NCBI RefSeq assembly: GCF_009730915.1 | Contig: NC_052480.1 | Coordinates: 2,418,001 to 2,482,000, forward strand | DNA from: Dioscorea cayenensis subsp. rotundata | Lineage: Eukaryota > Streptophyta > Magnoliopsida > Dioscoreales > Dioscoreaceae | Reading direction: 5' to 3' | Length of the DNA: 64,000 nucleotides | Shown: positions 1 through 64,000 of the stretch, piece after piece | How the letters are laid out: the number at the start of each line of letters is the position of its first letter | Position numbering within the stretch: the stretch's first letter is position 1 | Translations under genes and position numbers: made by a program | Notes under the pieces: model-generated | The model's input: the letters and a program-made list of their open reading frames with translations, nothing else | The model's database searches: none | Told to the model about the DNA's origin: nothing

Positions 1-60
1 ATAATTAAACCTATTATTTATAAGAGAAGGGTGGTGGGAGTGTCCAGAGAGAGAAGTCTT

Positions 61-61
<1 letters not shown>

Positions 62-95
<34 letters not shown>
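62..95. repeat. (ATT)n microsatellite
   Basis: About eleven uninterrupted ATT units, visible directly. Confidence 0.9.
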
Positions 96-143
96 ATATA
101 TTTATTTATAGTAGCCGTTGGAGGTGGCGGGGACGCAGGTGCG

Positions 144-153
144 GTCACGTGAC
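144..153. promoter_or_regulatory. G-box palindrome GTCACGTGAC
   Basis: A perfect 10-bp palindrome with the CACGTG core that plant bZIP and bHLH factors bind. It lies in the only GC-richer patch of the first kilobase. Whether it serves a promoter is not known, because no adjoining gene is in the window. Confidence 0.3.
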
Positions 154-2174
154 TCTGCCTTTGTGTGTGCTACTGCTACCCTTCTGGCCACTCAATTAGG
201 TCAAGACAATCACACCTCTTCACGTGCCTCTTCCCATTTTCTTTATCTTCAGTTATGGAATGGGATCATATTTTATTATTTATTTTTCACTTTTTTTTTA
301 ATCTTACTTTTGCTCATTTCTATTATATATTATATTTATATTTTATTAAAATTTTAAAAATACCAATGAGTAATGACCATTAAAATTTATGCCCATATGG
401 TATTATTTCAAATATTAAATCCAACATTGTTTTTTATTCCTCTCACCTCTAATTCAGGAGAAGATTACAGGATAATATTAGCCAGATAAAAGTGCTTAAG
501 TGATTAAGTCACTTATATGCCACCTAAGATGTATAATTTTTTAAGATAATTATTTTTTAAATACCATCACTATATTTATCACTAGGTGATCTGAGGTATC
601 TCTCACTTTAATATTCTACTAATTATGTATTATTTATTTATGTTATCTTCTTTTATCTGATTGTCTTCTCTCTTTTTTTTAATTCAAGTAAGTTGTAATT
701 TTATCAATTTAAAAAAATAAATAAATAAATAAATAATAAAAGGAAGAAAAGTTTAGTCATGACTATACAGACATTACATTAAATTTCATTATTAATTTTA
801 TGGTGATACACAATTACACATATCTATATGTGAGCTTCAAAAGATTTCTTTCAATAATATTATACATTGCCAAAGATCTCAAATATATATATAATAAAGG
901 TGTGGTCCAAATATGATCTAATAGTATTTTAAGTTAATTGAACAAGACTCACTTAATTTATTTAATTAATTAACTCATCCCTAACCAACCACCATTCATT
1001 CAAAGTTTCAAACAGATGATAACAATTACTATACATACAACACTACTTGATAAACTTACAAATAAAAAGGTCATACCAAAACTATATAAAACCAAACAAG
1101 CAATGTTCCACTTAGCTAAATATACATAACCAATTTAATGTCTAGTCTTTAACACAAACAATGCTCAACATTAAAAGGGACTAAGACAAGAGCACACCTT
1201 CCTCTCAATCTCTCTGGGTTTGTTTTATAGCATGAATACAAGCATGCATGAATGGCCCCTTTCAATCAACTAATAAAATCAATGTCTAGTCATTTAGTAC
1301 AACAGTAGTACCATAAGCAACAACAATGGTAGCATGTCCCTCTTTCTAAAAACAAGTGGCCACAAATAACAACACAAAAACAAAACACTATATATATATA
1401 TATATAAATACATATGTATGTGTGTATGAAATTATAATGTCATTCAAGCACTTAAACTAATAAAGAAAAGTCCACACATAGATCTAGTGAGGTTTGCATG
1501 TTTTTTTTCTTTGCTATTCCTCCAACCAACAAGCAATACAATTCATGGATAAGAGTTTTCATTTCTTTCATTTGGACACAACCTTTCTGTGTTCCCCACT
1601 CTATCCTTGCCATTCTAATCAACTTGTGCAATTATTTGAGCAAAATGATTATTTTTCTTGTTGAAACATGGATGTTTTGGGGTCTGTTTTAATTCAACAC
1701 AATGTACTTTCTTATCATTGTTTTCTTGTCGAAATCTTGAGATTTTATTTTACTAACAAGTACAAATGAGTGTGATGAATCCTCCTCAGCCATACATATA
1801 AGTATATGATCTTTTTTTCGTTTTTAATTTTATAAAAAAAATAGTTTATAATTAAGAATATATATATATATTTTTTAAAAGGAAAGTTAAGTGATCTTGC
1901 TCAGCATGTGGCTTGTTATGTTGAGGATGATGCATAATTAGAGGGTGATAACTGATAAGACATGAAATACAAGCCAGTCCAAAACTTGAGTTTGAGAAAC
2001 TTGATTGAAATTGGAGTCTTTATGAGTTGTTCAATCATGCTAAATTAGTTGTCATTTTTAGTGTCTTTAAAGTTTGGATTGAATACACTTAATTTCATGC
2101 TGGATTGACAATCTATATTAAAGACACTTTGAAAATAGTCCAAATTATTTAATCCAATATATATATAGAGAGAT

Positions 2175-2435
2175 GAACGTCCATAAATAAAAAATCTATG
2201 AACATCCATTATCATTGCTGATCGGATCTACAGTGATACAGTTTTGAGATCGCAGTGATCTCAATCATTTGAGATCAATAGCAACAGTCGAAACAATATG
2301 AAACATTACACACTATTATTGTTCATCAATATCAATCATTCGATCACGATCCAAAAGCTAATAATTGAACGTCCATAGAGGATGTTCTGCATAAAGGATT
2401 TCTTTAGAGGATTTCTTATCTATGGACGTCCATAG
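2175..2435. mobile_element. MITE-like fold-back element
   Basis: The left end (AACGTCCATAAATAAAAAAT, from 2176) matches the reverse complement of the right end (GACGTCCATAGATAAGAAAT, read from about 2430 downward) at about 17 of 20 positions. A related copy of the GAACGTCCATAG motif also lies at 2368-2379. The element is flanked on both sides by TA-rich sequence and codes for nothing. The termini and target duplication cannot be fixed because the flanks are TA repeats. Confidence 0.5.
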
Positions 2436-2835
2436 AAGATGTTTTGCTATATATATATATATATTCATTTGCAACAATGTAAAACACAAATTTCTACTCC
2501 TTTTAGTATCACAAAATTTCCTTCTTTTCTATTTTCCCTTCCATTGTTTTCCATCAATCCCAGCACAAACATAAACAAACAGTGAAGAACATTTACAAAA
2601 GAATAGCTCTAGAGTTTAAAACAGAACAGAAGCAGTACAAAAAAAAGAGGGCCAGACTAACAAGATTAAAAACCAAAGAACCAGCCTGCTACAAACTCTA
2701 TAATTCCTCTCATGAAGAGACTCTCATACATAAACAATTATACAAAACCACATCAACCGATACAACCGTGGTATTTCCATCGCAAATAAATCAGTTAAAG
2801 TCTATGTATATACTCTCTGCATCAATATAGGTTCA

Positions 2836-5800
2836 CTACATTATTGTGCAATTGCACTTGGATTCCAACTTTGGAGGTTTAGCACTGTCGAGCTTGTTCG
2901 CGACCGAGTCATGATTTGAAACAATGGTGTTTTGGATCTTTGTATTATCTTTGAATTCTGTGACCGTGGTGTTCGTTTCAGTTTCCAGCTTTTTCTGCTT
3001 GGTCTTTTGAGGTTTCGGTGTTCGTTTGTAGGATGATGTCCATGATGAGTCCTTTTGGGTTGGCGACAGTGTTTCTGTTAGAAGGAATCGTTGGCCGAAG
3101 AGGCTCTGTTACAAACTCCTCCCTTTCCATTACCTCTGTTGCAGCCTTGTAAGCTAAATCATGAATTATGGAGCTGCAGAAGAGGATGGTATCAGTTACT
3201 TCTTCGAGTGTTAGGCTTCTTGACATGTGTCCTCTGGGCCCTTCCACCGTGATCATTGATTTCTCTGTCGAAAAGAAGGCATTCCAAATGAATGAAAACA
3301 AAGATATTGCAAGTGTGGCTACAATTGCATTGTATGAATAAACTATACTCAGAATTAAAAAGCATCATTATGTCCAGTTTCACGTGTTCAACTAGAATCT
3401 TTGGTAGAGTAAGAGGAAACAAAAGTCACAATGCTTCCATGTGTTCATTTATTACATAAGAGTAGGTGATTAGGATCAAGGACCATACCATGTGAACTTC
3501 AGCAAAAAAGTCAGTCCAGGAATATATGAAAGAAAAGGCAAGGTAAATAAGTTGAGGGAATATCATAGTTACCATGATGTTGGTCAATGGAGTAAGACTC
3601 CATTGCGGATGCCGGTGAATCTGAATCCTTCTCTAACGATGCAGGACCAGAACATTCAGGAGATACATCCATGTTGTTTCGATCACTTGAGGCAGCGGAA
3701 TCACTCTGTAAATCTTGGACACCTTCAAGAGAAATTTGTAACTGTGGCATCGCCAAAGAAGGGCTTTCTGTTGGAACAGCGGACATCTCATTTCCACAAA
3801 CACTATTATTAAGCATGTCTTCTTCACCAATACAAGAGGAATCTGGTATACCATGTTCTACACCTGACTCTCGAGTGCTTCTGTTGTTTCCTAATTTTTC
3901 TGAAACGCCTGCTAATCCAGTCTCGACATCATGCAAAGAGTCCACTACTGTGAAACTATCAGTACAACCGAATAAATCTCCCTCAACAACCGCTTGTGTG
4001 GAAGGCATGGACTTTGTACTACTTGATCTCATGTTTTCTAGGGAGTTGTTATGCTCGTGATCAAATGTTTCTTTTTTCCCATAAGGTTCATAGTCCACAG
4101 CATCAACAAAACCATTTAATGTTTGCTCACTTGAGACTCCAGAGTTTAAAGGCTCAGTAATTTGAGCTTTTGCATTACCAGCATTTCTCATGTGCTCTAT
4201 TTCCGCTTTCCGGCTGCTTAACTGTCGTTGAAGGCGGAACTCTGATTGTCTAGATGATGCCAAGTCAACTGAAGAAGAAGGGGAAGCACTATCTCGACTA
4301 AAGCTGCGTCTCAGCACATTAGCATTGTCCCTTGTGTAAGAAGGCTCAGAACACATTATACTTGAAGCCAAGAATGCTCTTCCCTGGACAACAGGCCATT
4401 TACTGCTACTTGACCTTTGCAATAGTACTGATATACCTGTTCCCTCGGGAGTCGAAGCCCTTGGACTTGGATGAGTAACATCCCGTGGTTCTTGAAATTT
4501 ACTTTCAGATTGTACAGCTTTCTCCTCTTGATAGCTCTTTGGCTGCTGATCAGAATGGACTTTGGTTAGATCAACCTCCATGTTGCAAAAAGAGCTGCTT
4601 GGCACAAAATCAGGATCCCGGTCAACATTATTTTCATGCAAACCAGGCAATTCAGAAATTTCCATGGCAGGCAGCATCTCTTCTGACAATCTATCTATTC
4701 CAGCGTGCCTCACTGACTGAGAATATTCATTTTGAGCTACAAGAAAAGCAGTTTGAGATGCCGCTTCAGAAGAAGCCAAATCATCATCAACACATTCTTG
4801 ACAAACATCGGTAATTGATTCCATGTCCATAATACGGAATTGCTTTCCACATTTAGAGCAAGTCTTCAGCATTTCAAGACAATCAACCTTAGAAGGGATA
4901 CCGGCAAGATATGAAGCATCAGAAGCGGGTGCTATGCATCCAGGATCCCTGAAGTTGGCAGCAGATTTTTCTTCCTCCAGATCAACTTTGTTTGACACAC
5001 CTCCAACAGAATGTCCATTTTCACTTATCTCATCCATCTTGTCAAATATAAAGATTTCCTCTTGGGCGTCAAAATCCTGAGGCTTTTCCCATTCATTAAC
5101 TAAATGATTCTGGTCATGATCTTCGGCCTCAACAAAATCATGAGCAACAATGACACCTAGCTCAGAGCTTGCATTACTGCTAGTTGTGACAGAAGAATTC
5201 CTTGAGAACAATGGACGATGCACACTGTTTGCCTTCCCAGTATAAAATGTGGTTGTAGGAACACTTGATAAAAGTGGTCTGAACATATTCTGGGGAGTTT
5301 TATGATGATCCTAGAAAAAGACCAAAAATCAAGCAATGTAGAGATACATAGTAAGTAAAATGAGTGAATGTGTTACCAATAGTTTTAGATGAACTACGAC
5401 CATAACTGTTACAGGGGGTCAATATTTTAAAAAGCTCTCCAGAGAAATGTAAATACACAGGTTTTTCAAAAAACCAAAATGAATGATGAACTGAAGGGCA
5501 TTGAGGATATAAAGAAAAGATCAATCTTAGTAAATAAGGGTCATAAAGGAAACCAAAAAACAAATATTGTGATTAAGAAAATGTCAGTGTGATTCATATT
5601 ACAAGTTCCTTTGCCAAATATAATAGTAAGAAGTATAACTGCTATGCAACAGATGAGAGAGAATAGGTATGTTATTCTCTACTTCAAATCCCAGTGAGAA
5701 AGCTATTATGTGATCATCTAGTAGTTTTGCTAATTAAAAGAATTCAGTTCAATGTCATTAACATACTGAAATCTTCCAATATTTAAACATATGCATCCAT

Positions 5801-7486
5801 GATTCTACCAATATTCTCAAAACGAAACTAAAAATAATATAGATAATCGAGAAGAATTAACAAGTAAACCGTACCACTTGTCGAAGTGCAGAATCGTAAG
5901 ACCTTTTGGGAATAGAACTTGCAGATGGTGTTCTGACTGGTTTCTTAGAGAATGGTATAGCTCTGCTATTCCCAATAACTCCATTTTGTCCGCTGGATGG
6001 GCTGGAAGAGGTCTCAATGCCTACAGAGTAGAGAGAATCCACATCATCATCACCAGATGATGCTACAGAACCTTTACTGTAAGTGCTGAAGCGATCTCGT
6101 TCATGGCTATGCAGTGCGGTAGTACTTCTAGAACCAACAGGTGACATTGACAGCCTTCTGTTTCTAGGAGCAGTTGGTGACATGGACTGTCGTCCATTTC
6201 TAGATGCTGGAGACACAGCCTTGGAATTTGATGATGGCAACTCTGCCAGAGAAGTACAAAGGTTTGCAGGTGAATCAGAGGAGAAACCAGGGGGATTTGT
6301 CAGCCATCCTCGCAGCTTCGGGGAAGCAGAATTGCCACGACTTGGCCTTACTGGGGAGGTCCCCCTTCTTACAGGTGAAGATGCCTGACCACCAGAACCA
6401 GTGCTCATCCTCCTAAGAGTGGGAGTTGAAGACCGGGGAGTAGTTGCTGAAGGTTTGTTCGGTGGTGTAGAAGGTCTTCTTGAAGGCGTCGTAGGCCTTA
6501 AAGGTGTCAGACTAGAATGGGGAGCAGAAGATGGAGTTACCTTTGGTTGAGTGACACCAGTGGTAGATCGAGGTGATGGGCTCAGTCTATGCGGACTATA
6601 ACTGCTTCTACTTGTCCGTTGAGCCTTCTCACTCTGCAAAAATTAACATCATATGTTTTATGCCAAAACAATACAATCCCCCTGGCCGGGTGAGAATGCT
6701 AGCAACTCATTTGCACTTACAGCAGGCGATCGAATAGAGATGGGCTGACTGTGCTGCCTTCCCCTAGGTGCTGGATTAACAGGTTGAGCCTCCTCATCAT
6801 CCAAGGACCGAAAAAGAGGAGTATCAGGAGGAGTTAACAGCCTATTTCATAATAGAAACCCCTCTTTTAATAATAATAACCAATGAAACAGTTGAAAGAA
6901 CACAGATGCCAAAAAAAAAAATGACCAACAAGAAAAATAAAGCTAAAGTAAGTCTTCAATTGAACCATTTATTCAAATTTTAATTGAGATCATAGAAAAC
7001 AAAGACACACTCAATTAGTTCAAAAAAGTCAAAAGAATACTAACTTAATAGCTTACTAACAGAAGGCAGCTTACCAATCATAATCATTCTTCTCACCATC
7101 CACATTCAGCAACTCACTGCTCTGTCCCCCGGCACGAATGTTGACGCTGAGCTTCAAATCGGAACAGTACCTCAATCTCGCTGATGCACAGAAATGCGTC
7201 ATCTTACTAAAATACCGATGACAGCTACCAACTAAACAAAGCTAAAAATCAAGAACCACAAAGAAGAAAAGCTGAGAGCTTTATTACCAATGGAGGCATT
7301 CAAATCATCAGCCGATTGTAACAAAAAGTTATCCCTCTCCCTAGACTCCATATCAGTGAACAAGGTAAGATCATCATCTTTAGTTTTCATTGGAACACTG
7401 CTCTCAAAACTCCGGCCTCTCTTGTGGTTATGCTCAGTTCTAAGCTCCCTCCCAGGGGAGCACCTCAATGCAGGCGAAGGCGGCAT
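2836..7486 (-). CDS. Large Ser/Pro-rich basic protein, At1g27850 type (microtubule-associated BPP-like)
   Basis: Role is inferred: this plant family of basic Ser/Pro-rich proteins (often annotated endochitinase A-like or mucin-like) includes microtubule-binding BPP proteins; there is no enzymatic domain. Exons read 7486-7288, 7180-7075, 6841-6721, 6633-5875, 5310-3573 and 3264 onward, with matching phases. Conserved blocks in order are [49 protein letters not shown], a long Ser-Thr-Pro-Arg region ([35 protein letters not shown]), a Cys pair CSKCGKQF...CQEC, then [17 protein letters not shown]. The conserved C-terminus [14 protein letters not shown] (stop 2836-2838) lies in another frame, reached either by an 82-nt intron (3133-3052, GT...AG; 1089 aa) or by removing one extra base near 3075-3109 (1116 aa). 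Without either, translation stops at 2978. The final CTIM fits a CaaX prenylation box. A 5'UTR intron with an acceptor near 7555 is likely. Confidence 0.8.
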
Positions 7487-8429
7487 CTTCTACAGAACTC
7501 CTATGTTTACAAAACTATCATTCTCACGGACAAAAACACCATGTCTGATTTGAACCTGCAATCATGAACCAAATTTATAGAAACAGATGTAAGAAAACTA
7601 AAAATAAGAATCAAATTGAGAAAGAGATCAACTTCGGAGAATTCTCCTCCCTGAATTTAACAAAAACAGCACTGAGAGCAAACCAATGCCGCATTGTGAC
7701 AAAACACGGGTCATTGAATTAAATACTTGAGAATTTCAACCAAAAATCCAAACTTTTGCATCCAATTCAAACAAACAACGCCAAATAAAGTCAAAAATTT
7801 TGGAAAACCCCATGCAACAGGAAACACAAACAGCCAAAAAAAACCTAAATAACAATACCCTTTGCCCAATTGCTCAAAGCCAGGAAAAATCACTTCCGAA
7901 TCCCTCCACGTCTTTTTATACCTTTCCCGACCCCCAACGAGCACTGATCTCCTCTCTTAGGGCTTCCCCAACTCCGGCACAACCACTGCAAAGGCGGCAC
8001 CTTTTCCCAAAACCAACCGAAATCAACTCAAATTCAAAGCCAAAAAACAACGGCATTCAACAAATGAACGGCAAACACGGCCGAGATCGGGGAGAAGAAG
8101 CCCTAATTTTGTGCAATTTAGAGGGATTCTGGTGGAATGGAGATCAAGAAAGTGAAAGAGAAAGAGTAGGAGGGAGGAGGAGGGGCCAGTGGAGCTTGTT
8201 AGGGTTTCTCTTTCTTTCTTTTCCTTTTTCTCTCTTTTTATTTTTATTTTTTATTTATTTTTTATTTTTTTTATTTTATTTTTTAGAGAAAGTTTCCCTC
8301 TAATGCAAGCTTTCTTTTTCTTTCTCTCTCAACTCCCACACTCTGCTTCTTTCTTTGCTTTGCAAATGAGACTGTTTTCTCTTTTTATTTTCCTTTTTTT
8401 TCTCATTAAGTTAATTAATTAATTAAATC
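7487..8429 (-). promoter_or_regulatory. Leader and promoter region of the BPP-like gene
   Basis: The stretch is upstream of the ATG at 7486 on the minus strand. Reading the minus strand, a pyrimidine tract followed by TTGCAG near 7555 looks like a 5'UTR intron acceptor, and 8180-8420 is a long T-rich plus-strand (A-rich minus-strand) tract with purine blocks typical of plant promoter-proximal DNA. The open frames here are of low complexity and are not credible proteins. Confidence 0.4.
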
Positions 8430-9734
8430 AAATAAAATTACTTTATAATCCCTGGAAGATTTTGTTTTCGCTACTAAATTTTATCTATAGATAAAAAATA
8501 TTTTTTTAGTTTTTGATTAAGAACGATAAAAGATGCTGAGTTAGTGGTTGTAATTTTGAAAGAATAATATAGTAAATTTTATCATTTTAAATTTTTATTG
8601 GATTACAAAGTTAGATATGGAAAAAATGAGGGATGGTTTGGAGATAGGAAGGAATTAGAGAATAGTTTATAGATTTGGTAGAACTAGAGGGAGTTGTAGG
8701 TACTTTTCCCCTTTAATTAATGATAAAAAACAATTTGGTTGTAGAAAATGTCTCATAATATATATATATATATATATTTCATGTTATATTCTTTTATTGA
8801 TTTGTTAAGATGTTACCTTATATAAATATTATAATAATATTATATTTTTTATATAATTTTTTAAAATAACGAATTAATGTGATGTTGTTATTCAACTAAG
8901 TGACGTTATTTTTTGTAACTAAATTAAGAACTATCAAAGTTAGGTAAATGCTTGTTGGTATTGAAAACACAAAAAGAAAAAAACTGACTTGATTTTGCTC
9001 TAACTTTTGTTTATATATATATATATATATATCAAATCAAGAGTTGGATTTCTAGAAACAAAAATGTGAATTAGTAATTATTAATATATTTTTGTTAAAA
9101 TAATTCCTTATATAGCTATATGAATTGAAATTTTATTTAAATCATTACAAAAATATGTAAGATGGATGAAAAAAATGATTTATGAAACCAACCAAATATA
9201 TAAATAATAAAATACTTTTAAGATTATTCTTCATTAAATTTAATTAATTCAATCAGTTTTTTTTATTTAAATAAATTAATATGTGTGTATCTATACATAA
9301 TCATATTAGCAAGTGACAAGTAAAAATGGAGCTGAGAAACAAAATAGTGGTCAAACATGGAGGTCTGCAGTGTCTGAATGCAGAAGTGGAGATGAAGATG
9401 CTCCGAAAGGAAATTGAAAAATAAATAAATAAAATGGAGAAATCAAAATTAGAGTATATATATATACTTATATATATAATAAGAGAAAAAAATAATCTAG
9501 GTACGTACCTAGATCACTGTTCTCTAGAAGCGTTTAATCACATAAATTGGATCATCATCCTACGGGTGTTTTTTAATATAAGTATTGTACATATTTAGCT
9601 GTTCACGTATATTGTGTGATATTATCGAATCGATTTTTGAGTACTATTTATAATGATCGTTGCCATCCGAATACTATGAAAAGTCTAAGAACATCCCTAA
9701 ATTACTCATCCTCATATAACGAATATTTTTATCA

Positions 9735-9980
9735 TCAGTGTGTTCGGCCTATTGCAAAAAACGCGATGTTAAACATTTAAGTATCATGAGTTCTAGCCCA
9801 CTAAATATATGTGGCGTTAAACATTTAAGTATCATGAGTTCTAGCCCACTAAATATATGTGGCGGTGATAGCTTTTTACCGTGAGTACGGTTTTATAGTC
9901 CCAAATTTTACATCACTGAGTGAAAATATTTGAGTTTGATGATCAATTTTTAGTCAGTAAATATGTTCGTAACTAATTGT
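9735..9980 (+). mobile_element. SINE-like repeat, diverged copy 1
   Basis: The right part (GATGATCAATTTTTAGTC near 9938) is shared with the copy at 14440-14640 (GATGATCAATTTTGAGTC), and the middle shares AAACATTTAA. It is interrupted by the 48-bp duplication. A tRNA-derived SINE origin is an inference; no clean poly-A tail or target duplication was identified. Confidence 0.3.
9768..9863. repeat. Perfect 48-bp tandem duplication
   Basis: Two identical 48-bp units, 9768-9815 and 9816-9863, lie head to tail without a single difference. They sit inside a SINE-like sequence. Perfect identity in otherwise diverged repeat DNA implies a recent duplication or an assembly artefact. Confidence 0.9.
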
Positions 9981-11469
9981 TCTTGTAACATTTATAAATA
10001 TATATATACATGAAATATAAAAAAGTTTGGTAGAGCGAAACAAGAGTGGTCATTTTAATGTCTTGGCAGCTACTGGCTCATTTGTGCCAGAAAGAGCCCA
10101 CTTACCCAACCACTCAATCAACAGGCATTTGCATATGTTTCCTTTCAAGGACTATGCCTCCTTGTTATATATATATATATATTAAAAAATTATATTATCA
10201 AGTGCACTGTATATTAGTGTACTGATGGTGGGTTGACTATTAAATTTTTTTTTTTTTTTTAAGTTTTATGATCATTGATTTTTTCAGTTATGTTGCCTTA
10301 ACGGTGAAGTTGTATATGCAAATACACTGATTGTTGTGATTTTTTTTTATATTTAATCTATAAATAATGTGTGTTTATTTTTTATTATTGCACCTGAATC
10401 ATGTAGTTGAAAAGACTTGAATCATCGAATTTTGTGAGTACAAGTTAAATGCTTTTAATTATTCAGATTTTACTTATATGATAATTCCTTATATATCTGT
10501 TTAATGCTGAATAATTTATACAATATACCCTAAAAAAACTATATTCATTTATATATTATTATTAAACATTTGTATTTATTTATTTATTTTTATTGCTTGG
10601 GAGGTCTACTCTATATCTTGCCCTCATGAGAAACCAAAGTCTCAAAAACCAGTGTTAAAGCTTTATATATTCACCATTTAATTTTAATTTTTTTAAAAAA
10701 AATTAATTTCTTATAAAAAAAAAGAATATATAATCAAATGAGAATCTTGTAGAAGTATTCAAGTGATATATATTTTAATTATACATATAATTCTGTTTTT
10801 TATCATATAAAACTCATGATAATTTGCCTATATATATATATATATATATTAATACATACATATAAAATGCTGCATAAAAATAGAAATTTTGTTTACTGGA
10901 TTAAATCAAATTATAATGTGTTTTCAAAATAAAATAATTACAAAAATATGAAAAAGTTAAAAAGAGAAAAAAGTGAGTCTTTATAAAAATTAAAAATAAA
11001 CAAATAAATAAAAATAAGAAACATGAAGAATCCAAGCAAAGTACCTTATAAATGAGTGCTTGAAGGATTGCCAGGCTTGTGCTAGCTTGCACTGATGCTG
11101 ATTATTATATAGACAATTGCACTTGTTGTTGTGTTTGTGGGGCCTTTTATTAATAATTATTTTTCTTTTACATAAAATAAATATATGTTCATTTATAGTA
11201 TAATTAGTGTTAAGTAGACCCACTAATCCTTGAGTGAGACAAAATTTAAAAATTAAAAATTACAAATTACAAATCAAGTGAATTATGTAAAGGACCACAG
11301 TGCACCTACTTTTTTCAACTTATTTATTTATTTAAATGGAGTGTATCTATTGATTAAAACTCAAATAAATGGTTTTGGTACAGGGTGCACAAATTTTGAG
11401 GAATTTAATTTTTTTAATAATTAATTACTCATAAAACATGAGAATAATTGGGTTATAAATAATATAAAT

Positions 11470-11600
11470 TAATCATCGACAGGGTAGCAAAGAGGTAAAA
11501 CACTTACTCTAATGTGAAAAAAATCGAGTTTGACTCTCACTCAATGCATAGTTGAGACATATTAATTAAAATATGTGCGTACGAATGATTTATCCACATT
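11470..11600 (+). mobile_element. tRNA-derived SINE-like head
   Basis: TAGCAAAGAGG resembles a pol III A box and GAGTTTGACTCTC, about 40 bases downstream, resembles a B box, the spacing and order of a tRNA-derived SINE. It is too diverged to fold as a tRNA, and the tail is not defined. Confidence 0.35.
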
Positions 11601-13058
11601 ATTTAAAAAAATAATCAAAATATTCTTTATTTGATAAGAATATAAGTATTGTATTTGATTTATTTTCATGCATTGCTTTAAGAATAAAGTTATGCATAGT
11701 TATCATGATAATTAATATATATATATATATATATAACTATGCGTCTTTTTCCGGCGTCTGCAAATCCAGCTCCCCTAAAATTTTAACTTGAATCCTCTGC
11801 ACGTCCACAAATGATATTTAGTATATATATTGCTAATATCATTCACCCTTTTTTAAAAAAAGGACTTCAAAAATAAACTCAGGAATCTTTGGAACTTGCA
11901 CATTAAGATATAGTTGAATCATTGATCTTAGCCCTATTTGTATTTAAACACAATTATTAATTTTTATCAGTGTTTTTTATCTTGATAATATATATATATA
12001 TATATTAAAACTAAAGAGCTTATTCCATCACTTTATGTTAGAATGTAGCAAGCAATCACTGTTACAAAGTCCAATCAACAAAATACTTTGTTGCATTAGA
12101 TGCTCAAGGAAAGGCAATGAAATAAAATGGTGATTAATAGTTAATTAAGACTTAATGATGAATTAGGACAGAATATTTTGGTTTGGATTAAACCATACTC
12201 TAACAATAGCCCCCACAAAAAAAAAAATAAATAAATAAATAAAGTGCACCAATCTCTCATTAGACTTATTAATGGCATATGTTAATCCAAGGCCAAATAA
12301 TTTGCTTTGCCAAACATCATGTATTTATTATATAAATCTTTGTCATTATCTACTCTAATCGACAACGATATGATTGAGACTATTAAACTTTGTTTATAAT
12401 CATGTCTTAACAATGAGATTAACATCACAACTATCACAATTTGAAGAAGACCTTTTCATTTCTTATTTTGATGGGACACTCATCTTTCTTCTTTGTTATT
12501 TAACAATATTGAATTTATAAAAACAAAAGAGGCAGGAGAGGACACAAAAATATTCAATAATAATAAAAAAAAATCATTATAGGCTTTTGGTGAGACGGTA
12601 CTAGACCTACAATATAAAGTTTGGTATACATAAATTTTTTTGATTTGATTTGAAATGCACTGAATACAATAATACTAAAAATATCATGTTATTAGAATGA
12701 GTTTGTAAATCATTCCCCATGTTAACAAGATGAAGACACGCAGACAAACTCTTTTTCTCCTATGTGCACCGCTTTGTTTGTAAATGCGCTTATTGCAAAA
12801 AAAGAAAAAAAAAACCATTAAAATGCTCTAAAAGCTTGGGCATGTTATCTGCAACAAAAAAAAACTTTAACAATTAATAATTTTGTTATATAATTTAAAA
12901 GCTCTTTAGATTGTGGAAGGTACCTAGTTCTAGATTGATTAAAGCTTTTATTATATGCAGAGGATAGGATGATTTATTACAGAGTAAAAATAAGTATGTG
13001 TTTGGATGCAAAATAATTTATTATACATATTATTTTTTTTAAAAGTAATTTATGTAAA

Positions 13059-14863
13059 TTTGATGCCTAACAAGCCAAAGTACTCAGTTGTTGGCATGAG
13101 CTTATTGCCCACAATGTAACTTATAAAGTCTGAGCAGCTTGTTAAGATCTTTCATACATTTTTATTTGAGATGCCGAAAATTCATGAAGGCAGTAAACTG
13201 TTGCCTTCACTTTTATGTCAATCTGTTGCAAGTGAGGAGCATAGGAAATCCATAAATTAACTACCTTCGGCCACTGATTTTCATCGCTGCATAAACACTC
13301 AAGGTAAGTATATCCTCGGCTTTAGATTCTCTGAAATAATCAGAGGATGGAAAACTGCAAAACATTTGTTTTTTATCTTGTCAAGATTGTTGCCAAGATT
13401 GATGAAACAACTCTATTTTTCTCGGGGCTGATATCGGTAATTGTTATCGGACAAGAAGATGAAGATCTTTCCTTGGCATCGAGGATTCGGGAAGTTCGAT
13501 CTCCATGACATCTACTAAAAGATCACCATGTTCTTTAAGTAAGGAGTCATGTTATGGACTAATTAAGTGCAAGCCTGAGCTCAAGTGCAGTAAGTCAAAA
13601 TTGCTGCATAAAATTTAATTCACTAAGAACATCACAGCACAAATGCAGCAATGGATTATTATTCAAAATAAGCAAATGCTGACAAGTTCTGTTCTTGATT
13701 TGCAGGGAAATATTTGTTGTGAAACTTTTAGTTGAATCATGTCATAACCAAAAAACATGTATCTGATAAATATTTGCAGTAATTAAGAAATTGAATGCTT
13801 CTATGAAGCTTTTAAATCCAGCTAGAATTTTTTTAACATAAACTTTAGTTTCAGTATGAGAAATGCATAATGCTGTCAATTTATAGCATCAGCATTTATC
13901 TTTATTAAATTACTTTGAAAAAAAAAGGTGATTCTTAATGAAAAGATGAAAGTAAAACAAGCAGGGACATAACAAATAGGACTAACATAAAGATTAACAA
14001 ACTCTAATCCTTTACTGAACATTAATTGTTATACAAATTTTCAGTACTAACAAACTCAAACAAACATGCAAAAGCCCTTCAGTAGTTACACAACAATGAA
14101 GCTTCCATACTGAAGTCATGAAGAAAATATGATAGAAAATTGCATTGCATTTGGAAATAACATAACAAATTAACAAAAATCAATCTTTACTGAAGATAAA
14201 AAGATACATACCCTTTCATTCCTACAGTAGACACAATACCAAAATAATATATAGGACTAAAACCTTTAAGAAACAATTACCCTCTCAGATTTAGATGTTT
14301 TACTGGATGTGGGTCTTGGCTCAGCTCATATCCAACATATATAACAAAATAAAACTTGTTAAACATGCTATACATTAAAAAAAATTCACTTAAAAAACAA
14401 GTGAAATGCATTTGTGACTTATCAAATGATTTCATAACTTAGCGGTATTAGTCCCATCACAAAAAGCAGGCGTGAAACATTTAACAGAATTCAAGTTTCG
14501 AGTCTTGTTAGACGCAATAATTGTAATAGGTCCCCGGTTGTAGATGTATATTTTCTACTTAATCCTTATATCGTTGTATGAGAAGAGCGGTTAGATGATC
14601 AATTTTGAGTCTGTGCATACGTACAACATGATATATAGAATTTGTCGCTTTCAGAGAAAAAAAAAAACAAAACTGGTGACTTCTCCACTTCACAAACTAA
14701 GCTCCCTTGCTAAATTGTGGTGCTGGTTAAAGCCCCATTGAATCATCTGACCAAAATTAATGGACCCAATTGGAACCCTAGAATCTAATCTCATCAACAC
14801 CTAAGCTATTTTCAAGATCAGTGAGCATCTATCATGCAACATTGTTATTTCAAGATCATTGCC
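13059..14863 (-). pseudogene. Inverted decayed duplicate of the mTERF5 locus
   Basis: Read on the minus strand, this stretch aligns collinearly with 57560-59690, which covers the end of the ankyrin gene, its 3'UTR, the mTERF5 leader, an intron, and the third of the way into the main coding exon. Matching pairs include 14690-14863 with 57560-57745, about 14000-14270 with 57995-58310, 13720-13945 with 58370-58560, 13381-13530 with 59049-59160, and 13059-13350 with the region around 59430-59690. Exact runs of 25-31 bases occur (for example 13509-13530 with 59056-59077). Because the intron and 5' flank are included, it is a DNA-level copy, not a retrocopy. Exon 2 of the parent and a block of the main exon are deleted, stop codons and frameshifts occur throughout, and a SINE-like sequence has landed at about 14440-14640. 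It cannot make an mTERF protein. Confidence 0.9.
14440..14640 (+). mobile_element. SINE-like insertion within the mTERF5 pseudogene
   Basis: This segment has no counterpart in the parental mTERF5 locus and interrupts the alignment. It shares a block (TAATAGGTCCCCGGTTGTAG, then GATGATCAATTTTGAGTC) with the stretch near 37280-37400 (TAATAGATCTTTGGTTGTAG). An early TTAGCGGTATTAG and a later AAGTTTCGAGTCTT resemble A and B boxes. The exact ends are unknown. Confidence 0.4.
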
Positions 14864-16060
14864 TTTTCTTTCGGTTATGGTTACCAGTATTTAATTTAAT
14901 TATAACATTGTTATGTTTTTTTTAATACCGAGTGAAACAGAAAAAAACATCCTAAACAATAAATTCAGTACCAACAGATAAAAATATTATTAATATGTTA
15001 GTTTTCTGTCATATATTATACTCTTTTTGGTATTTTAGGCTTATTTTATTTTAAGTATTTTAATTTTTTTCATTTGTCTATTTAAAAATTCTATGAAGTA
15101 TTAAATATTATTTCTCTAAATTTATTCCTATAATTTTAAAACTTTCAATAAATTATATTAAACTACATATTTGTTTAAATATATTTTTAATAAAAATAAA
15201 ATTTTAAAAATTAATATATTTTTAATACAAATAAATTTTAAAAAATTAATATAATTTTTATAAAATTTAAATTATCAATTAATTTTAACTAATTATTTTA
15301 ATTTATATAACAAATAATGAACAAATAGCCATTCTTAAGTTTGGTTATTTACAAAAGCTTAATGAGTTTGAGTTTTTCACAGAATGTCCATTTTTTTCGA
15401 CATCATATTTTTTTACGTCCTTTTTGTCGTAATGTTATGTAAACGCTTTATAATTTTTTTAAAGCTGAAACACATAACATTAAATGATTAAATATTAAAG
15501 CAGATGAAAGTCAAATATTAAATAAACACTTATATAATTATACGAAAACTCATTGAAGTATATATTGTAAAATAGAATAATATGATAGAAGCTATATAAC
15601 TAAAAAATAATAGGTCTAGAAAAAAAACTATCTGATAAATTTAAATATTAAATATATGTATGGAATATTTTGAAATTTTTAAAGACTTATAATTAATTTT
15701 TTTCCATTGCAGATCTTCCACTTATTTTGGTTAAAATGGATAAGTAAAAAAACCCGAAAGTAATTTTATTTTAATTTCTTTAACTTAAAAAAAAAATCAT
15801 CTGATAAGTACTACACTGTAGATCTTCCACGTATTTTGGTTGCACGAAAGTGGTGTACATCCTCCCAACCACCAAATCAAGCCAAAAAAAAAAAGTCAAA
15901 ACAATGGGCAGCTTCACGTAACCCAAGACGTAGATCCATAAAAGAGATCCAGCGATGTCGACACGCGGCGAGATCTCATCCGTCCAATCTTAAGCTTTAA
16001 TGACCGTTGGATACAAAGATCAGACGGTTAGGATGATCCGAACTAACTCGTTGGTTTGCG
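14864..16060. other. Intergenic upstream of the GTE gene
   Basis: It is AT-rich to about 15840, then becomes GC-richer with ACGT and CACG elements (for example TTCACGTAACC near 15912) as it approaches the GTE promoter. No gene is seen. Confidence 0.55.
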
Positions 16061-16068
16061 CGTGGGGC

Positions 16069-16078
16069 CTATAAATAA
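16069..16078 (+). promoter_or_regulatory. TATA box of the GTE gene
   Basis: CTATAAATA lies where base composition shifts to GC-rich transcribed leader. The leader runs to the ATG at 16955, so it is nearly 0.9 kb or contains a 5'UTR intron; a donor-like TTTTCG/GTAAAT is at about 16280. The transcription start is inferred, not shown. Confidence 0.4.
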
Positions 16079-16954
16079 CGCGGCGAAAGAGTGAGCGATT
16101 CGTCGAATCGGTCGCGCTGGTTGCTGACTCACTCGCTGACGCGGATCGGGCGGAAGAGAACGAGGAGAAGAAGAGCTGCGGGGGGGATTAGGGTTTCGAA
16201 TTCTAGGGTTTTTAGGCGAAGGGGGAGGCTTCGTTTGAGATCGAGTGGATTCGGGTTTGGATTCCTGGACGCAATTTTCGGTAAATTTTGAGCTTTCTTG
16301 CGATTTCTTGGTTGTGATTTCTCTCATTCTCGCTGTTTAGGGTTTGCTCTGGGGGAATCGGAGATAGAGGGTGAGGTAGGGGTTGGTTTTCAAACAATTT
16401 GATTCTTTTGGGTGGTGGTTCGGCGTTGGGGGTGGTGGGATTGGAGGTGGATTAGGGTTAGGGTTTCGTGTTGGCTGTTGGATTACGGTTGAATTTTTTT
16501 TTGCGGTGTTTGGTGGATTGGGGGTCTCTTGGGCCATTGTTTGTCTCTGGACTAGACTTTTGCATCAGTGGAGGGAAAATTGTTCAGCAGCTAGGGCTTT
16601 GTTGGTGTGGTGTTAGTCTGGATCTACTTTGATTCTTTTTGCAATTTTGATCTGAATCGAGCGGCAGAGGCTGTTCAGTGGTCTTTAATTTTTAGCCTTT
16701 TGTGAAGTTCTGGCTTTTCTTATTCATTGAAAGTTATATTGAGATCTTGATACACGGAAATCACAAACTAATCATTTGTAAATTAGAAGGGGGCACAAAT
16801 TGTCTGGATTCTGAAAGAAGTGATCTTGGTGGGGAATTTGAATTCCAAGAGACAAGCTTCACAAAAAGGTGAAATTTGGAGTATTTACTAGTATTAGATG
16901 GTGTTGAAGTGATTATGGCATGCATTGCACGCTAAAGTTTCTTGAATTGGATCT

Positions 16955-19900
16955 ATGGCACAGACTGTTCTTGTGGAATATACTGAAGAGAAAGAGTTGA
17001 AGAGGAAATCAAGGGATCTTTCGTTTGTAATGATGGGTAAATCGCAGAAGTTTTCGAAAGGGTACAATTCTGGTTTTGTTCCGGATTACCGTCATACTGT
17101 GGAGACCATGGGGGATTCGGAGGGGTTTGATTACTTGGGTGGGGTGGACTGTGAGGAATTTTGCCCGCCAAAGAGGAAATGCATTAGTTTAAATGAGGAT
17201 AGACTCGATGTTTGCAGTGTTCCAACGGAAGTTATTTCTCTGTCCAAGCTGTCAGCTGCTGAGAGAAAGGAGTTGCAGATGAGATTTACAGAAGAGCTCC
17301 AGCAGGTCCAAGCAGTTCATAAGAGGATACTGTCTATGAGTGTGAAAGGTGGAAATGCAATTTCAGTTTCATCAATCAATCAAGGTCATAGCAATAAAAG
17401 GGATTCTGCTGCACAGAATGGTGCCAATTTAAAGCGTGGGGTTACAGGAAGGTTTGTATCAGCAAAGCGGGCTCCTGCTATTCCTCCTGTTAGCAGTTCT
17501 CATGCCATGTTGATGAAGCAGTGTGAGGTGATTCTTAAGCGTGTGATGTCTCACCAATATGGATGGGTGTTCAATACACCAGTTGATGTGGTTAAGTTGA
17601 ACATTCCAGATTACCACACAATTATTAAGCATCCAATGGATCTTGGCACAGTCAAGAGTAAAATTGCTTCCAGTGCCTATTCTAGCCCATGGGATTTTCT
17701 CGCAGATGTAAGACTTACCTTCACTAATGCAATGACATACAACCCTCCAGGCAATGATGTCCATGGAATGGCAGATACTCTGAGCAAGTTTTTTGAAGCG
17801 AGGTGGAAGTCTGTTGAGAAAAAGTTGGCCACAGCTGATATAAGGAACAAAAAACAAGAAGCAACCAAGCCAGTACAGCTGCAAAAGAATAGGAAAGCCT
17901 CGCCCATGAGGAATAAAACTTTTGATCCTGCAATTGCCAAGCCCAAGATGACAGATGAGGAGAAAATTAGTCTTGGCAGGCATGTGGAGTCATTGCTATC
18001 TGACATGCCTGTGCACATTGTCGAGTTTTTGAGAAGGCATTGTGATCCTTCAAATCAGTCAAGTGAGGATGGTGTTGAGATTGATTTTGCTACCCTCAGT
18101 GATGATACGTTGTTTGAGTTGAGGCAGCTTTTAGATGATGACTTGCAGAAGGAGCAAACTGGTCAGCCTGCGACAACCAAGGCTTGTGAGATGGAGGTAA
18201 CTCTTTTGATTAAGCTTATCGATCATCATTTTAACATTTTAATTCTGAAGATGATATCAATAGCTACTTTCTTTCTTCTTTCTGCAGATGTTGAATGAAT
18301 ATGGCACTAGCAACTCACCAATGAACCATCCTTCCAAAGGTTTTTTCTAACTCTTAATTCAGATACTTATCCTAGTTAAATGTCCTTTATTAATTCCCTT
18401 GTCTTGTTCCTGGTGCTAGCGCAGGCATGGAACCTGCTGATGAAGATGTAGACATTGGTGGTAATGATCCTCCTATTCCATGCTATCCTCCTCTTGAGAT
18501 TGAGAAAGATGCAGCACTCAAAAGCAGCAAATGCAGCAGTTCAAGCAGTTCCAGTAGTGATTCCGACTCTTCCAGCGGTGTGTGCTTCTTTATTGTCCTT
18601 TATTTTTTTTTATCTTTTATTTGTATGGTTCCTCAGAAATATGTCCTGGGACCATTTGTCTATCTAGCTGTATTTTGTAGTTCATTGCTTCCTTCTGTAA
18701 TGTGGATCAGATTTAAATCTTTTACATGCTTTGTCTACTTTGTGGCCTCAATGTTATTGAACCTTTTTTGATATCATTGTTTTGCTTGTGGATTATTTTC
18801 TCGAAATTAGTTTCTATTGAAGTTTAGGTTATTTTTCATTCTTTGACTCTCTCTAAGATTTTTTATAATACATGTTGATATAATGCTAGGATATGTGCCA
18901 CTGGTGGTATGTCCTCCAACAGTTATCTCGGTTAGTGTACTTGACCTAGGACTGGTTTTTTTTGGATTGTGACAGAACCTGATTTTACACAATACCCTTA
19001 ACAACTTAATCATCCATTGTCAATTTTATAAAACTCTTCATTGATAAACTCTCTTTTTTTCTCACCATCTATTGCCTATTTTGGACGGATGCTTAATTTT
19101 AATCGTTATAAAGGCTTATTTGAATGCTAGAAAGAAGGGATAAATTGTGCTGCATAGGAAGAGATATCTATTAAAATAGTTTGATAGTGAAATTTGTCTT
19201 GAACTAAATGGGCCAATCCTGTGGAATGAATGACTTCTGATTTCTTGTATGTTTTGATGTTTTTTGATCATTCTTCACCCTGTAGATTTTGGAGTTGGCT
19301 TGCCATATAACCTAATTGGGATTGATGTTCTGCATGTGATCTCTGTTTAGTGTTGCTGTTCAGAGCTGGACTTATGCTCTTAAGTTGGATACTGCATTTT
19401 ATACACTTTGGTGACTTGCTTAATTTATTTTTCTGGTTTGTTAAATAGTGTGGTATTGGTTTTCGATGTGAGAGACGTGTTGTTTCTGCTCCTATTCATG
19501 ATATCACGATGATAAGTTTTTGAGTTGTATAAATGTACTCTTTTAATAGCTGATGTCACTACCTTCAGGTAAGTTTGAGCCACAATTCCATGAGAAAGTA
19601 AAAAGTTGTCCTCTGGATGTATGAGCCGGATTTTTTTTAAAACCGTATAGGCCAGGTTGAGGAAGTAGATCCATATACATTGATCTGCTTCTAGTGTCCA
19701 CAAAAAGTGTTCTCAGCTGGTTTGCAGGCATTGCCAATTGATTATTTAAGTCACTCTCTTCTGTAATCTTGCATTATTTTAGGTTAAAGGGTCTGCCATA
19801 TTATTCATCTGTCTTACCCTACTATGTTTAACTGGTGTACTGGCTTTTTCAATGAGGTGATTTAGTTACCATCTTTGTTTTACATCTTTCATTCTTTTTA

Positions 19901-21974
19901 AAGATTAAATTGTTCTCATAAATACTGAAGAATAGCACACAAATGCTCAGGTACTTGAAAACCAATTTCAATATACCTCTTTTATTTTACAATTTTCTTC
20001 GGCTGAGTTTAATTTGATGCGGGTTCTTTTAGCGGAAGGATAGGAGTGCTCTTTTGCACTGAACTTTGATTGTCATATTATTCAAATTTTAAAAAAATCA
20101 GCTGGTTTTGCCATGTGGATTTTTGCTTAGGCTCTCAACTCTCAATCCAGTTCTTTTTTTCTCACTGTGGTTTAGCTTCTATTATCTTGAACTTCAGTGT
20201 TAATTATTGTCCCATTTATATTGTAATGACATTTTTTTTTTCTTTTATGGTTCTGCAGATTCAGACTCTGGAAGTTCGTCTGGAAGCGACTCAGATGCTC
20301 AAATAACTAGTCCACCAAAAACTGCCAAGGTATTTAGCAGTGATTATTTGGTAGAATGTTCATCATCTTAATATTCTTATATTTTGGCATAAAATGTTCA
20401 TTTCTTATATAGATTTGAAATTTTCCTTTAAGAGTATGTATACCTACTTGGTTTTTCCTCCTGAGTTTTGTGCTCTTACAGAGCATTAATTATCCATGTT
20501 CTAGTCATCATTACCTGGGCATATCCAGGTGTGGTATTTGGTTTAAGACTTTGGTGTCACATATCCCCTTTTTTTTCTTTTTTTAGGGGCTATCTAAGTT
20601 TGCTTGAAACTGCCTTTTTTCCCCTTATCTTTTAAAACCCTCCATATCTTTTTTCTTTCTTTTTGTTTTTTAAATCTCTCTAAATACTGTTGATTCCTTA
20701 TTGTATTCACTTGAGATATATATTCAAATACTTGGATACTAGACTCCTGTAACTTTGTCCTAACATGGTCTTATAGGAACATGTTCAGCCAGAGTCAGTT
20801 ATCACCAAAGGAAAGAGTGATATGCATTCTCTTGATGTGAACGGTGAGCTCTTAATCTACCTCTGACCTTTTCATTGAATACTTTGTTTGGCTTTTGCTT
20901 CCTACTGTTGTGTAGGTTGTAATATTCGTAAAAATCACAGGATCTGTCGATGGTCTGGATCAATTTAAACAAGACACTCATCCTATAACAGTATCTGTTG
21001 ATATGAATGGAAATAAAGAGGGTAAGCATGAAATTTGAGAAGCAAATCGAGGTCTTGCCATTTAATTTGCGCAGATCTCCTCATCTTTTCCCTATGAAAA
21101 TTTTAGGGGAGAATGCTCCATGTGAGAGGCAGGTCTCCCCAGATAAGCTCTACCGAGCTGCTTTATTGAGGAGTCGTTTTGCTGATACAATACTCAAAGC
21201 CCGTGAGAAGGCACTTGACCAGGTTTGTTGCAAAAGTAAAATTTTCTCAAGCTATTTGGTGAATTTGTAATTTTGTATCCTATTTAATTTTCTTGAGTTG
21301 GCTTGTGGCTGACTTTAATAATGTCAGGGTGAAAAGCTGGATCCTGAAAAGCTGCGACGTGAAAAGGAGGAACTTGAAAGGCAGCAAAGGGAAGGTAATG
21401 TATCTTTCCTCCGGTAATCTTATTATTTCATTCCATAATTGATGTTTTGCCTTGTGCTTTTACTTATCATTTCACCATTTATGGAAGCAGAAAAGGCTAG
21501 ATTACAAGCCGAAGCTAAAGCTGCTGAGGAAGTGCGCAGGCGTGCCGAAGCAGAAGCCGCTGCAGAAGCCAAGAGAAAAAGGGAGCTTGAGAGAGAGGCT
21601 GCGCGGCAGGCCTTGCTAAAGGTTAATTGTGCAACTCTTTTGCTAAGTGTATGGTTCTTCTCATTTCCTGTTATTAACCGATCATTCGAAGCACAATGCA
21701 GGTGGAAAAGACAGTGGAGATCAATGAGAACAGTTTGATTCTCCATGACCTTGAAATGCTTCGGACAGTACCAGCAGAAAACGGCTCTGAATCCTCCATC
21801 ATCAACGAGACAAGCCCAGACATTTCTCCGGACAGCTTGTTCAACCTCGGAGGTGGCAATGCATTGGAGCAACTTGGATTGTATATAAAGCCAGATGACG
21901 AAGAAGAGGAAGAAGGCGAGCCGGGTAATTCTCCTATGCATGATGACAACCCGGAGGAAGGCGAGATTGATTAA
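16955..21974 (+). CDS. GTE10: Bromodomain-NET transcription factor, GTE8/GTE10-type
   Basis: Plant BET-family chromatin reader: the bromodomain binds acetylated histone lysines and the NET domain binds partner proteins, in the nucleus. Ten exons read 16955-18196, 18288-18339, 18425-18577, 20259-20329, 20777-20843, 20941-21021, 21107-21222, 21328-21394, 21491-21621 and 21702-21974, all phases matching, giving 750 aa. The N-terminus has the group motif [13 protein letters not shown] and PKRKCISLN; the bromodomain is about residues 186-290 ([12 protein letters not shown], the acetyl-lysine Asn in [10 protein letters not shown]); NET is about 332-400 (LPVH-like [12 protein letters not shown]). 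The tail has a Ser-run [14 protein letters not shown], the conserved [20 protein letters not shown], a long charged Glu/Ala/Arg coiled coil, and an acidic end. The first ATG opens the conserved family N-terminus. Intron 3 is 1.7 kb. The family is certain; assignment to GTE8 versus GTE10 is not. Confidence 0.92.
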
Positions 21975-23042
21975 TCAGTGTCTTTCTCTGAATCAACAGA
22001 TCTCTTGCTTGATGAACAATGATAGAGTTTTATTAGTTTTCTTCTTTCCCTTTGTGTGTGTGTGTGTGTGTGTGTGTGTGGCTGTGATTTTGACAGCCTT
22101 CAATTTTGGGAAGTTTTACATGGTATTGTTGGATAGACCTCCAAAAATCACTCTCTGGATGCATTGGAAACAGGATATTATTTTATTTATATGATATCTT
22201 GGTGGGACTTTAATCAAATTGTTCCTCAGGTTACAACTGCCACCTTCTGAAGGATATGATCACTTTCTTCAGAGTTTTGTGTGTGCTTTCAACAACTCTT
22301 GAATCGATATCAATTGCTTTCACGTTTATCTCTCTGGATATGTACTTCAGAGGCTAAGAATGGCTCTCAGGTCAAGTTGAGTTTTTCTTTCATTATTTTA
22401 ATTCATATTTAATGATTAGCTCATTAAACTCTTCAAACCAATATGTAATGTTTTTTAGCCAGGGTCACTCACACGTCATCTCATATATATTTTTTTAATT
22501 ATGAAAGGCTGATTAGTTGCCCACACTTGCAACTTTTTCTTGCTTAAAAGACCAGAATTCTTGTGAATTACTCAATGTCATACATCCAGGATAATTGAGT
22601 GAAAATATATATATATATATATATATAGGAAACTTAATCTGAATTGCTGTGTGCGGTGAAAGAGTGTTTGGTTTTTTTTTTTAAATTGTTTTTTAATAAG
22701 ATGTGCAAATGAGTTTCGACGGTTTAAATTGCATTTTATCACACATAGTTGTTATTTTGTACTCTCTTCGTTCTTTTTTATTTATCGTAATTAATCAAAT
22801 TTCGCATACAAATAAATTTAGTTATTTAATAAATTTTTATAAAATATTTGTTATTTTCATAATATTACCCCTTAATTTATATTTAATTTTAAAAATAGAA
22901 TTAAATAGAGTATTAGAGTAATTTTAGAAAATAAATAAATAAATACCTCTTCATATTTAAAAAAATAGGGAAATTAATTGCTCACCCTCGTAATTTTCAA
23001 AACTTCCCAAAACCTCCAACTTTTGCACAGACTTCGGACAAT
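21975..23042. other. GTE 3' flank up to the assembly gap
   Basis: It contains the 3'UTR of the bromodomain gene, then AT-rich DNA with a TA run near 22603. No exon of the sterol gene that follows the gap is visible here. Confidence 0.6.
22053..22080 (+). repeat. (GT)n microsatellite in GTE 3'UTR
   Basis: About fourteen GT units, 80 bases after the stop codon of the bromodomain gene. Confidence 0.9.
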
Positions 23043-24042
23043 NNNNNNNNNNNNNNNNNNNNNNNNNNNNNNNNNNNNNNNNNNNNNNNNNNNNNNNNNN
23101 NNNNNNNNNNNNNNNNNNNNNNNNNNNNNNNNNNNNNNNNNNNNNNNNNNNNNNNNNNNNNNNNNNNNNNNNNNNNNNNNNNNNNNNNNNNNNNNNNNNN
23201 NNNNNNNNNNNNNNNNNNNNNNNNNNNNNNNNNNNNNNNNNNNNNNNNNNNNNNNNNNNNNNNNNNNNNNNNNNNNNNNNNNNNNNNNNNNNNNNNNNNN
23301 NNNNNNNNNNNNNNNNNNNNNNNNNNNNNNNNNNNNNNNNNNNNNNNNNNNNNNNNNNNNNNNNNNNNNNNNNNNNNNNNNNNNNNNNNNNNNNNNNNNN
23401 NNNNNNNNNNNNNNNNNNNNNNNNNNNNNNNNNNNNNNNNNNNNNNNNNNNNNNNNNNNNNNNNNNNNNNNNNNNNNNNNNNNNNNNNNNNNNNNNNNNN
23501 NNNNNNNNNNNNNNNNNNNNNNNNNNNNNNNNNNNNNNNNNNNNNNNNNNNNNNNNNNNNNNNNNNNNNNNNNNNNNNNNNNNNNNNNNNNNNNNNNNNN
23601 NNNNNNNNNNNNNNNNNNNNNNNNNNNNNNNNNNNNNNNNNNNNNNNNNNNNNNNNNNNNNNNNNNNNNNNNNNNNNNNNNNNNNNNNNNNNNNNNNNNN
23701 NNNNNNNNNNNNNNNNNNNNNNNNNNNNNNNNNNNNNNNNNNNNNNNNNNNNNNNNNNNNNNNNNNNNNNNNNNNNNNNNNNNNNNNNNNNNNNNNNNNN
23801 NNNNNNNNNNNNNNNNNNNNNNNNNNNNNNNNNNNNNNNNNNNNNNNNNNNNNNNNNNNNNNNNNNNNNNNNNNNNNNNNNNNNNNNNNNNNNNNNNNNN
23901 NNNNNNNNNNNNNNNNNNNNNNNNNNNNNNNNNNNNNNNNNNNNNNNNNNNNNNNNNNNNNNNNNNNNNNNNNNNNNNNNNNNNNNNNNNNNNNNNNNNN
24001 NNNNNNNNNNNNNNNNNNNNNNNNNNNNNNNNNNNNNNNNNN
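23043..24042. other. Assembly gap of exactly 1000 N
   Basis: A run of exactly 1000 N is a conventional placeholder, so the true length is unknown. It removes the promoter and N-terminal exons of the cycloeucalenol cycloisomerase gene. The long open frames crossing it are artefacts of unknown bases. Confidence 0.98.
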
Positions 24043-24286
24043 AATTGATCATGTAAGACGGGCATGTTGAGAAGGTGTGGATGTGTATGCTTTTGAAAGA
24101 TAAGAGTTGGAGATGCCATCTTGATGTGGTACTTGTACCTTGGTGTGACCAGTTTAAATAATAGAAATTATATAGATGCCAGAGAATGTTTTTTTAATTG
24201 CATATATAATAAATTGTGGATCTGGTAGTCCTTTATCTGCTATTGCTGAAACTAAGACTGTCTTTATTCAAACCATTTTGTTACAG

Positions 24287-25686
24287 GTGCCACATACAAC
24301 ATTTCTTCTCACCCATACTTGCTTTCTGTTTTACCATGTCATATCAAATATGACACTTCGCCGGCTGCGACATTCAATTGCTGACTTACCACATTCAATA
24401 CGTATGGTTACTGAAGCTGCTTGGGTTTTGGCCCTCTCTTACTTCATAGCATACTTGGAAACTATAGCAATTTCGAACGTAAGTGGTTATTAAGTCAACA
24501 CATTTAATTTATGATTATTTTATCTCATCTTGATGTCAAGTTCCACTGTGCAGTGTTGAATTTGCACTTGTGATTTAAAAATAATTGCAGTCATCATTTT
24601 TGTGTGTGTGTGTGTGTGTGTGAATTACCTTCATTTACTATGTCATGTATTCTAAACTTTTAGTATGTGCTGGCATGCACACTTTGTGTACACCATGCCT
24701 ATTCAAGGCTTACTCAGATACTTGTCCTTTATAATGCAAATACTGCTTCAATGAAAAGTAAGCAGTTAACATACCTGTTTTGATGTTTGAGTTTGGAATG
24801 ATAGTGCACTGCAGGTGACTATCTCAGCTGTTTTAGTGGAAGAATTTTCTTCATGCAATCCTATTTTATCCAAATTTTATTTATTTATTATCACTGCATT
24901 ATCACGTTCTTGCAAACAAATACCTATTAGCTGAAGTTTGTCACTGATGTAACTCTTTTTTCTCTATGCACATGTGATAGTGTTTTTTCTCTGAACATCC
25001 TTTTAGTAGGTTTCTGGAAAATCATCCATTTAGATTTTAACCATGTGGTAGTCATGACTCCCTTGTGCTTCAATTAACAAGCATTATAGTTGAATTATGT
25101 GTAATCTGTTATATAGATATCCTAATCCAGTGATTGTGGTCTTCTTATCACTTGCTCTTATCAGTGAGCAATAGCTCAAGATTAACTAACAGTGGATTTT
25201 CTTCTTGCAGTTTCCTTATTATGATTTTGTTGATCGGGCATCAATGTACAAAGTCGGATGTCTCTTCTATGCAATATACTTCATTGTGAGCTTTCCCATG
25301 TTTTTAAGGTAAGAAACTGATCAAATTATAACCCTCGTAGAAAACCCCAATCTTTGTTTGTTCATTACATTATATCAAATTAATATCCTATTGAACTTTT
25401 GCTTGTGTGTATATCATCGAAGTAACAAAACATTTTATCTATAAAGTCACAAGTTTTGTTCTAATACCCACTCATATGTTGTTCAATTACTAGGATTGAT
25501 GAGAAAGTAGGTGCACCATGGGACTTTGGGAGAGTGGCTGTTGATGCCTTAGGTGCTGCCATGCTTGTCACCATCATCCTCGATTTATGGCGTATATTTC
25601 TCGGACCCATTATTCCTGTCCAAGAATCAAAACAGTGTGCACAACCAGGGCTTGCATGGTTTCACTTGCCGGAGAGCTCAATGTAG
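24287..25686 (+). CDS. CPI1: Cycloeucalenol cycloisomerase, C-terminal part (5' exons lost in gap)
   Basis: The enzyme opens the 9beta,19-cyclopropane ring of cycloeucalenol to give obtusifoliol in plant sterol synthesis; it is an ER membrane protein. Three exons are readable: 24287-24478, 25211-25308 and 25494-25686 (stop TAG 25684-25686), with AG/GT boundaries in phase. They encode VPHTTFLLTHTCFLFYHV, SNMTLRRLRHSIADLPHS, YDFVDRASMYKVGCLFYAIY and RVAVDALGAAMLVTIILDLW, which are family signatures, with several hydrophobic membrane spans. About 160 residues are present of roughly 280 expected. Everything upstream of VPHTTF, including the start codon, is missing and is presumed to lie in the 1000-N gap or beyond. 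Frames in the visible exons are intact. A 3'UTR intron (donor GTGAGT after 25702) is likely. Confidence 0.9.
24600..24622 (+). repeat. (TG)n microsatellite in CPI1 intron
   Basis: About eleven TG units within the intron after the first visible exon. Confidence 0.9.
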
Positions 25687-27324
25687 CACGATAGCTCATG
25701 AAGGTGAGTCGAACCTCAAACATTGAGAAGAATAAACTATTTATCATAGTATAATTTGCTTAGTCATTCCAGTTCTTGAAGTTTATTGTGTTCACTTATT
25801 TCAAACTAAATAACTGGCTGTGCTTGCTTGCTTTCAGTTGTAGTTGTAATCGGAACGAGTTTGAACTTCTAAAATTCTAAGAGTATCATCTCGTCCTTCT
25901 GATTAATTAGTGCTGTGATCTAGTTTTATCTACTCTGTTTGTATTATTTAGCATGATTAGGATCAGGGCTTGATGAGATTCTTTGCATGAGATGGACATT
26001 GTTGCTCACTTAGCTTTGCTTGGATGAGGGTTTTTGGAGTTTTTGTGAGGTTAGATTTTGAACTAAACCATGCGTGGATCCATGGTTATATAGAAGGTAT
26101 AATTTGGGTAAAATTCAGATTTCAAAATCACTATTTAATTTTTATTTCTCAACTCTCCAAATTGGTGGTTGAAGGGTTTTACAAAATTATGGACTAAAAT
26201 GCCTTTTGTAAGTTTGTAATATTTACTATTATGATCCATCACCAACCACCGTATTGATCATCAACTCACCGGCACTAGTCACCGTGACCCGCCACCACCG
26301 GTCACGGGTGATCTATGGCCACCAACCGCTAGTGATCATCAATGATTCATCATCACTGGCCATCGATCCATTTGTCTATCTGTTAAGAAAGTTCTTTGGT
26401 TTCATTTGAGATTTTTCGTTGAAATTTTAAAAATGTATTTTTTTGTAATATTATATGTAAATTTGCCTATGCGGTAATTTCAAATTTCAAATCGAACACC
26501 ATGATTTCATAACATTTTTTTATTCCACCATTTTCCCAAACAAAGTATGGTTTAAAATTTTTTTTCCTTGCTTTACCGTACTGACTTCATGAATCCCTCT
26601 CTAACACCCAATCCAAGCAAATTTAAATCATGCTTTTCCTTTCGGTATATTGGATTTTATTTATACCAATTTATTTCATCGTCATTTGTTTCTCGGAATA
26701 ACCTCTGTTTAATTAGGCTTAACTGCTTTTTTTTTTTAAAATAAAAAAATTATAATGAAATACCTCTAATGGATGTTTTTATTATGCAACTTACTTACAA
26801 TGAGTTGAAGGGAACTGGTTAGTTTTTAATATTTGAAATGCCGGGTTTCAGTAAATATCTTACATGTTGTGTTAGTACTTGGTACATCACATGTAATAAA
26901 AATATGTAAAATAAAAAAAATAAAATACGCATATATATGCACTTTGAAAATGGAAATGGGTAATAATTTTATATATTTCCAATAAAAATTATCTAAAGGT
27001 GTTTGGTTCTTGATAATGATAATTTTTATTATTTATTTATTTTTTATAATATTTTTATATCTAAAATTTTGAGTAGATGTGATAATCAGTAATATAAAAA
27101 TATTACAGCGAATCAAACGCCCTTAAATACAAAAAAATCCACTTTTTTTAAAAAAATTAAACTTAAAATCTTACTCAGGATAAGATGTTTAAAAAAACTT
27201 AAAAATTATTAATTTAAAACACAAATAATTAGATAAGCAGAGAAACTTTTTATTTTTGGATAATGAAAATCTAACCTTTTTCAAGAGGGAAAAAAGAAAA
27301 ATAAAAAAATAATAAAAAAAAAGG
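25687..27324. other. CPI1 3' flank and intergenic DNA
   Basis: The CPI1 3'UTR, with a probable intron to about 25838, is followed by AT-rich sequence. At 26230-26370 is a GC-richer stretch of repeated CACC/CCGG/GATCATC motifs; its reverse complement resembles 52570-52690 (GGTGGTTGGTTGGTGACGAT, GGTGGCCGGTGAT). It looks like remnants of one transposon-borne repeat. No gene is seen. Confidence 0.5.
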
Positions 27325-27332
27325 TATATAAA
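27325..27332 (+). promoter_or_regulatory. TATA box of the adenylate kinase-like gene
   Basis: TATATAAA stands 57 bases before the ATG at 27389, in A-rich DNA that turns GC-rich immediately downstream, the usual plant core-promoter arrangement with a short leader. Confidence 0.5.
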
Positions 27333-27388
27333 CGCAAAGACGAAGGTCATTTACGACAAATTCGTTTCCAAGATTCGAAGCTCTGTTC

Positions 27389-27696
27389 ATGGCCGCGATC
27401 TCCCGCGCCGGACCACGATTCCTCGAGTGGTGGACTTCCGCCGGATCACCGCAGCGGTACGACGGCGATTCGCCGGAGTCTCCGGCGATGGAGGAGACGG
27501 ACTACGTGCGTGAGTGCGAAGAGGAACTGCAAGCAATGGTGACGGAATGCGAAGTGGAGCCTCGTGGGTTGAGGTTGGTGTTCATCGGAAGCCCTGCGAC
27601 GGAGAGGAAACTCTACGCTTTGCGCTTGGCTGAGCTTCTCGATGTTCCTTGTATCTCCACCGCCTCTCTCATCTCCGATGATCGCCTTCCCAAGGT

Positions 27697-27733
<37 letters not shown>

Positions 27734-29641
27734 AAGAGTTTTGGTTGAAATTGGTATTAGGGTTTCATTGGCGCGGAGTTCTTGATTTCTTCAACGTTGT
27801 TATTTTGCTTTGATTGCGTAATGATTTGCAATGATTTCTTGCTTGATTTGATCCTTGTTTGTATGTTTGATTTGATTCAGATAGTCAATGCGGCGATGAT
27901 GATCTCTGAGCTGCTGTTGAAAGAGGCTTGAGGAAGGATGTCTCAGAGCTGAAACTGGTTTCATTCTTGATGGAATTCCAAGAACAATGAGGCAAGCTGT
28001 AAGTTTCATTTCATTGATGTTATTCAAGAAGAGTGTCTTGAATTTTAGTGGTAGTTTAATAGCTTGTTTCTTATAATGTTTTTTGTTATTGTGTTGATTT
28101 ACAATCTGAATATTGTTGTTTAAAAGTTCAATTTTATCATGACAAATCCTTGATGATAAGGTTTCAAGGTATTGATCTGGTAGTCAATTTCAAGTTCTTT
28201 CTTTGAGTGTGGCATGTTGTTGTTGTTTTTTTTTCATTGATGAGGCTAAAAATTGGTGTTTAAAGTTTAATTTGATCACATGAATTTCTTGATCAGGCTC
28301 AAGATATTGTTCTGATAGTCTTTTTTTCAAGTTTGGTAGCCTTTTTTTATATATGATATATTTGTTATATCTTATGGATTGATGGGGCTAAATATTGGTG
28401 TTTAAGGTTAAAATTCTATTTTATGTAAATCCTTGATGAGACTCGGTGTCGATCTGCCTGTCAATTTCAATTCCATTCCTTGAGTGTTAGTCTTAGTTTC
28501 ATATATATATATATATATATATAGATGTTTTTTTGGCACTTTAGGATTAAATTTAATGGACTGAAAATTAGTGGTCTAAAATTAAAATTTTATTGTAGGA
28601 AATCTTTGGTCAGACTCAAGGTATCGATCTGGTTGTGAATTTCAAGTGTATTTTCTTGAGTTTAATTATTCACTTTGGTAGCATGTCCTTTAATAAATTT
28701 GTTGTCATGTTATGGATTATTTGGAAATCCTTGATGAGAATCAAGTTATTGCCTTGGATGTTAAGTTCAAGTGCATTCCTTGAGTTTTAGTAGTTTAATG
28801 GATTTATGAGACTGAAAATTGATGTTAAATTTTATCACAGAAAACCCTTGATCAAGCTCAAGGTATTGATCTGGTTGTGAATTTCAAGTGCAAGAATGAG
28901 ACAAGTTTGGAGTCTGCCTCTAATCATGCTCAGAGACACAAACAATATACTGTAAGCTGGAATTTGTTATTTTCTGATTTTTTTTTATAGAATATTTTTG
29001 ACACTAATTCAAAGCTGCTAATTCAGATTATTCCAATTTTTGTTCAACTTATTCAGTTAATTTTGGTTACTCGTGATTCCTTGGTTTAAGATTATGTATT
29101 GGTTCCCCTAATTAATGTTCAGATTCCTCAGCAATTTCTTGCATATTGTACTCGTTTTTAGTCTTTATTTGCAGTAGTTAAGATCACTTCCATTCAACTC
29201 ATGAGTCTCTCTTGTTCTCTTTGTTTACTTTTCAAATAATAGCACAATCATGAATACTTATTAATGCATATCAGGTTAACAAGAGAAAAAAGAGAACAAA
29301 GTAAAAAAAAAAATGAATGTGATTCTGAATTTTGGAGGCCTTTTTTTTAAGTCACAAACGGTGCTCATGTAGCATGCCACTTGCTGTATGAGAAAATTCA
29401 AATTAAATTGCACTCAATTAGAACTACATTTCATAATGCACTTTTCACTACATTTGATGCTTGACTGAATTAATTGACCAAGAATATGTGTTTGATCTCC
29501 CAGACAAGGATGCTGGAACAATATTACAGGAATCAGAACAAGCTTCTGGACTTTGAAGTGGGTGATGATCAAGTGAAGAATTGGCAAAGGCTCTTAGCTG
29601 CATTAAATCTACAAGACCTTGATGACTCAATGGAGGATTGA
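27389..29641 (+). CDS. Divergent adenylate kinase 7-like protein, possibly a pseudogene
   Basis: Relatives of plant adenylate kinase 7 are mitochondrial nucleoside monophosphate kinase homologues. Exons read 27389-27694, 27881-27998, 28841-28951 and 29504-29641. Recognisable blocks are LRLVFIGSPATERKLYALRL, ETGFILDGIPRT, QGIDLVVNFKC and MLEQYYRNQNKLLDF. Oddities: the P-loop GxPGxGK is degenerate (GSPATERK); the NMP-binding segment and the LID region are shorter than in relatives; exon 2 carries one extra base (AAA run near 27920-27922), since removing it gives LLLKRLEEG, while as read the frame hits TGA. An alternative acceptor at 27922-27923, starting exon 2 at 27924, would restore the frame but delete about 14 residues. 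With one base removed the protein is 223 aa. Catalytic activity is doubtful. Exon 3 has degenerate copies arrayed upstream of it. Confidence 0.75.
27697..27732 (+). repeat. (CT)n(CA)n microsatellite at donor site of intron 1
   Basis: A compound dinucleotide run begins immediately after the GT donor at 27695 of the adenylate kinase-like gene. Confidence 0.9.
28121..28892 (+). repeat. Array of six exon-derived units ending in functional exon 3
   Basis: Five degenerate copies of the start of exon 3 lie in tandem in the intron before it. Their cores begin near 28144, 28282, 28427, 28599 and 28724, and the real exon begins at 28841, so spacings are 138, 145, 172, 125 and 117 bases. Each core resembles AAATCCTTGATGAGACTCAA followed by GGTATTGATCTGGTTGT and AATTTCAAG. 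Four share CCTTGAG or CTTGAG downstream, and linkers share AAAATTGGTGTTTAA-type blocks, so whole intron-plus-exon units were multiplied. The copy at 28599 still reads QTQGIDLVVNFKC in frame and has its own TTGTAG acceptor-like end. Confidence 0.9.
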
Positions 29642-30063
29642 TTTAATGAATGCAGATTGCAGATTGAATGGTACACACCCACACATATTATCAGATTGCT
29701 GACATGAAATATGTTTTCCTCATTCCCTAGTTTTTTCCCCTACTGTATAGCTTATAGACACACAAATACATAGCCTTGTACTTCTCATGACTACTTGGAT
29801 AATTCCTGGTATTCTTTGATGACATTGAAACATTTTTTTTTTTTCTTTCTGAAACTGTGCATCTAAAAAATTGTTTTGTCTCTGTTGCAAGTTCAACATA
29901 TGTGTGCTGTTGGAAACAAATTTGCAGATTATTTGATGCAGTTACAACAGAAATTGATGGGATTTATGTTACACTTAACATTAATTAACAAATGAATACT
30001 AGGCAGTAAACAAATGATAGTTACACTGAACCTGAAGAGACAGCTGAACTACATGCTTGTGAA
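29642..30063. other. Convergent 3' flanks
   Basis: This is the shared downstream region of the adenylate kinase-like gene (plus strand) and the receptor pseudokinase (minus strand), whose stop codons are only about 420 bases apart. No other feature is seen. Confidence 0.6.
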
Positions 30064-33000
30064 TCATGGCTGTGAAGCCATCTCGAATCTCTGATCACCT
30101 TCGGCCGTTGCCTGGACCTGTGCGGCATAGTGTAGGTTCCAGAGCACATCTTCTAATGAAGGCCGCTCCGATGATTCTTGGGACAAACATTTGCTTGTCA
30201 TGGAGGTCACAATAGATAAAGATTCTTGTGATGATGTAGAGTAAACGAAAGGGATCGAGTGCCCACTTTCGCTCATCTTGATTATTCAATGACATCGCCT
30301 ACAAAGTAAATCAATACTTGTATATAATAACAATCCTTCCAAATTATTTGGAGATTTAGTAATTTTATTTGTCTCCTAATAAGTTTGACATCAGTTAATA
30401 GGGTAAAATATTGATTTGAACATATAGGCGTATATCTTAAATGTAATATGAATCTGGTTCAACTCAAAAGTTCAGGCATGAAGGACCCAGATTTACATTT
30501 ACAGATTTAAATTCATAATCAGTGTTATCGAACTATTAGTTCGCTCGATGTCACCAGACCAAAACCCTTCAGATTTCACCAAATCAACGATACCGACCGA
30601 TTAGTTAGCAATTTAGTAACTCAGCATATGACTTTCTGCACGTCAATTCAGAAAAGCTCAAAATTTCAGTATAGCAGAGTAATATTTGCATACCAATGCA
30701 CTTAGAGATGAAGCATCCTTATCTGACACCACTGTTCCAACTAGCATTTCAAGTATGATTAAGCCAAATGTATAGACATCATCCTCCAAATTTACAGTTT
30801 CACTGCAAAGGCAATGGCGGCAATCAAATCGTTGTGAAATTAAAAAATTTCAGCTTAAACTGTATCCCCATGTTCTTAACATTTGAAGAGAAAACATGAG
30901 TGATCCTCACCTTGGTGGGTATTTGTTTTGAGCATGTTTTTGAGCTTCTGCCCGAGCCTGATGATTAAGCAACAGATTAGCATAAACAAATAAACTTCAA
31001 TACTGGACCAGTTTTGTAACAGTTAAAAGTTAACTGGCTAAAAAATAAACACATATACCCACCTCATGTTTGTCAATTTCTTCAGTGATTATGGACAACC
31101 CGTAATCGCTTAGTTTTGCTACGTAATGTTCATCAAGCAAAATATTATTCGTTTTTAGGTGATTGCTGGTGAAACCGGGAATTACTCCAGTATGCAGAAA
31201 GTGCACAGCTTTCGCAATACCGATTAGAACCGCTAATCTATCTGACCATTTCATAGCCTTCTCCACATTGTGCTCTGCACAAATTGTACAACTTGAGAAG
31301 CCAAAGACTCAAAAACTTCAGAAGAAATAACTATTATTCTTTCGTACCATAGAAATATCCTTACCAGAAAGATGACTTCGGAGATTTCCATTTGGTAGAT
31401 ACTCGTGAATGAGATATACTCTGTTGATACTGGAATCATCAGATGAACCATCAATACAGTGGCCCAGGAGACAAACCAAATGTGGATGCCGAAGCTTCGA
31501 GAGTAAGTCTAGTCGAAGCTTTAGGTTTCTAATGGAATATCTCCTAAATAATGCCAGGCATCTTATCGCAACATAACTTCCGTTCTCCAGTCTTCCCTTG
31601 TAGAGCTGAAATGTAAGTAATGTGGTAAAATGAGCTTTAATTTCATATAATCACTTTGTGACATGAATATATAGTAATAGAATTATGTCTTTGGATTAAT
31701 AAAATAGTAAACGAAGAAAGAAAACGAAAAGAAAAGAGTAGCTCGTTAGCTAAGAATTCATCTAAAGAGAAAAAAACAGTTCATTCAACACAAATTTCAT
31801 GATCAACTTATTTTCTCATGCAAGAAATAAAAAATATGCACCTTGCCCATTGAACCCTCGCCTATATATGACAATCGGTCAAAATTTTTTGTAGCTTCCT
31901 TTAGCTCTTCCAATGAGAAAACCCGATATGTAGGGACGGCTTGTGTTCCTAGCTTCACAGCTTGAGAAATGTACCCTGTGAAGGACAACAGAAATCTATT
32001 TTCTTACTTCTTTACCAATAAACACCTACCTGAACGGTGGAGTTGCAACGTTCAAAGCAATAGTTTTCTTGGAGAAAGTATATGGCATGAATTGTATTTA
32101 TAAGTTGTTGGAATAGAATAGGTCAGGTTGTACTGATGATGTTCTACACTTGAAAGAGAATTAAGAACTCACTTGCATTTGCGAGAAGCTCGGACGAAAG
32201 TCCAGTGGGAGAATTATCTGGCACCGGCTTTGGTAACAAATGCTGCTCTGCTACTGCTTTCTGGCGCTTCCTTCTGCAGAGAATTAGACATACAAGCAAA
32301 AGAAACAACACCAACACAGCAGCACCTCCGACGACAGCAATCAATAGTCCTAACTGTTTGCTCTTGGATTTTTTCCCTTTCGGGTGAAATTCTTGACAAT
32401 ATGCAATATCATGTTGATGTTGTGGATCAATGGTCAAACAATTACCGTTGGACTTAGTGACTCTCTTGTTGGAATTAGAACTCAAGCAAGATGGCAATCC
32501 GCCCTGTCAGTCTATTAGTAGAAACATCGACAAAACCAAGTTGGCTGCCGCAAGTTAAACTGCTTGGGAAAGATCCACTGAAGGAGTTAGATGCGAGGTT
32601 TAGATAACTTATGTTGGGCAAAGAAAAGAGTGATGATGGAGGAGTGCCCTCGAGATCATTGAATGACAAATCAAGATGCTGGAGCCAACTTAATTTGCCA
32701 AACTCTTTTGGAATTTCACCACTCAAAGAGTTGTTACTAAGCAAGATGGTGATCAATCCTTTGGGGATATCCAGTAGCCCAGAATCCAACTCATTGTCTC
32801 TCAAATCCAACACAGCAAGCTTTGTCAAGCCACTCAAATCAGGTATCTCACCAGAAATCTTATTTTTTGATAAAGCAAGATCACTGAGACTGTTAGCTCT
32901 GCCAATTGAATGCGGAAGGGTTCCCTTCAGTTCGTTGCGCTGCAAGCTCAAAACTGTTATGTTTGGCAACATGTCAAACCAATCAGGAACAGTTTCATTG

Positions 33001-33524
33001 AAGAAGTTCCCATCCAGTGTCAAAGTCTGAAGTCTCACCATTGCAGAAATCTTCGGAGGGATCGAACCATAGAGAAAATTGGAACTAAGATCAAGCACTT
33101 CAAGTGATCCCAGCCTATGAATTTTATCAGGTAAAGGGCCCCATATCCCCAAAGAAACCAAGATAACCACTCTCAAACTGGCCAACCTTGACAAAGTTGT
33201 GATGAAAGAATCAACAGAGAACGACTCGGATAATGTATGACCCTGAACTGCATATCCATCAAACTTACTAAGCTTGGCAAGCTTATCACCCACTATTTTT
33301 AGCTCAGTTACAGACTCTCCTTCACAAGAGACTGTTAATGCTGAGGAAAATGGTGGAAAACAAAGGTCTTTGGTAGCATTCCAAACATCCAGCTGTTTGG
33401 GATTCTCCAATTGCTTCCTCAGCTGCTGCAAGACTTGGGATTGAGAGACTAGTAGCTGTTGGCTGTTTGGCACCAAATGAAGACAAGCTAATACAAGTGC
33501 AATGAAGCTAAGCAATCTAGCCAT
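30064..33524 (-). CDS. LRR receptor-like pseudokinase (At3g03770/At1g14390 type)
   Basis: Plasma-membrane receptor-like protein expected to act as a non-catalytic signalling partner. Exons: 33524-32173, 31975-31842, 31605-31365, 31274-31063, 30957-30911, 30802-30694 and 30298-30064. The protein shows a signal peptide (LLSFIALVLACLHL), Cys-containing N-cap, about ten LRRs (LEVLDLSSNFLYGSIP, LAVLDLRDNEL, LQHLDLSFNDLEG), one membrane span (LLIAVVGGAAVLVLFLLLVC) with CRRKRQK stop-transfer, then a kinase fold (YRVFSLEELKEATKNFD). The ATP-anchoring Lys is Arg (VAIRCL), HRD is absent (LHTGVIPGF) and DFG is DYG. Two single extra bases break the frame: near 32498 (expected TGRLPSCLSSNSNKR) and near 30247 (expected LDPFVYSTSSQESLS). 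Removing both gives 775 aa, close to the family's usual length of about 800. Consensus error or recent pseudogenisation are both possible. Confidence 0.85.
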
Positions 33525-34115
33525 GGATGAACTTCAGGTTTCAACATATGAATGCTCCCTGGAATCACTAAAGTTTGAAAGGAGAGAGTGCTTTTCTCTA
33601 GTGAGCAATCAAGTTGATGCCCTGATTTATAAAAATGACAGTAAAATCTAAGTATAAATAGTTAAATACACAGATTGCAAGACTAGAAAAAAAAAATGGA
33701 GAAAAAACAAAACTTGCATTAAAACCTACTAGAATTTAGAAATGATCCAAGAACCGAACTTTTCCATGAATTGTCATTGTTTTCAAAAGTAGGAGACGGA
33801 ACGCATCAAAATCAAGCGAGAAATCAACAGATTTGAAGGAAAAGACTTGCCTTTCTCGCAGGGAAGATGACTGAGAGTGTTCAGAGCGCGGGAGAGCATT
33901 GAAAGCGTGCACATGGGGTAGCCGCAGAGCTCTGGAGGTGGGCTCTCGCCATTAATGGAACTTGATTGGGCTCCGAAGCTGAGTACAGTGGAGTAGGCGA
34001 AGCAGAGTGAGAAGAGGATAGCAGCATCATTGCTTTCCAAACACTTTGCTTTATTGGTTCCTCTTTTACATGTAACCCCCTGGAAATTTCCGAAATTAAT
34101 AGTTTTATCCTCCAT
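33525..34115 (-). promoter_or_regulatory. Probable 5' leader of the receptor pseudokinase
   Basis: On the minus strand, 34060-33850 is GC-richer than its surroundings and ends in GAGAAAG/GCAAGTC, a possible GC-type donor for a leader intron. A 110-aa open frame (34115-33783) with a hydrophobic start crosses it, but it matches no family I know. A leader exon or an uORF is the better reading. Confidence 0.3.
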
Positions 34116-37100
34116 AAATATTTGCTTTTTTACTTTTAAAACATATTAAAAAAATTTTAAAAACTTATTTAATAATTCATTTTTTTATCTCAACGGACGA
34201 GTTTGTTTGGAATCATGAAACTCTAAATCAATACATAAAAACTACTGAGATTCCGATAAAAAAATTATTTTTTATATATACAAAAAAATTAAACTTAAAA
34301 TTATTTATTTAAATGACTAAAATTTCTAACAGTTGGACTAGTAGCATGTGTTACAAAAACATCTTTTTTTATCAAAAAAATGTTAAATAAGGAAAAAAAT
34401 CTTTGATAATTTAAAAAAAAAACTACAGGGACCAAAGTATGAGAATAATAATATTCAGAGACTAATAATTTAATTTATCTTTATGGGAAAATGACCATGA
34501 TATATCATATATGGGCATTATCATATTATAACTATAAATGAGTGATAAAATAATTTGAGCATCTTTTTTTTTGTGGTGTTTGTCAACACATGTTTGTAGA
34601 TTATTGGAATTATTCAGTGGAAGAGAATACAGTGGTGTGCATGAATGAGGGTGTGCCATGAAGGGTGGACCATTATCCATCTCTCAACTACTTTTTCTTC
34701 ATAAAAAAAATTTAAAATTTTGAAAAGTTGGAGAAATAAAGAGCATTAGACCAAAATATAAATGTCATGCTTTCAATTTCAAATCAATTGCCCCAAAGAA
34801 CAAGGCAATTTAATTTGTACATGTTTGTCCTTCAAGAATTATGCTCCATTTGAATGCATGGGCTCAAGAGCTTGCATGATTTGTGCTTTAAATTAGCATT
34901 TTCATAATTATCTGAATTTGTGTTATGTCTGTTTTTAATTAATCATGATTTATAATACTAACATAGAATAAAATATGAGAAGAAAGTTGTTTTAATTAAT
35001 CATTTGCTACTTGTTCTTTGGGTACCATTATAACTGTTTATTTTAACCGTTTTAGGATAAGTAAAAACTTAGTTATGATTAAAAATTCTATACACATCTA
35101 ATTTACATATTTTAGTTTGTTCATTTTTTTATCCATTCACTAAGGTTGTGCATTTAAGGTAACATAGATGAAAAATAGTGAATTTAAAAAATAATTAAAA
35201 TTAAATTTAGAAATTAACTCTCAAATTAGGTACATAGATATATAATTTGGAACATGAAAAGCTTTTAGGAGTGAACACTTAAAGATGGACGGAGGGAATT
35301 TTTTTAAAATATATAGCATGTTAAAAGTCATTGGTTTTTTCCATAATTAATTTTTTTGAGTGTTTTACTTGCATTATATTTTGACAAATTAAAATTTGAA
35401 AGTTCATTGCATTCTTCTTTTGAACTTTACTGATCAATTAACTTATTTAATTTTTTTCTTGAATCATTTTATTGTATTTGAAAATCAAGTCTTAGAGGGA
35501 TAAAGATTAAAATAACAATGATAATAATAATAATATCATCTCTTGGATATGAATCTAACATAAAATATAATACATTTACAATAAAAAGAAACAGTTGGTA
35601 CTACATAGTCTACATTTCCCTCCAAACCAAGGGGTTGAAGATTTGAATGTATGGCTTACTCACGTTTCTTTAAAATAAAAAACAGCAATAAATTTATAGA
35701 TACCAATTAAAGAGTGATTAATTAATTATTATTTGATTATTTTATAAATTACTTTATGTGGCATTTTTTTAAAATTTATGTTTTAGTTTTAAATTCTTTT
35801 ACAAATTAATTTATATAATATATAAAATAACATTTTTAGTAGAGTTTTTAAAACATCTAATTTTTATAAACTAAACTATAAATTATCATATAAATAAAAT
35901 TTAAAAATATAAATTTTTAGTTAATTAATTAATTAATTAATAATTTTTTTAATTCGCCCCCCTAACCTTTAATTCTAGCTCCGCCACTGATTATAAGTGA
36001 TTAATAGCCAATCAAATTATTTTTGTTGACTAATCCTTGAACCTCAATGCTTATTTTTTAAAGTTCTTGAAATTCTAAAAATATAAAATAATTTCTCCAT
36101 TATTATCTTATAATGGATATTATATAAAAAAATTCAAAAAAAGCATGTAATCACTTTCCCTGCAATCCAAAAAAGACACTAACTATTTATATATAAAATA
36201 AGTTTGAACGGATAAAAATTAGAAAAATTATTATTAATCGCTATAAATTTACGACCTTCCCAGTGAATCCTTTGACATTTTTTTAATACTTTTCCGCCTT
36301 TTTATGTTTTTTAGAATTTTTCTTTTAATAAATTTTTATAATACTAAAAATATTTTAATTTCATCAACATTGAAGCTTACCGTTTTTACATTTGGCCATC
36401 TTTGCTCATCCTCTTTGCTATTTGGCCATTTTTTTAATTTTATCAGTTGCTATTTTGCATCACAGTGTGAGTGCTAGTGCCAAGAATAAGACTTGAGATA
36501 ATTTGGTAATTTGATATGAATTTAAGTTAAATAGAACTGGTTAGGAAAACATAAGTTTTTTTAATGGATATAAATAAAATTTGAAGAAATTTTTAAGAAT
36601 TCTGAGGAATTGGGGATGTGTTTTTTTCTTCTCCTTAAAAAAAATATTAATAAAGTTTGTTTGGTTCAATTATCCACTTTGGCTTTCCTTGTTTTCATTT
36701 GGACTTGTATTATTTTTAAGATTGCACTTGTTTCTAAGTGCTTGTACCCAACATGGAGAGGTTCAGTTAAATAACCAAATTGGTGGGGACATTTCAACAA
36801 TGGATTCTAACACTTGGTTTATGATATTGAGACATGTTTGGTGAGAAGCTTTGTCCTGGTGCAACCATTATATATATATAATTATTATTATCATTATTAT
36901 ATTATGTATGTGCAGTGTGGAGTGGTATCTGACATTGTTCTGCTGCATGATCAAACTCCAAAGTCCAAAGTCAGTCTGTTCATTTTTTAAGATTATCTTT
37001 GCTGTACCACTTTTGATTGATGCTGTGTGACTGCTCTGACTCACTCACAGAAAGTGCCCATTTTATTTTAGAATTATTTTGGAAGTAAATTTCAATGTAT

Positions 37101-38087
37101 GTTAATTGTTCTAGGTAGATATGGGCCTTTTTTTTAAAAAAAAAAATATTTAGTTAAATCCAAAATTTGATAAGATAAAACATTTATACCAAAGTTACTA
37201 AAAAGCTTGTAACTCACCCGTATTAGCCCCCCGTTATGAAAAGCAAAAAATATTAATAAGTTTTGAATTCAAAATCTCACTCAACATAGTAGTGATAATA
37301 GATCTTTGGTTGTAGATATAAATTTGCTATTCAAATCTTGTTACACTGAAAATAAAATATATAAGTTAAATGATCCATTCCTGATTCATGCACACATCCC
37401 TGATATATATAATATTTATTGTTTTTATATAAAAAAAAAAACTCAATTCAAAGATAATCGACACCCACTGTCTTATATCTGAATTTAATATTAAGTGAAA
37501 ATTCTCACTTAAAATAAAAATGACACTTTCTAATTAAAATTTTTGTTACTAATAACACTTACAAATATTAAAAAAATTTGCATTTTTCATTTTTTAAAAT
37601 TTTAAATAATTATTTGTCATTTATTTCATCAACATAATCATGCATGCAATCTGAACCGGTCAAACTTATTAAATCATGAGTCACCAACATTTGTCTAAAG
37701 TCTGACATAGTATTAAAAACACTTGATGTCATTAGATTTTTTTAGGTGTCTAACATTTTTTCCTAGTTTCTACATGTTTTAGCTCTCTTTACCAAAAAAA
37801 AAAATAAATAAAAATTAAAAAAACAAAAAAACAAAAAAAGGACACATGCTCTCAATGAGAAACAAGGAAAGCACATGCCCAATATAAACTTCAATTATCT
37901 TGTTGAATGAAAGCAGCCTGTAAACTAATGTAAATCAAAATTAACAGCACATTGAGGAAAGAAAGAGTGTACCCAAGTTTTCTTTTCAAATTCTTAGTTT
38001 GAAGAAGATTGCTAACTTGCAAGATTTATGAATCAATATGAAACAAGACCATTAAAAACAGAATGGCAACAAAAGGCTAACAATAAC
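34116..38087. other. Intergenic, AT-rich, no gene recognised
   Basis: Nearly 4 kb without recognisable coding sequence. It contains A/T homopolymers, TA runs, and a SINE-like stretch at about 37190-37410 related to 14440-14640. The 87-aa open frame at 36581 is hydrophobic and AT-driven, with no homologue that I recognise. Confidence 0.6.
37190..37410 (+). mobile_element. SINE-like repeat, related to 14440-14640
   Basis: It shares with 14440-14640 the ordered blocks GAATTCAA, TAATAG.TC..GGTTGTAGAT, and a closing TGATCCATT/CATGCACA-type segment. Divergence is high and ends are undefined, so membership in one family is probable but the class is an inference. Confidence 0.35.
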
Positions 38088-41000
38088 TCAGGGCTTATAA
38101 TACTTGGTAGGAACAAATGGCATTTTTGTGACGGCGCTGTCATTGGATTTGCCGCGGATGACGATCTTCACTTCAGTGCCCGGTTTGTGGTATCCGGTTT
38201 TGACATAGCCCATTGCTATGTTCTTCTTCAAACACGGACTGAATCCTCCACTGGTCACCTCGCCGATCTTTTCGCCTGAACTGCTGAGTATCTCACTGTG
38301 GCCACGGGGCGGTGGACCGGATGAGAAAAACCCTGCACGCCTGACTGCCGGTCCTTCTTCAAGTTGTTTAAGGATTACATCGGCTCCAAGGAAGCCACCT
38401 TCTACTCTTCTTCTTTTGCCAATTGCCCACGTAAGGCCAGCTTCGACGGGTGTAACATGTTGCTCCATGTCATTACCATATAGGCATAAAGCGGCCTCGA
38501 GGCGGAGACTGTCACGAGCACCGAGTCCTGTCAATCTTACCTTCCCTTCAGATTTTTCCAGGATGGCTTTTGCAAGATCTACAGCATTTTCTGAGGACAC
38601 TGAGATTTCAAAACCATCCTCACCAGTATAGCTGAAAAAGTTCGCACACAAGAAAAAAATGTAGGATGAACTCGCAGTATAATTACTTCAAACAAATCAA
38701 ATAATCAGCTCAACTAAACATCATAGGTTATGCTAACAATTCCTTGATACTGCAGAGGTTTCTTGAAATTGGACAAAAATCAGATATATAAACCTAAATA
38801 GATGAATATAATAACATAAGCTTTGATATTTGCCAGCAAAAGCCTTATCCTATAATTACGCAAACTTGGCAAAGAAATTGAACCCTTTCTGCGGTTAAAA
38901 TTGTTGCCTAACTAACCATGCAAAGAAGTCCACTATCTACAATGGTGTTTGAAGTATATTGTGTTCCATGTCCATATGGAAATATTAGCTATCCTACATA
39001 CTCTTGCCTCGTCATGACAAAGTAATTGGAATTGCTCAGAGGTGCTATGTTTGAAACTTAAATACAGATAAGAAGTTTACTGGTGAGAATAACTGACGAT
39101 ATCCTTGAGATTATATGCATACTTTAATCATTATCATGATAATGAAGCCCTTTTCAAGTTAACTTCCTATCAGCTAGTTGTGGCTTTACATTATTAGTGT
39201 TGATATCATCATTTCTTCTAATTCCCTAATGTTGCATGTTTTCAATCCCTTTAACTATGCTTTACCTATGATCTGCATTTTTTCAGGAAGATATTCCCTT
39301 TAACTTTCTGGCTGCACCAGCTTGAATCCTCTCATTTCCAAATGTTGGTGCATTATTAGCAGAGGAAGAAATATACATCCAAATCATATATTGCAAGCAT
39401 CTCTTCAAATGAATATTTTTACGTCGTTTTTTGCTTCTTTATATTCCGTTGTTTTGAACCATGTAGCATGACAGCATTAATTCCTAACATGTATAATATT
39501 TTATTTGACTGAGAATCCTATAGTATATTACATACAACAATTTATCATTGGTCAATTACATGACTTGCTTATTATGAATGCCTATTCAAATTTGGAGTAT
39601 ATCTTTAGGACTGCAAGTTCAACTCAGCATGATGAAGATCATCCACTTTTTCAAACATCAACTTATCGGTTAAGTCCACTTATTTGTGTTGGTTATCATA
39701 TAACAATAACCAAAAACCGAAACAAGAGTAAGGTAATTCATTTTTAAATTAATATGGGCTAGGAGATCAAGAACCTATATCATTTTTATTTCACAAGAAC
39801 ATATCATTTTGGACCGAGAAAAGCTAATGCTGCTTTAATATTCTTCAATTGCTGTTACAACCATATGATGTGTTTCTATTAAGAACAAACAATCATGCAA
39901 ATGGAAAAACAGCTAAATAATACATGAAGCATACCCTGTTCGAGTAAGAAAGCAGTGGGATCCATTGATGTCCAGCTTACGAAATTCTCCAAAGTAAATT
40001 TTGCTTAAATCATCTTTAGTCAGGTGTTGAAGAACTGGGGCAGCAAGTGGACCCTAAGGTTCATTTGAAATAGAATTTCATAAAACTCAATCAAAAGGCC
40101 AAAAAACAGTAAAAGAGAATGCAGAACCATTAAAAGCATAGAAAGTTAGCCAATAATTATAATAAGAGCATGTTGCAGATACAATGTATAGTTGCATTGT
40201 TCTTGAATCAGAAATTTTCCCAACATTCGAAGAAATTTAAGTCAGTTTTAGAAATTGGCTTCAGTTATTCACCAACCAAGCACTAAAAACTTTTTTGATA
40301 AAATTAATAAATCTACTCACAGATGCAAACAAAGCCAAATAATTCACACATTTCTATCTAAATGCATATGATACAAATTGCAACACAGTATTAAATTCAC
40401 AAAGGGAATATATAAACTACAATGATGAAGTTTCAGCAAAGTGTCAGGATTGGAACTGAAATGCCATGGATGAAATGAAAACAACTAGAATTTCCATGAC
40501 ATCTTCCAGTGTGAGAGATCACAAGAAAGCATACGATAAAAATATGAAATGGTTACCGACATTTATAATTCAAAGACAAAGCAATATAAAATGAGCACAA
40601 AATCAGATCCAAAAGAATAAAATCCCAAAAATTCAATAAAGAACAAGAGAGCACTGACCTGAAGCGCAAGGAGGGATCTTTCGTCATGGATGTGCCAGTT
40701 GACATCCCCGCCCTTGGCCTTGAATGCTTCCATATGAGATCCAATGTGGGCAAGATCCTTATCCCTACACCCAGCATTAACCACCAGGTAAATGAGATCA
40801 TCACTGACCTTAGTGATCACCGAGTCATCGATGGCGCCTCCACGCTCATTGGTGAAGACCGTGAGAGTCCCAGTGCCAGGCTTGAGACCGGCAACATCGG
40901 CAATCACGAGGCGCTCAAGGAAAGGGACGCAGTCCTTGCCCATGAGGCTGAGGCCACACATGTGAGAGACGTCAAAAAGGCTGCCATTTTCACGGCAGTT

Positions 41001-41225
41001 GATGGTGGAGTCCATGATGGAATCCTTGTATTGGATAGGCATGCTCCATCCGGCGAAAGGGACCATCTTTCCGCCATTTTCGACATGGAAGTCATGGAGA
41101 ACGGTTTTCTTGAGCTCACCGGCGGCAGCGGCGAATGAACGGTTCTTGGTGGTGCGATGGGGATGGGCGTGGGAGAGGCGGCGGGTGAGGGATTGGCCGA
41201 GCTGCCATAGGGCGCCTCCTCTCAT
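38088..41225 (-). CDS. GDCST: Aminomethyltransferase (glycine cleavage T-protein), mitochondrial
   Basis: T-protein transfers the aminomethyl carbon from lipoyl-H-protein to tetrahydrofolate, releasing ammonia, in the mitochondrial glycine decarboxylase complex of photorespiration. Three exons: 41225-40659, 40053-39935 and 38631-38088; phases match and give 409 aa, the normal plant length. The start at 41225 was chosen because MRGG.LWQLGQS.TRRL is the conserved plant N-terminus and an Arg/Ser-rich mitochondrial presequence; an upstream in-frame ATG at 41384 would add 53 low-complexity Pro/Thr residues. Signature blocks are [70 protein letters not shown] and [18 protein letters not shown]. No lesion is seen. 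A (GAATGG)n-like run directly precedes the start codon in the leader. Confidence 0.96.
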
Positions 41226-41232
41226 GGTGATG

Positions 41233-41262
41233 GTGAATGGGAATGGGAATGGGAATGGGAGG
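41233..41262. repeat. GGGAAT/GGAATG hexamer run in T-protein leader
   Basis: Four near-perfect GGGAAT units occur 10-40 bases upstream of the T-protein start codon, on the transcribed leader. It encodes the Pro-Phe run of the longer upstream open frame, which supports treating that extension as untranslated. Confidence 0.75.
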
Positions 41263-41399
41263 AGGAGAAGCAAGAAGAGGAGAAGGGGAGTTGGTGAGGA
41301 TGGTGTGGTGTTGTTTTGTGGGAATGGTGGTGTGGTGTGGGTGGGCTGCCGAGTGATGGGCCTGGGAGGATGAGGATCTCTCAACCAAATCCACCAAGA

Positions 41400-44245
41400 T
41401 AATGCTGTTGTATTTTTTTCATTTTTTTATATATATATATATAATTTTTTTATTAGGATTTAAGTGCAATATCATCTAATGTTGTGTGAATTTTGGTTTT
41501 TTATATTTGGAGTACGAGGTGATAGGGGGCTGAGGACCACTTTCCTTGGGTGGGTGTGATTATTGTTAAAACTCTTGTGTGGAATATCTGATTTTGTAGG
41601 AAATTATTGTATATTTAATGTGAATGTCTCACCTGTGTATGCTATTATTGTGAAGATTAATAGTATTATTATGTCTTGGTTTTTTGCAACTATAGAGGGT
41701 ACAAATGAGATTTTAGCTGATGTTTATTCCACTACTTGGTTTAACATGGAGTTCATTGGACCTCGCGCGAAATCAGCTAGTGCCGCTCTCACAATTGAGG
41801 AGAACCTCATGATGGGTGCATAGGCTAGATCTTTTGTTTTTTGATAGGTCCCGTGAGGAGCCTCATTGCTTTCTCATCATGCTGGTGACTCATTGCTTTT
41901 TTGGGCTACTGCTTTTATTTGCCCTACGCTAGTGAAATGTTGCTTTTTAAGACGTGGATAAACCACACTGTATTAAAGACATATAACGATATAAAGAAAC
42001 GACACTTTTAAGTCTATATGTTTTAAATGATATTCAAATAGAGATTTTTTTCCACTGATAAAAAAAAAAAAATTGATCTTTCAATCTCACTTGTATATTT
42101 TAAACTCATGTATTATAGATTATGTAATATATAATAACACTCATTTTAATTTATATAACTTAAATGATATTCATATAGGGATTTTTTTTCCCAATAAGAA
42201 ATAATTAATTTTTTAATTCTCTCATTTGTACATTTTAAACTTGTGTATCATAGCTCATGTCTTACGGAAAGACACTTATTTTAGTTTATATATCTTAAAT
42301 GATACTCGGATAGAAATTTTTTTCCCCAATAAAAAAAAAAATTTGATCTCTCAATCTCTCACTTGTATATTTTAACCTTGTGTATTATAGCTCATGTTTT
42401 ATGGAATAACACTCATTTTAATTTATATAGCTTAACCGGTACTTAAATAGATTTTTTTCTCTTATAAAAAAAAATCAATCTCTTGCTTATCAGTAAGAAA
42501 AAATTATCTTCTTTCTTCTAATGCAGAGCTGGTTGGTGAACATGAATGTCTCGCTACATTTGCTTTGTAGAATTTATATAATGATAGACTGAATAATGAA
42601 TATGTTTAACCAACATGACAACACATCAGGCGGTACATGTTGTACATATGAATTTTTTTTCCCTATAATTACCGTGGCATAAATTATCTCATCCGTAGTC
42701 AAGTATTAATAAAATTTTAAAACTTTTTTATCTAACAAAATTACTTGTTAATCCCGGTAAGTTTATATTCTACTCAAACAATCTTTAAAAACTTAATTAC
42801 AATGAGATTTGGCGTCTTGGTTTCACTGTGATTGTCATGGTACCGAGTATATAGGATCACAACTTATTTTTTTAGGATCACAACTTATTTTTTTAATTGA
42901 ACTATATTTTAATCCTCACCATTGTAGAGCCAGTGAAATTTTTTAAAATTTCAGAAATATCATTGAGAGGGGAGAATTCCTGCATCCTTGACCTTCTTTC
43001 TGCCATTATTGGTTTGCCCCTCTTCATAACAGCTACATTCCACAACTACAATATACTTCTTTCACCCATGCAATTAATTAACACCCAAATTCACCCAATT
43101 AACAAGAAAAATATCTTGATTCACACCCAAATCATTCTGCTTTCCCTTGAGAATTCTTCAAAATTAGAGGTATCAATTAGAAATAACATTGTTTAGGGAG
43201 GAGTTAAAGCTGATTTGCTGAAGTACTTTGATAAGTCATTTTAAATAAAGTTTGAAATTCAAAATTACAGCCAAGTGCATTGTGGTCTTTTTCTTCATAA
43301 GAAATAACATTGTTTAGTGATGAGTTAAACTGAAGAGCAAGGTTTTTAAAAAGTAAGAATAGATTAGGAATACTGAAAATTAGGGGCATCAATTAGAAAT
43401 TCTGTAACTGTCGAGGGTCTTTAGTTGTTTTTTTTTTCTTTGTATATTTATAAAATTTTAAATTAAAAAAATTTGTTCCCCTGTAAAGCATTCATGTTTG
43501 ACATCATGTTCTGTCGAAAGAAGATGGTTCAAATTTCACTTCACATAAAGTAAAAATATAAAATGTGTTGAGATAGTAATTACATACTTATGTATATTCA
43601 TGACAAATAATTTGTCTATAATTTATTAAAAAAATAAAATGAAAGTTTACGAGCTACACCACACCAACAGCAAATTAAAAAAAATATTTTTGAGATGAGT
43701 GATATGTTACATGTTATATACACCAACTATGAATTCAGTCAAACATGTTCACAGTTAAGTAATTTTTAAAATTCCACTTTAGTCAAAACAAAAAGGAGAA
43801 GCAATTTTTAGAGAACAAAATATAAATAAATGAATATATATGATGGGTGGGCACCATATGAGTAATATATATATATATATATCAAAATGAATTTTATATG
43901 CACCAAATGCACATTTTTATAGTAAAATGAAGTAATGAACCAAAGTTTTTTATTTGACTACATTTAAAACTAAGATATATATATATATATATATATGGAA
44001 AAACATCATAGGTAAGTACCTGGATTTCAAATATAAGGATGTTTTAAATCTAAGCCGTTGGATCATCATTTGATGGTTGATTGTTTACATAAACACTGTA
44101 CACTTTTTACTGTTTATGATTGTATATAATTATAACCCTTATTTTCGCATCTACAGCCAAACCCTCCCTCTGCGGCTCTTTCCAATAAATAGATTAAAAA
44201 GTTCACAAATAATAGAAACGGGTGTGTATATATCAGTCAGTGGAG
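41400..44245. other. Intergenic between T-protein and PPO2
   Basis: No gene is recognised. It includes an 86-aa open frame at 41563-41823 in more balanced sequence (41690-41900) that could be a transposon or gene remnant, the 135-bp tandem repeat at 42002-42490, a partial repeat at 43158-43400, and long TA runs at 43865 and 43975. Confidence 0.55.
42002..42490. repeat. Tandem repeat, about 135-bp unit, 3.5 copies
   Basis: Units begin at ACACTTTTAAG (42002), ACACTCATTTTAA (42137), ACACTTATTTTAG (42272) and ACACTCATTTTAA (42409), so the period is 135-137. Each contains TTAAATGATA-type sequence, a TTTTTTTCCC block, a poly-A run, TTGATCTCTCAATCTC and TTGTATATTTTAA. Units are roughly 75-85 percent alike by eye. 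It encodes nothing. Confidence 0.85.
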
Positions 44246-47200
44246 ATGAATTCCTCTTCGCTGAAGTCCCTCAACTTCATCCAAGCCTTGCAGCCCGCCA
44301 TGGTCTCCCCCACGATTCCCGATACGAAGCCTTTCAGTAATCTCTCAATGTCTTTCTATTAATTTGTATTTTGATTTTCAGCAATTTATTGGAATTTGTC
44401 CTGATTTCCTTTTCCAGAAGGTTGTGCATTTGCTTGAAGAGTTTTAAGAAGGAAATTTTGATTTTTTGGAATGAATTATCACTTTTTGTCAACAAATCTT
44501 CGTGAAAGGTGGCATCTTTGGATGTTCTACTGGTTGAGTGGACTGAGAGAAATTAGTATGGATTTTTGGCTTACTGGTCCAATGCAGTGTATTTAAAATG
44601 GTGAAGTTTTAGTTTTTTGTTCTCTTTTTAGTGCATTAATTGAGTAAGATGCTTGTTTGATGAAGTACTTTGATAAGTCAGAATTACAATATTGAGAGAA
44701 CCATGTTTGTAGAAGTAGAAGGATGGTGTTTTCTGTTTTCAGAATGCGGGATGTTTCACTTTCAAGTTCTAGTGCATTTGTTTGATGAATATTGCATAAG
44801 AATGAACTTCTATTGCTTTGAATATGTTTGTATGTGGTTGGCGAACATGCAGCCATTTGATTTTTAACTTTGTGGTTACATTTGCTTATGCTATTCATGG
44901 ATTGATCAGGTTCTGTGAAGTCAGTGGCAGTTGTTGGAGGTGGAGTTAGGTATGCTGTGGAAGTTGGTTACTTGAACATTCTTAATGTAGTATCACTGCT
45001 CAAATCCGTCTCTCTTTTATGTTTCTACTTGCTAATGGTGTGAATTTTGTTTGATCTTTTGAACAAAATCTCTCATATGACATGCATCTACTTTCAAAAT
45101 CATTCTTTTACTTTCATTCGGTTCAATTTTGTTCTGAATTTTGTTATATGACTTCAGCGGGCTTGCTGCTGCATATAAGCTTAAGCTAAATGGTTTGAGA
45201 GTCACCCTCTTTGAAGCTGAAGATCGAGCTGGAGGAAAAATTAGAAGCAACTCATATAATGGTCTCATATGGGATGAAGGAGCCAATACCATGGTAGTAG
45301 GATTGTGAGAGTTCAGTAATTACATTTTTACACCTATGAGGAATGCAAGGAAACTGCATAAGAAAGAATAATTTTTCACTGCAAGTGATGCTTGTTTTTG
45401 GCATGTTTTATTACTCCTGATTCAGAATTTGAAGGCTTTTCTTTTCTGAATTATTCTTGTGTGCAGACAGAAAGTGAAATGGACGTTGGAAGATTGATTG
45501 ATGAGTTAGGCCTCCGAGAGAAACAACAATTTGTATGTTTTCTTTCTATGGAGGCTCTTTCTGTTGTTTGTCATATAACAATTAAATGCAATTGTGTTAT
45601 TCCTTGCTATTGTCAAAGTCCATCCATAATAAGTTCTCAGAAACAAATGCACCTGAAAGAAAATTGCCATCTTTCACTGGCCAAACTCTTCCTGTAATTC
45701 TTTGTTACAATGATGGTCCATCAAAAAGGAATCTAGTTTGGTTGCCTTCTATGTTACTTGTGTACCAACCAGGTCAAAAAATTGTTACATGCCATCTTAC
45801 CAATATTCCTTATATCATGTAAAGTTGTTTATATATTACTTTATGGGGTTATTTTATTGTTGAAGTTGATTTCGCTTATTTGACAGCCCATTTCCCAGAC
45901 TAAGAGGTATATTGCAAAGGATGGATTGCCTGTGCTGGTTTGTATTCATGAAATAGTCTTCTTTTTTCAATTTTTCCAATTTCATTTCTCACTATTGTTA
46001 CTAATGCATGTTATGTTCCATTCCTTGTGTGTTTTGGATGCAGATTCCTTCTAATCCTGTTGCATTAATAAAGAGCAATATCCTTTCTCCACAATCAAAG
46101 GTTTTGTGTTTTATGACTATCATGCTTTCACCTGAGTAAAGTAGTCTATGAAGTAATATGTTGATCCTTACCCACTTTCAGCATATACCATCAATCAATG
46201 AACCCCCACCTAACCCATTTGTGTATCACTATTATGAAGCTGATCATATATCTTCTATTTACCATTTACCTATTTTGATTTATGAAAAAAACATGGTTTT
46301 TGCAATGACATTAGGTGGCAGCTTATTTTTTGTTTGGACTTGTAATATATATCAGAAGTATGATCTTCTAGAGGTTAGTAAGTGGCTATTTTCCAAGTTT
46401 GATGTGAGCAGCATGGAGATTACAGAGGCCTTTAAATTGTACTTCAACTATTTCCTTGCGGTGAGTTGGTGGACAATGTAACTCGGATATCTGAGGCTGG
46501 TATTGGAGGACCACTTCTTGAGTCACTTTTACCTTTTCCATTGAACTGCTACTATCATTTGTTTTTATGAAATTCCTTCATTCTATTGGTATTTAGTACT
46601 TTAAGTATTGGTCAATTTAAACATACTAAATCATGTATTTCTACTCGGAAGAGATTCAATAGATGTGTTGCTTTGTTTGGTGACATAACAATAGATAACA
46701 ATAGATAACAATAGAAAGGATATGTTTCTTCTAATAGTCTATAGTTTGTTTTACTACTTTCATCTCTTAAAATAAATCTATACTGTGCAACTTTGGTCTC
46801 AGTTAACATATATTTTGATCATCGTGTTTTTACAGTTAAAGCTTTTCTTGGAGCCATTTTTGTGGAAGCGTTCTAGCTCAAAAGTTTCTGAGGAATTTTC
46901 ACATGAGAGGTGATTTGTGATCTAAATTTTTTATCAGTTCCCTGTCTTTTGGCACTTCATACTTCAATAATCTGAAACATGAACTTTATTTAGCAATGCT
47001 GTCCTATCAACATCCGTTAGAGGTGTTGCGTGGTTGTACAAGTTTGTGTATTCTTGAAATTGAATAAACTTAGAAGCTTTTTGTATTTTAGCTACCATCA
47101 AATTTTGGCTGTAAATTAACCTCTATTGTTTTAATCAAATCTTCTGCTAAGTTAAATTTTATCATTCATTGAAATGGTTGAACTTTAAGAAAAATGATTC

Positions 47201-50200
47201 TGAATAATTTATATAGGCTGTAGCTAGGTTTAAGAACCATGGGTATCTGTAAGATGCTAACTTGGAATTGTTATTTATCTGTTTTTTTATTGTGCTTACT
47301 TGAATTCCACAATTATGGACATGCCAGAACTTTTGGGTTTGATTTTTGCCATTGACTCTCAGAACAAGCAACTTATGAGGGAAACCTGGACCTTTCTCCT
47401 GCAACACCTCACGATGTCATGTAACAGTGAACGTAGAAACCAATTTAACCCAGGCCACTTAGGTCTTATAGAAATGGATAAGCAAAAGTCTGCAAAAGTT
47501 TTTGCTGATAGAGTGATAACACAAAGGTCTAGTTTGATGACCAAACAGATAAATGGAAAAACGCAACGTATTTTGAATCAAATAAGATCCTTGGAATCAG
47601 GAATCAAGCTATCACAACAAACAATAACAAGCAAGATAAGGGGATATAGTTTCATGATTTTAAGATTTCTAACATATTCATTACTGCTTGCAAATTTTCA
47701 TATGATTCGCCTCCTGAGAATTTTGGTTTGAGAACAACTAAATTTGTCCTCATAATTAACCAGGTTTGTTGATTATGTTATCCATCTGCTGCTTGTGTTA
47801 GAGGTTATGTCTAACTCTGTAATCGGAAAATCATGACCTTTGGATATTGAAGAAATCTTTTGGCAATTTTTATTCTGTGCAGTGTGGGGCACTTCTTTCA
47901 ACGTCATTTTGGAGCAGAGGTGGAGTACAACACATTGTACTGTATTGCTATATAGCTGCTTATCTTTATTTTTTCTGTTCTTTTCTTTCTTTTCTGGCAT
48001 AATTCGGTTGTCTCGTGGTAAAGAACAAGAGCAACCCTTTATATTCACAATCCATCTTAAAATTTTAGAGTTCTATGGATTTTGTGTGCAGGTAGTTGAT
48101 TATTTTGTAGATCCTTTTGTTGCTGGCTCTAGTGGGGGAGATCCAGAATCATTATCTGTGAGTAATATTTACTTGCCTTTTATGTAACTATCAATGCTAG
48201 CTGGTTACCATATTAAGGCTCACCTTTTTTATTCAAGTGGAAAAATATTAATTATTTCACGCTTAAAGTTCAAGCTCACTGTCCAATCATTTCTCTCAGT
48301 GGATAATTGGCAGTACAAGTCCTAGTGACTTTCATTGTTAGAAATATACGTTTCTTGGTTATTACTATTGTTTATACCTTTTCTGCTGCAACAGATGCGC
48401 CATGCTTTTCCAGAATTATGGAGCCTGGAAAAAAGGTAAGTCATTCATGGAAGATGTTGTCTTGATTTTCAATTATACACTACCTTCGTGGATTGAATTT
48501 CACTCCTGATTCCACCTACACTTTGTCAATAATTCTGCTTTCAGATTTGGTTCAGTCATAGTCGGGGCCATCCGATCTAAATTTTCAGCCAAAGACAAAA
48601 ATAGTGAAAACAGGAAACCTTCGGGGAAAACAAAGAGTCAACGTGGTTCATTTTCATTTCATGGTGGAATGCAGGCACACCTTCTCTGACATCTTTATGT
48701 TTCAAAAGTTCACTTCAGTTGTAGGTGTTCTCACAGTTAAAAAAGCTTAAATGATGTCTATTTTAACTGTTTCTGCCTTTTTCAGGCACTCACAGACATG
48801 TTGTGTACAAAGATTGGTGGTGATAACTTGAAACTGAACTCAAAGGTGTTGTCACTAGCCTGTAACTTTGAAGAAGGCTCTCCATTCAGTAGCTGGTCGA
48901 TTTCTTATGCAGCAAAGCATGATGACCATACAACACTCGTAGACAATCAGCCCTATGATGCAGTCATAATGACGGTAAAAACTGTATTTCAGTTTACACC
49001 CTCGAGGTGGCGATTAACCAGCTTAATTAAGATATTTAAACAATCTGCATGTTGCATTATATGCAATGTTTTGTTTATATCCTGTCATGAGCATGGCCAA
49101 TGCAGTCTTTTTGGGAGATTTCTCATCTGCAAGCATCATCGTTGTTCTTTCAGGCTCCACTTTGTAATGTTAAAGAGATGAAGTTCACAAAAATCGGGAA
49201 CCCATTTGTGCTAGATTTTATACCAAAGGTGGGTTTACCTATGCCATAATATTAAACATTAATTAGGTGCATATTATATGGAAATACTTGTCCTTCTTCT
49301 CTAGTATTGTATACTTAAGTAGCCTTTTGTCATTCAAATTTTAGGTGAGCTATCTTCCTTTGTCAGTCATAGTTACCTCCTTTAGAAAGGATTGTGTGAA
49401 AAGACCCCTTGAGGGTTTCGGTGTTCTAGTGCCTTCAAAAGAACATAGAAATGGATTGAAAACCTTAGGTGAGTTTCTCATATTCACAAATGCTTCTGGG
49501 TTGCTAGATTATTTTCGTATTGTAAATTACTACTGATAAAAGGTGGTGTAAAATATTACACTGTTTCTATTTTCTTCCTTTTTTCTGTACAGGTACTCTC
49601 TTTTCATCCATGATGTTCCCCGATCGAGCTACCAGTGACCATTTTCTTTATACTACCTTTGTTGGAGGAAGCCGGAACAGGGATTTAGCCGGAGCTTCTT
49701 CGTATGTGTGACTAATGTTATTCTTTGCCTTTAAGGTGAATGGGCACTTTTGGTCCTTGGATTATACCCCTATGTTCACTTTGGTTCCTAGACTCAAAAC
49801 ATGTTCAATTTATTCTAGCTTTGGCCCCTATTCCAAACAAACATTTTTTTTTTGTTTCTAGGGACCAAAATGAATTTTTCAGTATAGTTCAACGACCAAA
49901 AGTGGACTTATACCTAGTTTTAATCGTCAGTTAAGTCATTGTTCTTATACAACATCCGACAACCTTCAGGGAAGAGCTGAAACAAGTGGTTACTTCTGAC
50001 CTCCAGCAGCTACTGGGTGTCGAGGGACAACCAACTTTTTATGAAGTAATGCACAAAACCAAAGCAACTCTTGTTTCTGATTTTTACATGAAGTCAGAAT
50101 CTCATCCAGTTTTTCTCACTATCATTATTTCATTCAAGATTTACCTGCTTAGCTTTGCATTGAATTACAGGCACATTTACTGGAGAAACGCCTTTCCGTT

Positions 50201-50649
50201 GTATGGTCATGACTACGATCTTGTTTTGGAATCGATCGGCAAATTGGAAAAGGATCTTCCCGGGTTTTTCTATGCAGGCAAGTCACTCTCAACTCTAACC
50301 GGCCTCCCTTAACATGCTATTCTAATTCATTAATTTCGATGTATTTAATACTCAAATAATCCATTCGATTGCGAAACTGTGACATCATCAATGGTGTGAG
50401 ACAAAAAGACCAAAAGTGTAACATTTTTTTTTAGATTCAGGGATCGAAATTAACATTTGGACTCTGCCATGGATCATTTCATGTTAAATCTATCTAGATA
50501 TTTATGCGTTAACTAATGTTATTTTCGCATATTATAACTATTCAGGTAACCACAAGGATGGATTATCAGTTGGGAAAGCAATTGCATCTGGATGCAAAGC
50601 TGCAGAGCTTGTAATATCTCATCTCAACTCCTCTTCAAATAAAATTTAA
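44246..50649 (+). CDS. PPOX2: Protoporphyrinogen oxidase 2 (PPO2 type)
   Basis: Oxidises protoporphyrinogen IX to protoporphyrin IX, the last step shared by heme and chlorophyll synthesis; a flavoenzyme. Eighteen exons: 44246-44336, 44910-44949, 45158-45293, 45467-45532, 45887-45937, 46044-46100, 46836-46909, 47883-47919, 48092-48157, 48395-48435, 48545-48674, 48786-48974, 49154-49228, 49345-49468, 49593-49701, 49970-50045, 50171-50277, 50546-50649. Motifs: FAD Rossmann [103 protein letters not shown]. Introns after 48674 and 50277 begin with GC. Summed exons are 1573 nt, one too many: a T run at 50036-50040 has an extra T, since removing it gives PTFMKHIYW and a 523-aa protein; as read, the frame stops early in exon 17. 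Two Met codons (residues 1 and 19) precede the FAD motif, so mitochondrial and plastid forms are possible. Confidence 0.92.
49735..49920. mobile_element. MITE with about 50-bp inverted repeats in PPO2 intron
   Basis: Left arm GGGCACTTTTGGTCCTTGGA... to GGTTCCTAGA (to about 49795) matches the reverse complement of the right arm beginning GTCCACTTTTGGTCGTTGAA (from about 49910 downward) over about 50 bases with roughly 80 percent identity. The centre is about 70 bases. It is noncoding and lies in the intron between 49701 and 49970. No clean target duplication could be assigned. Confidence 0.6.
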
Positions 50650-51742
50650 TGGCAATTATGTGCTTTTTGTTGTATTTGTTAGTACATGTAATTTTATCAT
50701 TTGTTTTTACAATTTGGTTATTGAAAAATAAGAAGAAAAATATTATGAAAACAGTAATGTTGCCATTTGGGCAATCTTCAACATTCATGGTCTATCTTTC
50801 CTTTTGTCTGGAGCTCATGTGGATGATAAGAACCAGACATGGATTTGACTTAATGCTGGTTAAATATCATCTGTTCTTTGTCACTTGATGTTGCTAGCCA
50901 ACCTATAATATTCCAATCAATTAAGATTGGTCAAAGAATGGATTAATATTTTAATGCATCCAAACTACTATTATATTAATGTGTTTTAGTTCATTATTCT
51001 TTTGTTTTTTAGCCTTTTTATTGTTCAAATTCTCACACTCTACAAAATCATGTGTTTCTCTTAATTTTACTAAAAAATTTGAGTGCATTTAAGTAGAGAT
51101 ATCAATTTGTCTCTCAATCTGATTTGGGGGGCCAAAGGTGGTCCTAGAGTTTGGAAGATTAGGTGACTTTTGTCAAAATTGTTTTTGGGTTTGGGTTGAC
51201 TAGCTAATTACTTGTTTGATCCAAACTATTTTGTAATTTGAGCAAATTTTAGCTTATTAAGTATAATTTTAATATTTCAGGTGTATATGTTAAAAATAGT
51301 ATAAAATTAATTTAAATATTAACATGTTGCCTAACACAAGAAGATAACAAATTAACAAATACAAAATCATAATGTCTTATGTGAGATGGTTTATAAAAAT
51401 ACTGTTATTGTTAAATGGTGTTCATCGCCAGTCCAACTGTTGTTTATCTTTCTTTATTTTTTTTTACTTTTTGTTTTTATTCCTAGAGTTGAGAGAACTT
51501 CACGTGTGTTTTCTATTCGCTTGTATTTCAATAAAGCTGTAGTTTATACATATTTATTTTTTTTAAAAAAAACTTTATAAATTAACATATCATTCATTTA
51601 TATAATTTATAATTTAAGAGAATAAACTGGCATGTATATACAGAGTAGTTTTGTTTAATTAAATTCAACATGATATTCACATGCAATATGGAAGTATGAA
51701 CATTGAAATTATTTACAAATCTTTATAATACATTTTTTGAAA

Positions 51743-51775
<33 letters not shown>

Positions 51776-52102
51776 AGTATTTGGTCCATGAGTAGGACTT
51801 TTTTGGTGCGCCCTTATCTTTTGCCATGCGTGCACACAATGAATGCTGGCCAAGCAGCCGTCCCTTGATCGAGACCTCATCCATAATAATGTGTGCCTGA
51901 AATTCTGAATCATGACAAGAAATTCATAGTCTCTAATCTCCCTAAAATCAAATTAAAAATATTAATATTTTTTTGTGCACTTTTGTATATGTTTGTCTGT
52001 ACTTAAATGTTTTTTATTTAGTGTTTGCTGTTTTTATAAAAAAATAATAATAATATTTTTTTTATATATTTTTATACTTGTCTATCTTTTAATTTGATGA
52101 TT

Positions 52103-52149
<47 letters not shown>

Positions 52150-52925
52150 TTCGTTGGTTTTTATATTTTTAAACGGTTCACAAAGAGAGTTACAGGGTCG
52201 GGTTGATTTATACATAGCTACAACACAAGTAATGTAATTTTACACAAATAGGTGAAGCACAACACAAAAATATATATTGTTAAACTCCTTCCGGTCTTTT
52301 TTACTTATTCCATTTTTTTTAAAAAAAATTTGATAAATTTTACTTGTATATTTAGAAAATTTGTGAAGTGCTCAAGTGCCCTTTATATTTAATGGAACTT
52401 TACAATTTCCAATAAATTATATTTAACTATATATTTTTAAAATTAAAATAATTTTTGAAAGTAAATATAAATTTTTACAAAATTTAAATTACTAACTAAC
52501 TTCAAAAATAAATGTAAAATATTTTGTATTATTATTAAGATACTTTTTATACTATTTTGGTGATCAGTTGAATGATATTGGTGGTTGGTTGGTGACGATG
52601 GTCAGACAATGCTAGTAGCCTACCAATGATGATCGATGGTGGCCGGTGATAGGGCAACGGAGGTGGTGGTCGGACCGATGGTGGTCATAGATTATTTTAT
52701 TATAATTTACAAACAAAAAATTAAAAAAAAATTAGAAAATAGTAGGACCCACGCAAAAACACGTGGCAATCAAGCACTCGAGAGATGCTTTGGTGGGCCC
52801 TACCCGGCGGACTAAAATCACTGGTATAAATTCACTTGTTCAATGGCGCTCCTTCTTTTCAATTTGCTCAAACCCACGCCAGCGATCGCCGTGGTCCAAG
52901 GTTCGGATCTCGCCGGAGACCATCG
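50650..52925. other. Intergenic between PPO2 and ankyrin gene
   Basis: PPO2 3'UTR, then AT-rich DNA with a long TA run at 51750-51775 and a TAA microsatellite. The patch at 52570-52690 is rich in GGTGG and GATGG and mirrors 26230-26370. The last 150 bases are the GC-richer leader of the ankyrin gene. No other gene is seen. Confidence 0.55.
52105..52149. repeat. (TAA)n microsatellite
   Basis: About fifteen uninterrupted TAA units. Confidence 0.9.
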
Positions 52926-55900
52926 ATGGCAGTATCCTCGATGAAGAAGCTCAACGTGAACGGCGGAGGAGGCGGTGGATCGGTGAAGCAGGTGGACTCT
53001 GAGACAGAGGCGTCACAGAGGCTGGTGGAGGCGGTGCACAGTGGAGATGCTCGAGCAGTGGCGGAGTTATTGGCTGATCCGATGGTCGACGTGAACTACG
53101 CCGGCGCCGTCTGGCTCCGGCTCCGGAGACCAGAGGTGGTGCTCCGTGAGGAGGTCTCCGATGAGGTCCGGATCGAGTACGAGGAGCTTCGCACCGATGC
53201 TTCCCCTCTCTTCCTCGCCTCTCACTCCGGCAGTCTCGCTCTAGTTCGGAAGCTCCTGGTATGATGATCTTGCTACTCGATTCTAGCTCCGATCCTGGGT
53301 TTCCCTCCATGTTTCCATGGTTTTTTAGGGTTTGAATTTGAATCCGTGATCTCGATGGCGGTTTTCCATTTCCCCACAAAACTCATTCGTTTTGTTTCAA
53401 ATTACTTCCGTTTTTGAAAAAAAAAGTTTAAAATTATTTTTCTAATATGAAATTCAATTTATAGCTGAATTATTATTATTTTCTATTAATTGTTTCCATG
53501 ATTTTTAGGTATTTGGTTTGAATCAGAGATCCAGATGGCGTTTTCCCATTTTTTTTTTTCCAATTGTGGTTTATTCATTTTTTTTAAATTTATTATTATA
53601 TTAACACTGAATTCAATTTCTAGCCTAAATTATTTGTCCTAATAGTCTCAAAATTTTTCATTTTTGCACTCGCTGTGGCACTATAACTAAAATGCGGCAG
53701 CGGGATACCAGACCGCAATGCTGTCATTCACTTGCATGCATAAAATTACATACGGTAAATGGTTTTGGGCTCGTGGATCCCCGCGCTTTTGGTTGGTATG
53801 ATTTGTGGGCCGTGTAGCGTGGATAGGCTTGGCCCATTGCCAGGACTTTGGAAGCGTTGGCACACGCAAGCGCCGCCTGCGGTGCTGGTTTTAGTCAATT
53901 GTGATCTTTGTGAGATCAACTTCATTAATGGTTTGGTACTTTGTGCATAGGGTGTTGTCTAGCCAGCTCAATTAAAATCTCTATGATGTTGTTTGATGGA
54001 AAATTGAAGAATGATTAAGTTTTTTTTTTTTAAACTTAGATTAAAAGTCAAAATTTTATAAAATTTTTCTTTTTGTGCATGGGGTCATGTCTAGCCAGCT
54101 CAATCAAAATCTCTATGATGGTGTTTGATGGAAAATTGAAGAATGATTAAATTTTTTTTTAATCTTAGATTAAAAGTCAAATCTTTATAAAATTTTTCTT
54201 TTTGTGCATAGCGTCATGTCTAGCCAGCTCAATTAAAATCTCTATGATGGTGTTTGATGGAAAATTGAAGAATGATTAAGTTTTTTTAATCGTAGATTAG
54301 AAAGTCAAATCATGTATTGATCTGATCTCATTGCTGAGATGGAATTTATAATTTTTATGTTGATCCTGCTTTTCTGTGGTACCCAGGCTTGGTGTTGAGT
54401 TACTCATATTTAATATCAATTTGGCTTTATTTTTTTCATAAATTTTATATTTTATGAAAATAATTAAATTTGTTCTTCTTTAAAGCAATAATTTGGCGTT
54501 TCTTATAAAAAACGAGTAAGAAACACAATGTAGAACAGTAGAAGACATCTCAGAAAATAAATTAAGTATTAATTTGGTTTTTTTTAATTAATGAGTTCAT
54601 TATTTATTTATTTTTAATGCAAAAGCTAGAAAAAATTTCACCAAGTGGTAATTTTTTTATAAAATCAAATCTAAGTTAAGGATCTGCTTGTTCTACTCTT
54701 GTATAGTGAATTTTATAAGTTTCAAAATGCAGTTTATTAAAACTGTAATTTTTGAAATTTTGTTTACGTGATATGAAATGAGAGTGGAGAGATCTTTCAT
54801 TGTTATGTTTTGATGATCCAAAGTCCCCAAATACAAATTCTTGTGAAAGCACTCTTCTTCCGTGTTTATGTACTTTCCCCACTCAATATTTACTAACCAG
54901 AAGTTTTGGGAATTTTATGTAATCACTAGAAGCTCCGGAACTGACTGAGATTGATGGCTGATCTAATGTAAAAAAATCCAGTTTCTTGCTGATAAAATTT
55001 AATAAAATATGCCAGAAAATCATTTATGATTGTTACGTTTCTTAGATTGGAAAAATTGTTAGCTTTGTACTATAGAAACCCGGAATTGTTGTGATTGGTG
55101 TTGAGACATGTTTTGATGAAACAGAGTGTAGGAGCAGATGTGAACCAGAAACTGTTCAGAGGGCACGCAACGACGGCGGCAGCGAGGGAAGGGCGGAGAG
55201 ACGTCCTGGAACTACTAGTGAAGGCGGGCGCATCGCAACGCGCATGCGAGGAAGCTCTTCTTGAAGCCTGCGCTCATGGGCATGCAAAGCTTACCAGGTT
55301 ACTCATGGACTCTGATCAGATTCGGCCCCAGGTCGCCGTTCATGCGCTGCTCACTGCTTCGTCTCGTGGCTTCGCCGATGTTGTGCAAACCCTCATAAAG
55401 GTATTCTTATTACGTTTCTGTCCTTACAATTAGTCCCACATCGACTAATGAGACGAGTTTGAGTCTGGATATAACTTAGAGTGGGAACCAGCTAGTCGTG
55501 TTCGTTGAAAGGAGAGACGGTTGGCATCTCCCCTGACAGGGACGGGAACGCTTTCGAGCTTACCTGTTACCACACATGGTTAAGGCTACCCGCTTCGGCG
55601 GATCTTACCCAATTTTTTTTTTAATTTTTGAGTTAATAGAATTTTGGTGTCAAAAACATATATTTTTAAAAATTTGCATCTTTTTCAGAGTCATGTAGAA
55701 TAATACATAGATGTACTATTCAATTATTGTTTCTAACCTCTCACACTCTGAAGCTAGCAACTTTTTCTGATTTTACCCTTTCTTGGTGCTTACCAATTTG
55801 TGTTGACTTCATTACATAAATTCACAGTGCGGAGTAGATGCAAATGCAGCAGGCCGTGTGCTACTTCGATCTCTAAAGCCAACCTTACACGCTAACACAG

Positions 55901-57582
55901 ACTGCACTCCGCTATTCGCTGCCATTGTTGGTAGACAGGAGAGCGTTGTCCGGCTTCTCTTGCAGGCAAGCACTAATTCACTTGATTCATTTAATATCTA
56001 TCTATTAATCTTTGTATCTATCAACTCTGATTTGTTTCTATTCCAGGCGGGAGTTAGAACGGACGTGAAGGTTAGTCTTGGTGCATGGTCTTGGGACACG
56101 ACCACCGGTGAGGAGTTCCGAGTGGGAGCAGGGCTCTCAGAGCCCTACAATGCAGCCTGGTGCGCAGTTGAGTACTTTGAATCCACAGGCTCTATTCTTC
56201 GCATGCTTCTTCAGCATTACTCTCCCAATGCATTGCACTGTGGACGTAGTCTTCTCCATTATGCAATCCTTTGCTCCAACCATCGCGCCATTGACACGCT
56301 CTTGGCTTGTGGAGCTGATTGTGAGCTCCGTGTTAAGACCTCAGGGAAGAATGAATTCCGACCACTTCACATGGCTGCCTGGCTTGGCAATCTCAAGATA
56401 TTGCAGAGTTTGATTGATGCTAAGTGTGATCTTAATGCTAGGATGGATAGTGGAGAGACAGCGTTGATGCTCTGCGCACGTTTCAAGCATGAAGAGTGTT
56501 TTCGGGTTCTTGTATCTGCTGGTGCTGATCTCGGCATGGTCACTTCAACTGGTGTAACTGCATCCCTCATTGCAGCTTCAAACAAGTGGAGTTTTACTTA
56601 CCAGCAAACGCTGCTTAACTTGATCCATTCTGGAAGAATTCCTGGATCAAGCAATACCAACATCTTCTCTCCGCTAATGTTTGTTGCTCACCATGGTGAT
56701 GTTTCGGCTTTGGATGTTTTACTGAAGCATCCAGGTATTGATCTTGATGAGCAAGATGAGAATGGATACTCTGCCATCATGATCACAGCTCAAGAAGGCC
56801 ATATTGATGCTTTCCGCTCCTTAGCATTTGCTGGTGCTAATGTGAAGCTGCGCAACAAAGCAGGGGAGACAGCCATCAGTATCTTTCAGTCTAGCAAGAA
56901 CAGAGATCTTTTTGAGCAGGTGATGCTTGAGTCTGCGTTGGAGAAAGGTAATGCCGAAGAGTTCTATGCGTTGCATTGTGCAGCTCGGCAGGGAAACATG
57001 GCTGCAATGCGTCTCTTAATGAATTTAGGACTTGATGTTAATGGCATCAATGGTGATGGATACACTCCACTGATGCTAGCAGCCAGGGAAGGGCACAGTA
57101 CCATTTGTGAACTATTGCTGGCATGTGGAGCAGAGTATGACATCAGGACGCCGGAAGGAGAGACAGCACTCTCACTAGCACGGGTGAACAAAGTGTTTGA
57201 CAACAAAGCAGAGGATGTGATAATGGACGTAATGGCAATGGACTTGGTTTTGCAAGGAAGTAGAGTGAAGAAGCACACTAAATTTGGAAAGGGAAGGCCT
57301 CATAAGAAGATGCTGAAGATGGTGATGGACTTGGGCGTGCTGAGATGGGGAAAAGCCAGGCGTAGGAATGTGGCATGCAGGGAGGCAGAGATTGGTGGCA
57401 GCTTGTCCTTCTTGAAAAATAGGAAGAGAAAGGGTGATGGTTATGAACCGGGACTTTTCAGGATAGTGACAATGAAGGGCAGGGAAGTGCATTTTGTTTG
57501 TGACGGTGGAGATGAGATGGCCGAGCTTTGGGTGAGAGGGATAAAGCTTATCATTAGTAAGAGTGGCAGACAATGGCGATGA
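52926..57582 (+). CDS. Plant ankyrin-repeat protein (ankyrin-3-like)
   Basis: A scaffold of ankyrin repeats, presumed to mediate protein-protein contacts; partner and location are not evident. Exons: 52926-53258, 55125-55400, 55828-55965 and 56047-57582, all in phase, 760 aa. Start at 52926 (MAVSSMKKL) was preferred; an in-frame ATG at 52836 adds 30 residues. Repeats run nearly end to end (GADVNQKLFRGHATTAAAREG, FRPLHMAAWLGNLKILQSLID, DGYTPLMLAAREGHSTICELL), with family blocks AWSWDTTTGEEFRVGAGL and EYFESTGSILRMLLQH, and a conserved basic tail (KHTKFGKGRPHKKM, VLRWGKARRRNVACREAE, EVHFVCDGGDEMAELWVRGIKL). The intron 55966-56046 is GC-AG, 81 nt and stop-free, so retention would add 27 residues in frame. 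Intron 1 (1.9 kb) carries a three-copy tandem repeat. No frame lesion. Confidence 0.9.
53941..54320 (+). repeat. Three-copy tandem repeat, about 130-bp unit, in ankyrin intron 1
   Basis: Units begin TTGTGCAT at 53941, 54073 and 54202 (spacings 132 and 129). Each holds CTAGCCAGCTCAA, AAAATCTCTATGATG, TTTGATGGAAAATTGAAGAA, a T run of varying length, and TTAGATTA..AAAGTCAAA. Identity is about 95 percent, so the expansion is recent. Confidence 0.95.
55431..55612. repeat. Unclassified GC-richer repeat in ankyrin intron 2
   Basis: An isolated GC-rich island in AT-rich intron DNA begins with the hairpin ATTAGTC-CCACATC-GACTAAT (55431-55451) and ends near GATCTTACCCA before a T run. The TAGTCCCACATCG motif is common near ends of short noncoding LTR elements in plants, so a TRIM-like or SINE-like remnant is possible. 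No second copy is in the window. Confidence 0.35.
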
Positions 57583-58684
57583 ATGTTGTATAATAGATAC
57601 TCATCGACCTTGAAGTAGCTTAGGTGTTAAAAGAGATAAGATTCTTAGGTGCTAAATGGGCCCACTAATATTGGCCAGATGATTCAGTGAGGCTTTAAGA
57701 GCCTCACAAAGCACCAGCACCACAAGTTAGCAAGGGAGCTTCTTAGAGACCATGGGGTGCTCTGGAGGCCTCTTACTGTCCCAGGATCAAGGCCTTTTCT
57801 CTCCGGCATCGGAATTTCTCGAGGCTCTTCTTTGTGTCCAGGTTCCTTACAAAACTCCACATTCTCCTATGCATTCTTGGCTGAAAATTGGTTCTTTGGT
57901 TGGTCTTGCGGTCTGTTTCTTAGTTTGTGAAGTTAGTGGAGAAGTCTCCGAAAATTTCACTTGTTTTTGAAGTGAATTTTTAACTGTATAGCATATTTGA
58001 CAGGTTTTATTTTGTTATTTTTTTAATTTTTTTGTATTGTGACTACTGTATGAATGAAAGGATAGTTGTTTGAGTTTGCTAGTGAAGATGATTTTGTTAA
58101 TTTGTTCTGTTCTTTTCAAATGGAATGCAATGCAATTTCTTTTTTTTTTTCCATGAATTCAGTGTGGAGGCTTCATTGCAATAAGAAGCTGCTACTTTGT
58201 TCCCTAGCTAAATCAATCTGTAATTTCGGAAGGGCTTTTGCATGTTTGTTTGAGTTTGCTAGTCAAAATTTATATAACAACTAATGTTTTGTTGAGGATT
58301 AGAGTTTGTTCATCTTTATATTAGGCCTATTTGTCATGTCCTGCTGGCTTTCCTTTATTCTTTTCATTGAGAAGCACCTTTTTTCCAAAATAATTGGATA
58401 AAGATAAATGTTGCTGCTGTAATTGACAGCATTATGCATTTCTCATACTGAAACTGAAGTTTATGTTAAAAAATTCTAGCTTGATTTGGAAGTTTCATAG
58501 ATGTATTCAATCTCTTACTGCAAATATATCAGATGCATATTTTTTTATTATGACAGGGTTCAACTAAAAGTTTCACAACAAATACTTATCTGCAAAGCAA
58601 AATCTTGTGAGTATTTGCTTATTTTGAAATACACTACTTCATTTGTGTTGTGATATTCTTAGTGAATTCAATTTTATGCTGTAG
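57583..58684 (+). other. Ankyrin 3'UTR, mTERF5 leader and first intron region
   Basis: The ankyrin stop (57580-57582) is followed within about 170 bases by a candidate mTERF5 start at 57752. From that ATG the open frame is not transit-peptide-like and its donor phase does not fit exon 2. Removing one G from the GGGG at 57754-57757 gives an Arg-rich N-terminus (MGALEASYCPRIKAFSLRHR), and a third frame gives the right phase at the CAG/GTTCC donor but lacks an ATG. The first exon therefore cannot be fixed. The rest to 58684 is intron. Confidence 0.4.
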
Positions 58685-60072
58685 TAGATGAGTCTGGAGT
58701 AGAAGGGGACCTTAGCTTCACGTCTGTGCCTTCTAGCTTGCTGGCTGCTGAAAGAGAGGAGGCAAAAGCTGTTCTTTCTTTATTTTTAAGGAAACAAGGT
58801 ATGAGCAATGCAGTTGCAGCAAGGATAATCAACAAATCAGATCCTTTTATCGATCACCTTATGTTGAAGCTTCATGCAACTTACAAATCTCGTTACCTAG
58901 TAGGTTCGAATTCCTAATACACAATTACCTTGCCTTGCCCAAACACCTAATCTTCAACCACTGATTTTGCTGCATCTTTCATTGCAGGAAGAGAACTTAC
59001 TACACTTGAAATCAGGGATGCTCTTAATCCATTCCTTGAATCTTTACTCGAAGAACATGGTGATCTTTTAGTAGATGTGGTGGAGAACTTCCCAAATCCT
59101 CCATGCAAGGAAAGATCTTCATCTTCTTGTCAGATAACAAGTACCGATATTAGCTCCAAGAAAGATAGAGCAGTTGCTCGAGTGTCTCAACAAAGTCCTG
59201 AAGGCCTCCTTCCTGATCAGGTGATCTACCTCATCGATCTTGGCATGGACCTTGACCAGATAAAAACAATAGTTCGCAGGTTTCCATCCTTTGCTTATTA
59301 CAGTTTGGACCGGAAAATAAAACCTCTGGTTGATTTCCTGCTTGAATTAGGTGTACCACGTCCCGACATCCCTGCTATCCTCTACAAAAGGCCTCAGTTA
59401 TGTGGCATTAGCCTTTCGGAGAATCTGAAGCCAATGATGACTTACCTTGAGGGCTTAGGCATTGATAAAAATCAGTGGGCAAAGGTAATTTATCGGTTTC
59501 CTGCACTCCTCACTTACAGCAGACAGAAAGTGAAAGCAACAATTGACTACCTCCATGAATTAGGCATCTCAGATAAGAACATAGGAAAGATCTTAACACG
59601 CTGCCCGCACATTATAAGTTATAGTGTGGATGATAAGCTCAGGCCAACAGCCGAATACTTTGATTCGTTAGGCATCAATGTATCATCACTCATCATCCGG
59701 TGTCCACAAACATTCGGTCTAAACATTGAAGCAAGTTTAAAGCCAGTTACTGAATTTTTCATTGAGAGAGGTTACAGTATAGAAGAGATTAGCACAATGG
59801 TATTGCGATATGGAGCATTGTACACTTTCAGCATTGTCGATAATTTGTTACCGAAGTGGAAATATTTTTTGACAATGGATTATCCAAGATCAGAGCTTGT
59901 GAAATTTCCGCATTATTTTGGTTACAGTCTTGAGGAGAGAATAAAGCCTAGATACCGACGAGTGAAGGAATGCGGTGTGAGGCTTGTACTGAATCAAGTG
60001 CTCTCATATTCAGATACTGAGTTTGAGAAGATACTGAAGAGGAAAATGGTTAAACAATTTGGAGAGCACTAA
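58685..60072 (+). CDS. MTERF5: mTERF5/MDA1-like organelle transcription factor (first exon unresolved)
   Basis: mTERF proteins are helical-repeat nucleic-acid-binding proteins; plant mTERF5 acts in chloroplast transcription, so plastid function is expected. Visible exons are 58685-58903 and 58988-60072 (TAA 60070-60072). They encode SSLLAAEREEAKAVLSLFLR, SRYLVGRELTTLEIRDALNP, then about nine mTERF repeats with the LG...I..I..RFP pattern (LIDLGMDLDQIKTIVRRFPS, LLELGVPRPDIPAILYKRPQ, LHELGISDKNIGKILTRCPH) and the C-terminal FPHYFGYSLEERIKPRYRRV and GVRLVLNQVLS. The exons are intact over about 430 residues. The transit peptide exon lies somewhere in 57583-58684 but no start is consistent in frame and phase. 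A decayed inverted duplicate of this locus is at 13059-14863. Confidence 0.88.
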
Positions 60073-60836
60073 AACTTGAGCATTGTGAATTTCAGTCAGG
60101 AAAACAAATCTGATCATTTTTACAGGCTTAACAGTAAGTGTTTATTTGCTGCACAGTGTCTGGCTTATTATTACTTGATGATAATGCATTAGAATTAACT
60201 ATAGTTATAATTTTGATTTATATTTTGTTTATGATAAAAAGGTTTGAATCAGCGGTATTGAGTTCTGAAAAGCAGGATGGAATCAATCACCAGGGTATCA
60301 TATTCTTGATGATGTCTTCTTTCAGAAAAAGGCTGTTTGATGTTTTGTCTGAACAGATTTTTTAGGGCTTTGTTGAGGTCTGTCCTTGTTCTACCTCATC
60401 TCCCGAAGCCAGGAGTTGCCATCATAACTTCGTAGGTGTGACGGAACGGGGAGACCTAGGATGTAGAAGATCATAACATGAGTGATTCGGCAGCTAAAGT
60501 TTTAATATAAAGAATATAAAAGAATTAGCCAACGGTTGGGTTAGGATCCTGGGTCTCTATGTTGCGTAACTCGCGTTTGTCGCCTGTTGGGTGAACCTGT
60601 GAAGTGGATAGACCTCTTCACTGCTTCGACAGTAGACTATCACTTCTGTCTTTAGTCAGCCGGTTAAGCTAAAACCCAAAAGTCAAAAGTTAGGCAAATG
60701 TTACAGATAGTCAATCATGTAACTCCATGAGGCACTAAACTTTTTTAATTAGAACAAACAATAATAAAATCATTGTGCTGAATCTATGAACTAATTGCCT
60801 AGATTGTAAATATAGCCATTCAGGTTACTATGCACA
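60073..60836. other. mTERF5 3' flank and unclassified sequence
   Basis: The 3'UTR of mTERF5 probably extends to about 60370. From 60370 to 60680 the sequence is GC-richer (GTGACGGAACGGGGAGACC, GGATCCTGGGTCTCTATG) and looks like a repeat fragment of unknown class. No gene is seen. Confidence 0.45.
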
Positions 60837-63124
60837 TGTTAGGTCTGACGATATAGATTGGTATTATATGACAAACTAAGAGGTGACATGACAAAGGAAG
60901 ATGATGTGGCAATGATGACTTGGCAAAAAGAAAGAGTGACTAGGATGATGATGTGGCTAAAACTTGGTGTCATGACATGAGAAGATACAAAGATGCTAAT
61001 AGATCATTGTGGAGACTTTGTTTAAAAGAAATTCCTCTCAATGGTTTATGTGATGATTAACTAATTTTGGAAAGCGCATCAACTTAAAAGGATCTCTTAA
61101 AAAAATGCAACTTTTATTTTAAGAATGTTTATCTATCTTTGGTAAGATCCGGAATGATAAATCATATCCTTTGTAAAACTCCTTTTAGGAAAGATCTACT
61201 TTAAAGAGAGTGAGAGGAATATTCTATCATTGGCAAGAATATAAAATCATGAAGATTGCATGAGCTTTAGTTTGGTGTGAAGCTATTTGAAGACACAAAC
61301 TAAGTTAGACAAGGACAAGCCAATAAGATTATCAATACCATATTTAGTAACACAATTTGAAGGAAGATCTAAAGAGCTAATTATGAAGACTAATCATGTA
61401 TGGAGATTGATTGAAGATGACTTGAGATTTGATTGAAGATTTAAAGATCCAAGCATGGATGATTGGAGATCATGCTTGAAGATATTGAAGGTTAAACTTG
61501 GATGAGACCAGATCAAGTTTAGTAACAATATTTCCATGAGTCAAACCAAGATCATTTGGGAAGACCAAACTTGGACCAAGTTTGGAAAGAAGATCGGGTG
61601 ATCTTCGGTAGGGGTGTATTTGAGCCGAGCCGTTCGTGAGTAGCTCGGTGTTCGGCTCGATAAAGACTCGTTCGTGTTTAGCTCATATTGTAAACGAGCC
61701 AAGCTTGAACATCATTTTCAAGCTCGATTAATAAACGAGCCAAGCTTGAGCACCCAAAAGCTCGGCTCGTTTTGGCTCGCGAACACAGCTCGTGACCAAG
61801 CTCATGAACAAGCTCGTTTATAAGCTAGATTGTGAGCTCGTTTTTATATATATATATATATATTACATTATATATATGTATATGTATATTAAGATGTATA
61901 TGTGACTATGTCAATGTTGTCAATTTGAGTTACACATATAGGGCTATAAACTACTATTCGAAGGCTAAGCTCATTAAAAGCTCAGGTCAACTAGTTCATT
62001 AAGTTAAATGAGCTCATAAGATAAACGAGCCTAGCTTGAACACCACCAAACTCGCCTCATTAAATCTTGTGAAGAACTCGTTTATTGTATAATTAAAAGC
62101 TCGTTTATAGTATCATTTACAATTTTATTTGTAACAATCATTAATATAATCAAACTCAAATTGAGTTGAGTCACACTTGATAATGATTCATTAAATAAGT
62201 TTACTAAATAAAAATAAAAATATAAAAAAATAGTCAAGCCTTAATCAGAGTTAGCTAGCTAAGTCTAAGCTCGAATTTTCTTAACAAGTTGAGCTCGAGC
62301 ATGAAGCTCGAAGAAGCTCGATTAGAGCTCGAGCTCGGTTAAAATAAGTGAGCCAAGCTTGAACATAAAAAATGAAGCTCGAAAAGCTCGGCTCGATTTC
62401 AAGCTCGATTAAATAGTAACGAGCCAAGCTTGAACAAGGCAAAGCTCTGCTCTGCTCGGCTCCTTTACAGCCTTAATCTTCGGTGACCATCTTTGGTGAG
62501 ATGGTTGCGTGTGCCTTGGTAAGCGCATCTCTCGGGAGAGAGGACCTGCTGAAATGACATGAGGAAGGAAGCAGTTACAGACAGTGAGGCAGGAAGAGCT
62601 CGGGTCGAGTCATCTGCTATGAGGCGGACTAAAGGAACCAGGAAGGTTAAAGGTCATAAATTCGGGTGCAACTGGCTAGAACTTAGTCATGTTCAATAAG
62701 ATGGGCAATGTTGCAACTGGGTGTTGCAACATCTAACTTTGGAAGGTGTCCAAGTTAGGAAGCCGTGAAGAATTCTAAAAGATGAAGTTTATTTGGACGT
62801 CGGTGCGTCTATATAAGATATCCTGTTTGAAGATTTAGGATGAGCCACAAGTGAGAGATCCTTTGGTGAGGGTTGAGGAGAGTGGGCATCGGACAATCTT
62901 AAGAGGGTATTCTTTGTCTTGAGTGAGAAAGTGAGAGTTGTACTCTTTATTCTATCACCTCTTTTAGTGGATTGTTTCTCCGGGCTTGATCCCCAGATGT
63001 AGACAAGGTTGTGCTGAACTGGGTTACTAACTTGTATGTCTCCTTATTTTTGCTTTGTGTGTGTTTTTTATTCTAGTGAGTTTTTGAGTAACTCTCTTAA
63101 TTATACTATCCACTGGACCTATCA
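60837..63124 (+). mobile_element. Probable solo LTR of a copia-type retrotransposon, with nested hAT element
   Basis: The ends are TGTTAGGTC (60837) and GACCTATCA (to 63124), an imperfect terminal inverted repeat starting TG and ending CA. The last 250 bases contain GGATTGTTTCTCCGGGCTTG and ATCCCCAGATGTAGACAAGG, typical of the R/U5 part of plant copia LTRs. No gag-pol reading frame or primer binding site follows in the 876 bases to the window end. Net of the nested element (875 bp with duplication) the LTR is about 1.4 kb. Flanking pentamers GCACA and AAACA agree at only three positions, so the target duplication is unproven. Confidence 0.6.
61609..62475. mobile_element. 867-bp non-autonomous hAT-like element, GAGCT/CTCG-rich
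   Basis: A perfect 8-bp duplication ATCTTCGG flanks it (61601-61608 and 62476-62483), the size hAT transposases make. Its termini are imperfect inverted repeats: TAGGGGTGTATTTGAGCCGA left versus TAAGGCTGTAAAGGAGCCGA right (reverse complement). The interior is packed with AGCTCG, GCTCGGCTCG and AACGAGCCAAGCTTGA in both orientations and a TA run at 61848; it has no coding capacity. It is inserted in the LTR at 60837-63124. Confidence 0.92.
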
Positions 63125-64000
63125 AAACATATAAACGTAAAAATAATATGATTAGTATATAATTATCGTGATATAAAACATCCTTGTGATGGAGCGGTGG
63201 GTATTTTATTTTTCTTTTTATTCAAAATTTAAGATGTGAAATTTACTTGTGGTTTATTCATAATTATAAAACATAATATTATATAAATTCAAATCAAATT
63301 AAAAAGATCATGATCAAGTTAAAAGGATCAAATCGATCTAGTTAACTAGTATTACATAAAAATCCTAATTATTTTTTTAATTTTTTATAAAATAAATAAA
63401 TCATAAATTAAAAAAAAACCAATACAATACAGAAGTACAAAAATACAAAAAATATAACACATAAGAATTACATATGAAAGGTTCACTGAAAGTGGAGCTA
63501 CAAGGAAACTTTTTTATTTTATTTTATCTCATAGAAATTTGGACTAATTATGTACATGTATATTATAAAAAAGCTGCCGCAACTAAAAAACATTGGTAGA
63601 TTTTTTATTTATAAATGTTTGTAAATCGTTGTCTATTTCAAATTCAATGCAATGCATTTGATTTTAAATGTACAATAACTCTTATAAAAAATAGAGCGAG
63701 ATAAACAATAATATTTATATAATATAAAACTGAGATGAACAGTAAACAGTAACAACATCGGATGAATTTGTGATTGTCAATTTATTGATCGCAATAGTAA
63801 ACAAATGATATTAGTTCTTCAACCTTATTTATACTCTCCCAAAAAAAAATCATCAACAATGTTGTATTTACTGTTTTGCATCTTATTTGATTCTCTTTCT
63901 CTCCTGTCTCCACCATTATTTTTTTTCCTCTATATTTTTTTTAATATGCATACATTATTTCTCTATTATAAATACATCTTTAATCCAGTGTATTCGATTT
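63125..64000. other. AT-rich flank, no gene recognised
   Basis: No coding sequence, repeat boundary or retrotransposon interior is recognisable after the LTR end. Confidence 0.55.

Follow-up and report, generated by a model that had tools for sequence, protein, structure and literature searches.

A dead, unprocessed duplicate of an mTERF5-like gene block in Dioscorea cayenensis subsp. rotundata, on a contig that is probably misplaced or mis-oriented

In the genome of Dioscorea cayenensis subsp. rotundata, a short stretch of DNA resembles, on the opposite strand, the region of an mTERF5-like gene that lies further along the same window (the whole stretch of 64,000 nucleotides analysed, which is part of contig C10). 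This raises the question of what the stretch is, by which route it was copied, and whether both copies really lie inverted and 45 kb apart, as the assembly has them. The DNA concerned is the following (positions are those of the window unless a contig is named):

13060 to 14843, minus strand: decayed unprocessed copy of the ankyrin-3'UTR/mTERF5 block, aligned in ordered blastn pieces with parent positions 57582-59678
57582 to 60069, plus strand: parent, an mTERF5-like gene with the intergenic DNA before it; mTERF domain in ORF 58951-60069
55807 to 57579, plus strand: ankyrin-repeat exon (PF12796, E = 4e-45), with a paralog at C5:2100374 and above

The collinear reverse-strand match on which the original prediction was built is real. 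In a blastn self-comparison of the window, eight opposite-strand pieces, all collinear, connect 13059-14863 with 57582-59678 at E-values from 3e-124 to 2e-7, the strongest one covering 485 bp at 83.7% identity (E about 1e-122). Read on the minus strand, 14843-13060 pairs in order with parent positions 57582-59678, and over seven anchored blocks 188 of 1331 aligned bases differ, corresponding to 86% identity with gaps left out. Scored against the remainder of the window, the copy body (13060-14407) reaches 533 bits, compared to 43.8 bits for the best of 200 dinucleotide-preserving shuffles. Exact runs of at least 18 bases measure 35, 30, 28, 26 and 26 bp; several long runs are thus present as announced, with the longest slightly exceeding the 25-31 bases claimed for them. 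Additionally, both copies have 45 21-mers in common, 14 of which fall into the coding exon and 31 outside coding exons 2 and 3. By the usual definition, a segmental duplication has a minimum length of 1 kb and a minimum identity of 90%, so that this label, given to the pair originally, does not suit 86% identity over 1331 aligned bases.

ORF 58951-60069 of the parent is open and carries the PF02536 mTERF repeat domain (E = 5.3e-67), and solved mTERF structures are found among its relatives; its subtype is presumably 5 (mTERF5/MDA1). For Arabidopsis, mTERF5/MDA1 is described as acting in transcriptional pausing and transcript stabilisation in chloroplasts (PMC7909791). A literature search on mTERF5 together with ankyrin or cyclase, and on mTERF duplication or pseudogenes, gave nothing evidently dealing with this locus. 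Just upstream of the ankyrin exon, a gene for the minor-spliceosomal RNA U6atac was observed at 55498-55619 on the plus strand (RF00619, 85.3 bits), with a T run at its end and, before it, a TCCCACATCG element; at an E limit of 0.01, a blastn comparison with other genome loci, including the paralogous pieces on C5, gave no match for it.

The retained parts of the copy can be assigned as follows:

14699 to 14843, minus strand: copy of the ankyrin 3'UTR and the mTERF5 leader/intergenic DNA (parent 57582-57741)
13606 to 14090, minus strand: intron 1, the longest well-preserved piece (parent 58219-58679; 88% identical without gaps)
13060 to 13595, minus strand: what is left of the mTERF coding exon 3 (parent 58995-59678); two large stretches are deleted, ten small insertions are present and the frame is broken

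The outer bound at about 14843 corresponds to parent position 57582, the final base of the ankyrin stop codon, so that only the 3'UTR of the ankyrin gene is included, and the inner bound at about 13060 corresponds to 59678 within mTERF exon 3. Because leader, intron 1 and part of a coding exon were copied, we are dealing with an unprocessed duplicate; the block copied measured about 2.1 kb, starting at the ankyrin stop codon and ending midway through exon 3 of mTERF5. The presence of intron 1 and of intergenic/leader DNA likewise identifies DNA, and not spliced RNA, as the template, which supports the original view of a non-retroposed, DNA-level duplication followed by deletions. Compared to the present parent, the copy lacks the first exon together with the ATG start codon, and neither exon 2 nor intron 2 is present; from exon 3, two segments of 55 and 116 bp are missing. 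In what is left of exon 3, stop codons occur inside the tblastn matches, and the frame is broken by the ten small insertions. With a functional-looking homologue, a retained intron and flank and lost coding capacity, the copy has all attributes of a duplicated (unprocessed) pseudogene; considering its lost exons, the frame-breaking insertions and two interrupting inserts, it is dead.

Within the aligned exon 3 blocks (13060-13595), all ten of ten small indels are insertions, four of them 4 bp long and located beside similar 4-mers; for a pseudogene, a deletion bias is expected. When the deletion joins were read by eye, CTT was found to be common to both parent ends at the exon 1 deletion, and TGC is possibly common at the exon 2/intron 2 deletion; these motifs of only 3 bp have a length often given by chance and are too short to be weighed. 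Deletions at microhomologies and small templated insertions are listed as signs of error-prone end joining in a review (PMC7407515).

Divergence between copy and parent is not uniform. K2P distances amount to 0.127 for intron 1, 0.187 for the leader and 0.192 for exon 3, and exon 3 is significantly more diverged than intron 1 (p = 0.014). An intron less diverged than its exon is the opposite of what a simple model of a dead copy would give and counts against such a model. Part of the gap may be compositional, since, when counted by the parent base, differences are more frequent at G and C than at A and T in either class (the excess being less clear when counted by the copy base) and since the exon is richer in G+C than the intron. 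Differences at codon positions 1, 2 and 3 number 30/170, 21/172 and 35/171 (0.176, 0.122 and 0.205), and the third position does not stand out from the rest (p = 0.13), giving no clear sign of coding constraint. One could also suppose that intron 1 was kept by selection or gene conversion, for instance as a regulatory element or a source of small RNA acting on mTERF5, which would make the copy a regulatory satellite of its parent; to this idea we give hardly any credence. A search of Rfam with 57560-58720 at an E limit of 1 detected no known RNA in intron 1, the one match (atoC, E = 0.53) remaining below its gathering score. Plant substitution rates lie at 5-7e-9 per site per year, at which the intron K2P would translate into roughly 9-13 million years, a value that is only indicative.

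The copied block is interrupted by two stretches that are missing from the parent:

14412 to 14690, plus strand: SINE-like insert with an A-rich end
14249 to 14340, minus strand: insert, about 92 bp long, with a relative at C6:3798913-3798995

To either side of the former, reading by eye on the minus strand shows a 9-bp direct repeat that is imperfect (AAGTCACCA/AAGTCACAA) and in place of which the parent has a single similar stretch. A relative of this insert is found at 37206-37443 (E = 8e-6 in a single-sequence search), another one at 9795-9970 (E = 0.065 in the same kind of search and 5e-4 when a profile of two sequences was used) and a further one at C9:3416702; the designation SINE-like is suggested by the letters. 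The smaller insert matches its C6 relative at 73%, with the similarity stopping at the insert ends; its start appears LTR-like to us, and no relative beyond chance was detected within the window (63 of 200 shuffles scored as good). Since the copied block is interrupted and the parent is free of both inserts, they most simply post-date the duplication.

How widely the block has been copied was addressed by genome DNA searches, in which the best candidates were scored and match counts are hence lower bounds. With the copy as query, at least eight matches were obtained, namely itself, five pieces of the parent and two weak matches to the inserts; with the parent as query, there were at least seven, comprising itself, five pieces of the copy and the end of one ankyrin paralog on C5. 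Among the scored genome matches, there was no third copy of the mTERF5 block. Self-tblastx likewise gave no other paralogous genes flanking both copies, its matches being the pieces of the pair, local repeats and weak scattered hits.

The sharp outer edge at a stop codon, together with the lack of an own poly(A) tail and of transposon ends in the DNA inspected, leads us to infer an origin in break repair. A broken chromosome would have been patched by copying a distant template, through either synthesis-dependent strand annealing or template switching, and the patch would then have decayed neutrally by deletions, inserts and frame-breaking insertions. At the outer edge, a 14-nt near-repeat is present (14810-14823 and 14848-14861), and an equally close repeat starts at 93 of 62741 window positions. 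Template copying during break repair is described for grass genomes, as is the capture of gene fragments by transposons (PMC3445842, PMC4563886). According to the latter, likewise documented route of copying plant gene fragments, an element of the Pack-MULE, Helitron or CACTA type would have captured and carried the fragment. The repeats inside the copy would agree with such a carrier, although they interrupt the copied block and are most simply later arrivals. Similarly, the flanks at 15000-15330 and 12850-13059 match the window better than 199 and 191 of 200 shuffles, respectively, and both match A+T-rich DNA at 51.5-52.5 kb, but the nearest 5' flank (14864-15100) shows nothing of the kind (158 of 200 shuffles as good), and among the 25 of 47 inverted-repeat pairs listed, none abuts both ends. 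Capture by a transposon is considered unlikely; the A+T-rich sequence on both sides of the copy (the 3' flank and 15000-15330) may contain repeat DNA, which would fit the involvement of a repeat and counts somewhat against our preferred origin.

Retroposition was a further candidate, as an unspliced transcript or RNA reading through from the ankyrin gene could carry its 3'UTR, the mTERF5 leader and intron 1. At the mid-exon end at 13060, no own poly(A) tract is visible by eye, although the DNA beyond is A+T-rich and a tract could have decayed there. This route was rejected chiefly as intron 1 is copied, where a processed retrocopy has its introns removed, and even in its unspliced form we regard it as exceedingly improbable.

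The copy itself is thus real, and it is its position that turns out to be doubtful. The elements needed to judge it are these:

23043 to 24042, no strand: assembly gap, exactly 1000 N long, that separates both copies (C10:2441043-2442042)
24284 to 25662, plus strand: cycloeucalenol-cycloisomerase-like gene, 3' half; the corresponding 5' half is located at C10:1928970-1927772 on the minus strand
3514 to 5310, minus strand: 599-aa ORF with no Pfam match, a marker on the copy's contig; paralog at C5:1512132-1513970 (plus strand, 46% identical)
16946 to 18295, plus strand: BET-bromodomain exon, a marker on the copy's contig; paralog at C5:1494634-1495944 (minus strand, 64% identical)

In assembled order, the genes between both copies are the BET gene, the cyclase 3' half, an adenylate-kinase-like ORF (which we presume to be such, the PDB match having an E-value of only 0.45), an LRR/kinase gene, a GCV_T gene, a gene region at about 44-55 kb (no Pfam match in the four ORFs tested) and the ankyrin gene. 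From ORF and domain evidence, the count of seven bracketed genes given originally is therefore roughly right for the assembly as it stands. Two local direct repeats, at 53940-54311 and 41959-42474, consist of pieces that are 92% and 76% identical. Outside the window, a 6.7-kb inverted pair (C10:2513485-2520101 and C10:2534944-2541609) with 90.7% identity was observed as the top-scoring repeat pair in the 284 kb around the window.

The second gene in this row is incomplete. It is presumably a cycloeucalenol cycloisomerase gene; percent identities to the query protein are approximate. Its first 108 residues have no match within the 284 kb around the window. In a whole-genome search, residues 105-262 were found on the plus strand directly right of the window gap, and residues 1-42, 28-60 and 72-106 about 514 kb further left on the minus strand (C10:1928970-1927772). 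That 5' half reads toward a second gap of 1000 N (C10:1925872-1926871), which begins about 0.9 kb past the last matched exon. The break lies within one intron, with the last exon on the left ending at GT and the first exon on the right following an AG. Flipping the block of about 514 kb between both gaps makes the cyclase gene whole; a gene split at two gaps and restored by a flip is what an error of assembly orientation produces, and the block is probably mis-oriented. Since the block contains at least one further gap, flipping it entirely is the simplest repair of the map and not the only one. By coordinate arithmetic, the flip would turn the copy onto the plus strand at about C10:1935051-1936854, oriented like the parent and at a distance of 0.54 Mb from it. 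The copy's contig has thus probably been placed or oriented wrongly, as judged chiefly from one split gene, and in the real chromosome, copy and mTERF5 would probably be directly repeated, some 0.54 Mb apart. The description "inverted, 45 kb from its parent" accordingly holds for the assembly as released but is doubtful for the chromosome, as a 1000-N gap separates the copies and the join is contradicted by the split cyclase.

Alternatively, the assembly may be right, with a true inversion of about 514 kb having broken the cyclase gene, so that the copy really lies inverted some 45 kb from mTERF5. An inversion would leave the cyclase halves in opposite orientation, just as they are found, and, if heterozygous, might likewise cause an assembly to break at the inversion ends. 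Moreover, the last exon of the 5' half contains one extra base compared to the query protein, so this half could be decaying, and C6 harbours a second partial cyclase locus (residues 70-255). On the other hand, both supposed breakpoints coincide with gaps of 1000 N, and the two cyclase halves are otherwise well conserved, at 69-86% identity to the query protein.

The paralogous segment on C5 bears on the same choice. Here, 16 kb separate the paralogs of the two contig markers (BET exon and 599-aa ORF), whose order and orientation relative to each other agree with those on C10. The ankyrin paralog (C5:2100374 and above, minus strand) lies next to paralogs of pieces from the upstream region, 0.59-0.60 Mb from the other two. 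On C10, BET exon and ankyrin exon are 0.54 Mb apart when the block is flipped, compared to 38 kb as assembled. Order and distance of all three markers fit C5 after the flip, but the strand of the ankyrin exon disagrees; the assembled map matches a reversed C5 in the strands of all three, as a true inversion would have it, but puts the ankyrin exon too near to the other markers and on the wrong side of them. Because either map needs one more rearrangement, C5 would support the flip by distance and order only and appears as mixed evidence. A genome search with the GCV_T ORF matched only the ORF itself and therefore yielded no fourth marker on C5. Taken together, we consider a true inversion a rather unlikely but respectable alternative to a mis-oriented block.

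The C5 segment was also inspected for an mTERF5 outgroup, and the 7 kb below the ankyrin paralog are without a window match at E 1e-4. In C5:2092001-2102119, no mTERF5 is detectable beside the ankyrin paralog, though the upstream region is conserved. By sequence, mTERF5 would have been either lost beside the C5 ankyrin paralog or acquired later on C10.

The geometry also bears on ideas about function. A local inverted duplication that left both copies close together might allow them, as originally proposed, to recombine or to yield antisense or hairpin transcripts directed at mTERF5. In the assembly, the copies do lie inverted at a distance of 45 kb, and their five exact runs of 26-35 bp and 45 common 21-mers (14 of them from the coding exon) would suit this scheme, but the scaffold join is contradicted, overall identity is only 86%, and 31 of the 45 21-mers lie outside coding exons 2 and 3. 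For recombination between the copies, we judge a longest identical stretch of 35 bp at 86% overall to be too little. A hairpin, in turn, would require one transcript across the whole interval, and only 45 21-mers (14 in the coding exon) are common to both copies. As both ideas rest on a contradicted geometry and on a longest identical stretch of 35 bp, they are unsupported, and the proposal as a whole is very improbable. No present function of the copy seems to be indicated by the DNA. A caution follows, in that the geometry attributed to a real similarity (inverted, 45 kb) depends on a join that gene structure contradicts, and hypotheses of antisense RNA or inversion built on the assembled geometry could mislead. 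At the same time, the split cyclase gene offers a precise and testable place to check the chromosome map.

Overall, we favour, with a probability of about 70%, the joint reading of a dispersed break-repair duplicate that decayed neutrally, has no present function and sits on a misplaced or mis-oriented contig. As such, the duplicate is an ordinary instance of the routine copying and decay of gene fragments in plants. It resembles the unprocessed pseudogene fragments and break-repair filler of plant genomes in being a partial gene with intron and flank, disabled and away from its parent, as well as in its sharp edge and the small near-repeat at that edge; it differs in that parent and copy are on one chromosome and in that the repair origin is deduced. 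With inverted-repeat small-RNA loci that silence a paralog, it has the inverted arrangement (as assembled) and some exact runs of 26-35 bp in common, and it differs in its low identity, far-apart arms and probably wrong orientation. The closest parallel for the contig itself are scaffold orientation errors in chromosome-scale assemblies, with which it shares complementary halves of a conserved gene on opposite strands, each at a 1000-N gap; the difference is that here the probable error is read from gene structure, with a real inversion as a less likely account of the same picture.
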